Origin: a bacterium
GTDB taxonomy: Bacteria > Sumerlaeota > Sumerlaeia > SLMS01 > JAHLLQ01
Direction of reading: 5' to 3'
NCBI GenBank assembly: GCA_020444065.1
Contig: JAHLLQ010000005.1
Location: 248,001 to 312,000 of the forward strand
DNA length: 64,000 nucleotides
Made by a program: the position numbers and the translations under genes. Shown here piece after piece: positions 1 to 64,000 of the stretch. Every line of letters starts with the position of its first letter. Positions within the stretch are counted from its first letter, which is position 1. A model generated the notes under the pieces. It saw only the letters and a program-made list of their open reading frames with translations, searched no databases and was not told where the DNA came from.

Positions 1-1104
1 GGGGCGCACGAAGAGCGTATCCAGGGTTCCTATCGAGCCATCGATGTCGTAAGAGACCTGGGGGCTGAGATCGACGTGGATCGTGTCGTCCCCTTCCCGA
101 CTGTCGATATTGACGACCTGGAGCCCCTGGAATTCGGGCGTCTGGATGTCGATGTCATCGGAATCGGCGCCACTGAAGATGCCCAACGCCCGCACGTCGA
201 TGAAGTCAATGCCGCCCGTCGTGGAGCCGCTCAGTGCCACGTTGTAATACGACGTGCCCGGCGTGCCGACCACGTTGACTGGGTCCTTCAAGGAGGAGAG
301 GTCGATGATCGCATTCACCGGCGCGGCGGTGGCGCCGTCGATTGTGTCGTTGCCGTCGCCCGGCTCGTACCGCACATCCACGCGACCGATCGCCGGACTC
401 AAATCCATCGTATCGTCATCCGGTCCGCCCCAGATCGTGACGCGGTCCGCGGAGAAAGTGCCGCTGCTGCTGACGCCGATCAGGTCCGTGCCGCCGAGCC
501 CCATCGCCACGACGCGTTCGACGTTTAGCCCAACACATGTCGTGTCCAGAAAGCGCGAGACCGTTGGCGAGCCATCGAACCCGGAGTCAACCAGCAGGAG
601 GTCGCCGTCTTCCGTGCCGAAGACAACCATCTCGTCGGCCTGCCCGCCCTGGCCATCGAAGTTGTTCGACCCGTCGCCCGGCCAGATTTCGATGCGATCG
701 TTGCCGGGGCCACCATCGATATCGTCCGTGCCTGGGCCGGGAAGGATCGTGTCACCGAAGCTGCTGCCGATAATGATGTCGCTTCCGATGCTGCCTTCGA
801 TGCGGACCAGGAGGCCGGAGTTGAACGCCGGCGTCGCGACTGCGGAGAGATCGATCGTATTCACCGCATCGTCGCCAATCACGGTGATCGCGTTGACCGC
901 GGCCGTATTGAGCTCCGACCCGAGCGGATCGCTGCCGTTGACTTTCAGAACACCGGCGTCATCGGTGATCGTCACCGAATCGCCGGCCGTCGTCTCGACG
1001 GTCAGCGCATCGACCAAGAGACTTGAAGTGACCGCGGCCGGCAACGGTGCCGCCAGGGCAGCCAGGACACCGGAGACAGAGAGTACAGTTCGCACAGATC
1101 GCAT
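1..1104 (-). CDS. Secreted RTX-type (hemolysin-type calcium-binding repeat) protein, C-terminus beyond window
   Basis: Reading the minus strand from ATG at 1104, the frame stays open for 368 codons to base 1, so the protein is cut off at its C-terminal side by the window edge. The start gives a signal peptide (MRSVRTVLSVSGVLAALAAP, then a likely cleavage near LPAA). Further on are glycine/aspartate-rich repeats such as GGPGNDRIEIWPGDGSN, GGPDDDTMDL and GDGNDTIDG, which resemble the GGxGxDxUx calcium-binding nonapeptide of RTX proteins, separated by beta-rich segments. RTX proteins usually bind calcium outside the cell and are secreted or surface-attached; the specific function cannot be told. 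It is divergent from the small gene that follows. The call rests on repeats and signal peptide only. Confidence 0.75.
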   Translation of the reverse strand, partial: MRSVRTVLSVSGVLAALAAPLPAAVTSSLLVDALTVETTAGDSVTITDDAGVLKVNGSDPLGSELNTAAVNAITVIGDDAVNTIDLSAVATPAFNSGLLVRIEGSIGSDIIIGSSFGDTILPGPGTDDIDGGPGNDRIEIWPGDGSNNFDGQGGQADEMVVFGTEDGDLLLVDSGFDGSPTVSRFLDTTCVGLNVERVVAMGLGGTDLIGVSSSGTFSADRVTIWGGPDDDTMDLSPAIGRVDVRYEPGDGNDTIDGATAAPVNAIIDLSSLKDPVNVVGTPGTSYYNVALSGSTTGGIDFIDVRALGIFSGADSDDIDIQTPEFQGLQVVNIDSREGDDTIHVDLSPQVSYDIDGSIGTLDTLFVRP

Positions 1105-1171
1105 GAAACAGAAGGCCTTTCTCGCCTGGGAGGCAGGAGCAAATCGGAGGGATTGTAACATAAGCGCAACC

Positions 1172-1474
1172 GTGGAAGATCGCGACTTACGCTCGCAATC
1201 GAAATCCGCCTGTGACTTGGAGGCCCTTCTTGGAATCTGCAGGAACCAGTATGCGCCCTACGAGATCATCCACGGCGCAAGTTATGGCAAGTTGCTCAAA
1301 CTGAAGGACTGGCTCCTCGATGGTCTCCCAGATCACGTTGCTGCGGGTGAACAGGCAGCACAGAGATTCCGCGCCGATCAACTGGACGAAATTCTCCCCG
1401 CGGCCTGGGCGAATGACGAATTCCTGGGGCTGATTCGAGCGATCGAGTTCAATCTCGACAAGTTGCAGGACTGA
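1172..1474 (+). CDS. Small hypothetical protein
   Basis: A frame of about 100 residues with codon use like its neighbours. The core (DLEALLGICRNQYAPYEIIH, then KLLKLKDWLLDGLPDHVAAG) looks like an amphipathic helical protein, and the C-terminus ends FNLDKLQD. No family was recognised. The start is uncertain: GTG at 1172 is used here, ATG at 1103 is in frame but would overlap the start of the divergent RTX-type gene, and TTG at 1217 is also possible. A GGAGG at 1146-1150 is rather far from the GTG. The antisense frame at 1187-1492 is less protein-like, so the plus strand is preferred. Confidence 0.45.
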   Translation: MEDRDLRSQSKSACDLEALLGICRNQYAPYEIIHGASYGKLLKLKDWLLDGLPDHVAAGEQAAQRFRADQLDEILPAAWANDEFLGLIRAIEFNLDKLQD

Positions 1475-1554
1475 TCCCCCTTCCCCTTGCATTCAGAGCC
1501 GCGCCAACCTAGCACACGGCCAACGACCGATCCCCGTTCGCAGGAGCCCCGCCG

Positions 1555-3135
1555 TTGGTTGCCCTCCCTGAAGCCGCCCCCAGTCCCTTTGTGTCCGCCC
1601 CACCCGCGATTCGCCTGACCAAGGCGTTTGCGACTCCGATGAAGAACACGGTCGCGACCGCGCGGACGTGCTATTCCGGGCGCGGAATTATCTCGGACGA
1701 CGAGGTGGGGGAGCGCGAGCGATTCGGTCCGCTCGCCCAATCGATCTACGAGGCCGGGCACCACACGACGTTCCAGCACGCCAACTTTCAGTTCGCCATC
1801 GCGAATGTTTCACGCCAGTTTATCTGGTCCTTCCTGCACGCGCACCCATTCTACAACTCGGAGCAGGTTTCGCAGCGCTACGTCACGGTGAAGCCGGACA
1901 CGATCTCGGTGCCGGTGCTGGATGGCCCGGCTGCGGCCTTGTACCGCGAGATCGCCGACATGCAGTTCGCGGCCTATCAGAAGTTGTGCGAGATGCTCTC
2001 CGGGCCAACAGAGGCGGAATTCTATCGCCGCTTCAAGCGCAGCGAGCGTATGGCGAAGTCGCACGCGCGGACAATCCGCAAGAAGTCGCAGGAAGTCGCG
2101 CGCTACGTCCTGCCTGTCGCGACGCACGCGTACCTGTACCACACGATTTCCGCCGTCACGCTGTTCAGGTACTGGCGGATGGCGAACCAGCGCGACACCC
2201 CGGCGGAACAGCGCTATGTGCTCGGCGAGATGGTTCGCCAGGTGCTCGAGCTGGATCCGGACTACGAGCTGACACTGCAGGGGCCTCTCGGGGCGGAGGC
2301 TCTTCCCGAGGAAGAGATCTTCTGCGCCCAGCCGGATCTCCTGGACGGCGGGCGTGCGGCGGCGTTTCGCGCGGAGTTCGACCAGTCCTTGGATGGCCTG
2401 ACGTCGAAGCTGATTTCCCACACATCCGGTGCGGAGGCGCAGGTCGCGTCGGCCGTGCGGGAGATGTTGGGCCTTTGCCGCGCGGACCTGGCGGACGCCG
2501 ACGCGATTGCGTTGGCAATGGACCCGTCGCGCAATCGGCTGCTGGGCGAGTCGCTGAACCTGACGACCATCGGGAAGCTGACCCGCGCGCTGCACCACGC
2601 GCACTACTCCTTCCGCCGCAAACTGAGTCACACCGCGGACAGCCAGGACCAGCGCCACCGCATGACGCCTGGGTCGAGGCCGTTCCTGGCGGCGCACTTC
2701 GATTCCGAGCCGGACGTGATCGTGCCGGAGCTGATCGCCCAGGATGAGGCCGCCCGCCGTTTCTTCGACGAGACGATGGCGCGCACCTGGGAAGGCATCG
2801 AGCGCCTGCGCAGCCTCGGCGTCGAGCCGGAGTGGCTCGGGTACTTGCTGCCGAATGCTGTGGCGATTCGTTTTACGGAAAGCTCGGACCTGCTGAACCT
2901 GCGCCACAAGCATCAGATGCGGCTCTGCTACAATGCACAGGAAGAGATCTGGCGGGCGTCCGTGGACGAGGCTCGGCAGATTCGCGAGGTCCATCCACAG
3001 CTTGGCCGGCTGCTGCTGCCGCCGTGCACGTTGCGATCGATGGCGCGTACGAAACCCATCTGCCCGGAAGGCGCGCGGTTCTGTGGGGTCGTGGTTTGGA
3101 AGAAGGATCTGGCCGAGTACGAGCGCGTGATTTAG
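1555..3135 (+). CDS. thyX: Tandem-domain FAD-dependent thymidylate synthase (ThyX family)
   Basis: 526 residues, about twice the usual ThyX length. ThyX makes dTMP from dUMP using methylene-tetrahydrofolate, FAD and NADPH in the cytoplasm. The first half carries ATARTCYSGRG, AGHHTTFQHANFQFAI and FLHAHPFYNSEQVSQRYV. The second half (about residues 330-526) has HHAHYSFRRKLSHT, a literal QRHRM, and a ThyX-like C-terminal segment NLRHKHQMRLCYNAQEEIW. The canonical RHRx7S motif is HAH in domain one and is followed by an atypical stretch in domain two, so catalysis is probable by family but not proven. The start is TTG at 1555 behind AGGAG at 1542; GTG at 1591 is an in-frame alternative. It stands alone, followed by a secreted hydrolase. 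Confidence 0.85.
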   Translation: MVALPEAAPSPFVSAPPAIRLTKAFATPMKNTVATARTCYSGRGIISDDEVGERERFGPLAQSIYEAGHHTTFQHANFQFAIANVSRQFIWSFLHAHPFYNSEQVSQRYVTVKPDTISVPVLDGPAAALYREIADMQFAAYQKLCEMLSGPTEAEFYRRFKRSERMAKSHARTIRKKSQEVARYVLPVATHAYLYHTISAVTLFRYWRMANQRDTPAEQRYVLGEMVRQVLELDPDYELTLQGPLGAEALPEEEIFCAQPDLLDGGRAAAFRAEFDQSLDGLTSKLISHTSGAEAQVASAVREMLGLCRADLADADAIALAMDPSRNRLLGESLNLTTIGKLTRALHHAHYSFRRKLSHTADSQDQRHRMTPGSRPFLAAHFDSEPDVIVPELIAQDEAARRFFDETMARTWEGIERLRSLGVEPEWLGYLLPNAVAIRFTESSDLLNLRHKHQMRLCYNAQEEIWRASVDEARQIREVHPQLGRLLLPPCTLRSMARTKPICPEGARFCGVVVWKKDLAEYERVI

Positions 3136-3263
3136 CCGCGATCAAGCCGAATTTCGACTCAAGAAAAGGGTTGGATTGCCTCAGGCCGTCGGGCAAAAGA
3201 GATCCGGCTCGTTCGGGCAGTCGAGACTGGCGGGATGGGCGTACTCCGGGGGATGAGCTGTTC

Positions 3264-4505
3264 ATGCACAAGATACACAGCCTGCTGATTTTGCTTGGTT
3301 TCATTCTGCTCGCGGCTTCGGCTGGAGCGGATGCCTTTGCTATTCCCGATACTCAGGTCGCCGATGGCGAGACGACGCTCATACTGACGTCGACGGCCAC
3401 GCAGACCATTCCGTTCACGAATCCGCCCGATCTGGCTTTCATGGACGAGATCCCAATGGCAATCGTGGAGCCAAGCGCTGGCGTGACCACCGCGACCGGG
3501 CTGGTGGTTGAGGTGCATTGCCTTTGCCCCGATCCCGATTACTACACCTGGATGGCTAACCAGAACGGCCTCTACTTCGCCGATGGGTGGGACGTTGTTT
3601 ACCTGGCAACCAGCTATCGCGAGGGCTTCCCCTATGACTTCGGCAAGTACCAGGTGATCGATATGTACCGCGCGATTGGCAAGACGCTGGAGATGTACCC
3701 CGACATCGATCGGCGGCGCATCTATCTGTGGGGAATCAGCGGTGGCGGCCAGATCGGGTTGAGTATGCTGGCCAGCTCAACGGTCGCCGGCGATGCGCAG
3801 GGCGAATATCCCGGGCTGTTTGCATCGTCGTTCTGCTCCGTTGCGATCACGAAGATCACCACGGCCGAAGATCGCGACCTGAATGGTTACGAGGTCGATC
3901 CCGATCCGAACGGCTGGACCGAGGAGAACGAGTGGCTGCAGCCGACGGTTGGTCTGTCGAATGTGGAATTGGCTTATCGCGCGGCCGAGCGACAATTGCG
4001 CACGCCACAGTACACGGCACAGTGGATCCCCACCGATCCGAACAGCGTCATTCGCTACTTTGAATTCCATGGTACGGCCGACGAGATCGTCGACTATCAG
4101 CATCATCTGGATTTCCGCGACGCCATCGGCAACCTTCGTCCGGGCGGGCTGCTGCCTTCCGGAGTCTGGGACAACGTGCTTTGGGCCGACGACTTCCTGC
4201 TCGGCACGATCGAAGGCGGCACGCACAACTTCTCCGGCGCTGTGGATCCGACCGAAGACACGTTTCCCGAAATCCTCGAAAAGTACGGTTCCCCATTTGG
4301 CTTCTTGACCATCGTGAATCCGAATCCGCTGCTCGCCGATCATGGCGTGATGCCGGAGCTGGACACGCACTTGATCTCCGACGTCAATGTGAACGGAGAA
4401 GTCGCCGCCCGCCGCGGTTGGCATATCCAGGGACCGTTGAACGCCGTAACGCTCTTCGAAACGACAAACACCTCTTCCGCATCCGGCTGGTTCTGCTACC
4501 AGTAA
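3264..4505 (+). CDS. Secreted alpha/beta hydrolase (esterase/peptidase-like)
   Basis: 413 residues from ATG 3264, preceded by GGGGGA. The N-terminus MHKIHSLLILLGFILLAASA is a signal peptide, so the product is exported. A nucleophile elbow WGISGGGQIG lies near residue 157; HGTADEIVDYQ could supply the acid and GGTHNFSG the histidine of a Ser-Asp-His triad, with the spacing of a prolyl-oligopeptidase/PHB-depolymerase-like hydrolase. The substrate is unknown. The coding frame is open far upstream into the ThyX gene, but the signal peptide and ribosome site favour this start. It lies between ThyX and dnaE, in the same direction but with no functional link. Confidence 0.7.
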   Translation: MHKIHSLLILLGFILLAASAGADAFAIPDTQVADGETTLILTSTATQTIPFTNPPDLAFMDEIPMAIVEPSAGVTTATGLVVEVHCLCPDPDYYTWMANQNGLYFADGWDVVYLATSYREGFPYDFGKYQVIDMYRAIGKTLEMYPDIDRRRIYLWGISGGGQIGLSMLASSTVAGDAQGEYPGLFASSFCSVAITKITTAEDRDLNGYEVDPDPNGWTEENEWLQPTVGLSNVELAYRAAERQLRTPQYTAQWIPTDPNSVIRYFEFHGTADEIVDYQHHLDFRDAIGNLRPGGLLPSGVWDNVLWADDFLLGTIEGGTHNFSGAVDPTEDTFPEILEKYGSPFGFLTIVNPNPLLADHGVMPELDTHLISDVNVNGEVAARRGWHIQGPLNAVTLFETTNTSSASGWFCYQ

Positions 4506-4541
4506 CCGCCCGCAACCCTCGCCCGTTCTCGCCACAGTCCC

Positions 4542-7500
4542 ATGCCGATCAGTCCCAACGACTTCGTTCATTTGCACGTCCACTCGGAGTACAGCCTGCT
4601 CGACGGCGCGAACCGCATCGGGCCGATGCTCGACTATGTGAAGACGCTCGGGATGGATGCGATCGCGTTGACTGACCACGGCGTGCTTTTTGGTGCGCTG
4701 GAGTTCTACAGCGCGGCGAAGAAGAAGGGCGTGAAGCCTATCGTTGGTTGCGAGGTCTACATCACGCCCGGCGAACGCACGGCACGCGGCCCTGGCGAGC
4801 AAAAGAAGACGCACCACCTGTTGCTGTTGGCGGAGAATTACGAAGGTTATCAGAACATCTGCAAGCTCTCGTCCATCGGTTACCTCGAGGGCTTCTACTA
4901 CAAGCCGCGCATCGATTTTGAGACGCTGGCGCAGCACACGAAAGGCGTCATTGCCACGTCGTCGTGCCTTGCGGGGCTGATTCCGCAGGCGCTGCTCGAT
5001 CGCGACGAAGCGAAGGCCGACAAGTACACCGCGCAATTTGCGGAGTTGTTCGGGCGCGAGCGCTTCTTCATGGAACTGCAGGACCACGGCCTGCCCGAGC
5101 AGCGCGAGACGAACCCGTACATCATCGGTCTGGCGCAACGCCACGGGTTGAAGCTGTTTGCGTCGAACGATTGTCACTACATGACACGCAACGACGCGCA
5201 GATGCACGACGTGCTGCTCTGCGTGCAGACCGGCGCGCGCATGTCGGATAAGAATCGATTCCGCTTCACCGGCGAGGAGTTCTACGTCAAGTCCGCGGCG
5301 GAAATGGAAGGCCTGTTCGGCGACATTCCGGAAGCGCTGACGAACACGCGCCTGATTGCCGAGATGTGTAATCTCGAAATGCCCGAACGCCAATATCGCA
5401 TTCCGCGTTTCGAGTGCCCGGACGGCAAGTCCGAGATGGAGCACCTTCGCGACGAAGTTTGGAGAGGCGCGTACGAGCGTTATGGCGAACGCGCCGACAA
5501 GGACAAGGATCTGCGCGAACGCATCGAGTTTGAAATCGCCACCATCGATCGCATGGGATTCCCGGCGTACTTCCTGATCGTGGCGGACTTCATCGGACAC
5601 GCGCGTTCGATCGGCATTCCCGTCGGCCCGGGCCGCGGCTCTGCAGCCGGCTCCGTCGTGGCGTACTGCCTGAAGATCACGCAACTCGATCCGCTCGAGC
5701 ATGACTTGCTGTTCGAGCGTTTCCTGAACCCCGACCGTACATCGATGCCGGATATCGACATCGACTTCTGCTTCGAACGTCGTGGCGATGTGATCGAGTA
5801 CGTTCGCAAGAAGTACGGCGAGGATTGCGTCGCGCAGATCATTACGTTCGGAACGATGAAGGCCAAGGCGGCCGTTCGCGATGTCGGGCGCGCGATGGAC
5901 ATTCCGCTGAATGTCGTCGATAAGGTCGCGAAGGCCATTCCCGCCGAACTGAAGATGACACTGCAAAAGGCGCAGAACGAATCGCAGGAACTACGCGATC
6001 TGATGGAGGCCGATCCGCAGGTTCAGAAACTGGTGCAGACTGCCGAGCGCATCGAGGGCATGGTGCGCCACGCGTCGACGCACGCGGCAGGCATCATCAT
6101 CAGCGATAAGCCCGTGATGGAGTACTGCCCGCTCTACAAGGCGCCGAACGAAGAAAAACCCGCCACGCAGTTCACGATGACTGAATGCGAGGAGAGCCTC
6201 GGCCTCCTCAAGATGGACTTCCTTGGCATCAAGAACCTGACGATCATTAATCGTGTCTCCAATTGGCTGCGCGAACGCGACGGCATCGAGATCGACTGGG
6301 ACAAGATCCCGATGAGCGATCCGCCAACGTATGAGGTTCTGCAACAGGGCCAGACGCTCGGCGTGTTCCAGCTCGAATCGGAAGGCATGACGAACCTCGT
6401 CAAGCGTCTGAAGCCGACCGAGTTCGCCGACCTAACTGCGCTTCTCGCCATCTATCGCCCGGGGCCTCTGAAGGCGAAGATGGACGACATGTATGTTCGG
6501 CGTAAGCACGGCGTCGAGGAGGTCGCTTACGATCATCCGATTCTCGAACCGATTCTGAAGGAAAGCTACGGCGTTATTCTGTACCAGGAACAGGTCATGC
6601 GCATCGCTATGGCGATGAGCGGTTTCACGCGCGGTGAAGCAGACGTTTTGCGAAAGGCCATGGGCAAGAAGAAGGAAGACGTCATGGCCAAGATGCAGGC
6701 CAAGTTCGTCGATGGCGCCGTGGAACACAGCGACGTCGAACGTGAACTGGCCGAGTACATCTGGAACAACATCGTGACATTCGCTGGCTACGGCTTCAAC
6801 AAGTCGCACTCCGCGGCGTATGCCGTCGTCACGTTCCAGACGGCGTACCTGCGCGCGCATTACCCGACGTACTTCGCCGCAGCGCTGTTGACGAATGAAA
6901 TCTATGGCACGACGGACGGAATCGCGAAGTACATCGTGAGTTGCCGCGAGATGGACATCGAAGTCCATCCCGTGCACATCAACAAGTCGCTCGAGTACTT
7001 CAACCCCGACGATGGCAAGATCTGGTATGCGCTGAATGCCGTGAAGGGCGTTGGCGGCCGGTTCGCGGAATCTGTTGCGGCGGAGCGCGCCGCGAACGGA
7101 CCGTTCAAGAGTCTGCAGGACTTCTGTCTGCGCCTGCCGCGCGAGGAGATTAATTCGCGCATGCTGGAGGCGCTGATTAAGGTCGGTGCCTTCGATTCGC
7201 TCGAAATCAATCGCGCGGCGCTGCTGGCCGTGCTGCCGCAGATCCTGGAACTTGCCAGCGAAGTCCATCGCGACAAGGCCTCCGGGCTCGACGACATGTT
7301 CGCCGCGGATGGCGATGAAGGCGAGGCGCTCATCCAGACGATCGCGCTGCCCAACGTGCCGCCGTGGGACGAGAAGGAGCGCGCCGAGTTTGAGAAGGAA
7401 TTCCTTGGCTTCTATCTCAGCGATCATCCGCTCAATCGCTTCCGCGTGGAACTCGAATCGTTCAGCGAACAGGACAGCGCGCAACTGAGCGAGCCCAATC

Positions 7501-8066
7501 CGCCGCTCCGCGAACGCGAACGCCGGCCCTTCGCGACCGTGGGCTACATCAGCGACATCAACATACGCACCGACAAGAATGGCAATCCGTGGGGAATTGT
7601 GAAGCTGGAAGATTTGCATGGCAGTTACGATGTGAAGTTCTTCAGCAACACGTACGAAACCTATCGCGACGATCTGCGGCTGGATGAAGTCGTGCAGATC
7701 GAAGGCGTGATGGAGCTGTGGAACGAGCGCGTTTCGCTGAATGGAAACGTCGTGCGCCGCGCGGAGGAATTGCGCGCCGACGCAAAGGGCGTGAACGTGG
7801 AATGGGACGCCGATAAGCTCGACGAGAAGACGCTGGTGGACCTGAAGGAAACCGTTCGTCGTCACAACGGCAACCGTCCCGTTCGTATCATCGTCCGCCA
7901 CAAGGACATGACGGCGGCGTACGTTCCGAAGAATGGCTTGAAGATCATGGTCTCTCCGGATTCCGTTCACGCTCTCCAACAATTACCCGGCAAGCCCAAG
8001 GTCACCTACATCCCGGCCAAGCGAATGACAACAAACGGCCGCGCCGGCAAACGGCGGCGGGCGTGA
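4542..8066 (+). CDS. dnaE: DNA polymerase III alpha subunit
   Basis: 1174 residues, normal for DnaE, the replicative polymerase catalytic subunit. An N-terminal PHP domain opens VHLHVHSEYSLLDGANRIGP and keeps HxH, a DH pair (ALTDHG), SSCLAG and NDCHY, so its metal site looks more intact than that of E. coli. The polymerase palm holds GPGRGSAAGS and the catalytic MPDIDIDFCFERR. The fingers and helix-hairpin-helix region follow (GYGFNKSHSAAYAV, NAVKGVGGRFAE). Near residues 985-1080 is an OB fold (FATVGYISDINIRTDKNG). The C-terminus is basic (NGRAGKRRRA). The start is ATG 4542, 36 bases after the preceding stop. Confidence 0.97.
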   Translation: MPISPNDFVHLHVHSEYSLLDGANRIGPMLDYVKTLGMDAIALTDHGVLFGALEFYSAAKKKGVKPIVGCEVYITPGERTARGPGEQKKTHHLLLLAENYEGYQNICKLSSIGYLEGFYYKPRIDFETLAQHTKGVIATSSCLAGLIPQALLDRDEAKADKYTAQFAELFGRERFFMELQDHGLPEQRETNPYIIGLAQRHGLKLFASNDCHYMTRNDAQMHDVLLCVQTGARMSDKNRFRFTGEEFYVKSAAEMEGLFGDIPEALTNTRLIAEMCNLEMPERQYRIPRFECPDGKSEMEHLRDEVWRGAYERYGERADKDKDLRERIEFEIATIDRMGFPAYFLIVADFIGHARSIGIPVGPGRGSAAGSVVAYCLKITQLDPLEHDLLFERFLNPDRTSMPDIDIDFCFERRGDVIEYVRKKYGEDCVAQIITFGTMKAKAAVRDVGRAMDIPLNVVDKVAKAIPAELKMTLQKAQNESQELRDLMEADPQVQKLVQTAERIEGMVRHASTHAAGIIISDKPVMEYCPLYKAPNEEKPATQFTMTECEESLGLLKMDFLGIKNLTIINRVSNWLRERDGIEIDWDKIPMSDPPTYEVLQQGQTLGVFQLESEGMTNLVKRLKPTEFADLTALLAIYRPGPLKAKMDDMYVRRKHGVEEVAYDHPILEPILKESYGVILYQEQVMRIAMAMSGFTRGEADVLRKAMGKKKEDVMAKMQAKFVDGAVEHSDVERELAEYIWNNIVTFAGYGFNKSHSAAYAVVTFQTAYLRAHYPTYFAAALLTNEIYGTTDGIAKYIVSCREMDIEVHPVHINKSLEYFNPDDGKIWYALNAVKGVGGRFAESVAAERAANGPFKSLQDFCLRLPREEINSRMLEALIKVGAFDSLEINRAALLAVLPQILELASEVHRDKASGLDDMFAADGDEGEALIQTIALPNVPPWDEKERAEFEKEFLGFYLSDHPLNRFRVELESFSEQDSAQLSEPNPPLRERERRPFATVGYISDINIRTDKNGNPWGIVKLEDLHGSYDVKFFSNTYETYRDDLRLDEVVQIEGVMELWNERVSLNGNVVRRAEELRADAKGVNVEWDADKLDEKTLVDLKETVRRHNGNRPVRIIVRHKDMTAAYVPKNGLKIMVSPDSVHALQQLPGKPKVTYIPAKRMTTNGRAGKRRRA

Positions 8067-8070
8067 GGGC

Positions 8071-8095
8071 AGGCGCCGATGGCGCCGCGAGTTTT
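8071..8095 (+). terminator. Weak hairpin after dnaE
   Basis: GGCGCC (8071-8076), a three-base loop GAT and GGCGCC (8080-8085) form a short stem, followed by GCGAG and TTTT. The position just after the dnaE stop suits a terminator, but the loop is tight and the T run short. Confidence 0.3.
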
Positions 8096-8204
8096 GTATT
8101 ACACCCGTCTTTTTGCTTGCGTGCTACCCCCAATATGTATATCGATGGTTGTAAAATAACTGCCATTCTCTGCTCTCCGCAGGCTCTTGAGGAGGAGGGG
8201 GACT

Positions 8205-10124
8205 ATGAAGAAATGGCTGCAGATATCACGGTTTTTGGTCCCTGGTCTCGCCTTGCTGTTTGGGGCGATTCCACTCGTTCTTTCGGCAGAAGAGCAAGAC
8301 GTCCGGTCGTACGATGATCCTCTTCCTGCGGATTTGGTTCTTGATTTACCGGGCGATACGCCGATTTGGTTCGTTCGTGTACCCGGCACTAGTGATATCG
8401 AGGACCCGGGGTGGAAGCGATTTGGCTTCTTCATGACCCAGTTCGAAGTTACGATTGGGCAATGGGAGGCACTCAACAACCACCCGACCGACAACTACTT
8501 CCCTACCCCGCCCGCCACAGGGATGACACAGGAACGCGCGCGCCAGTTCGCATCATCGGTGAATGCGTACATCGAGAACACCTATGGGCATAAGTGGGGG
8601 ACTTTCTCTCTACCTTCTGTCGACCAGTGGGAGTACGCTGCTGCCGCGGGCTCCGAAACGCCGTTCTACTGGGGAGACGACCCGAATTTAGAGCGGATAG
8701 ATGATTATGCCTGGTGGGAGGGCAACACATACGGCGGCCGAAAAAAGCCCGTCGGCCTGAAGCTGCCCAACACCTGGAAGCTCTATGATATGAGTGGGAA
8801 CGTCGAAGAGTGGACTGATCATACCACGTTCACGTGCGGAGGTGGAGGGATGTGGACTCCTGGCATGTGGTATAGTTCCGTCACCGCCATCGGAGGCAGC
8901 GTCTCGAGCGAAGGCGCGGATTGCGGCATTGAATCAGCCCATTCCATGGGTTTTGGTGGAACCACCACTCTCTGCGACATCCCGGAGAGCAGTCTGGCAT
9001 GTAACTACTTCGCCTCGGACATCATCGGACTGCGTCTTGTTCTCGAACCCCCCGCGCATTCCTTCCGGGATTTCACCTTTACTGATGATGGCGAAGGATG
9101 GGACTCTCACGAGCTACCTCCATTTCTGGCGCCAGACTTCTCAGTCTTGGCGGGAACACTGACAATGAAGGCGACATCCAGCGGCAATCTTGTGGGTATA
9201 TGGCAATCACCCGCATTGGAAGTCGTCCAGCGCGGAGACGACCAACCGGCCGGCGCGATCAACCTTCGCGTCCCCTCCTTTGACGAGGAAACGGTGTTCT
9301 CTGTTGTCTATCGCATTCGCACCGATGAACCGAACGCGATGCTAGTCCCTCAGTTGCGACTACGCGTGACCGCGGATAACAGCCAATTCGCGGACTTGAT
9401 GACCATTGAATCAAACGCAGACGCATCCTGGTCTCCGACGCCTCAAAATCGTGACTACACAATGCTCTTTCATCCTCCGATCCCGAGCAGACGGTTTCAC
9501 TGTCAATTCGACATGGTCGGTCTTGATCCAAGGGATTCTGCGACAGCATCCGTGTTCCTCGAACAGGTTGCCGTTGCAAGCTCCATTAATCCAACGATCA
9601 TGAACAGCCGAATCGAGAGGATTTATGACTTCGCCAAGGGGACGGAAGATTGGCAGCACTACACCGTGCCGGAGTATTTCGCTGTCCCCAACTTCGCCCA
9701 TGACGGTGGACTCGGCATCTCGACGAGCGACGCACAGGAATTCCAATTCGGGTTCTGGGGTTCGACTCTGGATCCCGCGAACAATGTCGAGATCGAACCC
9801 GAGAGGCTGTATTATGGCGTGTTCACTGTAAGCACGGACATCCCGGACCCAGAGCTTGTACCGACGTTCCGGCTTAGGCTAAATGAATCACTGTTCCGCG
9901 TGGGTCGCTTCACGGTGGTAAATTCCACCGGTTCGGCAGAGTACAGTCCAGTGGCTGGTTACCCGCGCACCTACACTGTATTCTTCCCGCCAGGGGCCGG
10001 CGTTGATGAGAACTTGCTCGCCTCCTTCGATTTCCTGGCGGATCCGTCGCGCGAGGAGATTGCACCTGGCGGCTCGATCTTCCTGCAGAGCGTCAGGATT
10101 GAATCGGTTGATTGGGTTGAATGA
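8205..10124 (+). CDS. Secreted protein with formylglycine-generating-enzyme-like (sulfatase-modifying factor) domain
   Basis: 639 residues from ATG 8205 behind a strong GGAGGAGGGG. A signal peptide (KWLQISRFLVPGLALLFGAI) ends near LSAEEQ. Residues about 45-285 follow the FGE/SUMF1 fold: FFMTQFEVTIGQWEALNN, LPSVDQWEYAAAAGSETPFY, LYDMSGNVEEWTD. The last FGE block, normally GGSW...R...GFR, reads GGSVSSEGADCGIES and later GLRLVLEP, so the Cys/Arg pattern of an active formylglycine enzyme is not evident and a structural or binding role is more likely. The C-terminal half is two similar beta-rich segments (FRDFTFTDDGEGWDSHELPP and IYDFAKGTEDWQHYTVPEYF), probably jellyroll modules. Substrate unknown. 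Confidence 0.8.
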   Translation: MKKWLQISRFLVPGLALLFGAIPLVLSAEEQDVRSYDDPLPADLVLDLPGDTPIWFVRVPGTSDIEDPGWKRFGFFMTQFEVTIGQWEALNNHPTDNYFPTPPATGMTQERARQFASSVNAYIENTYGHKWGTFSLPSVDQWEYAAAAGSETPFYWGDDPNLERIDDYAWWEGNTYGGRKKPVGLKLPNTWKLYDMSGNVEEWTDHTTFTCGGGGMWTPGMWYSSVTAIGGSVSSEGADCGIESAHSMGFGGTTTLCDIPESSLACNYFASDIIGLRLVLEPPAHSFRDFTFTDDGEGWDSHELPPFLAPDFSVLAGTLTMKATSSGNLVGIWQSPALEVVQRGDDQPAGAINLRVPSFDEETVFSVVYRIRTDEPNAMLVPQLRLRVTADNSQFADLMTIESNADASWSPTPQNRDYTMLFHPPIPSRRFHCQFDMVGLDPRDSATASVFLEQVAVASSINPTIMNSRIERIYDFAKGTEDWQHYTVPEYFAVPNFAHDGGLGISTSDAQEFQFGFWGSTLDPANNVEIEPERLYYGVFTVSTDIPDPELVPTFRLRLNESLFRVGRFTVVNSTGSAEYSPVAGYPRTYTVFFPPGAGVDENLLASFDFLADPSREEIAPGGSIFLQSVRIESVDWVE

Positions 10125-10198
10125 CCGTTTTCCCTTGGCGCAATCCTGAGCTTCGTCTCTTCTGATTGCGAGGAAGAGGCCAGGAAGAGGAGCGCGTC

Positions 10199-11590
10199 AT
10201 GAATCGCGAAAAGACTCTGGGACTTGTTGCCGGTGCGTTGTTGGGCGATGCGTTGGGGGCGCCGTTCAAGAATGTGAAGGGCGGGCACATTCAGCAGCTC
10301 GCCGGCGATTGGGTCGATGACTTCCTTGCCGATCCGAACGTCTTTCCCGACAAGCCGGACAAGATCGTTCTCCCGGGTTTGCACACCGGGCATGGCCAGG
10401 AGTTTCTCGCTGTTCTCGCGGGCATGGTGGACGATCAATCCGGCCAACATCCCGTCGCGCGTACGGCGGCGAACTTGCGCGACCTCGCAGACACTGTAGA
10501 AGCGAATCATCAAAACGTCGGGGCGTTGCGCCAGCCCGGTCGGCCGTTGCGCAAGGCGTTGGAACGATGGGCCGAGCAATTCCCCTGGGATCCCGCCGAT
10601 CACTTCGCCACTGACGAAGCGAGTGAAGGCGCGTCTGTGTGCATGCGTGGGCTTGCTGCGGCAATCAGTGGCGATGCCGATCCGATCGCGTATGCGCGGC
10701 TGACGCATCTGCGCGAAGCCCCCCTCGTGGCTGCATGGACGATCTGGCGCGCCGCGCAATTACTGGCAGAAAATCGAGACGCAGAAGAATTGCTGGAGGA
10801 GCTAATCGCGGGGGCGCGTGTCATCGAGGATGAACTGCGCGAAGGCGAAGTGGGGGAGCAATGGCGCGAGATTGGTTTCGGCACGCCGATCGTGCGATTC
10901 AGCGAGTGCCTCAGCCCGATTGCGAGCCTGTTGAGAACCGGCGACGATGCATTGGCGGAAAAGACGCTGCTGAATCAGGCAAAGGAATTCGTTCCCGATC
11001 GCGGCGTGGCGCATGTCCAGCATGGCTTTGCGCCGATTCTTGTCCCGTGGGTGCTTTACCGCGCGTTGGGGCCGATGTCTCCGATCAACGCCATCGAAGA
11101 TGCCGTGAATCGTGGCGGCGAAACGCCGCTGGCGGCGGCACTGATTGGTGGGCTGATGGGAGCGCGCCACGGTATCGATCAGATTCCCGACGATATGTTG
11201 GCGAAGACGCTGGGTTGGCGCGATGCGGAAGCACTGGCGCTGTCTCCGTCTCCGGATACGGAGGAGGCATGGCTGGCGGACGAGCGGAAGTGGACCGGCA
11301 AGGAAGAGGCCCTGCGCGAACCGATTCGCGCGGAATTCCGCAAGCGCCAGACCGATGCGCCGCCGAAGAAAAAGAAGAAGCCGCAGCCGGAGATCGACCA
11401 GGCCGCGCGCGAGCAGGGGAAGCTGCCGTTTGCTCCGCCGCCGGAGGTCTGGCTGCGCGAGGCCGGTGACGAACTGGCCCCTTGGGAGAAGCAGCGCCTC
11501 AAGTCGGAGCGCGGCCGCAAGCGAATTGGCTGGAAGGAAGACAGGCGCGAAAGACAGCGCCACAAAGGCGAGGACGAGCCGGACGAGTGA
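10199..11590 (+). CDS. ADP-ribosylglycohydrolase-fold protein, metal motifs degenerate
   Basis: 463 residues from ATG 10199 (AGGAAGAGG at 10182). The N-terminus TLGLVAGALLGDALGAPFK is the hallmark of the DraG/ADP-ribosylglycohydrolase family, which removes ADP-ribose using two magnesium ions. The expected metal-binding motif TDDT after the first helices is replaced by LHTGHGQEFLAVLAG, and the late GGDTDT motif reads NRGGETPLAAALIGGLMGA. The protein therefore keeps the fold but may have lost or changed catalysis. The last ~100 residues are charged and proline/lysine-rich (KKKKKPQPEIDQ, WKEDRRERQRHKGEDEPDE), unlike the family. No operon partner is obvious. Confidence 0.75.
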   Translation: MNREKTLGLVAGALLGDALGAPFKNVKGGHIQQLAGDWVDDFLADPNVFPDKPDKIVLPGLHTGHGQEFLAVLAGMVDDQSGQHPVARTAANLRDLADTVEANHQNVGALRQPGRPLRKALERWAEQFPWDPADHFATDEASEGASVCMRGLAAAISGDADPIAYARLTHLREAPLVAAWTIWRAAQLLAENRDAEELLEELIAGARVIEDELREGEVGEQWREIGFGTPIVRFSECLSPIASLLRTGDDALAEKTLLNQAKEFVPDRGVAHVQHGFAPILVPWVLYRALGPMSPINAIEDAVNRGGETPLAAALIGGLMGARHGIDQIPDDMLAKTLGWRDAEALALSPSPDTEEAWLADERKWTGKEEALREPIRAEFRKRQTDAPPKKKKKPQPEIDQAAREQGKLPFAPPPEVWLREAGDELAPWEKQRLKSERGRKRIGWKEDRRERQRHKGEDEPDE

Positions 11591-11602
11591 AGGCGAGAAC
11601 AA

Positions 11603-12331
11603 TCAGCCCTTTCTTCGTCCCGTTACCGTGTAGCCCAACGTCATTGGCAGATCGCTTTGACTCCGTCCCCACTTTTCGGTGAGCAGCAACCCAGCCATGA
11701 TCGGCAGCACCACCAGGCGGGTTGCGTAATTCCATGGCTTTCCCACTGCCTTGACGGACCACAGCCCAAGCGATTGCGCCATTGCCGTGTGCCAGCCACC
11801 ACGAGGCTCGATCATCTCGGGCTCGAAGCCCGCCTGCTCGAACAAGTGCCGCAAGCCATACTGCGTATAGCGGTAGAAGTCGTAGGGCGCTTCGTGCTCC
11901 GGCCAGAGCAACGGCGTCGTCAGTACCAGTGTGCCTCCAGGCCGGCAAACGCGCGCGCACTCGGCCAGGAACGCGCCCGGGTCGGGCTGATGCTCCAGCA
12001 CTTCTGTACACAGCAACGCGTGGAATTCCGAGTCGCCGAACGGCCATGGGCGCTGCGACAAATCCGCCGTGACCGTGTCGCCGGTTTGCGCCTCGTGAAT
12101 GCTCTTCGGCCAGTCCGTGCCGACGTATTCCAGGCCGGCTGCTTCGACCCATGGGCGATAGGGCTGTGCGCCGCATCCGATATCCAGCAGGCGCCCGCCG
12201 TCGGATAGCTCCGCGCGCCATCGTTCGCATGCTCGTGCTACGGACTCCGCGATCCCGCGCCGCACCAGGCACGAATCCACATTCCGCAGCCCAAGCCGCT
12301 CCTTGCCGTAACCGGAGATCAGATCCGCCAT
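11603..12331 (-). CDS. Class I SAM-dependent methyltransferase
   Basis: 242 residues. Motif I is LLDIGCGAQPYRPW, followed by the acidic residue at YVGTDWP, motif II-like ALLCTEVLEHQPDP and CRPGGTLVLTTPLLWPEH, the pattern of the Methyltransf_11 group. DFYRYTQYGLRHLFEQAGF is typical of small-molecule or glycan methyltransferases. The ATG at 12331 has GGCAGGAG seven bases upstream on the minus strand; an in-frame ATG at 12421 gives a longer but unlikely N-terminus. It is divergent from the lipoprotein gene at 12500. Substrate unknown. Confidence 0.85.
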   Translation of the reverse strand: MADLISGYGKERLGLRNVDSCLVRRGIAESVARACERWRAELSDGGRLLDIGCGAQPYRPWVEAAGLEYVGTDWPKSIHEAQTGDTVTADLSQRPWPFGDSEFHALLCTEVLEHQPDPGAFLAECARVCRPGGTLVLTTPLLWPEHEAPYDFYRYTQYGLRHLFEQAGFEPEMIEPRGGWHTAMAQSLGLWSVKAVGKPWNYATRLVVLPIMAGLLLTEKWGRSQSDLPMTLGYTVTGRRKG

Positions 12332-12499
12332 GAGTCGCTCCTGCCCAAAGCCTGTGGCGCGCCCCGTTCCCGGAACAAGCGCCTTTTCCGCGCCACACGA
12401 CAAAACGGCCATCGGTCGCAAGGAAGATCGTGAGTGACAATCCGGCGGGGCGCGGGTACCATTCGTCGTGTTGTGAAACTTCCTGCGGGAGAAAGCTCC

Positions 12500-12988
12500 A
12501 TGCGATTCATTCGCTATTCAATGATGATGCTTCTGGTGGCGGTGATGTTTGCCGTTGCTGCGTGCTCCACTGCCGAAAAGGCGAATATCGAAATCCAGGG
12601 CGAGTATCCCGGGCGGATCGATGGCGAGATGGCGCCCGTCGCCGGCGAATTCAACGCAGAGGAAGGCATGCCCCCCGGACTGGCGAAGGAAGGCAAAGTC
12701 CCGCCCGGGTGGGAGCGCTCCGGCAAGATTCCGCCCGGCCTAGCCAAGAAGGGCGTGAAGATTGGCATGTCGTACGATGAACTGCGGGAGCAAGCCGGCG
12801 ATTCACTGATCAGCGTCCACATGAATGGCGACAAAGGCAGCGTGGCGATCAAGGGCGAGCTGGACGAGCTCTTTCAAGTGCGCATCGAACAGGGCGTCGT
12901 TGTCGGAGGCAACGCACTGCTGAAACCCGACGCTCCGATGCCCCGTAATAAGAAGATCAAGCCGCATCCGATGCCGAGGAAGAAGTAG
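12500..12988 (+). CDS. Lipoprotein with PPG(L/W)AK repeats
   Basis: 162 residues from ATG 12500 (GGGAGAAAG upstream). The signal ends in a lipobox (FAVAAC), so the mature protein should be lipid-anchored at the cysteine. The mature part has three tandem degenerate units: MPPGLAKEGK, VPPGWERSGK and IPPGLAKKG, a motif also seen in RcnB/CigR-like envelope proteins. It ends in a basic tail PRNKKIKPHPMPRKK. Function is unknown; envelope location is the only safe inference. It converges with uvrA. Confidence 0.65.
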   Translation: MRFIRYSMMMLLVAVMFAVAACSTAEKANIEIQGEYPGRIDGEMAPVAGEFNAEEGMPPGLAKEGKVPPGWERSGKIPPGLAKKGVKIGMSYDELREQAGDSLISVHMNGDKGSVAIKGELDELFQVRIEQGVVVGGNALLKPDAPMPRNKKIKPHPMPRKK

Positions 12989-13006
12989 CGGCGGTCGGCT
13001 CCGTCC

Positions 13007-15817
<2,811 letters not shown>

Positions 15818-15949
15818 CGGTGATGCCTCCCGGGGAGCGATGATAGAGCGAAACCCGAGCCAGGAAAGGAGAAAGTGTTTCGGCGGTGTCCGCCGCCTGC
15901 CCCAGCCTTCCCTTGAGTTTGGGAACGCTCTTCGCATAGCCTCCCGTTG

Positions 15950-18014
<2,065 letters not shown>

Positions 18015-18068
18015 GCCATGTCCGGGGCAACCGATTGAACATGATTGTGTATCAGCAGCTCGTTTTTA

Positions 18069-18100
18069 AGAACTCCGCCGAGGATTCCCGGCGGAGTTCT
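18069..18100. terminator. 12-bp perfect inverted repeat between convergent genes
   Basis: AGAACTCCGCCG (18069-18080) and CGGCGGAGTTCT (18089-18100) form a 12-bp stem with an eight-base loop, between the ends of thiC and the convergent symporter gene. There is no adjacent T run on either strand, so it may stabilise 3' ends or work as a bidirectional terminator with help. Confidence 0.5.
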
Positions 18101-18131
18101 GGTATTTGCAGCGACTTTTTAGGGTCTGCGC

Positions 18132-19631
18132 TTAAGCTTGTGTCCCGGCGGCGTTTTTTCTGCCGAAAGCCAACGTCAGCAGGAAGCCGACAAGGACGAT
18201 GGTCGACGTGCCGAAGACGATCGTCATGTAGCTGTGCAGCGGGCTGGCCAGCCCCCCGAGAAGCTCTGGCTTCCAGGAGGAAAGGCTCATCCAGGTAATC
18301 ACCAGGACGCCGGCGACGACGCCGATGACCGCTTCGGTGTTGCGCGTGAAGCGCGAGAAGTAGCCGAGCAGGAACAGACCGAGCATACCGCCGCTGAAGA
18401 TGCCGGCGAGCTTCCACCACACATCGAGCGCGCTCTTCACGTTGATCATGGCTAGTGCCAGGAGGATTCCCAGAATGCCAAGGACGATCGTCGTTCCGTA
18501 GAGAACCATCATCGACTGCTTTTCGGTAGCATTAGGGCGAATCAGGCGCTTGTAGAAGTCGGAATAGACCACGGTGGCGGCGCTGTTCACGCTGGTGGAG
18601 ACGGTACTCATGGCGGCGGCGAAGATGGCGGCGATGAGTAGGCCCGTCGCACCCGTCGGCAACCCGTTGACGATGAAGTACGGGAAGACCTTGTCCGAGT
18701 TCCCGGGCTGAAGGTACTCGGCCGGGATCAGATCGGGCTGAACCTTGTAGTAGGCGAAGAGGGCCGTTCCGATGAGGAAGAAGAGGGCCGAAACCGGGAT
18801 GTAAAGAAGTCCGCCCATCCAGGTCGAGAGAGTCGCTTCCTTGTCGGACTTCGCGGAGATGAAGCGTTGGATGTAGCTCTGGTCGATGCCGAAGTTCTGA
18901 AGGTTGATGAAAACGCCGTAAATCATCACGACCCAGAATGTCGACTTGGTCAGATCGAGTCCGAAGCTGCCAAGGCTGAATTTGTGATTCTCCGCACCGA
19001 TGCGGAAGACTTGGCCGGGACCCTCGGGCATGCCGAACATCAGGATGCCGAGACATGCCAGCGCACCAATGGCGAGCAGGAACCCCTGGATCGTATCATT
19101 CCAGACAACCGCTTCCAATCCGCCCACGAGAGTGTAAACGGAGACGGCGATGCCTGTGATGATGATGATCCAGATGATGTTGATGCCGAGCAACTCGCTG
19201 ACCGGCAAGGCCATCAAGTACATGACTGTTCCCATGCGAGCGATCTGAGTCAGGAGATAGCAGCTACTAGCATAGATGCGCGCCCACGTTCCGAATCGTG
19301 CTTCAAGATAGCTGTAGGCGGAGACTTCGTTCCTACTACGGTACAGGGGGACGAAGAACTTCACCGCCAGGAGTGTGGCGATCGGCAGCGAGAGGGAAAA
19401 CACATAGGCATTCCAGTTCGTCCCCATCGCGTTGCCGGGAATGGCGAGGAAGCTAATGCTGCTGACATAGGTCGCCAGGATGGACATGCCGCATGCCCAC
19501 CCGGGAAGCGATCGGTTCGCTGCCGTGAACCCTTCGGAACTCTTGCTCTTTTTCAGAAACAGGAAACCGAATGCGACTGTACCGAGCAAGTAGATCGCAA
19601 TGATTCCCAAATCAATGAATGATACTTTCAT
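18132..19631 (-). CDS. Sodium/solute symporter (SSS family)
   Basis: 499 residues with about 13 membrane segments ([20 protein letters not shown] at the start). Family features are [55 protein letters not shown] and the late [18 protein letters not shown] transporters use the sodium gradient to import sugars, sialic acids, amino acids or similar solutes. It lies downstream of the GntR/LacI-type regulator on the same strand, 106 bases apart, and opposite the aldolase/fucI/kinase train, which suggests a sugar or sugar acid as substrate. The exact solute cannot be read from sequence. Confidence 0.88.
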
Positions 19632-19737
19632 GCCATGTCCTTTCAGGCTTGGTCGATTCCGCTTCGTCTTCTACGGTTTTGGAGCGAAACGGGAACGTCT
19701 CTGCTGAGAAGGACAGGATTTCACTGTCGCTTGCCCC

Positions 19738-20925
19738 TCATTTCTTGCCGGAATTCGTCTCTTTGAATGGTCGGCAACTTCCGCGTTCAATGAACTGCGG
19801 TCGGAAAATATGCTCTTGGAAGTCTGCGGGGAGTTTCCCCTGGATTCGCTTCAGAATCAGTTCGGCCGCCTTGGCTGAGATTCGGTCGACCGGCTGCTCC
19901 ACGGTCGTCAGTGGGGGAGAAGTGAACCGAGTCGCTTCGATATTGTCAAAACCAACGACGGACACATCGTCCGGAACCTTCAGGCCTAAGTCTTTCGCTG
20001 CAGCCGTCACGCCGAAGGCGATGACGTCGTTGGTGGCGAAGATCGCTGTCGGACGCTCACCCACCGGGCGAGAGAGAAGGTGTCGAGCGGCCTCATGTCC
20101 GCCCTCGTCATGCTCGAAGGAACTGACGATCATATCTTCTTCGCGAAGCTCGATTCCGTGCTCGTGCAGCGCATCGCGGAAGACATCCATCTTCTTCCGA
20201 GTCAGATTCATGAAGGGCTGGGCACTGATGCAGCCGAAACGCGTGTGCCCGAGCGAGACCAGGTACTCGGCAACATCTCGAACGCCCTGGCTGACATCGG
20301 ATTTCACATAGTCAGTTGGTACGCGCGGGTAATTCGAGTTCATATAGATGAATGGAATGCGCGCGATCTTCAGACGCCACAGCACGATCTCTTTTTCGGT
20401 TCCGCTGGTATCCAGCGGGACGATGATGATCCCATTCACACGATTGCTGATCAGGCGGTTCAAGTACTGATTCCAGAGTTGGAGACTGCCGTCCGTACTG
20501 TGGGTGATCACCGTGTACTGCTCGGCGTGCAGCAAGGCCTGGATCTTCTTCGCCATCGATGCGAAGTAGGGATTGGCCAGATCGGGAATCACGAGACCAA
20601 TGCTCATGTGAGCCGTGGCGGCCTTGCCATCGGAGCTCTCCCGATGCTCGCGAGAAGCCGCGAAAACGCCCTTGCCCCGAACGCGGATCACGCATCCGCG
20701 GCTATCCAACTCCTGAATCGCCTTATTCACCGTGGCGAGGCTGACCTGGTACTCCGCGCACAACTCATTGAACGTCGGCAGCGGATCATTCGGGGCATAG
20801 ACCGAGGTTCGGATGCGCTTCTCCAGATCATCTGCAATCCTCAGATACTGTGGCTTTGGCGAGTTCCCGTTTGGACGTGCCGCAGCCGGAGGCCTTGGCC
20901 GTGTTATTTCGTCATGAGCTCCCAT
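19738..20925 (-). CDS. GntR-type HTH / LacI-type sensor hybrid transcription regulator
   Basis: 395 residues from ATG 20925 (purine-rich GAAAGAAAGAAGAAG upstream); ATG 20961 is an alternative. Residues about 25-95 form a GntR winged helix (YLRIADDLEKRIRTSVYAPN, LCAEYQVSLATVNKAIQEL, RGKGVFAA). From SIGLVIPDLANPYFASMAKK the protein is a periplasmic-binding-protein-like LacI/GalR sensor (PTAIFATNDVIAFGVTAAA, VSVVGFDNIEATRFTSPPLT). This AraR-like layout is typical of local regulators of sugar uptake and breakdown, with a sugar or sugar phosphate as inducer. It is divergent from the aldolase gene across a 500-base region holding repeated motifs. Confidence 0.9.
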   Translation of the reverse strand: MGAHDEITRPRPPAAARPNGNSPKPQYLRIADDLEKRIRTSVYAPNDPLPTFNELCAEYQVSLATVNKAIQELDSRGCVIRVRGKGVFAASREHRESSDGKAATAHMSIGLVIPDLANPYFASMAKKIQALLHAEQYTVITHSTDGSLQLWNQYLNRLISNRVNGIIIVPLDTSGTEKEIVLWRLKIARIPFIYMNSNYPRVPTDYVKSDVSQGVRDVAEYLVSLGHTRFGCISAQPFMNLTRKKMDVFRDALHEHGIELREEDMIVSSFEHDEGGHEAARHLLSRPVGERPTAIFATNDVIAFGVTAAAKDLGLKVPDDVSVVGFDNIEATRFTSPPLTTVEQPVDRISAKAAELILKRIQGKLPADFQEHIFRPQFIERGSCRPFKETNSGKK

Positions 20926-20961
20926 GGCTTCTTCTTTCTTTCCGCGGTCCCGAATCTTCAT

Positions 20962-21472
20962 CCAATCCCAATTCCAGTGTCCATCCAGAAGTGTAACCGA
21001 CTAGAGATGTAGAGTTTCGAACTTCCGGGGAGTCTTGGAGCCGTCTATGATGCCCCATGCGATCGATTCAGAGCCAGGACACCCTCGCCGCTCGCTCTAA
21101 TTGTGGAGACTCTAGGCCTAGAGATGTGAAGTTGTCGAGGGAAAACTTGCGGCCAATCAAGTTTTCTTTATGATTGATATAAATAGAGTTATCATGAATT
21201 CCTTGTCGGTTATGGAACGGCTTTGTTGTAGAGTTGTCGCCAAAACTCCGCTCTAAGTGGTGATAACTATGTTTTTTTGCCGCAACTATGGGCGCCAACT
21301 GGCGATATTGAGATGGAAAGACTTGGTTTTATTGGAGTTGATGGCCAATTTCTTGTGGTATAGTTCTCTGCACATTTCTGTTGACTTCAGTGATCTCTAT
21401 TTGTACTCGTCGTTCACGGTTTTGGAGCGGACCAATGTTCGTTTCTGCATCTTATCGACAAGGAGGCATTCA
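20962..21472. promoter_or_regulatory. Divergent control region with repeated TAGAGTT(N)TC motif and palindrome
   Basis: This 510-base region, more AT-rich than its surroundings, separates the regulator and aldolase genes. It holds a 14-bp perfect palindrome CTCTAGGCCTAGAG at 21110-21123, a direct repeat CTAGAGATGT at 21001-21010 and 21118-21127, and copies of a related motif: TAGAGTTTC 21010-21018, TGAAGTTGTC 21127-21136, TAGAGTTATC 21184-21193 and TAGAGTTGTC 21229-21238. An inverted partial copy (GATAACTA) lies near 21262. A possible -35 TTGACT lies near 21382 with only a weak -10. These are candidate operators for the adjacent regulator; no strong gene is seen inside. Confidence 0.5.
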
Positions 21473-22339
21473 TTGAATCGCAGTCTACTCCATGGCGTCG
21501 TTGTTCCTCTTGTCACACCTCTCTGCGAGAATGGAGAGTGTGATGTGGAGGCCGTCCATCGGCTGGTGAATCATGTGGTGCAGGGTGGAGTTGACGGGGT
21601 GATGCCGACAGGGACGACTGGTGAAGCATTGGCGCTTTCGCCGACAACGCGCCGGAGGCTGGTAGAGGCGGTGGTAGAAGCTGCCGCCGGCCGCGTGCCT
21701 GTCGTTGTGGGCATCGGCTCGACGTCTCTCGAGCAGGTTCTCGACCTCTGTGAGCATGCCGGCGAGGCTGGCGCGCAGGCGGTGGCCCTGCATCCCCCCC
21801 CCTACTTCCCGCTGGACGATGCTTCGCTTTCTCAGTTCTACCAGGCGGTCATCGATCGCAGTCCGGTGCCGGTGGAGCTTTACACAATTCCATCGTTTAC
21901 CGGAAACGGCCTTTCGCTGGAGCTAGTTGATGAACTGATGGGTCGCGAGAAGGTCATCGCGCTGAAAGACAGCACGGGGGATCCGCATTATCGAGTCCAG
22001 GCAATCGAAGTCGCACGCAAGCATGGCAAGGGTGTGCTGGCGGGCGACGAGATGGCCATTGTTGAGGCAGCCAGCGAAGGTGCCATCGGCATCGTTCCGT
22101 CGACTGCCAACTTGTTACCCGGACAATTCGCGCATTTGTGGAAGCTCTGTATCGAGGAGAGCTGGGCTGAAGCCCGAGCGCTTCAGAAGGTTCTCAACGA
22201 GCCGATTGCGGACGCCATTGCGCAGGGAGGATGGCTCGGCATGATGCGCAAGCTGAAGTCGGCCCTCTTCGACAAGGCGATCTGTTCTCCCTGCATGGCG
22301 TCCGTTTTTGCCGCCTCTCCAAAAGAGGAACTCATCTAG
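21473..22339 (+). CDS. Sugar-acid-type aldolase of the DHDPS / N-acetylneuraminate lyase family
   Basis: 288 residues from TTG 21473, chosen because AAGGAGG lies six bases upstream; the frame is open further but with non-family sequence. This class I aldolase family cleaves or makes pyruvate adducts through a Schiff-base lysine. Seen are the pyruvate-binding PTGTTGEALALSP, tyrosine in VELYTIPSFTGNGLS and the lysine in VIALKDSTGD. The arginine that DapA uses for its dicarboxylate substrate is absent after the tyrosine, which fits 2-keto-3-deoxy sugar-acid aldolases (YagE-like) or sialic acid lyase better than lysine biosynthesis. It is the first gene of the train, under the divergent control region. 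Confidence 0.85.
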   Translation: MNRSLLHGVVVPLVTPLCENGECDVEAVHRLVNHVVQGGVDGVMPTGTTGEALALSPTTRRRLVEAVVEAAAGRVPVVVGIGSTSLEQVLDLCEHAGEAGAQAVALHPPPYFPLDDASLSQFYQAVIDRSPVPVELYTIPSFTGNGLSLELVDELMGREKVIALKDSTGDPHYRVQAIEVARKHGKGVLAGDEMAIVEAASEGAIGIVPSTANLLPGQFAHLWKLCIEESWAEARALQKVLNEPIADAIAQGGWLGMMRKLKSALFDKAICSPCMASVFAASPKEELI

Positions 22340-22384
22340 TTGGTCGGCCCTCTGGCCGATCGATAACCGACGGAAGGAAGAACA

Positions 22385-22984
22385 TTGAAGAACAAGACCA
22401 TTCAAAAGCAGAAAGCAGGATTCACACTGATCGAACTTCTGATCGTGGTCGCGATTATCGCAATCCTGGCGGCTATTGCGGTTCCGAACTTCCTTGAGGC
22501 GCAGACGCGTTCCAAGGTCAGCCGCGTTCATGCCGACCAGCGCACGATTGTCACGGCCATCGAATCCTACTCCATCGACTGGAACCGCTATCCGCCGGCA
22601 TCGCGTCCGTTCGGAAACACGCGCGTTCGCAATCGGGTCATCGATCGCTACATCATGATGACCACTCCCGTCGCCTACATCACGACGATCCCGAAGGATG
22701 TCTTCTGGAATGGTCGTGAGCAAAACATCCCCCTGACCTGGGGAGCGGACGTGTTCGATTACTTCGAGCGCCAGTCGACTCCGCTCGTCACAAACCCTTG
22801 GGGACCGGATTCAGAGCTTCAGTCCGCCCTATGGTTCCTCAGTTCCTGGGGACCGGATGGCGAGATCGATAGCGACAACAATGCAACGGGCCCAAGTGGC
22901 GACGGTCCGTACTACATGCACATCCAGTACGATCCAACGAACGGTTCGATCAGTGATGGAGACATCTCGCGCTGGGGACCGTAA
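22385..22984 (+). CDS. Type II secretion/type IV pilin-like prepilin (pseudopilin)
   Basis: 199 residues from TTG 22385 (GGAAGGAAG upstream). A short basic leader KNKTIQKQKAG precedes FTLIELLIVVAIIAILAAIA, the prepilin peptidase site and hydrophobic helix of type IV pilins and GspG-like pseudopilins; cleavage is expected between G and F, leaving an N-terminal Phe and Glu5. The C-terminal domain ends YDPTNGSISDGDISRWGP, almost the same as in the second pseudopilin at 37563. Such proteins polymerise in the envelope and may carry or export surface proteins; here it directly precedes secreted proteins. Confidence 0.88.
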   Translation: MKNKTIQKQKAGFTLIELLIVVAIIAILAAIAVPNFLEAQTRSKVSRVHADQRTIVTAIESYSIDWNRYPPASRPFGNTRVRNRVIDRYIMMTTPVAYITTIPKDVFWNGREQNIPLTWGADVFDYFERQSTPLVTNPWGPDSELQSALWFLSSWGPDGEIDSDNNATGPSGDGPYYMHIQYDPTNGSISDGDISRWGP

Positions 22985-23075
22985 GGTCTCGATTCGCGAT
23001 ACATTCTGTAACTAGAAAATAATCAATCCCGAGGAATACCCAGCCTAGCAAGACATCTTCTGAAAGGAGAATGTA

Positions 23076-25703
23076 ATGACATTCAAGGAGAGAATTCCGA
23101 AGAAAACCAAGGCGATTTTGACAGCCTGCGCCATGATGGTCGCAACGGCACCACTGGCACAGGCGGACCAGATTGCTTTCACGTCGTTCGAGGACGCCGT
23201 GGGTGAGATGGGCTTTGTGACGAGTATCGTCGCGCCCGATCCCGTCCCGTCCTCGCCCGCCATCTGGTGGATTTATCCCAGCGCCGCGACACCGAATCCC
23301 GGCGACGCGGATATGGCGATCTTCGCCAGCGACAGCTATAATGACTACTTCACAGTCAACTATCCCGGCACGATTCCCCTGGTTTCCACATCGAACCCCG
23401 CAGTAACCGGACGCGATGGCGCTGCTGAACTGACCGCGGAAGACGTCGGTCAGGACGGCATAAGCGGTGGGACCGTCTCAATCACGTTCGATCCGGTCAA
23501 TGTGAATGGCTATTCGAATGTTCAGGTCAAGATGCTCCTGGCGTCGACCGACGCCTTGAACTTTGAGACTTCCGACTACATCCGCGTCGAGTGCCACGAG
23601 GTCCTTGGTCCCGTGACCCGCATTGGTGGATTCACCGCCGATGGCACCGCAGCCATGGCGCAAGATACCGACTTCGACGATGTCGGCGATGGCACGGCCC
23701 TGGGTCTGACCTACCAAGAGTTCACGTTCGATGTGCCGACCGGTGTTGTCAGCTTCCAGTTGGAACTCGACGTGTCCGTCGATAGCAGCGAAGAGGTCTT
23801 CATCGACAACATTCGTATCGAAGGCACTCCGGGCGGAACAGTTCGCGATCCGATCATGCTGGTTGAGGCCACCGACCTTGACTACGGTCGTCTTGCCGAG
23901 AGTGGAACCGTCGATCAGGTCGTCACGATCACGAATCACCCGTCAGCGACTGCAACGCTGGTCGTGGACGGCACAACGGCCCTCACAGGCGCCGATGCAG
24001 GCAACTTCTCGATCCAGACGGCGCTTCCTCTGAACATTGCACCGGGTGCATCGGAAGATGTGACGGTTCGTTTGACGGCACCGGCGAGCGGTGGAGATAT
24101 CTTTGACGACGCCCTGCTGACGCTGCACTCGAACGACAATGTCTCGGCGACGCACGACGTCAACTTGACTGGTCGCGTATTCTCGACGACCCCGGTCACC
24201 GTTGAGGTTTCCGGTGTTCAGAATCCGCCGACGACCTTCGGAACCATCGACGAAGCCGTCGACTATCTCGACGTCAACGCAGTCGGCGCGCCGTGGGTCA
24301 TCAATGTGACCACCGACGGCCCGGCCGTTGAGCCTTCCTGCATCGATCTGAAGACGGCTGCTTTCGGCGGCGTCACGATCAATGGCGATGCAGATGCCAA
24401 TGACACGCCTTACACGATCATCACCGATGCAGCCACCGCCGGCAGCCAGGCCAACTACGCGACGGGCACGACCTACGCCGCCCTGGTTCTCGAGGCTGAT
24501 GAGGCAACCTATAACATCAACAACCTGATCTTCGTGCCGGCGTACGTTGGTGCCGGCGTGACTCTCGATGACACGGTCGGCGGTTCCTCCGGCGTGCGTG
24601 TGATGACGATCGACACGTACGAAAACGGTCCTCTGACCGCTTTTGATCTGACGCTCGAAGACATCACGATCGCCGGCAGCAAGACCGGCAACGTGGCGGC
24701 GATGGATCCAGACACGAACGAGTGGGCGGACACGACGCACTACGGTCGCGGTATCAATACGTTCAGCAGTTCAACGGAAGATCCTTCTCCGACATTCGCA
24801 AACATGGTGATGCGCAATGTGAAGATCTTCAACACGGAACTCGAGAACTTCAGCCACGGCGGCGACTACATGAACCTCGACGTGCTTGAGGGCTGCGTCT
24901 TTGCATGGTCCGGCGAGTCCTGCTTCGTCGTTGGCGGCACGAACACGGGCACGCTGAACATTCAGGGAACGGCCACAGACCGCATCCTCGTTCGCGGTAG
25001 CGGCCAAGTCGACGTTGATGAAGAAGGCATGACGGTTGTTCCGGATGCCGACTACGACTGGACGTACATGGGCTGGGTCGACGTTCTTGAGAACGGCGGC
25101 GAGAACGACATGGGACCGGGCCAGGGCCCGACGCTCATGGAATACTGCCGCTTCGCCTACAACAGCCAGACCAACGACGATGCCGACGGCACCGACACCG
25201 GCATTCGCTACGGCTACGGCGACACCGCGGCCGTTTCGACCACGACGGATCGCACCATCAGCAACTGCACGTTCCACGATGGCCAGAACCCCGCGGGCAC
25301 GCAGTATGCCATCAACTTCTACGGCCTGATGGACGGCATCACGTTCAACGTGACGGATTGTATCCTCTCCGGCGCAGGCGACACTGGCATCAACATGCGC
25401 GCTGGTGGCGAGTCGACAACCAACCTGACGAACACCGCCCTCGTGACGGCTGGAACCGACGCTCTGGCCGCCGAATTCGACGGCACGTACGACGGCTCGG
25501 CAGGTAACTTCACGCTGAACCAGACCAACGTCATCAACGACGATCCGGCCTACGTCAGCACGACCTACACCTATGGTGCCAGCGACGACTTCCTTCGTCC
25601 GTCCGCTGCCGCCTACGATGCAGCAGCCTCCGGTGGCGGCCCGCTGTTCGGTGGCGCAGGCCCGGGCAATACGAGCGTGGTCGACTGGGCGCTGTATAAC
25701 TAA
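23076..25703 (+). CDS. Large secreted protein: jellyroll-like module, ASPM/SPD-2/Hydin-like domain and right-handed beta-helix
   Basis: 875 residues from ATG 23076 with AAGGAG upstream. A signal peptide (AILTACAMMVATAPLAQA) is followed by a beta-rich module, about residues 30-245 (IAFTSFEDAVGEMGFV, EDVGQDGISGGTVSITFDPV, VFIDNIRIEG). Next is an Ig-like unit typical of choice-of-anchor/ASPM-Hydin domains (TDLDYGRLAESGTVDQVVTI, LPLNIAPGASEDVTVRL). The rest, from EAVDYLDVNAVGAPWVINVT on, looks like a parallel beta-helix (NCTFHDGQNPAG, VTDCILSGAGDTGINMRAG), a fold of polysaccharide lyases and binding proteins. No catalytic residues were identified. It sits between a pseudopilin and the FG-GAP genes. 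Confidence 0.8.
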   Translation: MTFKERIPKKTKAILTACAMMVATAPLAQADQIAFTSFEDAVGEMGFVTSIVAPDPVPSSPAIWWIYPSAATPNPGDADMAIFASDSYNDYFTVNYPGTIPLVSTSNPAVTGRDGAAELTAEDVGQDGISGGTVSITFDPVNVNGYSNVQVKMLLASTDALNFETSDYIRVECHEVLGPVTRIGGFTADGTAAMAQDTDFDDVGDGTALGLTYQEFTFDVPTGVVSFQLELDVSVDSSEEVFIDNIRIEGTPGGTVRDPIMLVEATDLDYGRLAESGTVDQVVTITNHPSATATLVVDGTTALTGADAGNFSIQTALPLNIAPGASEDVTVRLTAPASGGDIFDDALLTLHSNDNVSATHDVNLTGRVFSTTPVTVEVSGVQNPPTTFGTIDEAVDYLDVNAVGAPWVINVTTDGPAVEPSCIDLKTAAFGGVTINGDADANDTPYTIITDAATAGSQANYATGTTYAALVLEADEATYNINNLIFVPAYVGAGVTLDDTVGGSSGVRVMTIDTYENGPLTAFDLTLEDITIAGSKTGNVAAMDPDTNEWADTTHYGRGINTFSSSTEDPSPTFANMVMRNVKIFNTELENFSHGGDYMNLDVLEGCVFAWSGESCFVVGGTNTGTLNIQGTATDRILVRGSGQVDVDEEGMTVVPDADYDWTYMGWVDVLENGGENDMGPGQGPTLMEYCRFAYNSQTNDDADGTDTGIRYGYGDTAAVSTTTDRTISNCTFHDGQNPAGTQYAINFYGLMDGITFNVTDCILSGAGDTGINMRAGGESTTNLTNTALVTAGTDALAAEFDGTYDGSAGNFTLNQTNVINDDPAYVSTTYTYGASDDFLRPSAAAYDAAASGGGPLFGGAGPGNTSVVDWALYN

Positions 25704-25746
25704 CCCAAACGAATCTCCAACCCTCCTGAACCATGTGGTGGTGAAG

Positions 25747-25785
25747 CTCGTGGCCGGCTGCAAGGCCGGCCACGAGTCTCTTTTC
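25747..25785 (+). terminator. Rho-independent terminator, 12-bp stem
   Basis: CTCGTGGCCGGC (25747-25758) pairs perfectly with GCCGGCCACGAG (25765-25776) around a six-base loop TGCAAG and is followed by TCTCTTTTCT. It lies between the beta-helix gene and the first FG-GAP gene, and could reduce transcription into the downstream set. Confidence 0.8.
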
Positions 25786-25803
25786 TGGGAAAAGAAAATC
25801 TTA

Positions 25804-27834
25804 ATGCGCTGCTCATATCTTCCACTCAATCTCTTCTCTCTCCTTCTCTGCCTGATGGCGTCTTTCGCTTCCGCAGATTTGGTCAGCGGCGAACCGATCA
25901 TGCTCGGCGATGGAACCATGAACGGTCCGCTCTCTGCCGATGCGATCACCTCGGAGCCGTACGGATATGCGTACCTCTACGGAGGAGAACAACCCGACCT
26001 GTTTGTGGGTTCGACGAGTGGACTCTACTTGTATCAATGGCTGGAGACCGACGCCGAGACGAACGCTCCCGTCTTCGGAAACAGAGTGAGAGTATCCCAT
26101 CCGTGGGATGCAGACATCGATGCGCGCAGAGGTACTGTCCTGCAACTTGACGGTACTACCTACGGAGTATTTATCGAAGGAGACGAGCTGGTCATTTGCA
26201 CGTTCGATCTCCCGACACTCAAGTTTACAGAAACGGCCCGGCTCTCCTACGATGGCTTAGTTCCACGCAATCCAGTCTGCGTGACTATCGGACCGAATGC
26301 GGACGGCACGTTTCAGATTGTCTTTGGTATCAGCGATGGAACATCCAGCGCGGCGAGCGACTTCGATCGCTGGGACTGGCGCTATCGCATGTACGATGGC
26401 GCCGGCATCACGCGCGGTTATCTGTCCTACTACTATCTATACGGAATGCGTCTCTCGAAGCTCGACGAGACTGGCAAGTTCACGAATATTGCACGCATCA
26501 CGGACGGGACGGACGAAGTTCTCTTCTACCTGCCCGGCTCAACTTTCGTCAATCTGGGCGAAGGTTACGAGCGGGATCTGATCGTTGGGGCCCGCACAGG
26601 GGTCTTTCCCTATCGGCACAATACGGCAGGTGAGACCGGGGCCTCTTTCGAGGAAATGAAGTTCGTCGCGGATCTCGATGGTCTTGTCATGCGCCATCCG
26701 AACATTCGTCCCAGTACAATCGCCTATCCGGATCCTGAGACTGGTCTCAGCAATCTGATTTCCGGCGGCGAAGGAATGATCAGCTTCAATCGATTCACCG
26801 GCGAGTTCACCGAAAACGGTGCGCCGATCTACGGGAGAAACGTCCCCGTCCTCGAGGCGAATGCCCAACTCTATCATGGCTCTCTCGGAGTTGCCAATAC
26901 AGTCGATTGGAACGGCGACGATGTTGACGATCTGGTGATCGGCAACTCCACCGGACACATCTGGTATTTTGAGAATGCCGGGACGAACACAGTGCCCCTT
27001 TTTCAACCCGGCACGTATGTGGAAGCGAACGGCAAACCGATCCAACTGCAACCTGGCTACTGGAGAGACATCCAGGGGCCTGCGGAGTCGCGGTGGGGGT
27101 ACATTTGCCCCGAGGTCGCCGATTGGAATGAAGACGGGCTGCCCGACATCATTACCGGTGGATCAACTGCTCAGTACATCGTGTACATGAACGTCGGAAC
27201 CCCCACCGAACCGCAGTTCGGTGAAGGCAAAGTCCTTCGCCTGGACGGTAGCGAATTGCACGGAACCTGGCGCTCGAAGGCGGGTGTTGGAAAACTCGGC
27301 GATCGCATGGCGATCGTGGCGCTCGATGATCAGAACGAGTTTCATTTGTACTGGCGCCTGGATGACTACAATGTCGAGGACGGCGGAAAACTGCACCTGG
27401 ACGACAACCGAACGATTACAGCGACACCCGAATTCCGGCGCTCCGGCGCAATGGGGCGCGTGAAGATCAACCTGGACGATTGGGACGAAGATGGCGCGAC
27501 GGACTTGTTCGTTGGCACGTTTGGGCGCACTTCTATTCCTTCGCCGGATGCCGGTCTTCCATCTCACCTTCTCAAGAAATCCTCTGTCCTCCTTCTGCGA
27601 AATGCCGGCACCGACGAAGAACCCGTCTTCGAATTCCCGAAGTACTTCGCTTCTGATGGCGTGCAGATCTACTACGGCGGGCACTCGATCGGGCCGGACG
27701 TCTGTCACTTTGGCGCGTTCGGTCGGAAGGGCATCGTTGTCGCCAATGAATCGGGCCGCGTTGTCTTCTACCACGCGCTGAAGCTGAGTCTTGAAACGTG
27801 GGAACCAGGCGCAAGGGCTGCCTCCAATGACTAA
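25804..27834 (+). CDS. Secreted FG-GAP/VCBS beta-propeller protein (family member 1)
   Basis: 676 residues from ATG 25804. A signal peptide (LPLNLFSLLLCLMASFASA) is followed by a proposed propeller. Calcium-loop FG-GAP motifs are DWNGDDVDDLVIG, DWNEDGLPDIITGG and DWDEDGATDLFVG. The family signature DIQGPAESRWGYICPEVADW and the segment LYWRLDDYNVEDGGKL, then SIPSPDAGLP, recur in the other members. FG-GAP propellers are known from integrins and some polysaccharide lyases; no catalytic residues are recognised, so binding or lyase roles are both open. Its stop overlaps the start of the next gene by 8 bases, suggesting coupled translation. Confidence 0.83.
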   Translation: MRCSYLPLNLFSLLLCLMASFASADLVSGEPIMLGDGTMNGPLSADAITSEPYGYAYLYGGEQPDLFVGSTSGLYLYQWLETDAETNAPVFGNRVRVSHPWDADIDARRGTVLQLDGTTYGVFIEGDELVICTFDLPTLKFTETARLSYDGLVPRNPVCVTIGPNADGTFQIVFGISDGTSSAASDFDRWDWRYRMYDGAGITRGYLSYYYLYGMRLSKLDETGKFTNIARITDGTDEVLFYLPGSTFVNLGEGYERDLIVGARTGVFPYRHNTAGETGASFEEMKFVADLDGLVMRHPNIRPSTIAYPDPETGLSNLISGGEGMISFNRFTGEFTENGAPIYGRNVPVLEANAQLYHGSLGVANTVDWNGDDVDDLVIGNSTGHIWYFENAGTNTVPLFQPGTYVEANGKPIQLQPGYWRDIQGPAESRWGYICPEVADWNEDGLPDIITGGSTAQYIVYMNVGTPTEPQFGEGKVLRLDGSELHGTWRSKAGVGKLGDRMAIVALDDQNEFHLYWRLDDYNVEDGGKLHLDDNRTITATPEFRRSGAMGRVKINLDDWDEDGATDLFVGTFGRTSIPSPDAGLPSHLLKKSSVLLLRNAGTDEEPVFEFPKYFASDGVQIYYGGHSIGPDVCHFGAFGRKGIVVANESGRVVFYHALKLSLETWEPGARAASND

Positions 27835-29782
27835 GAAGTCGCTGCTCTCAGTCATGCTGACAGCGGGATTGGCCTCGTCGGCGATTGCCGCCGGGCCGAT
27901 TAGTGGGCAGCCCCTGATGCCGCCCGATGCGGACCCGACGTCCTTTGTCTGGAGCGATGGTGTTTCGACATCGCGATTCCCCGCGGGCGTGGCGGACGTG
28001 TTCGGAAACGGTCCCTACGATGCGTTTGTCTCCCTGGAATACATCTATCCGTTCGAGGGTTTTCACGCATCCGGCGCACCGATCTACGGCGATCCCGTGG
28101 CGACGACAAATGGCGCGGGAAATGGACGAATCGTTCTTGGTTCGGACGACAAGATCTACGGTCTATTCTGGTCCGTGAAGACAGTGACCATCCGGGAATT
28201 CGACAAGTCGACTCTGACATTCGGTACCGATGTTTCGCGGACATTGAGCCTTCCCGCAAACATCCATCGCGCGACCGGAATTCTGCGGCCGGACGGGAAG
28301 TTGCTCGTGGCAACGACCGTGGCAGACGGCGAAGGGTATATGCCTCCTTCGCCTCCCGATGCCGACGAACCTGGTTACTATCCCTACGATGGCAGCCGGC
28401 GCTGGCGCGGGGGAACGCCCGGATACAAGCTCTACACGCAGTTGTTCGCCTCACCTTCGCTTGGATACCCAGCACAGGATGGCCCTGCGTATGGCGGCGA
28501 GAAGGTTTTCTTGTATGAGAACACGTCGCTGAGTTTCCTGGAGCCGCCAACGCCATCGAACGAGGCGATTCTCGTCGGAACCGATAAGGGAGGAATCATC
28601 CGTCTGTTCGAGATCGCCGCGGACGGCAGCATCTCAGAGCAGCGGAGCATCCTTCCCGACAGTCATGGGATTGGAATGATCCACAATTGCGTCTACCCGA
28701 ATGCGACCGGCATGCCCGCGGCCGATGGACAGTGGAGCAACATGCTCGTCGGTGATACCGGGCTCCTGTGGTATTATCCGTACGCCGGTTCAACGACCTC
28801 TTCTGGGTTTCCGATGTACGAACCGGCGATTCCTGTTCGGCGCCGTAACGTTGAACATCGGCTTGGAGATCTGCCGGTGATCTCGGCGGGAGATATCGAC
28901 GGCGATGGATTGCAGGATATTCTGGGCGGCAACGACGCGGGGCGCGTCTTCTGGATGAAGAATGTAGGGACGGAGTCGGTTCCTGAATTCGCCACGCCGG
29001 AGTATCTGACTGCCGGCGGAGCGGAGTTCGTCATGCGTCCGGGACCGGTGAAGTCACTTCAGGGTCCGACAGAGAGCGCGTGGGGCTATACATGTCCTTC
29101 ACTGTACGACATGAACAAGGACGGGAAACTGGATATCATCCTTAGCAGCAGCCTCGGCCTCGTCCATGTCCTGTTGCAGACACAGTCAGATCCCGTCGCA
29201 TTTGGCAAACCGCAGGCAGTCTACTCCGACGGCCAGCCGATGGGGATTACGTGGCGCCAGCAGGTTGCCGGAACGAATTGGGGGATCGAAGGCAACGATC
29301 AGTTGGTGACCTTTGATGAACGCGATTTCCTGCGCGTTTTCCATCGACTCGATGCCACGAATGTCGTCCCCGGAGAAGTCCTGCGACTGGCGGATGGAGA
29401 ACCGATTACAGCGAACACGAAATTCTGTGGCCAGTACGGCCGCACGAAGACAAACGTCGTCGATTGGGATGGCGACGGAGTGTACGATCTGCTGTTCGGC
29501 GTTCGGCGTTGGCACTCGATTCCGAATCCCGTCACAGGCCTTCCGCAAGCCGCCGGTGGAACGCGTCAATCCGGCGCTCTCTTCATGAAGAACGTCGGCA
29601 GTAACGCATCGCCTGCTTTCGATTTCCCCGTTCGTCTGCAGTACGATGGAAGCTTGATCGAGTTGGGCGCCCACTCCGCTTCGGTGGCACCGCTCGACAT
29701 GGGAGTGGGGGGCAAAGCCCTTCTGATTGCTGAAGAAACTGGAAGCGTGATGTTCTATTCTCGGAGTGACCTGAGCCCTTGA
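27827..29782 (+). CDS. Secreted FG-GAP/VCBS beta-propeller protein (family member 2)
   Basis: 651 residues from ATG 27827, overlapping the previous stop. A signal peptide (KKSLLSVMLTAGLASSAIAA) leads to GPISGQPLMPPDA. FG-GAP loops DIDGDGLQDILGG, DMNKDGKLDIILS and DWDGDGVYDLLFG are present. The family blocks are SLQGPTESAWGYTCPSLYD, LRVFHRLDATNVVPGEVL and SIPNPVTGLPQAAGG. Compared with member 1 it lacks inserted domains and is probably a plain seven- or eight-bladed propeller. TGATG joins it to the next gene. Substrate unknown; location outside the cytoplasmic membrane. Confidence 0.83.
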   Translation: MTKKSLLSVMLTAGLASSAIAAGPISGQPLMPPDADPTSFVWSDGVSTSRFPAGVADVFGNGPYDAFVSLEYIYPFEGFHASGAPIYGDPVATTNGAGNGRIVLGSDDKIYGLFWSVKTVTIREFDKSTLTFGTDVSRTLSLPANIHRATGILRPDGKLLVATTVADGEGYMPPSPPDADEPGYYPYDGSRRWRGGTPGYKLYTQLFASPSLGYPAQDGPAYGGEKVFLYENTSLSFLEPPTPSNEAILVGTDKGGIIRLFEIAADGSISEQRSILPDSHGIGMIHNCVYPNATGMPAADGQWSNMLVGDTGLLWYYPYAGSTTSSGFPMYEPAIPVRRRNVEHRLGDLPVISAGDIDGDGLQDILGGNDAGRVFWMKNVGTESVPEFATPEYLTAGGAEFVMRPGPVKSLQGPTESAWGYTCPSLYDMNKDGKLDIILSSSLGLVHVLLQTQSDPVAFGKPQAVYSDGQPMGITWRQQVAGTNWGIEGNDQLVTFDERDFLRVFHRLDATNVVPGEVLRLADGEPITANTKFCGQYGRTKTNVVDWDGDGVYDLLFGVRRWHSIPNPVTGLPQAAGGTRQSGALFMKNVGSNASPAFDFPVRLQYDGSLIELGAHSASVAPLDMGVGGKALLIAEETGSVMFYSRSDLSP

Positions 29783-32700
29783 TGACTACGATTCGACTTC
29801 ATAGCAAACGCAAGATCACAATGATCGCCGGTGTCCTCGCGATCGCCGCCAGTGCCATCGCACAGGGCGATTCGAGCATTACCCAGACGGTGCCAGGGGC
29901 ACTGGAGAGCATCGAGCTCTCTCAAGGACCATTGGTCCCTGGGGAGCGGAATGAGTCGCAGGTTCTTGGCGTCGCGGATATCAAAGGCAATGGGCCCTAC
30001 GATTTGTTTTTGGCCTACGATGAGTTGTATCCGTATGCACAGCACAATTCCAGTGGCGCGCCCGAATATGGCCCGGCAATCAAACTTCACCCGCCCATGC
30101 TGAACGGGGCGATCGACGAGGAAAACCTCCTCCTGGCTGCGCCGCTGGCCGAGGCCGATGCGTACTTCGCACGAATCGCGATTGCCGCGGGCCACGTCAA
30201 GACTATGGAGCCCGATAATTACATTACATTCGAGGTCGAATTCAACGATGGCTCGAGCGTCGTTTTAGGATCATTCCGGGGCGATGCAGAACTGGCGACC
30301 GGTTGCCTGGCACTTGATACAAATGGGGACGGCGTTGGCGATGAACTTCCGCTCGATGTTGCCTTCCGCAGTTACACGTTCCCGATTCCCGAAGGCGAAT
30401 GGCCGGTCACGCTTCGTATCCTGGTCGACGTCGACGGGGGGGAAGAAGTTGGGATCGACGGAATCGAGATTCTCGAAGCGTGCGGTTCTGAAGTCATTTC
30501 GATAGCAAGGTCCGGATTCGAGAATGATGATTCGGAACTGACATTCACGACGAATCTCTCTGCGGGTTCCGTCTCGTCGAACACCGTTGATTTTCGGGGC
30601 GCGCTATTGGCCGGAGATGGATTCAACGATTTCGTCGCAGTCGCACCCGCTTACGTCGATACCCTCTTCTCTCAGGCCAACCTCGATCTCGGTTTCAACA
30701 GTTGGGAAGGCGATGGCTTCCTGATGGTCGAGGACACAGGCCAGGATGGACTTCCGGGGGAAGTCGCCCTGACGTTCGAGCCCGTCGCAGAACCGCCATC
30801 GTTGCAGACGGTTTCCGGCACGCGGATCGAGTACGCGCCGTCGTTGCTCGGGACCTCGCATGTTGCCTCGGGCGGTGGTTTGGTACTTGACCCCGCCGAT
30901 GGCGTCCAGGGCTTGAATGTAATCCCAGCGGCAGCAATGTCGATGAGTGCGTGTACGTGGTCGGCGTGGATCAATGTTGATTCGTACGAGACCGGCGCGT
31001 TCACCACCACTCATCCCCACACGATTCTGAGCGGTTACTCCAGCGGTTCGCTCGCCGCAGTCTTCCGCCTCTTTGAGGGCAAGGTTCAGGCCGGATGGTA
31101 CGATGGAGAGCGCTATCTGCTGTCGACAATCGAACAGCCGATCGCCACGGGAGAATGGGTTCACGTTGCGGTTACGATCGATGGCAGTTCTGCTCCGCGG
31201 CTCTTCGTCAATGGCCTGGAGCAGCCCGCAACGATCTCAAGTGGCGACCCAACCGCTCCGATTCCCGCGTTGGACGATTTGCGAATCGGTTATCATTCCG
31301 ATACGGGCAGTCTTCGCATCCTCGACGGATCAATCCGCGACTTCCGGATGTATGATCGCGATATGTCCGAGGCCGAACTGACCGCAATGGCCGCGGCTGG
31401 TGCGAATACCTACAACATCATTCCTGCGGAAGAACTGAACGCCGGAGATCTTGTGACGATGCCGGACGATCGCCTGATTGCGGCGTCCTTCGCCGGCAAC
31501 AGCCTGGTTCTCATGCAGTATGATCGCGAAGGTTCTCAATTCCAGGAAATCGCGCGGCAGGCTATCCCCGGTGTCGGAACACTCCACTCGCTGGCCGCCT
31601 CGGTCGATGGGAGCGACGGAATCGCATTGCACATGTCGACGCGCGGTCCGGCGGACTACCTGTCCTATGGCCACCCACTCTACAGCGAAGACTTCATGCC
31701 GTACGACGGCGCAGGCATCTGGCTCGGCGGCAAACCGTACGATCTGTTCTACCAGGCCGGAGTGACGTTCTTCGGAGACTCGACGATCTTCTCGGATGTG
31801 AGCGAAACGGGCCAGGATGTCCCACAAGTTCCATACGGGATCGCTGGGTTGGCGCCCTATGCCGATGGGCTTGTCGCCGGTTCTGAACTGGGAATGTTAT
31901 ACTCTTACACGACCGACGAAACAGGGGAGATCACGGGCCGACGCTACCTCTGGCACGAAGGCCAGGAACTCCTTCTTCATCCATACGGAGACGCGCGACC
32001 AATTGCGATCGCGAACGAATCTCAGGATGGCTACGATCTTCTCGTTCAATCTCCCGCAGGACTTCATCTCTATCGCCCGATCTCGCTGGAAGACATGATC
32101 TTCCAAGCGATTCAGCCGATTCAGGCGGAGGCTGTTTCTCTGTACTTCGGTCGCGACGCAGTCATCACCAGTGGCGATATCAATGGGGACACCATCCCCG
32201 ATCTGATCGCCGGCAATGCCTCGGGTGAACTGCTCTGGGCCCAGGGAATCACGAGCACCGAATACAGTGCTCCGACGCCTCTCTCGATCGACGGTGAAGC
32301 CTACAACTACGACGCCGGATATCGTGGCTCGCTACAGGGGCCGGCGCAGGGTCGCCTGGGTTACACGGCGCCGACGGTTTTCGACTGGGACGGCGATGGC
32401 CGCAACGACCTGCTACTTTCCAATATCAGCGGCGATTACTTCCTGGTCCGTCACCGCGATACCGATTCGGCAGAATTCGACGCGCCGGTGCCGATCTATC
32501 TCGATGGTCTGGAACTGCGCACGACGTGGCGTAACCAGCCGGCGATCGCTGCCCTGGGAACCGAAGCCAAGCCGGCTCTTGTGACGTTTGATGCAGACGA
32601 CAAACTTCATCTGTACTGGCACTACGACGCGCAGAACGTGATGGATGGCGGCCTTCTTCTGGCGGAGGGGGGAGAGGCCATCGATGCAAACGAACTCGAC

Positions 32701-33072
32701 TCGAGCGGTACTGGTCGAGTTCGTTTGCAGCTCTATGATTGGGATGGCGACGGCGCGCTCGATCTTCTTCTCGGGGCATGTCCTGAAACGTCCATTCCAA
32801 GCCCTGAGAGCGGATTGCCTCGTCATTCCGACTACAATCACGCGGCAATTCTTCTGATGAGAAATGTCGCCAGCAATGAAGCGCCGGCATTTGCCGATCC
32901 ATTGATTCTCGCCGATGAAAACGGGCCGATCGATCTGGGGGACGAGACCTGCTCTCCCGTCGCGGTGCCTGGCGCATCTGGGACGCAACTGCTGTTTGCA
33001 AACAGCCTCGGCGAAGTTCAGCGCGTAGCCGACGATAACCTCCTGAAACTGTCCGGATTCATTACATACTAA
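29782..33072 (+). CDS. Secreted FG-GAP/VCBS protein with inserted jellyroll and LamG-like domains (family member 3)
   Basis: 1096 residues. The first ~106 residues (signal peptide KITMIAGVLAIAASAIA; LYPYAQHNSSGAPEYG) and residues from about 550 (ELNAGDLVTMPDDRLIAASF) match the other propellers. Between them lies a ~445-residue insertion. Its first part (FARIAIAAGHVKTMEPDN, VGIDGIEILEA, EDTGQDGLPGEVALTFEPV) resembles the module of the protein at 23076. Its second part is a LamG/concanavalin-like jellyroll (SACTWSAWINVDSYETG, EWVHVAVTIDGSSAPRLFVN, SIRDFRMYDRDMSEAEL), often a carbohydrate-binding fold. FG-GAP loops DINGDTIPDLIAG, DWDGDGRNDLLLS and DWDGDGALDLLLG follow, with SLQGPAQGRLGYTAP. Confidence 0.83.
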   Translation: MTTIRLHSKRKITMIAGVLAIAASAIAQGDSSITQTVPGALESIELSQGPLVPGERNESQVLGVADIKGNGPYDLFLAYDELYPYAQHNSSGAPEYGPAIKLHPPMLNGAIDEENLLLAAPLAEADAYFARIAIAAGHVKTMEPDNYITFEVEFNDGSSVVLGSFRGDAELATGCLALDTNGDGVGDELPLDVAFRSYTFPIPEGEWPVTLRILVDVDGGEEVGIDGIEILEACGSEVISIARSGFENDDSELTFTTNLSAGSVSSNTVDFRGALLAGDGFNDFVAVAPAYVDTLFSQANLDLGFNSWEGDGFLMVEDTGQDGLPGEVALTFEPVAEPPSLQTVSGTRIEYAPSLLGTSHVASGGGLVLDPADGVQGLNVIPAAAMSMSACTWSAWINVDSYETGAFTTTHPHTILSGYSSGSLAAVFRLFEGKVQAGWYDGERYLLSTIEQPIATGEWVHVAVTIDGSSAPRLFVNGLEQPATISSGDPTAPIPALDDLRIGYHSDTGSLRILDGSIRDFRMYDRDMSEAELTAMAAAGANTYNIIPAEELNAGDLVTMPDDRLIAASFAGNSLVLMQYDREGSQFQEIARQAIPGVGTLHSLAASVDGSDGIALHMSTRGPADYLSYGHPLYSEDFMPYDGAGIWLGGKPYDLFYQAGVTFFGDSTIFSDVSETGQDVPQVPYGIAGLAPYADGLVAGSELGMLYSYTTDETGEITGRRYLWHEGQELLLHPYGDARPIAIANESQDGYDLLVQSPAGLHLYRPISLEDMIFQAIQPIQAEAVSLYFGRDAVITSGDINGDTIPDLIAGNASGELLWAQGITSTEYSAPTPLSIDGEAYNYDAGYRGSLQGPAQGRLGYTAPTVFDWDGDGRNDLLLSNISGDYFLVRHRDTDSAEFDAPVPIYLDGLELRTTWRNQPAIAALGTEAKPALVTFDADDKLHLYWHYDAQNVMDGGLLLAEGGEAIDANELDSSGTGRVRLQLYDWDGDGALDLLLGACPETSIPSPESGLPRHSDYNHAAILLMRNVASNEAPAFADPLILADENGPIDLGDETCSPVAVPGASGTQLLFANSLGEVQRVADDNLLKLSGFITY

Positions 33073-33090
33073 GGGAGTCAGGGAATTCAT

Positions 33091-34713
33091 ATGAACTGCA
33101 CGTCATTCAAGACATTTGCGACGATAGGAGTTGCGGCCGCTGCCATGGTTGCACCGGCAGCCGCTCAGACGATCCGCGAGCCGCAACCTTTCCGTGTGTA
33201 TCAACGCAGTAGCGAAGACACAGCTCGCATTCCTTTCAGGATCGAGTCGGTACCTGCGACGATCAAGAAGATCGAGGTGTCGCTCGTGGACTCGGAAGGG
33301 AAGTCATTCTTTGCGCGCCACCTGGCGAATCCCTCCGGAGATGTCTCCGGTGCGATCGACGAAGTGCCTGTGGGCGGGCCGTATCGGTTTGCCGTAGAGT
33401 ATTCAACCGCGGATGGGTTGCTTCTGACGCAGACTTCGACAGATCTCCTCGTTGGCGATCTGTGGATTCTCGCCGGTCAGTCGAACATGGAAGGCACGGC
33501 GCACCTGCAGGACCTGGAGCCGCCATCTGACATGGTCCACGTTTTCCGGCTTTATGATGAATGGACAATCGCCAAGGATCCGCTCTCTGATCCTAACCTC
33601 GCAGTCGATCCCGTTCATTGGCGGAGCACAATTTCTCAGATCCCCGATTCAGAGAACCTGGATTTTATCGCAAGATCGAATGGGTTCAGCAGCACCGATC
33701 TTGTGGTGCGCAAGCGCCCGGTCGCGGAACCTGTTCGCAAGGCGCTTTCGAATGCCGGCGTCGAGTGGCATGACTTCCTGGAAGCCATGCGTCCCGATAA
33801 AGGTGCGGCGCTGGAATCGGAATTCCGGCGGAATAGAGGTGCGGGCCTCGGCGTCGCATTCGGAAAGCACCTGCAGGAAGAAACCGGTGTCCCGATCGGG
33901 CTCATCATGAACGCGAACGGTGGCACGAATATGTCGCAATGGGACCCGAACCTGGCCAGCTACGGCGGCGAATCGCTCTATGGGTCTCTTCTTCGTCGCG
34001 TCGATCTGCTCGGCGGCGAGGTGACTGGAATCGTCTGGTACCAGGGCGAATCCGACGCCGAATCGCAGGAGCAGATCGACAACTACAGCGAGCGTACGAC
34101 GAACTTCGTTCAGCAGCTTCGTCGCGATTTCAACGCCCGTGATCTCCCGTTTGTTCTCGTGCAATTGGGCCGAGTTTACGACAAGCGCCGGAACTCCTCG
34201 TATTGGATGAGCATTCAGACGCAGCAACTGGAACTCGAGCAATCGCTTGGCAATGCGTGGCTGGCTGCAGCGACCGGCGAGAGCATGAGCGACCACATTC
34301 ACCTCGACGGCAAGGGCCAGCGCGAACTTGGGCGCAAGCTCGCCGATATTGTGCTTGGCGGTGTCTACGGATACGATATCGAGCGCGGCCCTCGTTTGAA
34401 GTCTGCGGTTCGGACAGATGCAAAGACGATTCGCCTCGAATTCGACTCCGTGAACGGATCGCTTGTTTCCACTGCTCCTTTCCCCGGCTTTGTTGTGCGG
34501 GATTCGCATCGAAGCTACCAGACGATTGAAGATATCTCCATCGATCCGAACGATGGAAACGCCGTGATTCTCACCATGCTGTATCCCATCGGAGACGGCG
34601 CCACGGTGACATTCGGGGAAGGAATTAACCCCGTTATCGGACTGGCAGATGAACTCGATCTGACCGTCCCCGTGTTTGGACCTATCACTATCGAAACGGA
34701 GCAGACTCGCTAA
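33091..34713 (+). CDS. Secreted SASA-family esterase (sialate O-acetylesterase-like)
   Basis: 540 residues, 18 bases after the previous gene. A signal peptide (TFATIGVAAAAMVAPAAAQ) precedes a beta-sandwich domain. The SGNH-type hydrolase core has LWILAGQSNMEG (nucleophile Ser near residue 131), the oxyanion region NANGGTNMSQWD, GIVWYQGESDAES and the His/Asp pair in SDHIHLDGKG near residue 400. Members of this family remove acetyl groups from sialic acids or from acetylated plant and algal glycans. In this setting it would prepare a decorated glycan outside the cell. The last ~100 residues form a C-terminal beta domain. TAATG couples it to the next gene. Confidence 0.87.
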   Translation: MNCTSFKTFATIGVAAAAMVAPAAAQTIREPQPFRVYQRSSEDTARIPFRIESVPATIKKIEVSLVDSEGKSFFARHLANPSGDVSGAIDEVPVGGPYRFAVEYSTADGLLLTQTSTDLLVGDLWILAGQSNMEGTAHLQDLEPPSDMVHVFRLYDEWTIAKDPLSDPNLAVDPVHWRSTISQIPDSENLDFIARSNGFSSTDLVVRKRPVAEPVRKALSNAGVEWHDFLEAMRPDKGAALESEFRRNRGAGLGVAFGKHLQEETGVPIGLIMNANGGTNMSQWDPNLASYGGESLYGSLLRRVDLLGGEVTGIVWYQGESDAESQEQIDNYSERTTNFVQQLRRDFNARDLPFVLVQLGRVYDKRRNSSYWMSIQTQQLELEQSLGNAWLAAATGESMSDHIHLDGKGQRELGRKLADIVLGGVYGYDIERGPRLKSAVRTDAKTIRLEFDSVNGSLVSTAPFPGFVVRDSHRSYQTIEDISIDPNDGNAVILTMLYPIGDGATVTFGEGINPVIGLADELDLTVPVFGPITIETEQTR

Positions 34714-37520
34714 TGAAGTTACTCAAGCGAACACTGACCCTGGCAGCCATGACGGCGCTGCCGTTATGTGTCTCGGCGGAACTCCTCGTGTCGGAGTCTT
34801 TCGATTACCCGGCTGGCACCATTACGCAGACTCCGAATTGGGCGACATTCGGCACACCCGGTTCCAAGACGGTCATGATCGAGGATAGTTCCCTCGAGTA
34901 CAAGGGTCTGCCGAAGTCAACCGGCGGCCGCGCCATCGTTGATGACGAGGGTGACGAACGCGTCTCCATGGCGATCATCCCGGGAGTCACGAGTGGCACG
35001 GTGTATTACTCGCTGCTTGTGAACCTGACCAAGATTCCAACCGAGAAGACCTATGCAATGCACCTGAATGGGAGTCGCTATTCAGGGCGCATCCTGTTTC
35101 TGGATGCCGGGGATGGGAAGTACAAGATCGGCATTTCCAACACAACGGCCGGACAGTACGCCGACCGCACATTCTCACCTGGCGAGACAGTGCTGGTTGT
35201 TGTTCGCTATCGGTTCGATGCGACACCGACCCAGGATGAAGTCGCTTTGTTCCTCGACCCCGATCCTTCCGCCGATGAACCGGCACAACCAGACGTTGTT
35301 CGGCTGGATCGCTCCGAATCGCTCATTGACGAGTTCGTCTTCCGCCAGTGGGACGGCGTCGGCTCCTACGAGGCCGATGATTTGCGCATCGGGACAACGT
35401 GGGATGCGGCGATGGGGCACGAGGAAGTCTCGCAACGCGTTCTCGAAGCTCGGGCCGCGATGATGAAGTGGGCGCAGCCCCGGGAAGCCAATCGCCTGAA
35501 GTACGAAAACCCCGGCCTCGTCGATCAACTTGGCGTTGGCCTGTGGGGGCTTCCCCTGCCGATGGATTGGGACAATGACGGCGACTATGATATGATCATG
35601 TCGTCCCGCGCCGCACCGTACAGCGGCACGTTCCTCTTCGAGAACTACGGCACAGACGTTTTTGGCCCTCCTGTTGAACTGGGGCCCGCAAAGAAGGACT
35701 TGACGATTACGCATACTTCGGAAGGCCCCATTATTGTAACCCCCGGCGTCATGTATCGCGACTTCTCGAATGGACTCTTCGGAAAGCCTGAGTCGATTCC
35801 CTTCAAGCAGGATTTCTATGCGGGACGTGTAAACCAGTGGGAGTTCGCCGATTGGGAAGGCGACGGCGACCTCGACTTGATGATCGGTATCAGTGACTGG
35901 CGCGATTACGGCTGGGACGATGCCTTCAACGAGAAGGGCGAATGGATAGCCGGGCCGCTCCACGGACACGTCTACATCTCGATCAACGAAGGTAGCGATG
36001 AACATCCATCCTACGTGGAACCCTTCGAAGTTCAGGCCGGCGATTCCCTGCTGGATACGTATGGTGCGCCTTCGCCGAACTACGCCGATTGGGATGGCGA
36101 CGGCGACATGGACCTTCTCTGCGGAGAATTCCTCGATCGGATCACTTTCTTCGAGAACGTTGGTACGCGCGAAGCACCGAAGTTTGCCGAAGGTCGCTTC
36201 CTGGAAGCCGATGGCAAGACGATCCACATGGACCTGGAGATGCTGCAGGTCGACGTCCTCGACTGGGACAAGGATGGTGATCCGGATATCATCGTTGGCG
36301 AGGAAGACGGCCGCGTCTCGCTGATTGAGAATGCAGGAAAGGGCCGCGCAAAAGCGCCGGTTTACTTCAAGCAGCGCGCCTACGAGATCAAGTTCGGTGC
36401 TCTCGATACGCCCTGGCCCGTCGATTGGGACGGCGATGGGGACGATGACATCATTCTCGGCAATACGGCTGGTTTCATTGCTTTGCTGGAGAATCTCGAT
36501 GGTGGAAGCCCGCCGCAGTTCAGCACTCCGCAATTCCTGGAAGCAGACGGTGAAGTGATTCGCATCATGGCGGGAGAGAATCTCTCCATCCAGGGACCGG
36601 CCGAGGCCAAATGGGGTTACACGGCCGTGACCGTAGCCGACTGGAACAGCGACGGACTTCCGGACATCGTTACGAATTCGATCATCGGCAAGATCGTGTG
36701 GTACAAGAACGTTGGCACGCGGACAGAACCGAAACTCACTGGACCGCTGAGCATCGAGCTCGATGTCGACGGCGAGACACCCTATCCCGCATGGAACTGG
36801 TGGAAGCCGGAAGGCAAGGAACTCGTCACGCAATGGCGCACGACGCCGATGACGATCGATATGAACGAAGACGGAAAGATGGATCTCGTTCTGCTTGATA
36901 CCGAAGGCTTTCTGGCATTCTACGAACGCACTGGAGATCCCACGAAGACCAGCGTCGTCTCGGCACCGCAGCGCATCTTCCGTATGGCTTCGGCCGATTC
37001 GACGTTCAACAACAATGGCGAAGTCGAGTCTTACGACTTCAACGAAGACGGCGTGAACGACCTCTTGCAGCGCTCCCTCGATGGTGGAGTCGTCTATGTA
37101 TCCCGTACCCCGATTGATCGCAAGACGGTCACCGTGACCGAACAGGGGATGGTGGAGAAGGGAACTGAACTTCTCACGCCAACCATGAAGGAGCAAACTC
37201 TGCTCCGCATGAACATGGGATGGGCCGGCCGAGCCGGACGCCGCAAGTACGTGATGGCTGACTGGGACGCAGACGGCGACCTGGACCTACTCGTGAATTC
37301 ACGCGGAATCAACTTCCTCGAGAATGTTGGCAAGAAAGGCGAGTTCGTCTTCAAGGATCACGGCCGTATCACGCCGCATCGTCTGGCGGGCCATACAACC
37401 TATCCCACGGTCGTCGATTGGAACCGCGACGGTGTGCTCGATCTGCTGATCGGCGCGGAAGACGGATGCCTTTATTACTACCAGAGGGATAAGTCCTCGG
37501 AACTTCTCCAAGAATACTAA
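34713..37520 (+). CDS. Secreted FG-GAP/VCBS protein with ten loop repeats (family member 4)
   Basis: 935 residues. A signal peptide (RTLTLAAMTALPLCVSA) is followed by a jellyroll-like N-terminal domain (LLVSESFDYPAGTI to about residue 235; FVFRQWDGVGSYEADDLRI is typical of secreted LamG-like units). Then at least ten calcium-loop motifs are seen, such as DWDNDGDYDM, DWEGDGDLDL, DWDGDGDMDL, DWDKDGDPDI, DWDGDGDDDI, DFNEDGVNDL and DWNRDGVLDL. The family signature appears as SIQGPAEAKWGYTAVTVADW. This is the most repeat-rich member and probably makes a full propeller plus extra blades. Its start overlaps the esterase stop by one base. Role unknown, presumed extracellular. Confidence 0.83.
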   Translation: MKLLKRTLTLAAMTALPLCVSAELLVSESFDYPAGTITQTPNWATFGTPGSKTVMIEDSSLEYKGLPKSTGGRAIVDDEGDERVSMAIIPGVTSGTVYYSLLVNLTKIPTEKTYAMHLNGSRYSGRILFLDAGDGKYKIGISNTTAGQYADRTFSPGETVLVVVRYRFDATPTQDEVALFLDPDPSADEPAQPDVVRLDRSESLIDEFVFRQWDGVGSYEADDLRIGTTWDAAMGHEEVSQRVLEARAAMMKWAQPREANRLKYENPGLVDQLGVGLWGLPLPMDWDNDGDYDMIMSSRAAPYSGTFLFENYGTDVFGPPVELGPAKKDLTITHTSEGPIIVTPGVMYRDFSNGLFGKPESIPFKQDFYAGRVNQWEFADWEGDGDLDLMIGISDWRDYGWDDAFNEKGEWIAGPLHGHVYISINEGSDEHPSYVEPFEVQAGDSLLDTYGAPSPNYADWDGDGDMDLLCGEFLDRITFFENVGTREAPKFAEGRFLEADGKTIHMDLEMLQVDVLDWDKDGDPDIIVGEEDGRVSLIENAGKGRAKAPVYFKQRAYEIKFGALDTPWPVDWDGDGDDDIILGNTAGFIALLENLDGGSPPQFSTPQFLEADGEVIRIMAGENLSIQGPAEAKWGYTAVTVADWNSDGLPDIVTNSIIGKIVWYKNVGTRTEPKLTGPLSIELDVDGETPYPAWNWWKPEGKELVTQWRTTPMTIDMNEDGKMDLVLLDTEGFLAFYERTGDPTKTSVVSAPQRIFRMASADSTFNNNGEVESYDFNEDGVNDLLQRSLDGGVVYVSRTPIDRKTVTVTEQGMVEKGTELLTPTMKEQTLLRMNMGWAGRAGRRKYVMADWDADGDLDLLVNSRGINFLENVGKKGEFVFKDHGRITPHRLAGHTTYPTVVDWNRDGVLDLLIGAEDGCLYYYQRDKSSELLQEY

Positions 37521-37562
37521 TCCACAATCAATGAAGAGATCGCACCTACGAAAGGATAGATC

Positions 37563-38144
37563 ATGAAATCGCAAAGAGGCTTCACACTCATTGAACTGCT
37601 GATCGTCGTCGCAATCATTGCGATCCTCGCAGCTATTGCCGTGCCGAACTTCCTCGAGGCGCAAACGCGTTCGAAAGTCTCGCGCGTCAAGGCCGACATG
37701 CGGACCGTTGCGACGGCCATGGAATCCTATCGCGTGGATTTCAATAAGTACCCACCAGTCTACATTAGGTTCGGTTCCACCGAGATCAAGATCACGCCGG
37801 TCGTGCAGCGGTATGTGCGCTTAACGACGCCAATCGCCTACATCACGACAGTTCCGCTCGACCCGTTCTTCGGTGGCCGTGAATCCGATCTGCCTGTTTG
37901 GGGCCTGCCGGTGTTTGACTACTGGAGCTACGACGAACCGTATCTCTGGGGGCCGCGCCGCGGGACGTCCTGGTGGGTTTCGTCCTACGGACCGGACAAG
38001 GAGAAGAACGGCAACTCCGCGACGGCTCCCGACGGTAGCTCGTTCTCCTGGAGCACCCCGTACGATCCCACAAACGGCAGCATCAGTGCCGGTGAAATCA
38101 CTCGGTTGTCCGATGGCTTCCAGACCGAAGACTACGCACCCTGA
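37563..38144 (+). CDS. Type II secretion/type IV pilin-like prepilin (pseudopilin), second copy
   Basis: 193 residues from ATG 37563 (GAAAGG upstream). A short leader MKSQRG is followed by FTLIELLIVVAIIAILAAIA and then FLEAQTRSKVSRVKADMRT, giving the same cleavage site and Glu5 as the copy at 22385. The C-terminal domain differs in the middle but shares TTPIAYITTVPLDPF and YDPTNGSISAGEITR. Two such proteins bracket the secreted genes, and this one stands directly before fucI. It may form a local pseudopilus fibre or be a surface-anchored unit; no gspD/E/F-like assembly genes are nearby. Confidence 0.87.
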   Translation: MKSQRGFTLIELLIVVAIIAILAAIAVPNFLEAQTRSKVSRVKADMRTVATAMESYRVDFNKYPPVYIRFGSTEIKITPVVQRYVRLTTPIAYITTVPLDPFFGGRESDLPVWGLPVFDYWSYDEPYLWGPRRGTSWWVSSYGPDKEKNGNSATAPDGSSFSWSTPYDPTNGSISAGEITRLSDGFQTEDYAP

Positions 38145-38169
38145 CAATCTCTAATACGGAGTTGATCAA

Positions 38170-39963
38170 ATGGCTGGTTTTGAGAACAGATACCCGGGCG
38201 ATTTGCCCAAGGTCGGCATTCGGCCGATCATCGATGGCCGGCGCAATGGCATCCGTGAATCTCTTGAAGAGCCCACGCTTGCCATGGCGCGAGCGGCTGC
38301 TGAATTGATTGAGAACAACCTGCGCCATCCGAGTGGGCAGAAGGTGGAATGCGTCGTTCCTGAATTCTGCATCGGTGGAGCGACGGAGGCCGGACGCGTC
38401 GATGCACTTCTCGCAAAGGAAGGCGCGACGGTTTCGCTGAGCGTCACTCCTTGCTGGTGCTATGGTTCGGAAACCATGGACATGGATCCCCTGCGTCCAA
38501 AGGCAATTTGGGGATTCAATGGCACCGAGCGCCCGGGCGCCGTCTACCTCGCGGCAACGCTCTCTGCGCATACGCAGAAGGGACTTCCATGCTTCGGCAT
38601 CTATGGCCAGGATGTGTTGGAGTCCGGCGACCTGACGATCCCGGAGGATGTGAAGGAGAAGATCCTGCGCTTTGTGAAGGGTGGATTGGCTGTCGCGACG
38701 ATGCGTGGCAAGTCCTACCTCGCGATGGGCGGTGTCTCGATGGGAATCGCCGGGTCGATCGTCGATTGTCCGCTGATCGAGGAATATCTCGGCATGCGTG
38801 TCGTGCAGATCGACATGACCGAATTCGTCCGGCGCATGAATCTCGGAATCTACGATCGTGACGAGTTCCGCAAGGCCCTCGCATGGGTGAAGGAAAACTG
38901 CCAGGAGGGCGAAGATCGCAATCCACCCGACAAGCAGCACACTCGCGAACAGAAAGATCAGGATTGGGAGATGTCCCTGAAGATGGCGCTGATTGCTCGC
39001 GATCTGATGGTCGGCAATCCTGCTTTGCGCGATATCGGTTTCGGCGAAGAAGCTGAAGGGCACAATGCCATTTGTGGCGGATTCCAGGGCCAGCGTCAGT
39101 GGACCGATTACTATCCTAACGGCGATTTCCTCGAGGCGATTCTCAACTCCTCGTTTGATTGGAATGGCATCCGCCAGCCCTACATCGTCGCCACAGAGAA
39201 TGACTCGCTCAATGGCCTGACGATGTTGCTTGGCAACATGCTGACGGGCACCGCGCAGATCTTCGCCGATGTTCGTACATACTGGAGCCCCGACGCCGTG
39301 AAACGCGTTACCGGGCACAGTGTGAGCGGCGACGCGGCAAACGGCTTCCTGCACTTGATCAACTCGGGACCGGCTGCTCTCGACGGCTGTGCCGAGATGA
39401 ACGATGTAGACGGAAAGCCGACCATGAAGCCATTCTGGGAGATGACGAATCCCGACGTGAAGGCTTGCCTGAAGGCGACCACTTGGCATCCTGGAACGCT
39501 GGAGTATTTCCGTGGCGGCGGCTGGTCGACAAAGTTCGTCACCCGCGCAGGAATGCCATGTACAATCTTCCGCCTTAACCTTGTAAAGGGGCTTGGCCCG
39601 GCACTGCAGATCGCCGAGGGCATCACCACCGGATTGCCGGAGGATGCTCACAAGAAGCTCGATCTGCGTACCGATCCCACATGGCCGACCACTTGGTTTG
39701 CCCCGCGCCTGACAGGCACATTCCCTTACGAGTCCGTCTATTCAGTGATGAATAACTGGGGCGCGAATCACTGCGTCTTGAGCCCCGGGCACATCGGCGA
39801 CGACCTCATCACGCTCGCTTCGATGCTTCGCATTCCGGTTTACATGCACAACGTCGAGGCGACTCGCGTTTTCCGCCCGAGTTCCTGGTCGAGCTTCGGG
39901 ACGACTGACCTCGAGGCCGGCGACTTCCGCGCCTGCCAGGCATACGGAGCGCTGTACAAATGA
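38170..39963 (+). CDS. fucI: L-fucose isomerase
   Basis: 597 residues, close to the E. coli enzyme in length and sequence. FucI converts L-fucose to L-fuculose (and D-arabinose to D-ribulose) in the cytoplasm using Mn2+. Diagnostic stretches are [68 protein letters not shown] and the metal ligands in [10 protein letters not shown], with the histidine in [11 protein letters not shown]. It begins 25 bases after the pseudopilin and overlaps the kinase by four bases (ATGA), so the two are translated together. Confidence 0.96.
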
Positions 39964-41621
39964 GCGGTGTTTTCATCGGCGTTGACGTTGGAACCGGAAG
40001 CGCACGCGCGGGCATCTTCGACCGCAACGGTCGGATGTTGGCTTCGGCGACGCAGGCCATTGCGATGAATCGTCCGCAGCCGGATTTCGTCGAGCAATCG
40101 TCCGACGATATCTGGAAGGCCGTCTGTCATTGTGTGAAGTCGGCCGTGGCCTCTGCATCGGTCAAGGGCTCGGATGTATGGGGAATCGGATTCGATGCAA
40201 CATGCTCGCTCGTTGTCGTGGATGCTGAAGGAGAGCCGGTCTCAGTTTCCCCCTCGGCCGAGGATCAATGGAACATCATCGTCTGGATGGACCATCGCGC
40301 CATCGAGCAGGCAGAGTTCATCAACTCCGGCGATCATGAAGTTCTTCGCTACGTCGGCGGAACGATTTCCCCTGAGATGCAGAGTCCGAAACTTCTCTGG
40401 CTGAAGCAGAACATGCCAAAGGCGTGGAATCGTGCCGCGCATTTCTTCGATCTGCCGGATTTCCTGGTCTGGCGTGCTACGGACGCGAATATCCGTTCGC
40501 TGTGCTCGACGGTCTGCAAATGGACCTATATGGGACACGAGAAACCCAACGGACGCTGGGACGCGAAATATTGGCGGGCCATCGGCCTGGGTGAATTGGC
40601 CGAGGAGAATTGGTCGCGCATCGGAACGGACATTCGCCCGATGGGATCGAGCGTTCGCAAAGGACTCTCTGCGAGGGCCGCGGCGGAACTTGGCTTGGAA
40701 GAAGGCACTTCCGTCGGCGTGTCGATTATCGACGCGCACGCAGGAGGCATCGGCATCATTGGTGCAGAACTCGACGATGGTCCGCTCTCACCGGCAAACG
40801 CCAGCACGCGATTGGCCCTGATCGGCGGCACGTCATCCTGCCACATGGCTGTCTCGGTCGATCCGACATTCATCGATGGCGTCTGGGGGCCGTACTACTC
40901 AGCGATGATCCCAGGCTATTGGTTGAATGAAGGCGGGCAAAGCGCCACCGGTGCGCTGATCGACCACGTGATCTTCTCGCATTCGGCATCGAATGAGTTG
41001 AAGGAACTGAGCGAGAAGACCGGACAAAGCGTGTACGAGTTGCTTAATGCGGAACTGGACCGACTTGCGGATGAAGCGAAGTGTCCCGTTTCGCTCCTGA
41101 CGCACGAGCTTCATGTGCTTCCGTACTTCCATGGGAATCGTTCGCCGCGCGCCGATCCAACGCTCAAGGGGATGGTTTGCGGGTTGCGACTTGGCGCCCC
41201 GATGTCGGACTTGGCGCTGCTTTACCTCGCTGCAATCCAAGCGGTTGCGTTCGGGACACGCCACATCATCGAGGCGATGAACGCGGATGGCTATCGGATC
41301 AAGACAATCTGTGCGTGTGGCGGCGGGACCAAGAATCCCGTCTACTTGCAGCAACACGCGGACATCACGGGTTGCCGCATCATCCTCAGCAAAGAGCCCG
41401 AGGCCGTTCTGCTTGGGTCGGCGATTCTCGGCGCTGTCGCCTCCGGAGAGTTCGGAACGATCGAACAGGCCATGGCGGAGATGTCCAAGCCCGGCCGCAT
41501 CATCGATCCTGCGAACTCCGACATCGAGGAGTTCCACAAGCGCAAGTATCAGATCTTCAAGCGCATGTACCATGACCAGATCACCTATCGTGAATTGATG
41601 GGCGATGCAGGAAAGGTCTGA
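39960..41621 (+). CDS. FGGY-family carbohydrate kinase (ribulokinase/fuculokinase-like)
   Basis: 553 residues. The N-terminal [20 protein letters not shown] is the phosphate-binding loop of the FGGY sugar kinases; [35 protein letters not shown] and [14 protein letters not shown] are typical of the D-ribulokinase-like subgroup, and [20 protein letters not shown] is the C-terminal ATP-site motif. Phosphorylation of the FucI product (L-fuculose, or D-ribulose from D-arabinose) is the likely role, inferred from the ATGA overlap with fucI. The specific substrate cannot be separated by sequence. A class II fuculose-phosphate aldolase, the next step, is not present in the window. Confidence 0.9.
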
Positions 41622-41676
41622 CGAGGGTAAGTCGCTCGTCGAGAACGAATCGACATTTTCAATTTGGGAGCCACGT

Positions 41677-44220
41677 ATGCTGACGCGTCGCTGCTTTGCA
41701 TTCCTTCTATTCGTCATCCTCTCGATCCCCAGCGGAATGATCGCCGCATATGAAATCGAAGCGGCCGCCGGAGTCACCCCTCATTCCGAATGGAAGAGTG
41801 GCGAGCCAATTCCCGTGGGCACAGTGAACCGCGAAGGCCCGCTCGCGCCCGGCGTCACCTTCTGGACGCTCGGATTCATCGCCGATGCGGCCGGTGGGCT
41901 CCCCTCGATGGTGATGGGCACCGACAAGTTCAGTCATCCCTCCGGCGTGTATTACTACAAGGCCATCGGACGCGATCCGAAGACGAACTCCCCTATCTTC
42001 GCCGATCCCCAGCGCACGAATGCTCCTTTCAATGGCAGCCATTGTGCCGCGGTCGTGCAGGACAGTAGCGGAAAAGCTTATGGCGCATGGTACAGTCCTG
42101 GTAAAATCCAGATCGCGCCATTCGATCCTTCAACCTGCAAGTTCGCGAAGGCAACGATGTCGCTCGATGTGTCTGAGTTGCCTCGGGGCCCCTCCTGCTT
42201 CTATCTGCTGCCTCTCGACGATGGTACTATGGAGTCGGGGCAGTGGATGGTCATCTTGGGTGTTGGCGACGGAATCCCACATCGGCCGGAAGGTCCAAGT
42301 TGGCGCGAGCCCGAATATCGCCCGTACGATGGATCCGGAATCTACCGCGGCCACCTGAGTGAATTCACGCTCTATGGGAAGACGTTCGACCTCTCGAATG
42401 GCAAATCGGAGTATCTCGGAAAGGTCTCGCCGGGCGACAGGGCAAGTCTGATTAGCTGCGATTCTGTTGCAGCGCTGCAGCTTCGGAAGGAACACGGCGG
42501 CGACCTGCTTGTTGGGACGCGTCTGGGGGCGCTCAATTACTTCCCCGCAGAGTGGAAGGATGGCATTCCGACTTATCCTAAGCGTTTGCGGGCGGTTGAT
42601 CACGATGGCAACGCGATTCGCTTCCCATCGGTCATGGCGTACATCAAGTCATACCCGAACGAATCGACTGGGCTGGACGATCTTGTGATCGGAACCCAGG
42701 GGTTCACGATGTACTACCGATTCAGTGGGCAGTTCACGGATCGTGGCGAACCGATCTTCGACGAGCCCTCTGTCGTAAACGTGAAGAACGCCACGCTACA
42801 ATTGGGTGCGCTGACCGTTCCGAACATCGTAGACTGGGACCAGGATGGGACGCTGGACATTGTGGCCGGCAATTCCGATGGCTTCGTGATGTTCTCGCGG
42901 AATGCTGGCACAAATGAAGTCCCACGTATGCTGCCCGGCGAACGTATCGTTGGCGGTGGCCAGGACATTCATGTGCAACCTGGCTACTACGACATCCAGG
43001 GCCCGGGCGAGGCGCGCTGGGGGTACTCGTGCCCCACGACCGTCGATTGGGATGGCGATGGAGATATAGATATCGTCATGAGCGATCCAACCGCTGCGCA
43101 CACAGTGTTCCTGAACCAGGCAGGTCCTGGGAAGCCGCCCGTCCTCGCTGCCGGACGTCATCTCTACTGGGAACATCTCGATTTGCATGGGACGTGGCGT
43201 GTTCGACCGGCCGCGGCGCAGATGGGCGATCGCATGGCGTATGTCCTTCTGGATAAGGACAACGAACTGCACCTGTATTGGCGGTTGGATGACTACAATG
43301 TTGAGAGCGCTGGGAAAATCTTGCAACCGAACGGGAAACCGATTTCCGGCGCGTACCTGTTTGCCGGCGGCCGAGGTCGCCTGAAGCTGCTGCTGTACGA
43401 CTGGGACAAGGACGGCCGGGTGGATATCGTCACAGGAACTTCGCGACATGCTTCGGTGGGGGATCCGAATAACGGTCTTCCCCAGGCACTCGGCCGCCCC
43501 GGCTCCTCTGTCTTGTGGCTGCGGAACGTCGGCACGAATGAGAAGCCGGTTCTCGAGTGGCCGCGCGTCCTTGCTTTCAAGGGCAAGCCGATCTTCTTCG
43601 GCCAGCACTCCTGCGCGCCTTCGATTGGCGACCTTGGGCCGGGGAAAGACGAGAACATGGTTGTTGGAACTGAAGACGGCAGGGTGTACTTCTTCCAGCG
43701 CGAAGACATCGGCTTCCTCAGTATCCCCGAGATTGCGAAAGCTAATCTTGGCGTCGTAATCGATCGTCTGTGTGGGAATCCGGATCGTTTGCCCGACGAC
43801 AAAGGAGAATGGCTTTCCCTGAGAAACATCTCCGATGAAGACATCGACATCAACGGGTGGTGGTTGTTTCAGCGCGGCACTCGTCAGATTCTCCGTTCCA
43901 GCCAGGCAGACGTCAATTTAGCGCCCGGTGAATCTCTCGTGCTTGGGCGCTCGCGAGACATTCCCATCGAGGGAGACGCGTCCGTCGACATCCTGCTCGA
44001 CAACGACTTCATCTTCGACAATTCGAAGGGAATTATCGGCCTCTACAGCTTCCAGGGCCTGCATGATGCCGTGCGCTGGGGAGAAGGATCGGAGGAACTG
44101 CTGAAGTCCAAAGTGACGACGCACGAACTCATCCACGGCGTGGTGGACGACCTTTGTCGCTATATCGGTCCTGCCTTCCAGTCGGGCGAAGTTCGCGATA
44201 CGATGCCTGCCGTCAAGTAG
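41677..44220 (+). CDS. Secreted FG-GAP/VCBS protein with C-terminal lamin-tail domain (family member 5)
   Basis: 847 residues from ATG 41677 (GGGAG upstream); the frame is open from 41605 but the signal peptide RRCFAFLLFVILSIPSGMIA sets the start. FG-GAP loops are DWDQDGTLDIVAG, DWDGDGDIDIVMS and DWDKDGRVDIVTG. Family blocks are DIQGPGEARWGYSCPTTVDW, LHLYWRLDDYNVESAGKIL and DPNNGLPQALG. After residue ~690 comes a lamin-tail-like beta domain (GEWLSLRNISDEDIDINGWW, LAPGESLVLGRSRDIPIEGD), common as an anchor or adhesion unit in secreted bacterial proteins. It is the last gene of the train, 55 bases after the kinase. Confidence 0.83.
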   Translation: MLTRRCFAFLLFVILSIPSGMIAAYEIEAAAGVTPHSEWKSGEPIPVGTVNREGPLAPGVTFWTLGFIADAAGGLPSMVMGTDKFSHPSGVYYYKAIGRDPKTNSPIFADPQRTNAPFNGSHCAAVVQDSSGKAYGAWYSPGKIQIAPFDPSTCKFAKATMSLDVSELPRGPSCFYLLPLDDGTMESGQWMVILGVGDGIPHRPEGPSWREPEYRPYDGSGIYRGHLSEFTLYGKTFDLSNGKSEYLGKVSPGDRASLISCDSVAALQLRKEHGGDLLVGTRLGALNYFPAEWKDGIPTYPKRLRAVDHDGNAIRFPSVMAYIKSYPNESTGLDDLVIGTQGFTMYYRFSGQFTDRGEPIFDEPSVVNVKNATLQLGALTVPNIVDWDQDGTLDIVAGNSDGFVMFSRNAGTNEVPRMLPGERIVGGGQDIHVQPGYYDIQGPGEARWGYSCPTTVDWDGDGDIDIVMSDPTAAHTVFLNQAGPGKPPVLAAGRHLYWEHLDLHGTWRVRPAAAQMGDRMAYVLLDKDNELHLYWRLDDYNVESAGKILQPNGKPISGAYLFAGGRGRLKLLLYDWDKDGRVDIVTGTSRHASVGDPNNGLPQALGRPGSSVLWLRNVGTNEKPVLEWPRVLAFKGKPIFFGQHSCAPSIGDLGPGKDENMVVGTEDGRVYFFQREDIGFLSIPEIAKANLGVVIDRLCGNPDRLPDDKGEWLSLRNISDEDIDINGWWLFQRGTRQILRSSQADVNLAPGESLVLGRSRDIPIEGDASVDILLDNDFIFDNSKGIIGLYSFQGLHDAVRWGEGSEELLKSKVTTHELIHGVVDDLCRYIGPAFQSGEVRDTMPAVK

Positions 44221-44568
44221 AGGCAAATCCGGTCGGTCCTGCATTTAAGGGGGCTGGGATCACAGAAGCAGGTTATGGACACACAGAGGCCAAGTCGTGG
44301 ACGCTTGGTGATATTGCCTTCGGGCACAAGCTCAGAGGGTACTGAGTAAAAAGTTTTATCAAATTCCGGTCTGCGCAAGAAAATAAACTCGTGACCTGGT
44401 GAGGGGTCCAGGGTACAAAGCATCACGAACGACGCAGTGAGTTGCATTTCCCGACTGAAACGCAAACAGCGTTCGTTTAGACAAATTTCCCCCCGACAGG
44501 CGCCGACACAATGAGGGCGCTATCAATAGCCGGAGAAGCCTGGTGCGGGCTTCTCCGGCTTTCTTCTT
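44221..44568 (+). ncRNA. Gene-free stretch ending in a terminator; possible small RNA or long 3' end
   Basis: About 300 bases between the last FG-GAP gene and the convergent 2H phosphoesterase hold no protein-like frame. They contain a small hairpin (GCGCC/GGCGC near 44495-44516) directly before the strong terminator. The stretch could be an independent small RNA or the 3' region of the operon. No known RNA family was recognised. Confidence 0.25.
44528..44568 (+). terminator. Rho-independent terminator, 13-bp stem
   Basis: AGCCGGAGAAGCC (44528-44540) pairs with GGCTTCTCCGGCT (44548-44560) over a seven-base loop and is followed by TTCTTCTT. It lies downstream of the FG-GAP train, convergent with the 2H phosphoesterase gene. 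Confidence 0.88.
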
Positions 44569-44570
44569 AA

Positions 44571-45125
44571 TCAATCCGTTTCGGCGAAATCCACCCGCAG
44601 CGGCAGTGGGTGATCCGGTGTCTCGGAGGTCAGCAGCGCCAGGTTATTGATGGGGATCGTCCACTGGAAGTCTCGATTTACCAGTAATCGAGCTGCTTCG
44701 GCCGCCTTGTCGGCGTCCAATCCCGTGGAGGCCAGCGTCAGGTGCGGGACCCAGGTTTCCGGCCGGAAATTGGGCGTCGGATCGGTGGCAATCGCGTGGA
44801 GCCGCGGCCCCAGAGAGCGGTGGATCATGTTCAGGCGAGGATCGCGGACAACGTGGATGAAGAGAACAGGGCTTTCGCCCGGGAAGAAGGAGAGCGCGTT
44901 GGTACGCACAGAGAATGGCGTCATGCGGGCGGCGAATCGGGTCAGGACAGTCTGGAGCCGCGGCAAATCGTAGGACGCGGCAGAATGCCAGGTAAAATGC
45001 GGGATCGGCCGACGCGCCACGCCACCCAGTCCGACACGCTCCTCCAGTTCCGCCCATAGGGCGCGGACCTTGTGGGCGTGCTCGTCGTCCAGGAGCGAAA
45101 CGACTGCATTGAGAGCCGGCATCAT
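44571..45125 (-). CDS. thpR: 2'-5' RNA ligase / 2H phosphoesterase (LigT/ThpR family)
   Basis: 184 residues. Two HxTx motifs typical of the 2H phosphoesterase superfamily are seen: HFTW in the N-terminal half and HLTL near the C-terminus, separated by about 85 residues as in ThpR. These enzymes act on cyclic phosphodiesters of RNA ends, and the physiological substrate is often unclear. The start has two tandem ATGs (45125 and 45122). It stands alone between the terminator and polX, divergent from the latter. Confidence 0.82.
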   Translation of the reverse strand: MMPALNAVVSLLDDEHAHKVRALWAELEERVGLGGVARRPIPHFTWHSAASYDLPRLQTVLTRFAARMTPFSVRTNALSFFPGESPVLFIHVVRDPRLNMIHRSLGPRLHAIATDPTPNFRPETWVPHLTLASTGLDADKAAEAARLLVNRDFQWTIPINNLALLTSETPDHPLPLRVDFAETD

Positions 45126-45316
45126 CGAGTCCCGCTGAAAGGGAGTACCTCATCGCTAGAGGATCGAAAAAAGGGGGGCCAGATAAAAGTTCGGGATTTT
45201 GGACAATCGATGCAGGAGCAGGGCAGACTCAGGGATTGTCCCATCGGTTCCGCACGGCCTATACATCCCATCTGCGGTCAGGCTTCAGGCGCCGCAATCT
45301 CATGCAGGAGTCCTCG

Positions 45317-47053
45317 ATGTCTACGAAACCCCGGTTGATCAATGCGCTGCGAGAAATGGCGATCCTGTTGGAACTGGACGGTGCGAACACCTTCAAAGTC
45401 GGCGCCTACACCAAGGCCGTCCGCGCACTCGGTGACGAGAGCCTGGACATTGGATCTCAAGTGGACGCCGGGACGCTGACGGAGATCGAAGGCATCGGCA
45501 AAGGCATCGCCGAGAAGATCCAGGAGTTCTGGGACCAGGGACAGATCGAGGAACTGGATGACTTGAAAGGCAAGTACCCGCCCGGTCTTGTCGAGATGAC
45601 GAAGATTCCGGGCTTCGGCGCAAAGAAAGTGCGCGCCGTTTACCAGGAACTCGGCATCACAACGATCGAAGGATTGGAGAAGGCCTGCGAGGATGGCAGC
45701 GTCGCCGGCTTGAAAGGTTTCGGCAAGAAATCCGCAGAGAAGATCGTCGCCGGTATCGAGCAATTGCGAAAGCACTCCGGCCGTTTCCTGCTTTCGCAGG
45801 CGTACGAAACTGCGCAGCCGATTCTCGAGGCACTCGTGAGTCTCGACGTCGTCGAACAGGTTGAACTCGCGGGCAGTCTGCGTCGCTGGCGCGAAACGAT
45901 CAAAGACGTCGACTTCGTTTGCGCGACGAACGAGCCGGAGGCGGTGATGGACTTCTTCGTTGGCCTGCCGTCGGTCGAACGCGTCACCGGCAAGGGCACT
46001 ACGAAGTCGAGCGTCCTGTTGGATTCCGGGATGGGCGCAGACTTGCGCTGCGTGTCGCCCGAACAATATCCGTTTGCGCTTCAGCACTTCTCAGGCTCGA
46101 AGGAGCACAACACGGCGTTGCGCGGTCGCGCGAAAGAGATGGGGTTGAAGTCGAATGAATATGGCCTCTTCCGCGAAGGGACGGAGACATCGCTCGAGGC
46201 GAAGACAGAGGCGGATGTCTACAAGCACCTGGGGCTCGCGTGGATTCCGCCCGAGTTGCGCGAAGACATGGGCGAGGTCGAAGCGGCGGAAGAAGACGAT
46301 TTGCCAAACCTGATCGTCGCCGAAGATGTGCGCGGCATCATGCACCTGCACACACACTACAGCGATGGTCGCCCCGAGGTTGAGGACTACGCGAAGTGGG
46401 CGGTCGAGAACAAGATCGAGTGGATGGGCTTGGCCGATCACAGTCAGACAGCCGCATACGCCGGTGGATTGAAACCGGCCGACGTCGAGCGCCAGTTCGA
46501 CGAAATCGATGGCGTGAATGAGAAGTATGCAAACAAAGGCGTGCGTTTACTGAAAGGCATCGAGTCGGACATTCTGCGCGAAGGTGCGTTGGATTACGAG
46601 GATGAACTCCTCGCGCGATTCGATTACATCGTGGCGTCGGTGCATAGCCTCTTCAATTTGTCCGAAGAAGATCAGACGAAGCGCATCCTCTGCGCGATCG
46701 AGAATCCTCACACCACGATTCTCGGTCACATGACGGGACGATTGCTGTTGGCCCGCGATGGCTATGAAATTAACCAGCGCGAGATCATCAAGCGCTGCGC
46801 ACAGTGCAAGACGATCATCGAAATCAACGCGAACCCCCATCGGTTGGATTTGGATTGGCGACTCGTACATTTCGCAATCGAGCAAGGATGTCTGCTTTCG
46901 ATCGGCCCGGACGCACATGCCATGTCGGGGCTCGATCATATGAAGTACGGCATCGCGATGGCGCGCAAGGGTTGGGCGGAAAAGCAGCACATCGTGAACA
47001 CGTGGAGCATGGACGAGTTCCTTCAATTCGCCGCGGCGAAGCGAAAGGGATGA
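45317..47053 (+). CDS. polX: DNA polymerase X family protein with PHP domain
   Basis: 578 residues, the usual length for bacterial PolX. ATG 45317 is chosen for GCAGGAG six bases upstream. The N-terminal helix-hairpin-helix region (IEGIGKGIAEKI, IPGFGAKKVRAVY, LKGFGKKSAEKI) binds DNA. The palm carries GSLRRWRETIKDVDFVC with the DxD metal pair. From about residue 335 a PHP domain follows (IMHLHTHYSDGRPEVEDYA, MGLADHSQTA, GHMTGR, IGPDAHAMSGLD) with the metal ligands of a 3'-5' exonuclease. The enzyme is thought to act in base-excision repair and gap filling. Its stop overlaps the next start (ATGA). Confidence 0.94.
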   Translation: MSTKPRLINALREMAILLELDGANTFKVGAYTKAVRALGDESLDIGSQVDAGTLTEIEGIGKGIAEKIQEFWDQGQIEELDDLKGKYPPGLVEMTKIPGFGAKKVRAVYQELGITTIEGLEKACEDGSVAGLKGFGKKSAEKIVAGIEQLRKHSGRFLLSQAYETAQPILEALVSLDVVEQVELAGSLRRWRETIKDVDFVCATNEPEAVMDFFVGLPSVERVTGKGTTKSSVLLDSGMGADLRCVSPEQYPFALQHFSGSKEHNTALRGRAKEMGLKSNEYGLFREGTETSLEAKTEADVYKHLGLAWIPPELREDMGEVEAAEEDDLPNLIVAEDVRGIMHLHTHYSDGRPEVEDYAKWAVENKIEWMGLADHSQTAAYAGGLKPADVERQFDEIDGVNEKYANKGVRLLKGIESDILREGALDYEDELLARFDYIVASVHSLFNLSEEDQTKRILCAIENPHTTILGHMTGRLLLARDGYEINQREIIKRCAQCKTIIEINANPHRLDLDWRLVHFAIEQGCLLSIGPDAHAMSGLDHMKYGIAMARKGWAEKQHIVNTWSMDEFLQFAAAKRKG

Positions 47054-48222
47054 CAATGGCCGCTGGGCCGAAAATCCTCATCGCAATGGATTCGTTCAAG
47101 GGCACGCTCTCGGCGAATGAAGCGTGTCGCGCCGTCGAGAACGGCATTCGCGCGGTGCAGCCGAACGCGGAGTGCGAATGCATTCCCCTCGCGGATGGTG
47201 GCAGTGGAACCACCGATGTGTTTCTTCGTCTGCGCCATGGCCGGCGCATCGATGTGCCCGTGATGTCGCCAATCGGCAAGGAAGTCATCGCGCACCTCGC
47301 GCATTTCACGGATCCCGACGAGGTCGTTCTTGAATTGGCCGCGGCGAGCGGCCTCGCCCTCATCCCTGAATCGCGACGCAATCCGATGGAGGCAACATCG
47401 TTCGGCTGCGGGCAATTGATCGCTCGAGCATTCGAAATGTCGGACTGCGTGACCGTCGGGCTTGGGGATTCCGGAATTGTGGACGGCGGCGTGGGCGCAA
47501 TGCAGGCGCTCGGCGTGCGCTTCCTCGACGAACGGGGCGAGACATTGGAAGCACCGCTTGTCCCGAAGGATTTTGGGCGGATTACGGGATTGGATGCGGG
47601 CGGTGTGCCTCGCGACAAGACAGTGCGAGTTCTCTCCGACGTGGAGAATCCGTTGCACGGAAGACTGGGCGCCGCGCGCGTCTTCGGACCACAGAAAGGC
47701 GCCTCGCCCGAGATGGTCGAGCAACTGGCGGAGGCTTTGGAGCATGTCTACGGATTGATCGAAGCAACGGTTGGCCGGCGAGTTTCTGAAAGGTCCGGCG
47801 CCGGCGCGGCAGGGGGAATGGGCGGGGCGCTGTTGGCGTTCTTCGACGCAGAGATCGTCTCAGGCTCCGATTTCCTCATCGACCAATCGAGCCTTCTCGA
47901 TCACCTCGCAAACAGCGATCTCGTCATCACCGGCGAAGGCCGCTTCGACCGCCAATCGATGATGGGCAAAGGCCCCGGTCGCATCGTCCGCGAGGCAAAG
48001 GCCCTCGGCATCGGCGTCCAAGTCCTTGCCGGCTCCGTGGAATGGGACGACAGGATGCGCGAATTCCTCACCGCCGATCAAGTAACCGGACTGATCGAAT
48101 CGGACGCTTCGATTCCGTCGCCGGGGGAGACCACAAACCTCCTCGCCGCCGCGGTGCGGCGTGCGCTTGTGAGAACTGATCCACCTACTAGTCGAACTGA
48201 TCTAAGGACCCATGAACAATGA
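47050..48222 (+). CDS. Glycerate 2-kinase (GarK/GlxK family)
   Basis: 390 residues. Family marks are ILIAMDSFKGTLSANEACRA, IPLADGGSGTTDV, GLGDSGIVDGGVGAMQALG, GAGAAGGMGGALLAFF and the C-terminal ITGEGRFDRQSMMGKGPGRI. The enzyme phosphorylates D-glycerate to 2-phosphoglycerate (3-phosphoglycerate in some relatives) in glyoxylate and sugar-acid breakdown. ATG 47050 overlaps the polX stop by four bases; an ATG at 47056 is also possible. The overlap with a repair gene looks like chance packing rather than pathway logic. Confidence 0.92.
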   Translation: MTMAAGPKILIAMDSFKGTLSANEACRAVENGIRAVQPNAECECIPLADGGSGTTDVFLRLRHGRRIDVPVMSPIGKEVIAHLAHFTDPDEVVLELAAASGLALIPESRRNPMEATSFGCGQLIARAFEMSDCVTVGLGDSGIVDGGVGAMQALGVRFLDERGETLEAPLVPKDFGRITGLDAGGVPRDKTVRVLSDVENPLHGRLGAARVFGPQKGASPEMVEQLAEALEHVYGLIEATVGRRVSERSGAGAAGGMGGALLAFFDAEIVSGSDFLIDQSSLLDHLANSDLVITGEGRFDRQSMMGKGPGRIVREAKALGIGVQVLAGSVEWDDRMREFLTADQVTGLIESDASIPSPGETTNLLAAAVRRALVRTDPPTSRTDLRTHEQ

Positions 48223-48731
48223 GGAACTGCCTGCGAGCTGTGATTCTCCCATTGGTCACGCTTCTCCTATTCGCATGCATAGGTTCAGACAGTGATGATC
48301 AACCCACCCAGAGCGAAGTAATCGAGAGTTTGCAGGCCCGCGTAGGCGAGTACGATGCTTTCATAGATGAACTTGAACGCACCGGCATAGCCCTGATCAA
48401 TCTTAGGCCAGATGGGACTTGGAATGTGACGTACATGTGGGACGAGACTCGTGACGATTCTTCCATCTCTTCACACATTCGATTTATGAAGCAGGAGTCG
48501 ATAAGAGCAGTAACAATCGACGGAATCCGTGCCCATATCACTATCTGGATCGCCGGCTCCTTGAGTGTATATCGGCTTCGTGGACTTGTTCGAGCTGAGG
48601 ATGGCCCCAGTACAAGGACTGTTACCAGAGATGGTCACGGTCAAATAGACATCCTTACTCCAACGAGCATCGACTCCTGGTATTACTGGGAGCGATCGGA
48701 CGGATTTACCCAGCCTGGCCTCACCGACTAG
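48219..48731 (+). CDS. Hypothetical lipoprotein
   Basis: 170 residues starting with ATG 48219, which overlaps the glycerate kinase stop (ATGA). The N-terminus MRNCLRAVILPLVTLLLFAC is a lipoprotein signal with lipobox LFAC. The mature part begins with an acidic linker (IGSDSDDQPTQSEV) and a predicted helix. It contains DGTWNVTYMWDETRDDSS and later SIDSWYYWERSD, suggesting a beta-rich fold. No family was recognised. Confidence 0.6.
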   Translation: MRNCLRAVILPLVTLLLFACIGSDSDDQPTQSEVIESLQARVGEYDAFIDELERTGIALINLRPDGTWNVTYMWDETRDDSSISSHIRFMKQESIRAVTIDGIRAHITIWIAGSLSVYRLRGLVRAEDGPSTRTVTRDGHGQIDILTPTSIDSWYYWERSDGFTQPGLTD

Positions 48732-48933
48732 CGGACTCTTTGGAGATGCTGAGAGGAGGTTCTCAGTTGAACCGGACGATTCAATCCCATCGTTGGACAG
48801 GAGCAGGGAGAAGCAGATGGGGAGATCACAGGAGGTCGCATCGGATTTGCAGAGGAAGTAACCCGGACTTGCGATTGCGGAAGTGATCCATGCTGATTGA
48901 CTTGGCGATCGAGAGAGGCAACATCAGATCATT

Positions 48934-49470
48934 ATGGAAGCAACGCTTCGAATACTAAACGAACTGGAACAGGAAGGTCTGATTGAGCGCTATGCTCTCG
49001 CCGGCGCTATGGCGGCCATGTTCTATCCCATTGAACCTGTCAGTACATACGACCTTGATGTCTTTATCTTCGTGACTCCAAAGAGATCAGCTCTTTCCTT
49101 GGATCCCTTCAATGGATTGTACGAAGAACTGAAGAGCAGAGGATACGAGTGGCAGGATCTGTACCTCATCATCGAGGGGATTCCAGTCCAGTTTCTTCCT
49201 GCGGAGAAACCGCACATCGTTGAGGCTGTTCAAACAGCAGTCGATATGGAATACAAGGGCGAACTGGAGACGGTCATTACCCATGTTCCGCGAGCGGAAT
49301 ACCTCATGCTAATCATGCTCGATGCTGGGCGGCAAAAGGACAAAGACCGCTTCAGGCTGCTATGGAGAGCGGACGCGGAGGGGCCGAGTTTCCTGGACAG
49401 ACAGCTCCTGGCGGATCTAGTATCAAAGTATGGATGGCAGAAGAAGTACGACGAGTGGATCCGATCATGA
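48934..49470 (+). CDS. Nucleotidyltransferase-like protein (possible toxin of a two-gene module)
   Basis: 178 residues. YALAGAMAAMFYPIE followed by TYDLDVFIFV gives the DxD-type metal site of a minimal polymerase-beta-like nucleotidyltransferase, as in AbiEii/MNT toxin families, where the enzyme adds nucleotides to tRNA or to a partner. The rest (EGIPVQFLPAEKPHIVEAV, RAEYLMLIMLDAGRQKDKDR) resembles proteins annotated as nucleotidyltransferase-like toxins. Its stop overlaps the start of the next small gene (ATGA). Surroundings hold no phage or transposon. Toxin activity is an inference from this layout only. Confidence 0.6.
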   Translation: MEATLRILNELEQEGLIERYALAGAMAAMFYPIEPVSTYDLDVFIFVTPKRSALSLDPFNGLYEELKSRGYEWQDLYLIIEGIPVQFLPAEKPHIVEAVQTAVDMEYKGELETVITHVPRAEYLMLIMLDAGRQKDKDRFRLLWRADAEGPSFLDRQLLADLVSKYGWQKKYDEWIRS

Positions 49471-49691
49471 ACATCGAGCAGATTGCTGAATCCAAGAAGA
49501 AATTCCGTTCTCGGCTGGCGCGACTTCCAATCAATGAGAAGGTCGCGCTGATCGTATCCATGCAGCGCCGCAATGCTCCGATCCTGTCCGCGCGGGGAGT
49601 GAGAGTCCATGTGTGGCAGATCCCGACTCCGTCTGCCGCGGATATCATCCGTAGGCTGAGCAAGCCGCAACAAACGAAAACATCCGACTGA
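49467..49691 (+). CDS. Small partner protein of the nucleotidyltransferase gene
   Basis: 74 residues from ATG 49467, overlapping the preceding stop by four bases. The sequence (MNIEQIAESKKKFRSRLARL, PINEKVALIVSMQRRNAPIL) is predicted helical and basic, and conserved-looking small proteins of this type often accompany nucleotidyltransferase genes. It could be the antitoxin of the pair. No DNA-binding motif is obvious; the tail (SAADIIRRLSKPQQTKTSD) is flexible. Confidence 0.55.
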   Translation: MNIEQIAESKKKFRSRLARLPINEKVALIVSMQRRNAPILSARGVRVHVWQIPTPSAADIIRRLSKPQQTKTSD

Positions 49692-49719
49692 CCACACCCT
49701 CAGCCAGCAGATCCGGTAA

Positions 49720-49754
49720 GGACAAAGAGAACCGCCCCTGGCGAACCAGGGGCG
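49720..49754 (-). terminator. Terminator after the tRNA genes, UUCG tetraloop
   Basis: On the minus strand CGCCCCTGG, loop TTCG and CCAGGGGCG form a 9-bp stem (49733-49754) followed by GGTTCTCTTTG. It lies eight bases after the 3' end of tRNA-Tyr and probably ends the tRNA transcript; on the plus strand it could also slow transcription from the toxin-like pair. Confidence 0.82.
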
Positions 49755-49761
49755 CTTATTA

Positions 49762-49850
49762 TGGTGGACGGGGTTGGATTCGAACCAACGTAGGGCGGTC
49801 TGCCCGGCAGATTTACAGTCTGCTGCCATTAACCACTCGGCCACCCGTCC
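49762..49850 (-). tRNA. tRNA-Tyr (GTA)
   Basis: The minus strand folds as a class II cloverleaf: acceptor GGACGGG pairs with CCCGTCC, discriminator A and encoded CCA. The anticodon is GTA in the arm GCAGACTGTAAATCTGC. A long variable arm and TTCGAATC in the T loop are present; 89 bases including CCA. Confidence 0.95.
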
Positions 49851-49868
49851 TCAAATTTGAGATGTGGC

Positions 49869-49944
49869 TGGAGCTGGTGATGGGACTCGAACCCGCAACC
49901 GCCTGATTACAAATCAGGTGCTCTGCCAATTGAGCTACACCAGC
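49869..49944 (-). tRNA. tRNA-Thr (TGT)
   Basis: On the minus strand the acceptor GCTGGTG pairs with CACCAGC, followed by T and encoded CCA. The anticodon loop TTTGTAA within CCTGA...TCAGG gives anticodon TGT (Thr, ACA codon). The T arm contains TTCGAGTC. It is 76 bases long and lies 18 bases upstream of tRNA-Tyr in the same transcript. Confidence 0.95.
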
Positions 49945-50028
49945 CCCGGAGGGCTTCGGTTGTCTAGTGGCAACCCCTCGGGGCCGTCAAGTGCTTTTGG
50001 GCGGTTTTTTCGGCCCAAATCGTCGGAA

Positions 50029-51066
50029 TCACGCCACGGCGAACCAGTCGACCCCTTCCACGAGCCCGAGGCCGTTTAGCAATTCTCGGATCGCCGGGCG
50101 GCGGTTGGGCTGGCCGACGGCGGCCAGGTGGATCGGCTGGTCAGGGCCCGCCGGGGGCAGATCCTCGGCCGAATGCACCGGGATTCCGGCGATTCGCGAG
50201 CCCGACCGCCGCGGATGGACGTCGTAGAATGCATGGACGGCGATTTCCCTGGAAACCAGGAGGCGGGCGATGGCTTTGCCTGTCGGGCCGGCGCCGGAAA
50301 TCGCCGCGCCGCGCTCGCGGATGGCGGGCAGGCGGGAAAGGTAGTGGGCCTTCGCATGCAGGAAGGCCTCCTCCGAGTACCGCGGCGCGGTCCGCGTCAG
50401 CCGCGAAGGCCCGTCAAACCAGTCGAGGAGGACCTCCGGCACCTTGGCGATCTGCATCCCGGCATCCAGGAACCGGAGGCAAAGATCGTAGTCTTCGGCC
50501 CAACTGGGGTCGCGATAGCCCCCGACGGATTCGAACGCTTCGCGCCGCATCATCACAGTCGGGTGCGCGATGGGGCTCTCGACGAAGCGCTCGCGGGCGA
50601 TCTGGTCCGGCTCGACAACGCTGTTCAGCCACTCCTCGTAACGCCGGAATCCCGCGGCCGGGTGGCCTTCGCGCGAATCGACGGAGCCCAGGATGCGGAT
50701 AAGGCAACTGGCCACGGCGACCTGCGGCCGGGCGTCCAGCAGCGCGACCTGCTTGGCCAGGCGCTCGGGATAGGCAAAGTCATCGGCATCCATGCGAGCG
50801 AGGAACTCGCCGCGGGCTTCGGCGGCGGCCAGATTCAGAGCGCCAACCAGCCCGCCCGGCGGATCGGTGGCGACGTGACGGACGCGGCCGTCTTTGGCGG
50901 CGAACTGCTCGATGATCCGTCCAGTCTCGTCCTCGGAGGAGTCATCAACGGCCAGAATCTCGAAGTCCTTGAACGTCTGATCGAGACAGCTTGTCAGTGC
51001 GTCGCCGATTGTCGCTGCCGAATCGCGGGCAGGCAGGAGGATCGAAACGCGTGGTGTCGACGACAT
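50029..51066 (-). CDS. Family 2 glycosyltransferase with C-terminal Rossmann-like domain
   Basis: 345 residues. The N-terminal GT-A fold starts VSILLPARDSAATIGDALTS and has the LAVDDSSEDET and metal-binding RMDADDFA motifs and AEDYDLCLRFLDAGM. After residue ~245 is a separate unit: AAISGAGPTGKAIARLLVSR, then FYDVHPRRSGSRIAGIPVHS, with a GxGxxG loop of a nucleotide-binding fold, rare in family 2 enzymes. The enzyme probably adds a sugar to an envelope glycan at the cytoplasmic membrane. It begins 23 bases after the kinase gene on the same strand. Confidence 0.86.
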   Translation of the reverse strand: MSSTPRVSILLPARDSAATIGDALTSCLDQTFKDFEILAVDDSSEDETGRIIEQFAAKDGRVRHVATDPPGGLVGALNLAAAEARGEFLARMDADDFAYPERLAKQVALLDARPQVAVASCLIRILGSVDSREGHPAAGFRRYEEWLNSVVEPDQIARERFVESPIAHPTVMMRREAFESVGGYRDPSWAEDYDLCLRFLDAGMQIAKVPEVLLDWFDGPSRLTRTAPRYSEEAFLHAKAHYLSRLPAIRERGAAISGAGPTGKAIARLLVSREIAVHAFYDVHPRRSGSRIAGIPVHSAEDLPPAGPDQPIHLAAVGQPNRRPAIRELLNGLGLVEGVDWFAVA

Positions 51067-51089
51067 GCAAAAGCCTCAATTCAAGGCGA

Positions 51090-54000
51090 TCATCTCTTTC
51101 GGAATAGGATGCCGTAGACGAACCCGAGCAGCGCAACTGCTGCGCCTACCAAAACCGTCTGGTATTCCGTCAGGCTGGCGCCGGAGATCGCGATGAATGG
51201 CTCGCGGGCGACGACCAGTACGGCGCCCGCCGTCACTAGGAACGGCGCAATGATTCGCGACGAGAAGGCGCTGAGGAACAGGAAGGCACCAACAACCAGG
51301 CCGATGTAGTTCGGTGAGAATGGCAGCGTAATTACGATCAGATCGATCTTCGTTCCGTCCATCAATGCCATGTCGGTGATGAAGCCGGGGATCGGCAAAT
51401 CGATGATCTGAAAGAGTTCCAGCCCATAAACGGCGATCATCCCGGCGCCGGCCACGAGGCGAAGGAACTGGAAGCCAAGATTGAAGATGGACTTGCGCGG
51501 CAGGCGGAAGCGCGTTGCCTTCACCATCCTCTTCATTTCTTCGACGTCTTCGCTTTCGATTTCCGGAATCAGCAGGCCTTCCTTGACCAGCTTGTTGGCG
51601 GTCTTCTTGGCTTCGGCCTTGGCTTCCTTGGAACCCATACCAAGCGAACGGAGTCGGCGAACTTCCGCCTTTTCGAGCTGCTTCTGCTCGCGGCGTTCGC
51701 GACGCGCATCCTCGATCCCGTCGAGCCAGTGAGCGATCGGATCGCGCCACACACCGTAGCGCTTGCGCTTCTGCTTCACCTCCATGCGCGAGACCTTCGC
51801 ACGCGCCAGGATCATCAGGTCGTAGCCGAACAGATCTTCGAAGAACTCCTCCCAGCGGCGGCCACTGAAGCGCGCGATGAAGTCCTGCAGCGCTTCTTCC
51901 GAGACGCCTCGCAGACGGAGTTGCTTCAGCATGTCCTGCATCGCCTCGATGTGAGGAGCGCGCTGCTTGCGCAGAGGTCTGACAACGAACGCGCGATAGG
52001 CGAACGCTAACCCGACGGCGACGAACGCGAATCCCAGCCAGGTCCACAGAAGGCCGAAGATCGAGAGCAACAGCACGATAAGGACGGCGTTGCCGACTGC
52101 AGCGAGCCAGCCCTTGAACGGCATTCCAAAGAAGACGCTTCGGACCCTTCGGAACAAGGAGTCTCCTGTTGTGATGCCATTGATGATGAAGTTCGCCAGC
52201 GGTGTCAGGACCATCAGAGCCAAGGTGCCGCCGGCCAGGAATGAACCCGAGATCGCAAACAGCACTGTCAGAATGGCCATCACCGCGAAGAACGCTGGGA
52301 CGACCAGCGCGCGCAGTTTGCGGCCCGGGACATTGTTGTAAGCAATCTGCTCGGCCTCGAGCACCTTGACGTGCATCTCGCGCGGACGGTACGCGCCTTT
52401 ATCGCTCTCGACGCCGAGGTACGCTTCGAGATCCGCGATAGCGCCTTCGAGCGACTCGTAGCGCTTCTCCGGATCCTTCTCGAGCATCTTCAGGATGATT
52501 GTCTTCAGCACCGGCGGCACGTGCTTCACGTGCGTCTCAAGCGGCGGCAGCGGCTCCATCTGATGCTTACTGATGATCTCGTAGGCGCTACTACCGCTGT
52601 ACGGAGCGCGTCCGGCGATCAAGTAGTACAACGTGCATCCGAGTGAGTACTGATCGGCTTTTGGCCCGACGGTTGACGCGTCACGGCCTTGTTCCGGCGC
52701 CATGTATGACGGCGTGCCCATGGCAACATCGCTGATCGTCAGATCGCCCTTTGCCTGCTTCAGGATTTTCTCTTCGTCCTCGGGAGCCAATCGCGTGGCT
52801 TCCTCGACAGCTGCGATCATCTTCGCCAGACCCATGTCGGCGATTTTCACGACACCGTGCTCATTCACCATCAGGTTGTCGGGCTTGATATCGCGATGGA
52901 TGATGCCATGCTTGTGCGCGTACTGCAGACCACGGGCGGCTTGCAGGACATAGCCGGCCGCATCGTCGACAGACAGGCGCCCGTCCTTGCGCACCATTGT
53001 CCCGAGGTCTTTGCCGCGGACAAACTCCATGCTGATGAAGTGGATGTTGTCCTGGCTGCCGGTGTCGTAGACCTGGATGATGTTATGATGCGTTAACTGC
53101 GCGGCACTCAAAGCCTCGCGCGTGAAGCGCATCAGGAAATCGGGGTTCTTTGCCAGCACTCCCGGCAGAACCTTCAGCGCGACATCGCGATCGAGCGAAA
53201 GCTGGCGCGCCTGGAAGACGGCGCCCATCCCGCCATGCCCGAGCATCTTCTTCACGCGGAAGCCGCCGACTGCTTTGCCTTCCAGATTCAAGGTTGCAGG
53301 CGTCGATCCGCCAAAGTCCTTTGCCGCCGGGGGAGCGTCGCTCTCCGCCGGCTTGTAGGCGGACGGCAGTTGTTCAACGGTCTCGTCGTTGCCACCGCCG
53401 GTTGGCAGTGTCGGCGTTCGGGCTGCGGGCGGCTTCGTCTCGGCCGTAGCGGATGGATCGGGCTGCTCGTGCGCGAGAACCTTCGTCTCTTCATCTCCCG
53501 CCGGAGGAAGTGTCGCATCGTCGGCGCCGGCCTGAGCCTGCTCTTGTGGGCCGGGCATGGCGACGGGGCGTGTGACTTCCGGTTCCGGCTGATCCAGGAC
53601 CGTTGCCGCTGGAGCGGACTTCACCTCGTCGTCGGAGAACGACGGGTTGATCGTCTCCGGGTCGAAATCCGGTGGCAGATCTTCGTGCGGTGTCGCCGAC
53701 GGGGGCTGCAGTCCATCGTCGCGGACGGTCTTGTCGCCGCTGACAGGTTCTGTCTTCTCGAGCCAATCGGCCGACGGTGGCGGGATCGGCGGCGCATCGT
53801 CGTCGGTCTCCTTTGGTGCCATCGGCAACGTCTGATCGAACTCGTCGCCCTCGTCTTCGACTTCGGGCTTCGACTCCAGAATTGTTTCGGCTTCGCTGCT
53901 TGGCGGGACCAGTGTTTCGACATCATCCATCGACCCAAGAAGCGTCTCTTCTTCTGCCGCATCCACCGGCTCTTCGGTAGGAGTTGGCGGCGATTGAAGG

Positions 54001-54452
54001 AGAGTCTCTTCCTCTGCCGCTTCCTCCTTGGCGCCCGGCATCAGGACGGTATTCTCTTCGTGGATATCTTTCGCTGCGGGCGGCGGGGGAGCGGTCGGTT
54101 GCCCAACACCCGGCAGGATTTCGGTCTTCTCTTCGCCGGCACCCATATCGAGTTCATCGTCGAGTTCTTCGATCTCTGGTTCGGGCTCGGGTTTTGTCTC
54201 CAGGACCGTTTGTTCCTCGTGGATATTGGCCGCGGGCGGGGATGCAGGTTCCGGCTCGGGGGCCGGCTTGGTCTCCAGCACTGTCTGTTCTTCGTGGACG
54301 TCGGGCTTCGGCTCTTCCTTCGCAGGCGCCGGGGCCTTCACTGCCAGCATCATCGGGATGACGGCGAAGCACTCCGGACACTGGACCATCGGCTGGCCCT
54401 CGAGATCCGGATCTTCCCACTTATGGTTGCACTGGTTGCAGGTGAACTCCAC
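51090..54452 (-). CDS. Membrane-bound Ser/Thr protein kinase with zinc ribbon and threonine-motif array
   Basis: 1120 residues from GTG 54452 (GGAG upstream). Residues 4-34 form an MJ0042-like zinc ribbon (CNQCNHKW ... VQCPECF). Residues ~50-390 are acidic and proline-rich with many [DE][DE]xT[VL]L-type units such as HEEQTVL and AEEETLL. The kinase domain spans about 398-675: MLGHGGMGAVFQA, VALKVL, HRDIKPDNL, DMG in place of DFG, and GTPSYMAPEQGRDA. Membrane segments follow (about 710-765, 780-835 and a cluster near 1010-1115) with a charged helical region between. Such planctomycete-type kinases sense signals across the membrane. Activation and targets are unknown. A glycosyltransferase follows in the same operon. 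Confidence 0.92.
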   Translation of the reverse strand: MEFTCNQCNHKWEDPDLEGQPMVQCPECFAVIPMMLAVKAPAPAKEEPKPDVHEEQTVLETKPAPEPEPASPPAANIHEEQTVLETKPEPEPEIEELDDELDMGAGEEKTEILPGVGQPTAPPPPAAKDIHEENTVLMPGAKEEAAEEETLLQSPPTPTEEPVDAAEEETLLGSMDDVETLVPPSSEAETILESKPEVEDEGDEFDQTLPMAPKETDDDAPPIPPPSADWLEKTEPVSGDKTVRDDGLQPPSATPHEDLPPDFDPETINPSFSDDEVKSAPAATVLDQPEPEVTRPVAMPGPQEQAQAGADDATLPPAGDEETKVLAHEQPDPSATAETKPPAARTPTLPTGGGNDETVEQLPSAYKPAESDAPPAAKDFGGSTPATLNLEGKAVGGFRVKKMLGHGGMGAVFQARQLSLDRDVALKVLPGVLAKNPDFLMRFTREALSAAQLTHHNIIQVYDTGSQDNIHFISMEFVRGKDLGTMVRKDGRLSVDDAAGYVLQAARGLQYAHKHGIIHRDIKPDNLMVNEHGVVKIADMGLAKMIAAVEEATRLAPEDEEKILKQAKGDLTISDVAMGTPSYMAPEQGRDASTVGPKADQYSLGCTLYYLIAGRAPYSGSSAYEIISKHQMEPLPPLETHVKHVPPVLKTIILKMLEKDPEKRYESLEGAIADLEAYLGVESDKGAYRPREMHVKVLEAEQIAYNNVPGRKLRALVVPAFFAVMAILTVLFAISGSFLAGGTLALMVLTPLANFIINGITTGDSLFRRVRSVFFGMPFKGWLAAVGNAVLIVLLLSIFGLLWTWLGFAFVAVGLAFAYRAFVVRPLRKQRAPHIEAMQDMLKQLRLRGVSEEALQDFIARFSGRRWEEFFEDLFGYDLMILARAKVSRMEVKQKRKRYGVWRDPIAHWLDGIEDARRERREQKQLEKAEVRRLRSLGMGSKEAKAEAKKTANKLVKEGLLIPEIESEDVEEMKRMVKATRFRLPRKSIFNLGFQFLRLVAGAGMIAVYGLELFQIIDLPIPGFITDMALMDGTKIDLIVITLPFSPNYIGLVVGAFLFLSAFSSRIIAPFLVTAGAVLVVAREPFIAISGASLTEYQTVLVGAAVALLGFVYGILFRKR

Positions 54453-54557
54453 GTCGGGACTCCAAACGATCGCCGCCAGACGCCGGAAACGCCCCGCCGA
54501 CGGCGCAGAGATGCAAACTTCCGAATACTGAGTTTATGGAGCGCGTCAGGAAGGATG

Positions 54558-55397
54558 TCAAGGCGCGCGACGCGACAAGCGCAGAACAGCGCCTCCGAAG
54601 AGTACCAGCATCAAGGGGATCAGCCAGATTGCCAAATAGGACGCGTGTTCGATGATCGTCTTGTCGCGATCATAGAGAAACGTCCCGTAGCCCGGGGTGA
54701 TCTCGTTTCCGTCTGGACCGAAGATGCCGATAACTACATCGATGCGATCCGGCCGGATTCCTGTCGCTTCGTAGATCGGACGAATGATTTCCGGATCGTG
54801 CTCAATCTCTTCCATTGAATGAGGAATGACCACGCCGAAGTCAGGATCCAGCACCCACCACTCGTCTTTCTCCGCATCGACCTGTGCCGTTGCCACAACA
54901 TGCCCTGCCAGTCCGACGATGTGGACCGGGATACCCCGTGCATGAAGGGCGTTGGTTACGATGATGGCCTGCTGAGAGCACAACCCGATGCCGCGTTCGA
55001 TCGCCTTGTCAGTGTCGGTGAACTCGTATTTCTGGAATTTGGCAGGTACGACGAAGCTCGCCAGCCAGAGCAGGTAATTCTCCGTCGGCGGAACGCGGAG
55101 GTTGTACTTCGAGAGGCCTTCGTCTCTCCAGTAATGGGCGATGCCCTGATTCACCGCCATGGTAACGCGGCGGGCGTACTCTTTCCGGTCGGTGAAAGGC
55201 GCATCGATCTCGGTGTGGACCTGCTCAGGGGTCAGCGTAATATCATTCTCGAAACCGACCGTTGCATCCTGATAGATCTGTGGATTCCGCAGAGACGTGA
55301 ACAGCCCGACCACGTCGAGGGCAAACAGCGGAACGGCCAGGCAGATTGCGACGATCGCCAGGCCACGGAAAAGGCGCGAATGTTTGTAGATGGGCAT
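54558..55397 (-). CDS. Transglutaminase-like membrane protein
   Basis: 279 residues from ATG 55397 (MPIYKHSRLFRG, then a membrane segment LAIVAICLAVPLFALDVVGLF); ATG 55511 is an in-frame alternative lacking a ribosome site. The core has the Cys-His-Asp triad of the transglutaminase-like fold: GIGLCSQQAI, LAGHVVATAQVD and WVLDPDFGVV. C-terminal residues form a second membrane helix (YLAIWLIPLMLVLFGGAVL). Bacterial members are cysteine proteases or amidases, and some sit in exopolysaccharide loci. It is divergent from the half-glycosyltransferase. Confidence 0.75.
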   Translation of the reverse strand: MPIYKHSRLFRGLAIVAICLAVPLFALDVVGLFTSLRNPQIYQDATVGFENDITLTPEQVHTEIDAPFTDRKEYARRVTMAVNQGIAHYWRDEGLSKYNLRVPPTENYLLWLASFVVPAKFQKYEFTDTDKAIERGIGLCSQQAIIVTNALHARGIPVHIVGLAGHVVATAQVDAEKDEWWVLDPDFGVVIPHSMEEIEHDPEIIRPIYEATGIRPDRIDVVIGIFGPDGNEITPGYGTFLYDRDKTIIEHASYLAIWLIPLMLVLFGGAVLRLSRRAP

Positions 55398-55525
55398 GTT
55401 GGAAAGCTCATCAAGAACGTTGGAGAGTCTGTAAGAGCAGAGGGCCCTCGGTTCAACCAGGGTTTTCCCCTTGGTCCGCGCGGCGCTTCCTGGCTTAACC
55501 TCGGGAACCATGGAGGAACGCCTGC

Positions 55526-56218
55526 ATGTCGCAGCCGCCCGTCATCCCCTCGCCTGATCCCACCCGGCCGACCCGCTGGGTGATCTTTGACCAATCGGCG
55601 TGGGACACTGCGCCTCCGGGCCCATCTCATCGCTTCGCGGCCAATCTTGTTCGCCGGGGCGATACAGTGGCCTTTGTTGGGCCCGCGGCATCGCCGTGGC
55701 GCATCCTGATGACGGAGAACGATCTCCTGCCGCTTGGGCGTCGCGCCCGGCGCAAGTTCCTCGGGCAGTGGCGCCACGAGCGCCTCTTCACATTGCGGCC
55801 GCGGACATGGCTGCCCATCCGCCGGGCCTTCTGGCTGGACAACAATGCGACGTGGAACGGCAGCGAGCTCTTCTCTCGCCCGAGGACGGGGGCGCTTCTT
55901 CGTGAGGCCGGCTTTGCACGGACGGATGTCCTGATTCTGCGGAACCCGGAGATGCCTCATCTTGTGCGACAACTTCAGCCGCGGCTGCTTGTCTTGTGGA
56001 TGCCGAAGTGCTGCGACTGCGGGGCCCGCTTGCCGAAGGTGGTCAAGCGACGCCGCGCGGAACTGATTCTCGACGCGGATCTCGTCGTCGTGGAGAGCAG
56101 TGACTCCGCTTCCTGCGCCCGTCAGGTTCGCGCGGAGCGCATTCACCCATTCAAAGATATCCAGACCCTGCGGCGCGAAGTCTTCGCGCTTCTCTCTGAA
56201 CGAGGGGCACGCCCGTGA
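55526..56218 (+). CDS. Glycosyltransferase-like N-terminal half protein
   Basis: 230 residues from ATG 55526 (GGAGGAACG upstream). The sequence (TRWVIFDQSAWDTAPPGPSH, RFAANLVRRGDTVAFVGPAA, ILDADLVVVESSDSASCARQ) resembles the N-terminal Rossmann lobe of GT4-type glycosyltransferases, as does the enzyme at 57780, but the C-terminal nucleotide-sugar-binding lobe is missing. It could be a partner subunit or a decayed transferase. GTGA overlaps the next start, so it is part of an operon with murJ and a full-length transferase. Confidence 0.55.
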   Translation: MSQPPVIPSPDPTRPTRWVIFDQSAWDTAPPGPSHRFAANLVRRGDTVAFVGPAASPWRILMTENDLLPLGRRARRKFLGQWRHERLFTLRPRTWLPIRRAFWLDNNATWNGSELFSRPRTGALLREAGFARTDVLILRNPEMPHLVRQLQPRLLVLWMPKCCDCGARLPKVVKRRRAELILDADLVVVESSDSASCARQVRAERIHPFKDIQTLRREVFALLSERGARP

Positions 56219-57783
56219 AGAGCGCCCTTCCATCGTTGCGATGGGCGGCGGGCGGAATCCTCGTGGCGGGGATGATGTCCCGCATCACGGGCCTGCTGCG
56301 CGAGATGATCCTGGCGCACAGCTTTGGTGTTGGCGCGGACCTGGACGCCGTCTATCTCGGCCTGTCTGTTCCGATCGCGTTGACTGTTGGAATTGGTGGC
56401 GGTCTGGCTGCGGCGGCCGTCCCCGTCGCGGCTGGTGTCAAACTGCCGCGGCTTCGCGGGATGATGAATGTCGGGACTCGCCGGTTGTTCGAGATCCTGG
56501 CTCCGCTCTCACTGCTTCTGGCGGTCACATCGCCATTCTGGACCCGTCTCCTGGTGCTGGAGGGCGATACGCGCCGCTCGATGATGATCTGGGCGGCGGT
56601 CATCGGGTCCCTGACGATGGCCGGCGGGGCGATTTCCGGTCTCTACAGCGGTCTGGTGAACGCCCACGGACGCCACGTGACGGCGGCGGTCAAGCCGGCC
56701 TTTCACAACATCGTCGTCATCGCTGTCCTCCTGCTCTTCAGCAAGATGTCCGGGGCACTGGCGCTGGCCTTCGGTCTCCTGGCGGCGGAGTGGCTTCAGA
56801 TCCTGGTTCTGGCGCCAGTGCTGCACTTCCTTACGCGCCGCGTGAAGCCGCTGCGACGGCTGGAGGACTGGGACGGCCTGAAGGCGCTCTTCTGGCCGGC
56901 GGCGATCATCGGGATCATCGCGGGGCTGAACATCACCGTTGATCGGATGTTCGCGACGATGCTGCAGGATGGTGCCATTGCGGCGCTTAGTTACGCGGAG
57001 AAACTCGTGAATCTCCCGGCGGGGCTGCTGGGGCTGGCCTTGTCGGCGCCGCTGTTCACGCGCCTGAGCCGATTCCGAGCGGCCAACCAGGGTGCCGCGT
57101 TCCAGGAAACGCTTCTGCTGGGAATCCGGCTGACGATCCTGGCCGGGGCGCCCGCTGCCGTCCTGCTCGTGGGGCTGGCCGAACCCGCCGTTGGTCTGCT
57201 GTTCGAGCGCGGTGCCTTCGACCTGGCGGCCGTCGGGATGTCATCCGTCGCGTTGCGTGGTTACTGCCTGGCGCTGCCCTTCCTGGCCATGATGCCGCTC
57301 CTGGCGGGGGCCGGACTGGCCGCGCGCAGGCCCTGGATGCTGGTCGCAATCCTGGTCGTGATGGTGGGGTTAAACGCCTGGCTGGACTGGATTCTGGTGC
57401 GCAGCGCCGGCCTGTTCGGCATCGCGGCGGCCACGTCGATCATCCTGACGCTCAAATCGACCCTGATGGTCCTGGTTGTTGCGCCGAAGATCCTCCGCGC
57501 GCGCAGTCTGTGGCGGACGGTTGCCTGTTCGCTCCTCTACGCGGCGGTCGTTGGCGGGCTGCTTTTCCTATTCCGGCTCTTGACGGGGTTCCTCCCCAGC
57601 AGTTCCATGGGCGTACGCATCTTCTTGCTGGGCGGAGGCCTTGCCATCGCCGCCGTGGCAACGGGACTGCTCTGGCGACCGCTGATCGCTGCCGAGTGGC
57701 TTTCGCTTGAGCGCCACCGTCACAAAGTGGCTGAATATGCCCGCCGGCTTGCGCCGGCAAATGCAGAGAGCATCGCAGAATGA
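56215..57783 (+). CDS. murJ: MurJ/MviN-like lipid II or lipid-linked oligosaccharide flippase
   Basis: 522 residues with 13-14 membrane helices. The N-terminus MSRITGLLREMILAHSFGVG is the MurJ signature; PVAAGVKLPRLRGM and FLAMMPLLAGAGLAARRPWM follow. MurJ flips lipid-linked peptidoglycan precursor across the inner membrane; relatives in glycan operons (Wzx-like) flip other lipid-linked sugars. Its overlap with glycosyltransferase-type genes on both sides leaves open an exopolysaccharide role. GTG 56215 is used, overlapping the previous stop. Confidence 0.85.
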   Translation: MKSALPSLRWAAGGILVAGMMSRITGLLREMILAHSFGVGADLDAVYLGLSVPIALTVGIGGGLAAAAVPVAAGVKLPRLRGMMNVGTRRLFEILAPLSLLLAVTSPFWTRLLVLEGDTRRSMMIWAAVIGSLTMAGGAISGLYSGLVNAHGRHVTAAVKPAFHNIVVIAVLLLFSKMSGALALAFGLLAAEWLQILVLAPVLHFLTRRVKPLRRLEDWDGLKALFWPAAIIGIIAGLNITVDRMFATMLQDGAIAALSYAEKLVNLPAGLLGLALSAPLFTRLSRFRAANQGAAFQETLLLGIRLTILAGAPAAVLLVGLAEPAVGLLFERGAFDLAAVGMSSVALRGYCLALPFLAMMPLLAGAGLAARRPWMLVAILVVMVGLNAWLDWILVRSAGLFGIAAATSIILTLKSTLMVLVVAPKILRARSLWRTVACSLLYAAVVGGLLFLFRLLTGFLPSSSMGVRIFLLGGGLAIAAVATGLLWRPLIAAEWLSLERHRHKVAEYARRLAPANAESIAE

Positions 57784-59027
57784 GTGAGCAGAAGAAAAAC
57801 TCAGGCCCATGCATTCTGGCCTTCGCCCCGGGAACGTGGCGCTGGCCGGAGGTCTGCGGTTCGACGCGCTATCACCTCTGGACGCTGGCAGGGATGGGGT
57901 GGCGCGTGCTCTACGTTGAGCCTCCTGTTAAGTTCCACACGATCGGCAAGACATGGAAGGCGCCGGACCGCGACTTCGTCGTGTTGACACCCGGCCGTAT
58001 CATGCCCTTTGGCGTTCGTGGCATTAAGAACGATCAGATGGCGGAGAAGTGGCGCTCTGTCACGAGCAGCCAGTTGGCTTCGCGCGCGCAACGTGCATTG
58101 AAGTCTCTGAAGTGGAGCCCGCACGTTTATTGGTTCGGTGCCCCCTGGCACTCGGAGATCATCCAGCATCTGCCGCCGGGCCCGGTGCCGGTCACGCATG
58201 TCTACGACGATCTGAGCCAGAGCCCGATCTTCAATGCCATGCAGCGCGAGATCCTCTGGCGTTGGGAGCGCGAACTGCTGCGGGCCTGCAATGTGGCGCT
58301 CTGCAGTTCGATGCCGCAGATGGAGAAGCGCGAGGACATCGCCCGCCGTACCTTCCTGCTCGAGAACGCAGTGAAGGATTCGTTCATCTATCAGTTCAAG
58401 CCGTACGATCTCGACGAGAAGACACGGAAGATTGCCGCGCGAATCGATCGCCTGACGCCTCCGCGATTTGTATACGGCGGCGTCGCAGACCTGCGTTTGG
58501 AGCCCGAGTTTTTCCGTACGATCCTTGAAAACCTGCCGACTGGAAATGTGATCTTCCTTGGTCGCAAGGAAGACAGTCTCGACCCCGCACTGGCCGCAGA
58601 CATTGAAGGCAACCCGCGCATGCACTGCCTCGGCGAGATTCCGTACAGCAGCTACCCCGGCCTGTATCGAATGGCGGATGTGCTGTTGATCCCGCACAAG
58701 CGCATGCCATTTACCGACGCGATGTTCCCCGAAAAACTGATCGAGTACCTGGCAACAGGACGACCTGTCGTCTCGGTTGGTCTTCCTGAAGTCGGACGAA
58801 TCGCGCGCGAGGCCCCCTACGAAGGAATTCTGCGCGTTGCGGACAGCCCGTGGGAGTATCTGGCCGCCGCCACGGTGGCCATGAATGACAAGGATGAGAT
58901 TCACGAAGAGAAGCGCGTCGAGATTGCACGCAATCACACATGGTCCGTGGCCGGCGAACGTGCTCACCGCGAATTGCTCGAAGAAGTCACCCGCCGCGCG
59001 AAGGAACTTCAGCAGGGCAAGGTCTGA
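57780..59027 (+). CDS. Glycosyltransferase (GT4/GT1-like)
   Basis: 415 residues, ATGA overlap with murJ. The first lobe (CILAFAPGTWRWPEVCGSTR, YHLWTLAGMGWRVLYVEPPV) binds the acceptor and the second lobe has a conserved donor-site stretch (MFPEKLIEYLATGRPVVSVG) like other GT-B enzymes. PYSSYPGLYRMADVLLIPHK lies just before it. The product would be a sugar transfer in the same glycan pathway as the flippase. Donor and acceptor are unknown. It converges with feoB. Confidence 0.87.
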   Translation: MSEQKKNSGPCILAFAPGTWRWPEVCGSTRYHLWTLAGMGWRVLYVEPPVKFHTIGKTWKAPDRDFVVLTPGRIMPFGVRGIKNDQMAEKWRSVTSSQLASRAQRALKSLKWSPHVYWFGAPWHSEIIQHLPPGPVPVTHVYDDLSQSPIFNAMQREILWRWERELLRACNVALCSSMPQMEKREDIARRTFLLENAVKDSFIYQFKPYDLDEKTRKIAARIDRLTPPRFVYGGVADLRLEPEFFRTILENLPTGNVIFLGRKEDSLDPALAADIEGNPRMHCLGEIPYSSYPGLYRMADVLLIPHKRMPFTDAMFPEKLIEYLATGRPVVSVGLPEVGRIAREAPYEGILRVADSPWEYLAAATVAMNDKDEIHEEKRVEIARNHTWSVAGERAHRELLEEVTRRAKELQQGKV

Positions 59028-59102
59028 CAGGTTCATCGCCTGCGTGTGAACGATTCCGTCTCCGTCCCCACCCACACTTACTTCACTTGTGAGCTCGAAT
59101 GC

Positions 59103-61379
59103 CTACGCCAGCGTTCGCCAGATCGCCGCGACGACTGCGCAGAGAATGACGCCTGGCACGAGCGGAACGACGACGGACATGGTCGTCCAACGCAGGCTCT
59201 TCGTCTCGTTCCAGATCGTCAGAATCGTTGTGCTGCACGGATTGTGGAACAAACAGAAGATCAGTAGGTTCACTGCCGTCAGCATTGTCCAGCCGCCGTT
59301 GCGGAGGATGTCATGCACAACGTGATCGTTGAATTCGACCATCACGCCGGCTTGCACACCGAGATCCGCGTTCTGCGTCACGAGAGTCACGGTCAGCATT
59401 AGGATCGTCGGGATGACGATCTCGTTGGCAGGAATCGCCAGAACATAGGCGACAAGGATGATCCCGTTCAACCCAAGGAACCAACCGACAGGCTGCAGCG
59501 CGCCGACCAGGTAACCCGCGATCGAAGTGTCCCCGATCATCAGATTCGAGAGCAGCCAGATGATTGCGCCGGCCGGGGCAGCCATCAGGATGGCTCGCCA
59601 GAGCACGATCAGCGTACGATCGATTACCGACGTGTAAAGAGTCTGAAGAATTCGCGGCGGGCGGTACGGCGGAAGTTCCAGCCCGAACGTGGACGGTTCG
59701 CTCTGCAGCACGCTGCGCGAGAGAATCAGCGATGAAATGAACGTCGCTGCCACGCCCAGCAAACAAACGCCCGTGACGACGGCCGCGGTGATCAATGAAC
59801 TCCACGCTTCCGGCGCCGTCCAACTGACGAAGATCGTCGAGATCAGTATCAGCGTCGGCCACCGGCCATTGCAGACGGAGAAGTTGTTCGTCACAATCGC
59901 CATCAGGCGTTCGCGTGGGCTGTCGATGATGCGCGTCGAAACAACGCCCGCTGCGTTACACCCGAATCCCATCATCATGCTAAGTGCCTGCTTGCCGTGT
60001 CCGCCGCACGCGCGGAACAGCCGATCGAGATTGAACGCAACGCGCGGCAGGTAACCGAGGTCCTCCAGCATCGTGAAGATCGGAAAGAAGATCGCCATCG
60101 GCGGCAGCATGACGCTGAACACCCAAGCCGCCGCGCGCCAGATTCCATCGATCAGGAAACCGGACAACCATCCGGGGAAATGCAGGAAATCAGCGCCGGC
60201 GTGCAAGTAATTCGGAATCCAATCCAGCGTCAGCGTCGCCAGCATCTGCGATGGGTAGTTCGCGCCTACGACCGTCAGCCAGAGCGCGCCGAAGAGCAGC
60301 AGGATCATCGAGGGAATGCCCCAAACCCTGCTGGTCAGAACCTGATCGATGCGTCGCTCGATGCGCGTCCAGCGATCAACGTTGCGGCTGACAACGGAAT
60401 CGGCAATCGCGCCAGCGCGTGCATAATACTCGAGTGCCACCTTGTCGGCCAGCGAATCCCCCACGCGATTGCGCATGCGATCCGCCACGTCAAGCAGACT
60501 GCCCGTCGCGCGGTCTCGTTCCGGACTCAGCAGCTTCACCTGGTCCAAAGACGGCATCGCGTGGGATTCCATCCCGATCAGATCGCCCAGCTCATCCTGC
60601 TCGATCGCTTCGATGATGCTGTGATCCGCATCCAGAAGGCGAAGAGCGATCCAGCGCGAATTCGGCAAGCCGGGGTAGGCTTCTTCCACGGCGGCCTGCG
60701 TTTCGATCAGGATCTCATCGAAGGCTTCGTCTTCTGCATCCTTCGGCTTGTGAAGCAGCGTCGGCTCCGGATCGGAGTGCGCGACCTCGTCGATCGCCCC
60801 GAGGAGATCGTCGATGCCCTGGCCAAATCGCGCGGCCATCGGGACAACGGGCACACCGAGTTGTTTGGAAAGCGCCTTGTGATCGACCGCGATGCCGCGC
60901 CGGCGCGCCTCGTCCATCAGGTTCAGCGCCACAACGACGCGCGGCGTGATGTCGAGCGTCTGCAGAACGAGCGCCAGGTTGCGTTCCAGGCGCGTGCCGT
61001 CGACTACGACAATCGTGACCGCGGGTTCGCCGAACAGAATGAAATCGCGTGCGATCTCCTCATGATGACTGGAGGAGAACAACGAGTACGCCCCCGGCAG
61101 ATCGACGATACGAACGGTCTCGTCGCCGATCGTGAAAGACCCCTCGGCGCGCGCCACGGTCTTGCCGGGCCAATTGCCGACGTGCTGCCGCAAACCCGTC
61201 AGGGCATTAAACACGGTGCTCTTCCCCGTGTTCGGATTACCCAGCAGGGCGACGGTCAGGTCGGACTTATCGAGTTGTTCTTGCGTGCCTTTTGACTTGG
61301 TCGGTTTGATTCCCGGAATCGGACAAGTACCAGTAGAACAGAAACGGCCGCATCCTCCCGCCTGCTTCTTCTCTGTCAC
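59103..61379 (-). CDS. feoB: Ferrous iron transport protein B
   Basis: 758 residues. The N-terminal G domain has G1 LLGNPNTGKSTVFNALTG, G3 DLPGAYS and G4 NLMDEARRRG. Preceding residues are cysteine-rich (GGCGRFCSTGTCPIPG), which may bind iron. The transmembrane core follows (GFGCNAAGVVSTRIIDSPRE, NNFSVCNGRWPTLI, ICLFHNPCSTTI-like segment LIFCLFHNPCSTTILTIWNE). FeoB imports Fe2+ across the inner membrane. GTG 61379 overlaps the feoA stop, so both are co-translated. Confidence 0.97.
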   Translation of the reverse strand: MTEKKQAGGCGRFCSTGTCPIPGIKPTKSKGTQEQLDKSDLTVALLGNPNTGKSTVFNALTGLRQHVGNWPGKTVARAEGSFTIGDETVRIVDLPGAYSLFSSSHHEEIARDFILFGEPAVTIVVVDGTRLERNLALVLQTLDITPRVVVALNLMDEARRRGIAVDHKALSKQLGVPVVPMAARFGQGIDDLLGAIDEVAHSDPEPTLLHKPKDAEDEAFDEILIETQAAVEEAYPGLPNSRWIALRLLDADHSIIEAIEQDELGDLIGMESHAMPSLDQVKLLSPERDRATGSLLDVADRMRNRVGDSLADKVALEYYARAGAIADSVVSRNVDRWTRIERRIDQVLTSRVWGIPSMILLLFGALWLTVVGANYPSQMLATLTLDWIPNYLHAGADFLHFPGWLSGFLIDGIWRAAAWVFSVMLPPMAIFFPIFTMLEDLGYLPRVAFNLDRLFRACGGHGKQALSMMMGFGCNAAGVVSTRIIDSPRERLMAIVTNNFSVCNGRWPTLILISTIFVSWTAPEAWSSLITAAVVTGVCLLGVAATFISSLILSRSVLQSEPSTFGLELPPYRPPRILQTLYTSVIDRTLIVLWRAILMAAPAGAIIWLLSNLMIGDTSIAGYLVGALQPVGWFLGLNGIILVAYVLAIPANEIVIPTILMLTVTLVTQNADLGVQAGVMVEFNDHVVHDILRNGGWTMLTAVNLLIFCLFHNPCSTTILTIWNETKSLRWTTMSVVVPLVPGVILCAVVAAIWRTLA

Positions 61380-61717
61380 GATGCACCCTTCTCTGGTTGG
61401 GTCTCAGAGTCGATCAACTGGACGCGGATCGCCTCAGCCTGCTCTCTGCGGAGCGCCACCAAACTGTCGAAGACCCGGAAGGCAACGGGATCGCCGAACG
61501 GACTGCTGAACTCGCGATACACCTCGGCACCGGCAATCAACCCAAGGTCCATCAGTCGGCGCCGCTGGGGGCCGTGAACCTGCAGCGAAAGCACGCGGGC
61601 GCGCGCCCCTGGGGCCAGTTCGGCGAGCGTTGCCGCTCGGCCAACATTGGCATCCGCTGCTGCGACAAAAGGTCGCGTGTTGAAAGTCGTTCCTGTATCC
61701 ATCTCGTTCCGATCCAT
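61376..61717 (-). CDS. feoA: Ferrous iron transport protein A
   Basis: 113 residues from ATG 61717; upstream ATG 61768 is less likely. The SH3-like FeoA domain is ATLAELAPGARARVLSLQ, QRRRLMDLGLIAGAEVYREF, DSLVALRREQAEAIRVQL. An N-terminal extension of about 35 residues precedes it, longer than usual. FeoA assists FeoB. GTGA overlap with feoB shows translational coupling. No Fur box was recognised upstream. Confidence 0.92.
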   Translation of the reverse strand: MDRNEMDTGTTFNTRPFVAAADANVGRAATLAELAPGARARVLSLQVHGPQRRRLMDLGLIAGAEVYREFSSPFGDPVAFRVFDSLVALRREQAEAIRVQLIDSETQPEKGAS

Positions 61718-62209
61718 TCCGATCCCTTGTATTGCTGACGGTCTTTCCCGTCGTTCTTCCGAGACCACGCCAACGCGTTAGGGGCACCGTAGTCAAGAGT
61801 AAAGATCGTAACCCTGGCTACAATTAGTGGCTTAGGCAAAATCGGTGCCCATGACCGGCTGGATCGGTCCAGCCACCCCTGGATTCGCTAGAAAGGCGCC
61901 TCCGCGGGCCCTTTCGGACTTCCGTGGGGGAGGAGGTTGCGCCAACGCACTGCCCCGCGCTACAAGTACCACGACCATCGCGACCAATGCGCGCAACTGG
62001 CACACGCCGTCGGCGAAGCCGGACTCCTGGGCGAGGAGTTCTATTGGTTCTGACAATGTGGATCCCGGACTGAGGACCGACGTGTGCGCCAGCCCGTCTT
62101 CCTTGACAATCCGGGATGCCGTCCGGGTGATTGAGTACACACCTTCGTCAAGTTGCTACTCGCTTCTGGCGATCGCGTGACCATGTTTCGTGCGCAGGGG
62201 AGAGCGAGA
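61718..62209. other. Intergenic region with a weak small frame
   Basis: About 490 bases between feoA and a lipoprotein gene. A TTG-started 38-residue frame at 61937-62053 on the plus strand reads RYKYHDHRDQCAQLAHAVGE and then GEEFYWF, which looks protein-like, but the GGAGG sits right against the start. A 7-bp hairpin (GGCTGGA/TCCAGCC) lies at 61857-61874. No other supported feature. Confidence 0.3.
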
Positions 62210-63334
62210 ATGTCCATGTCCCACCGTTCCATCTTCGGATTCCTGACACTCTTGCTCTTGATGGCGATCGCGATTGGATGCGGTCCATCGACCAAAGAGT
62301 TGAGCGGAATCGAGTATGCCCCCGCGGAGCGAAGCGATTGGAAGGTGGCTACGCCCGTCGAGCACGACCTCGATCCGATGCTCGTTGCCGATCTCTACTA
62401 CAACGCGTCGAAGCGCCCGAAAATCCGGAGCGTGTTGGTCATCAAAGATGGCCATCTTGTGGCCGAGCGCTACTTCAACGACGGCTCGATCGATCAAAAA
62501 GCCCGTCTCCAGTCCGTGACGAAGAGCTTCACGTCTGCGCTCGTCGGGATCGCCCTGAAGCAGGGATATCTGGAAAGCGTCGATCAACGGATCCTGGAGT
62601 TCTACCCGGAGGTTGCAGACAAGATCACCGACCCAAGGAAGAAAGAGATCACGATCCGCCAGCTTCTGGAAATGCGTTCCGGATTCCCGCGGGAAGAATC
62701 CGACGAGGGCCTGTGGGCGGGACTCCTGTCCGGGCACTACCCGCCGCTGATCGAGGGCTTTCCGCTGACCGCCGAACCCGGAACCAGGTTCCAGTACAGC
62801 AACCTAAGCTCCAACTGGTTGGGGATTATCGTGGATCGATCATCCGGCAAGGATCGGATGACCTTCGCGACCGAAAACCTCTTCGAACCGCTGGGCATTG
62901 AACCCGGCGAATGGGGCCAGGACGCCGACGGGAACTACAACGGCTGCGGCGACCTTCACCTGACCGCACGCGACGCGGCGAAGTTCGGCCTCCTGTATTT
63001 GAATGACGGTAAGTGGAACGGCGAGCAGATCGTCCCCGCCGAATGGGTGGAGGACTCACTCAAGACCTACTCAGTGAACGAAGCCTTCGTCAAAAGCGTC
63101 GGCGAATTCCGCGACATTGGCTACGGCTACCAATGGTGGTCCGCCAACGTCGGAGGCCGCCCCGTGAACTTCGCGTGGGGCCACGGCGGACAACTTGTCG
63201 TCTTGGTCGAAGACCAACAGATGGTGGTCGTTGTGACGTCCTACCCGTTCTGGCTCGATCACGATGGCGAGTCCTGGAAGCACGAAAAGGCAAACATCAA
63301 AATGGTCGGCGAGTTCGTTGCATCCCTGCCGTAG
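62210..63334 (+). CDS. Serine beta-lactamase-fold lipoprotein (class C-like hydrolase)
   Basis: 374 residues from ATG 62210 (GGGGAGAGC upstream). The signal LTLLLLMAIAIGC is a lipobox, so the protein is lipid-anchored. The fold is a penicillin-binding-protein/beta-lactamase type: SxxK in QSVTKSFTSA near residue 102, YSN in FQYSNLSSNWLG near 195 and HGG in WGHGGQLVVLV near 324. Such proteins act as D-amino acid carboxypeptidases, esterases or beta-lactamases; resistance is not implied. It stands alone in this region. Confidence 0.85.
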   Translation: MSMSHRSIFGFLTLLLLMAIAIGCGPSTKELSGIEYAPAERSDWKVATPVEHDLDPMLVADLYYNASKRPKIRSVLVIKDGHLVAERYFNDGSIDQKARLQSVTKSFTSALVGIALKQGYLESVDQRILEFYPEVADKITDPRKKEITIRQLLEMRSGFPREESDEGLWAGLLSGHYPPLIEGFPLTAEPGTRFQYSNLSSNWLGIIVDRSSGKDRMTFATENLFEPLGIEPGEWGQDADGNYNGCGDLHLTARDAAKFGLLYLNDGKWNGEQIVPAEWVEDSLKTYSVNEAFVKSVGEFRDIGYGYQWWSANVGGRPVNFAWGHGGQLVVLVEDQQMVVVVTSYPFWLDHDGESWKHEKANIKMVGEFVASLP

Positions 63335-63358
63335 TCGGCAAGAGGCGTGTGACCGCAG

Positions 63359-64000
63359 CTACAGCAGCTTCGCCGCGAGGACCAGGACCGCGAACTGGAT
63401 CAGGAAGAATCCGATCAGCGTGGAGGTCGCCTTCTCCTCCAGTACTTCCATCATTCCCATCAGGATGGCGCGCGCCGTGAAGTAGGCTCCGACAAGGCCG
63501 AGCCACAGGCCGAACCATGGAATGAATCGCAGACAGAGCAGGAAGACGATCAGCGGGATGATCGCCAGCATGCCGGCGGTGATGACGGCTTTCCAGAGCG
63601 GGAAGTCGTTGATCTTCTCGGCGCGGGCGGACATGAACAGCATGACGCCTCCGCAGATCATTGTCGCCGCCATCGAGATCACAATCGAGACGAGTCCCAA
63701 CGCCAGGCCGAACATTGAAAGACCAAGCGGACCCGCATCGAAGTCCTCATCCGAGCCGGAGGAGAACGCGCTGTAGTCGTAACCTCCGCCGCCGTTTCTC
63801 TTCGCGTTGCGGCGCTCAAGCTCGGCGCGCTTGTCCATCGCCATGATGACTTCGATGTCCGACATGCCCTCGGTGTTCAGGCTGCCGCCGCGCCAACGTT
63901 CCGCGTCCGCTTCGGTCCACTGAAAGTCGTCTTCGTACTCTTCATAATCATCGCTGTAATCTTCTTCGACGTACGAATCATCGTACGCGTCGAACTCGAC
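63359..64000 (-). CDS. Membrane protein with acidic N-terminal region, N-terminus beyond window
   Basis: The frame is open from the right edge to the stop at 63359 (213 codons), so the start is outside the window; the ATG at 63865 is internal or an alternative start. The upstream part is strongly acidic and tyrosine-rich (SYVEEDYSDDYEEYEDDFQW). Then comes a charged segment (MDKRAELERRNAKRNGGGGY), followed by four hydrophobic segments (MFGLALGLVSIVISMAATMI, AVITAGMLAIIPLIVFLLCL, GLWLGLVGAYFTA, STLIGFFLIQFAVLVLAAKL). Function unknown. Confidence 0.65.
   Translation of the reverse strand, partial: VEFDAYDDSYVEEDYSDDYEEYEDDFQWTEADAERWRGGSLNTEGMSDIEVIMAMDKRAELERRNAKRNGGGGYDYSAFSSGSDEDFDAGPLGLSMFGLALGLVSIVISMAATMICGGVMLFMSARAEKINDFPLWKAVITAGMLAIIPLIVFLLCLRFIPWFGLWLGLVGAYFTARAILMGMMEVLEEKATSTLIGFFLIQFAVLVLAAKLL

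Follow-up and report, generated by a model that had tools for sequence, protein, structure and literature searches.

Integrins that carry an alpha-I domain have a ligand-binding domain of about 200 residues set between the consecutive blades 2 and 3 of a beta-propeller (PMC3791550). Beta-propellers of the FG-GAP type are found in bacteria too (PMC3192720). Natural circular permutants, in which the halves of a domain are swapped, can arise by duplication and deletion (PMC2395249). Here we describe a bacterial propeller protein, which we call member 3, encoded in a window of 64,000 nucleotides (contig JAHLLQ010000005.1, positions 248,001 to 312,000) of a 5.2 Mb Sumerlaeota genome assembled in 14 contigs. 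Member 3 is probably a secreted, glycan-associated beta-propeller that holds two beta-sandwich domains, a circular permutant and a LamG domain, in the connection that joins blade-like repeats 1 and 2.

Four propeller paralogs are encoded in the window:
25804..27834, + strand: member 1, paralog without the insert
27827..29782, + strand: member 2, paralog without the insert
29782..33072, + strand: member 3, secreted propeller protein with an internal insert
41677..44220, + strand: fourth propeller paralog (also read from 41605), without the insert

The likelier start of member 3 is the ATG at 29782, which overlaps the stop of member 2; residues are numbered here from the alternative TTG at 29779, taken as residue 1. 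The reading frame is uninterrupted over 1097 codons. Member 3 lies inside a run of co-directional genes, from about 25804 to 44220, that are separated by short gaps or overlap; the run contains three propellers, a SASA acetylesterase, another FG-GAP protein, a pseudopilin-like gene, an L-fucose isomerase, an FGGY kinase and the fourth member of the propeller family. At its C-terminus the latter has a lamin-tail-like domain, with an LTD score of 28.9 bits that falls short of the cut-off of 34.3. A sodium:solute symporter and a DHDPS-family aldolase are also encoded in the window. The small pseudopilin-like genes number two, one before the propeller genes (22385-22984) and one within the run (37563-38144), and their N-termini are near-identical: GFTLIELLIVVAIIAILAAIAVPNFLEAQTRSKVSRV.

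The insert and the repeat at its junctions are placed as follows:
30100..31446, + strand: insert, residues ~108-556, boundaries each +/- ~5 residues, missing from 32 site-spanning homologs
30100..30106, + strand: CTGAACG, left junction copy of a 7-bp direct repeat, in frame
31435..31441, + strand: CTGAACG, right copy of the junction repeat

Similarity between member 3 and its propeller paralogs stops at residue ~110 and resumes at ~553. The site was examined in an alignment of 35 rows of the propeller family, drawn from Sumerlaeota, Hydrogenedentota, Omnitrophota, Opitutia, Acidobacteria, Planctomycetes and Bacteroidota. From anchor to anchor (after residue 95 and before residue 557) member 3 has 461 aa, whereas the 32 homologs spanning the site have 15-29 aa there, a net gain of ~435-445 aa. 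An earlier, sequence-only reading had claimed an insert of about 445 residues at 30100-31440 and had named an alignment of paralogs as a check; size and position both proved accurate, and the gap is present in the insert-free relatives. The left flank passes through a complete ordinary linker (..EYGPAIKLHPPMLNG, with the counterpart ..YFGAPYSITSPNANG in the Opitutia locus L040) and the right flank opens with a similar LNAG, so the junctions were placed at residues ~108-110 and ~552-556 (window ~30100-31446). The CTGAACG repeat is at best suggestive and could be a trace of the insertion event or chance, the chance expectation being, by our own estimate, ~0.4 in the 57 x 60 bases compared. Between the junctions a C-D-A-B module of ~220 residues comes first and a Laminin_G_3 domain second.

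The propeller profile found 61 loci, and among those of them that were aligned across the site not one carries the insert. A search of the 38 other genomes of the class yielded no ortholog of member 3, whether insert-bearing or insert-free, so we infer the insert-free state from the paralogs and more distant homologs. A protein scan of the genome contigs with the whole of member 3 found no relative, and the propeller family was not found in viral contigs. Large additions in L040, L079, L094, L095 and L097 were considered as inserts at the same site and rejected on inspection: that of L040 is a separate N-terminal sialidase-like region, and the others are, by eye, N-terminal extensions or other propeller variants.

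Modelling of full-length member 3 with AlphaFold2 gave two propeller segments:
29959..30108, + strand: first propeller repeat, residues ~61-110 (AlphaFold2)
31447..33069, + strand: remaining propeller, residues 557-1097 (AlphaFold2)

The pLDDT is mostly 87-93 for residues 61-108 (74 in the last block) and mostly 84-97 for residues 551-1090 (mostly 86-97 over 557-1097), with confidence high from 551 to 1093. It is mostly below 50 in the insert because no relatives align there; when module and LamG fragments were aligned together with propellers, the fragments were misplaced, and such mixed alignments were left out of the modelling. The insert is flanked by the strands 104-107, which end the first meander, and 557-560, which start the second, with blades assigned by eye. 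The model thus supports a predicted insert position after the first blade-like repeat and before the second, outside the propeller core, and the high-confidence core without the insert fits a loop-out from the propeller, which the earlier reading had named as a check. By eye there are ~9-10 blade-like meanders, and one or two closed propellers are both compatible with the model. DxDxDG-like loops occur at D800-D808, D869-D877 and D987-D995. A fold search of the propeller returned multi-propeller proteins, CRTAC1, sialidases and fucose- and GlcNAc-binding propeller lectins, all at low TM-score; CRTAC1 is the sole PDB sequence match. Member 3 falls under the curated Pfam cut-offs (FG-GAP_3 25.8 vs 26.9 bits; FG-GAP 21.0 vs 22.1 bits), and its paralog member 2 passes both (45.6 and 29.5).

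The second part of the insert is assigned to a known family:
30922..31380, + strand: Laminin_G_3 domain (concanavalin-A-like), residues 382-534, domain probably ~345-546

It passes the curated score of Laminin_G_3 in Pfam with ease (PF13385; 62.7 bits vs a cut-off of 27.6, E 5.8e-17), as the LamG-like jellyroll of the sequence-only reading had foretold. Carbohydrate binding by Laminin_G_3 domains is common, although not universal.

The first part is best described in terms of four blocks, A to D, seen in native order in the protein encoded at 23076 (the 23076 protein):
23166..23831, + strand: native-order A-B-C-D module of the 23076 protein
30136..30474, + strand: C-D half in member 3, residues ~120-232; matches residues ~140-248 of the 23076 protein
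30493..30792, + strand: A-B half in member 3, residues ~239-338; matches residues ~31-141 of the 23076 protein

The native A-B-C-D order was found in four proteins, the 23076 protein and three others of the class. The module is N-terminal in the former and C-terminal in the latter, which are endonuclease I proteins (L033, L034 and L104, from genomes G011, G008 and G003; the Endonuclease_1 match was tested for G003 and judged by eye for G011 and G008). Because of these three further native-order modules, A-B-C-D is taken as the usual order. After its module, the 23076 protein has a choice-of-anchor D domain (23838-24095, residues 255-340; 41.1 bits, cut-off 45). The module matched nothing in Pfam, PHROGs or PDB sequences, the PDB having been searched with the module profile, and was not found in plasmids and phages; it is an undescribed domain, though found on endonuclease I proteins. 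It was not found in 40 genomes bearing the propeller family either, a search that had no positive control and so shows little.

In member 3 the two halves are joined by the 6-residue linker EACGSE. Residues 132-231 match residues 152-248 of the 23076 protein (33% identity, E 6e-10), and residues 231-336 match residues 14-141 (BLAST E 8e-6), the first columns of the latter match falling in the signal peptide; this match can also be placed at ~237-336 against ~31-141. In shuffle tests like halves matched with z = 20 and z = 10 and unlike halves did not (z = 0.2 and -1.0), so the contrast between C-D-A-B and A-B-C-D is real and beyond chance. A single profile of the four native modules splits the match to member 3 into two pieces of 29.9 and 3.4 bits, whereas the same profile doubled in tandem aligns without a break to residues 144-336, D-A joint included, and scores 42.2 bits. 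Native modules, each scored against a leave-one-out profile, lose ~1 bit on doubling (n=4). The isolated C-D-A-B segment scores 47.2 bits; with its A-B half shuffled 60 times, the best score was 37.8. The ..AAPLAE that opens the permuted chain and the ..FEPVAE that closes it both align to the native ..FDPVNV turn, so the new ends appear to be cut in the B-C turn. These comparisons support a true circular permutation as the likely nature of the block order. The earlier description of the order itself was thus borne out; of its wording, a permutation or recombination product, the first part is supported by the doubled profile. A recent recombination with the 23076 gene is not supported, the identity being only ~33%.

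Modelled alone, the permuted module reached a pLDDT of 56 and a pTM of 0.52, with the A-B half mostly below 50, and from so poor a model we can only infer that C-D-A-B folds as one domain. A fold search of this model gave weak generic beta-sandwich matches at E >= 0.009. An alternative is that two native modules once stood in tandem and lost their outer halves, so that the inner C-D and A-B are adjacent without being one permuted domain. Duplication and deletion are the standard route to permutation (PMC2395249), the new ends overlap slightly, PLAE opening the chain and PVAE closing it, as a duplication may leave them, and the low pLDDT of the single-domain model would also fit such a remnant. 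Against it, the module is there in just one complement, each half once, with a short linker between them and nothing left of the outer halves; moreover, positions conserved in the native halves are kept in both of these, whereas halves without a partner should decay. We consider a tandem remnant unlikely and a permuted single domain the better account.

On the preferred reading, two accessory beta-sandwich domains would have entered a beta-propeller where its first repeat connects to its second. The first would be a circularly permuted form of a module that Pfam does not list and that is elsewhere at chain ends as A-B-C-D, its old ends (D to A) bridged by the short linker and its new ends lying in the former B-C turn. 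The permuted order may have arisen by duplication and then loss of the outer halves, and the C-D-A-B stretch would fold as one domain. The module and LamG pair might bind glycan and hold the propeller on its substrate, much as integrins bind ligands through the alpha-I domain. Glycan binding by the LamG domain is reasonable because of the operon, with its fucose and acetylesterase genes, and the neighbourhoods of the family; a glycan-binding accessory role of the insert is plausible from this genomic context and is its most likely reading. It has less to recommend it, and we regard it as rather improbable, that permutation enabled insertion, the ends at the B-C turn fitting an interblade loop, the swap and the insertion being one adaptive event and the native order not being tolerated there.

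The origin of the insert can be approached through its closest relatives. The only other place in the genome where the module was found is the 23076 protein, whose gene is ~6 kb away, so recombination with this neighbour could be proposed. However, identity between the module halves and the 23076 copy is only ~33%, with no match at the DNA level, and the C-D half is about as similar to the module of G008, a genome of another family (31.8 bits), as to the 23076 neighbour (33.8 bits). The 23076 protein is also without the LamG part. GC3 is 62-68% across insert and flanks, the base composition equals that of the host gene, and a second DNA copy was not found in the genome. For these reasons the event is probably not recent; recent recombination with the 23076 gene is not supported, and we hold formation of the insert from this gene to be very unlikely. 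A scrambled or chimeric contig, which the 14-contig assembly and the unique architecture might suggest, is highly improbable, since a single 1097-codon frame with even GC and GC3 runs through the region, the junctions coincide with domain boundaries, the repeats found there are too short to mislead an assembler and the sequence is divergent from all other copies. Least credible of all is that the region is elaborated propeller core with no true insert: in its favour a weak FG-GAP match lies inside the region (E 0.17), but this reading is already refuted by the 15-29 residues that join the flanks in homologs and by the high-confidence AlphaFold2 core, which excludes the region, and the LamG match also speaks against it.

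The propeller family itself is widespread, and Pfam recognises it only through weak FG-GAP matches. Near-invariant QGPxExRWGY, TWR and GRxK motifs are seen in the window paralogs and loci L040-L075, and these conserved residues suggest a possible binding or catalytic site. In Bacteroidota the family neighbours include SASA, SusD, TonB receptor, esterase (alpha/beta), GH32 and heparinase genes, and BNR genes are likewise among its neighbours in other phyla. In Opitutia (L040:3-3368) an N-terminal BNR/sialidase-like region is fused to an insert-free propeller. The family is sometimes found in tandem copies inside polysaccharide-utilisation loci. In L031 (G010, 1-11830), from another family of the same taxonomic order, the gene order propeller, L-fucose isomerase, kinase, propeller is conserved, and the run continues, by eye, with a phytanoyl-CoA-dioxygenase-like gene and then a TIM-barrel-like gene.

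Member 3 offers a compact natural case in which domain insertion coincides with circular permutation. It is a clean example of protein evolution, not a new system, and its effect on general understanding is modest. With a native-order copy nearby and insert-free relatives by the dozen, one could test in which order the events took place and how well propellers tolerate large insertions, and the protein also points to a widespread propeller family, without name, in polysaccharide-utilisation loci.

By analogy, the closest known design would be the integrin alpha-I domain, set between propeller blades. In both, the insert lies between consecutive blades and occurs in some family members and is missing from others. 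The inserted fold in integrins is von Willebrand A, whereas member 3 carries a Pfam-unlisted module and a LamG domain, and Pfam gave no match to a von Willebrand A domain with a MIDAS in the insert. The site differs as well, lying between blades 2 and 3 in integrins and after the first blade-like repeat in member 3, which, unlike integrins, is bacterial, forms no heterodimer and has a permuted module. Laminin_G_3 is usually a chain-end or serial module, whereas the copy in member 3 is inside a propeller. The modules of the endonuclease I proteins (L033, L034 and L104) and of the 23076 protein belong to the same family by halves, native there and permuted in member 3. With natural circular permutants member 3 shares swapped halves, a single complement and a gain in score on a doubled reference; that of member 3 differs in lying inside another domain and not as a free-standing protein or a terminal module.
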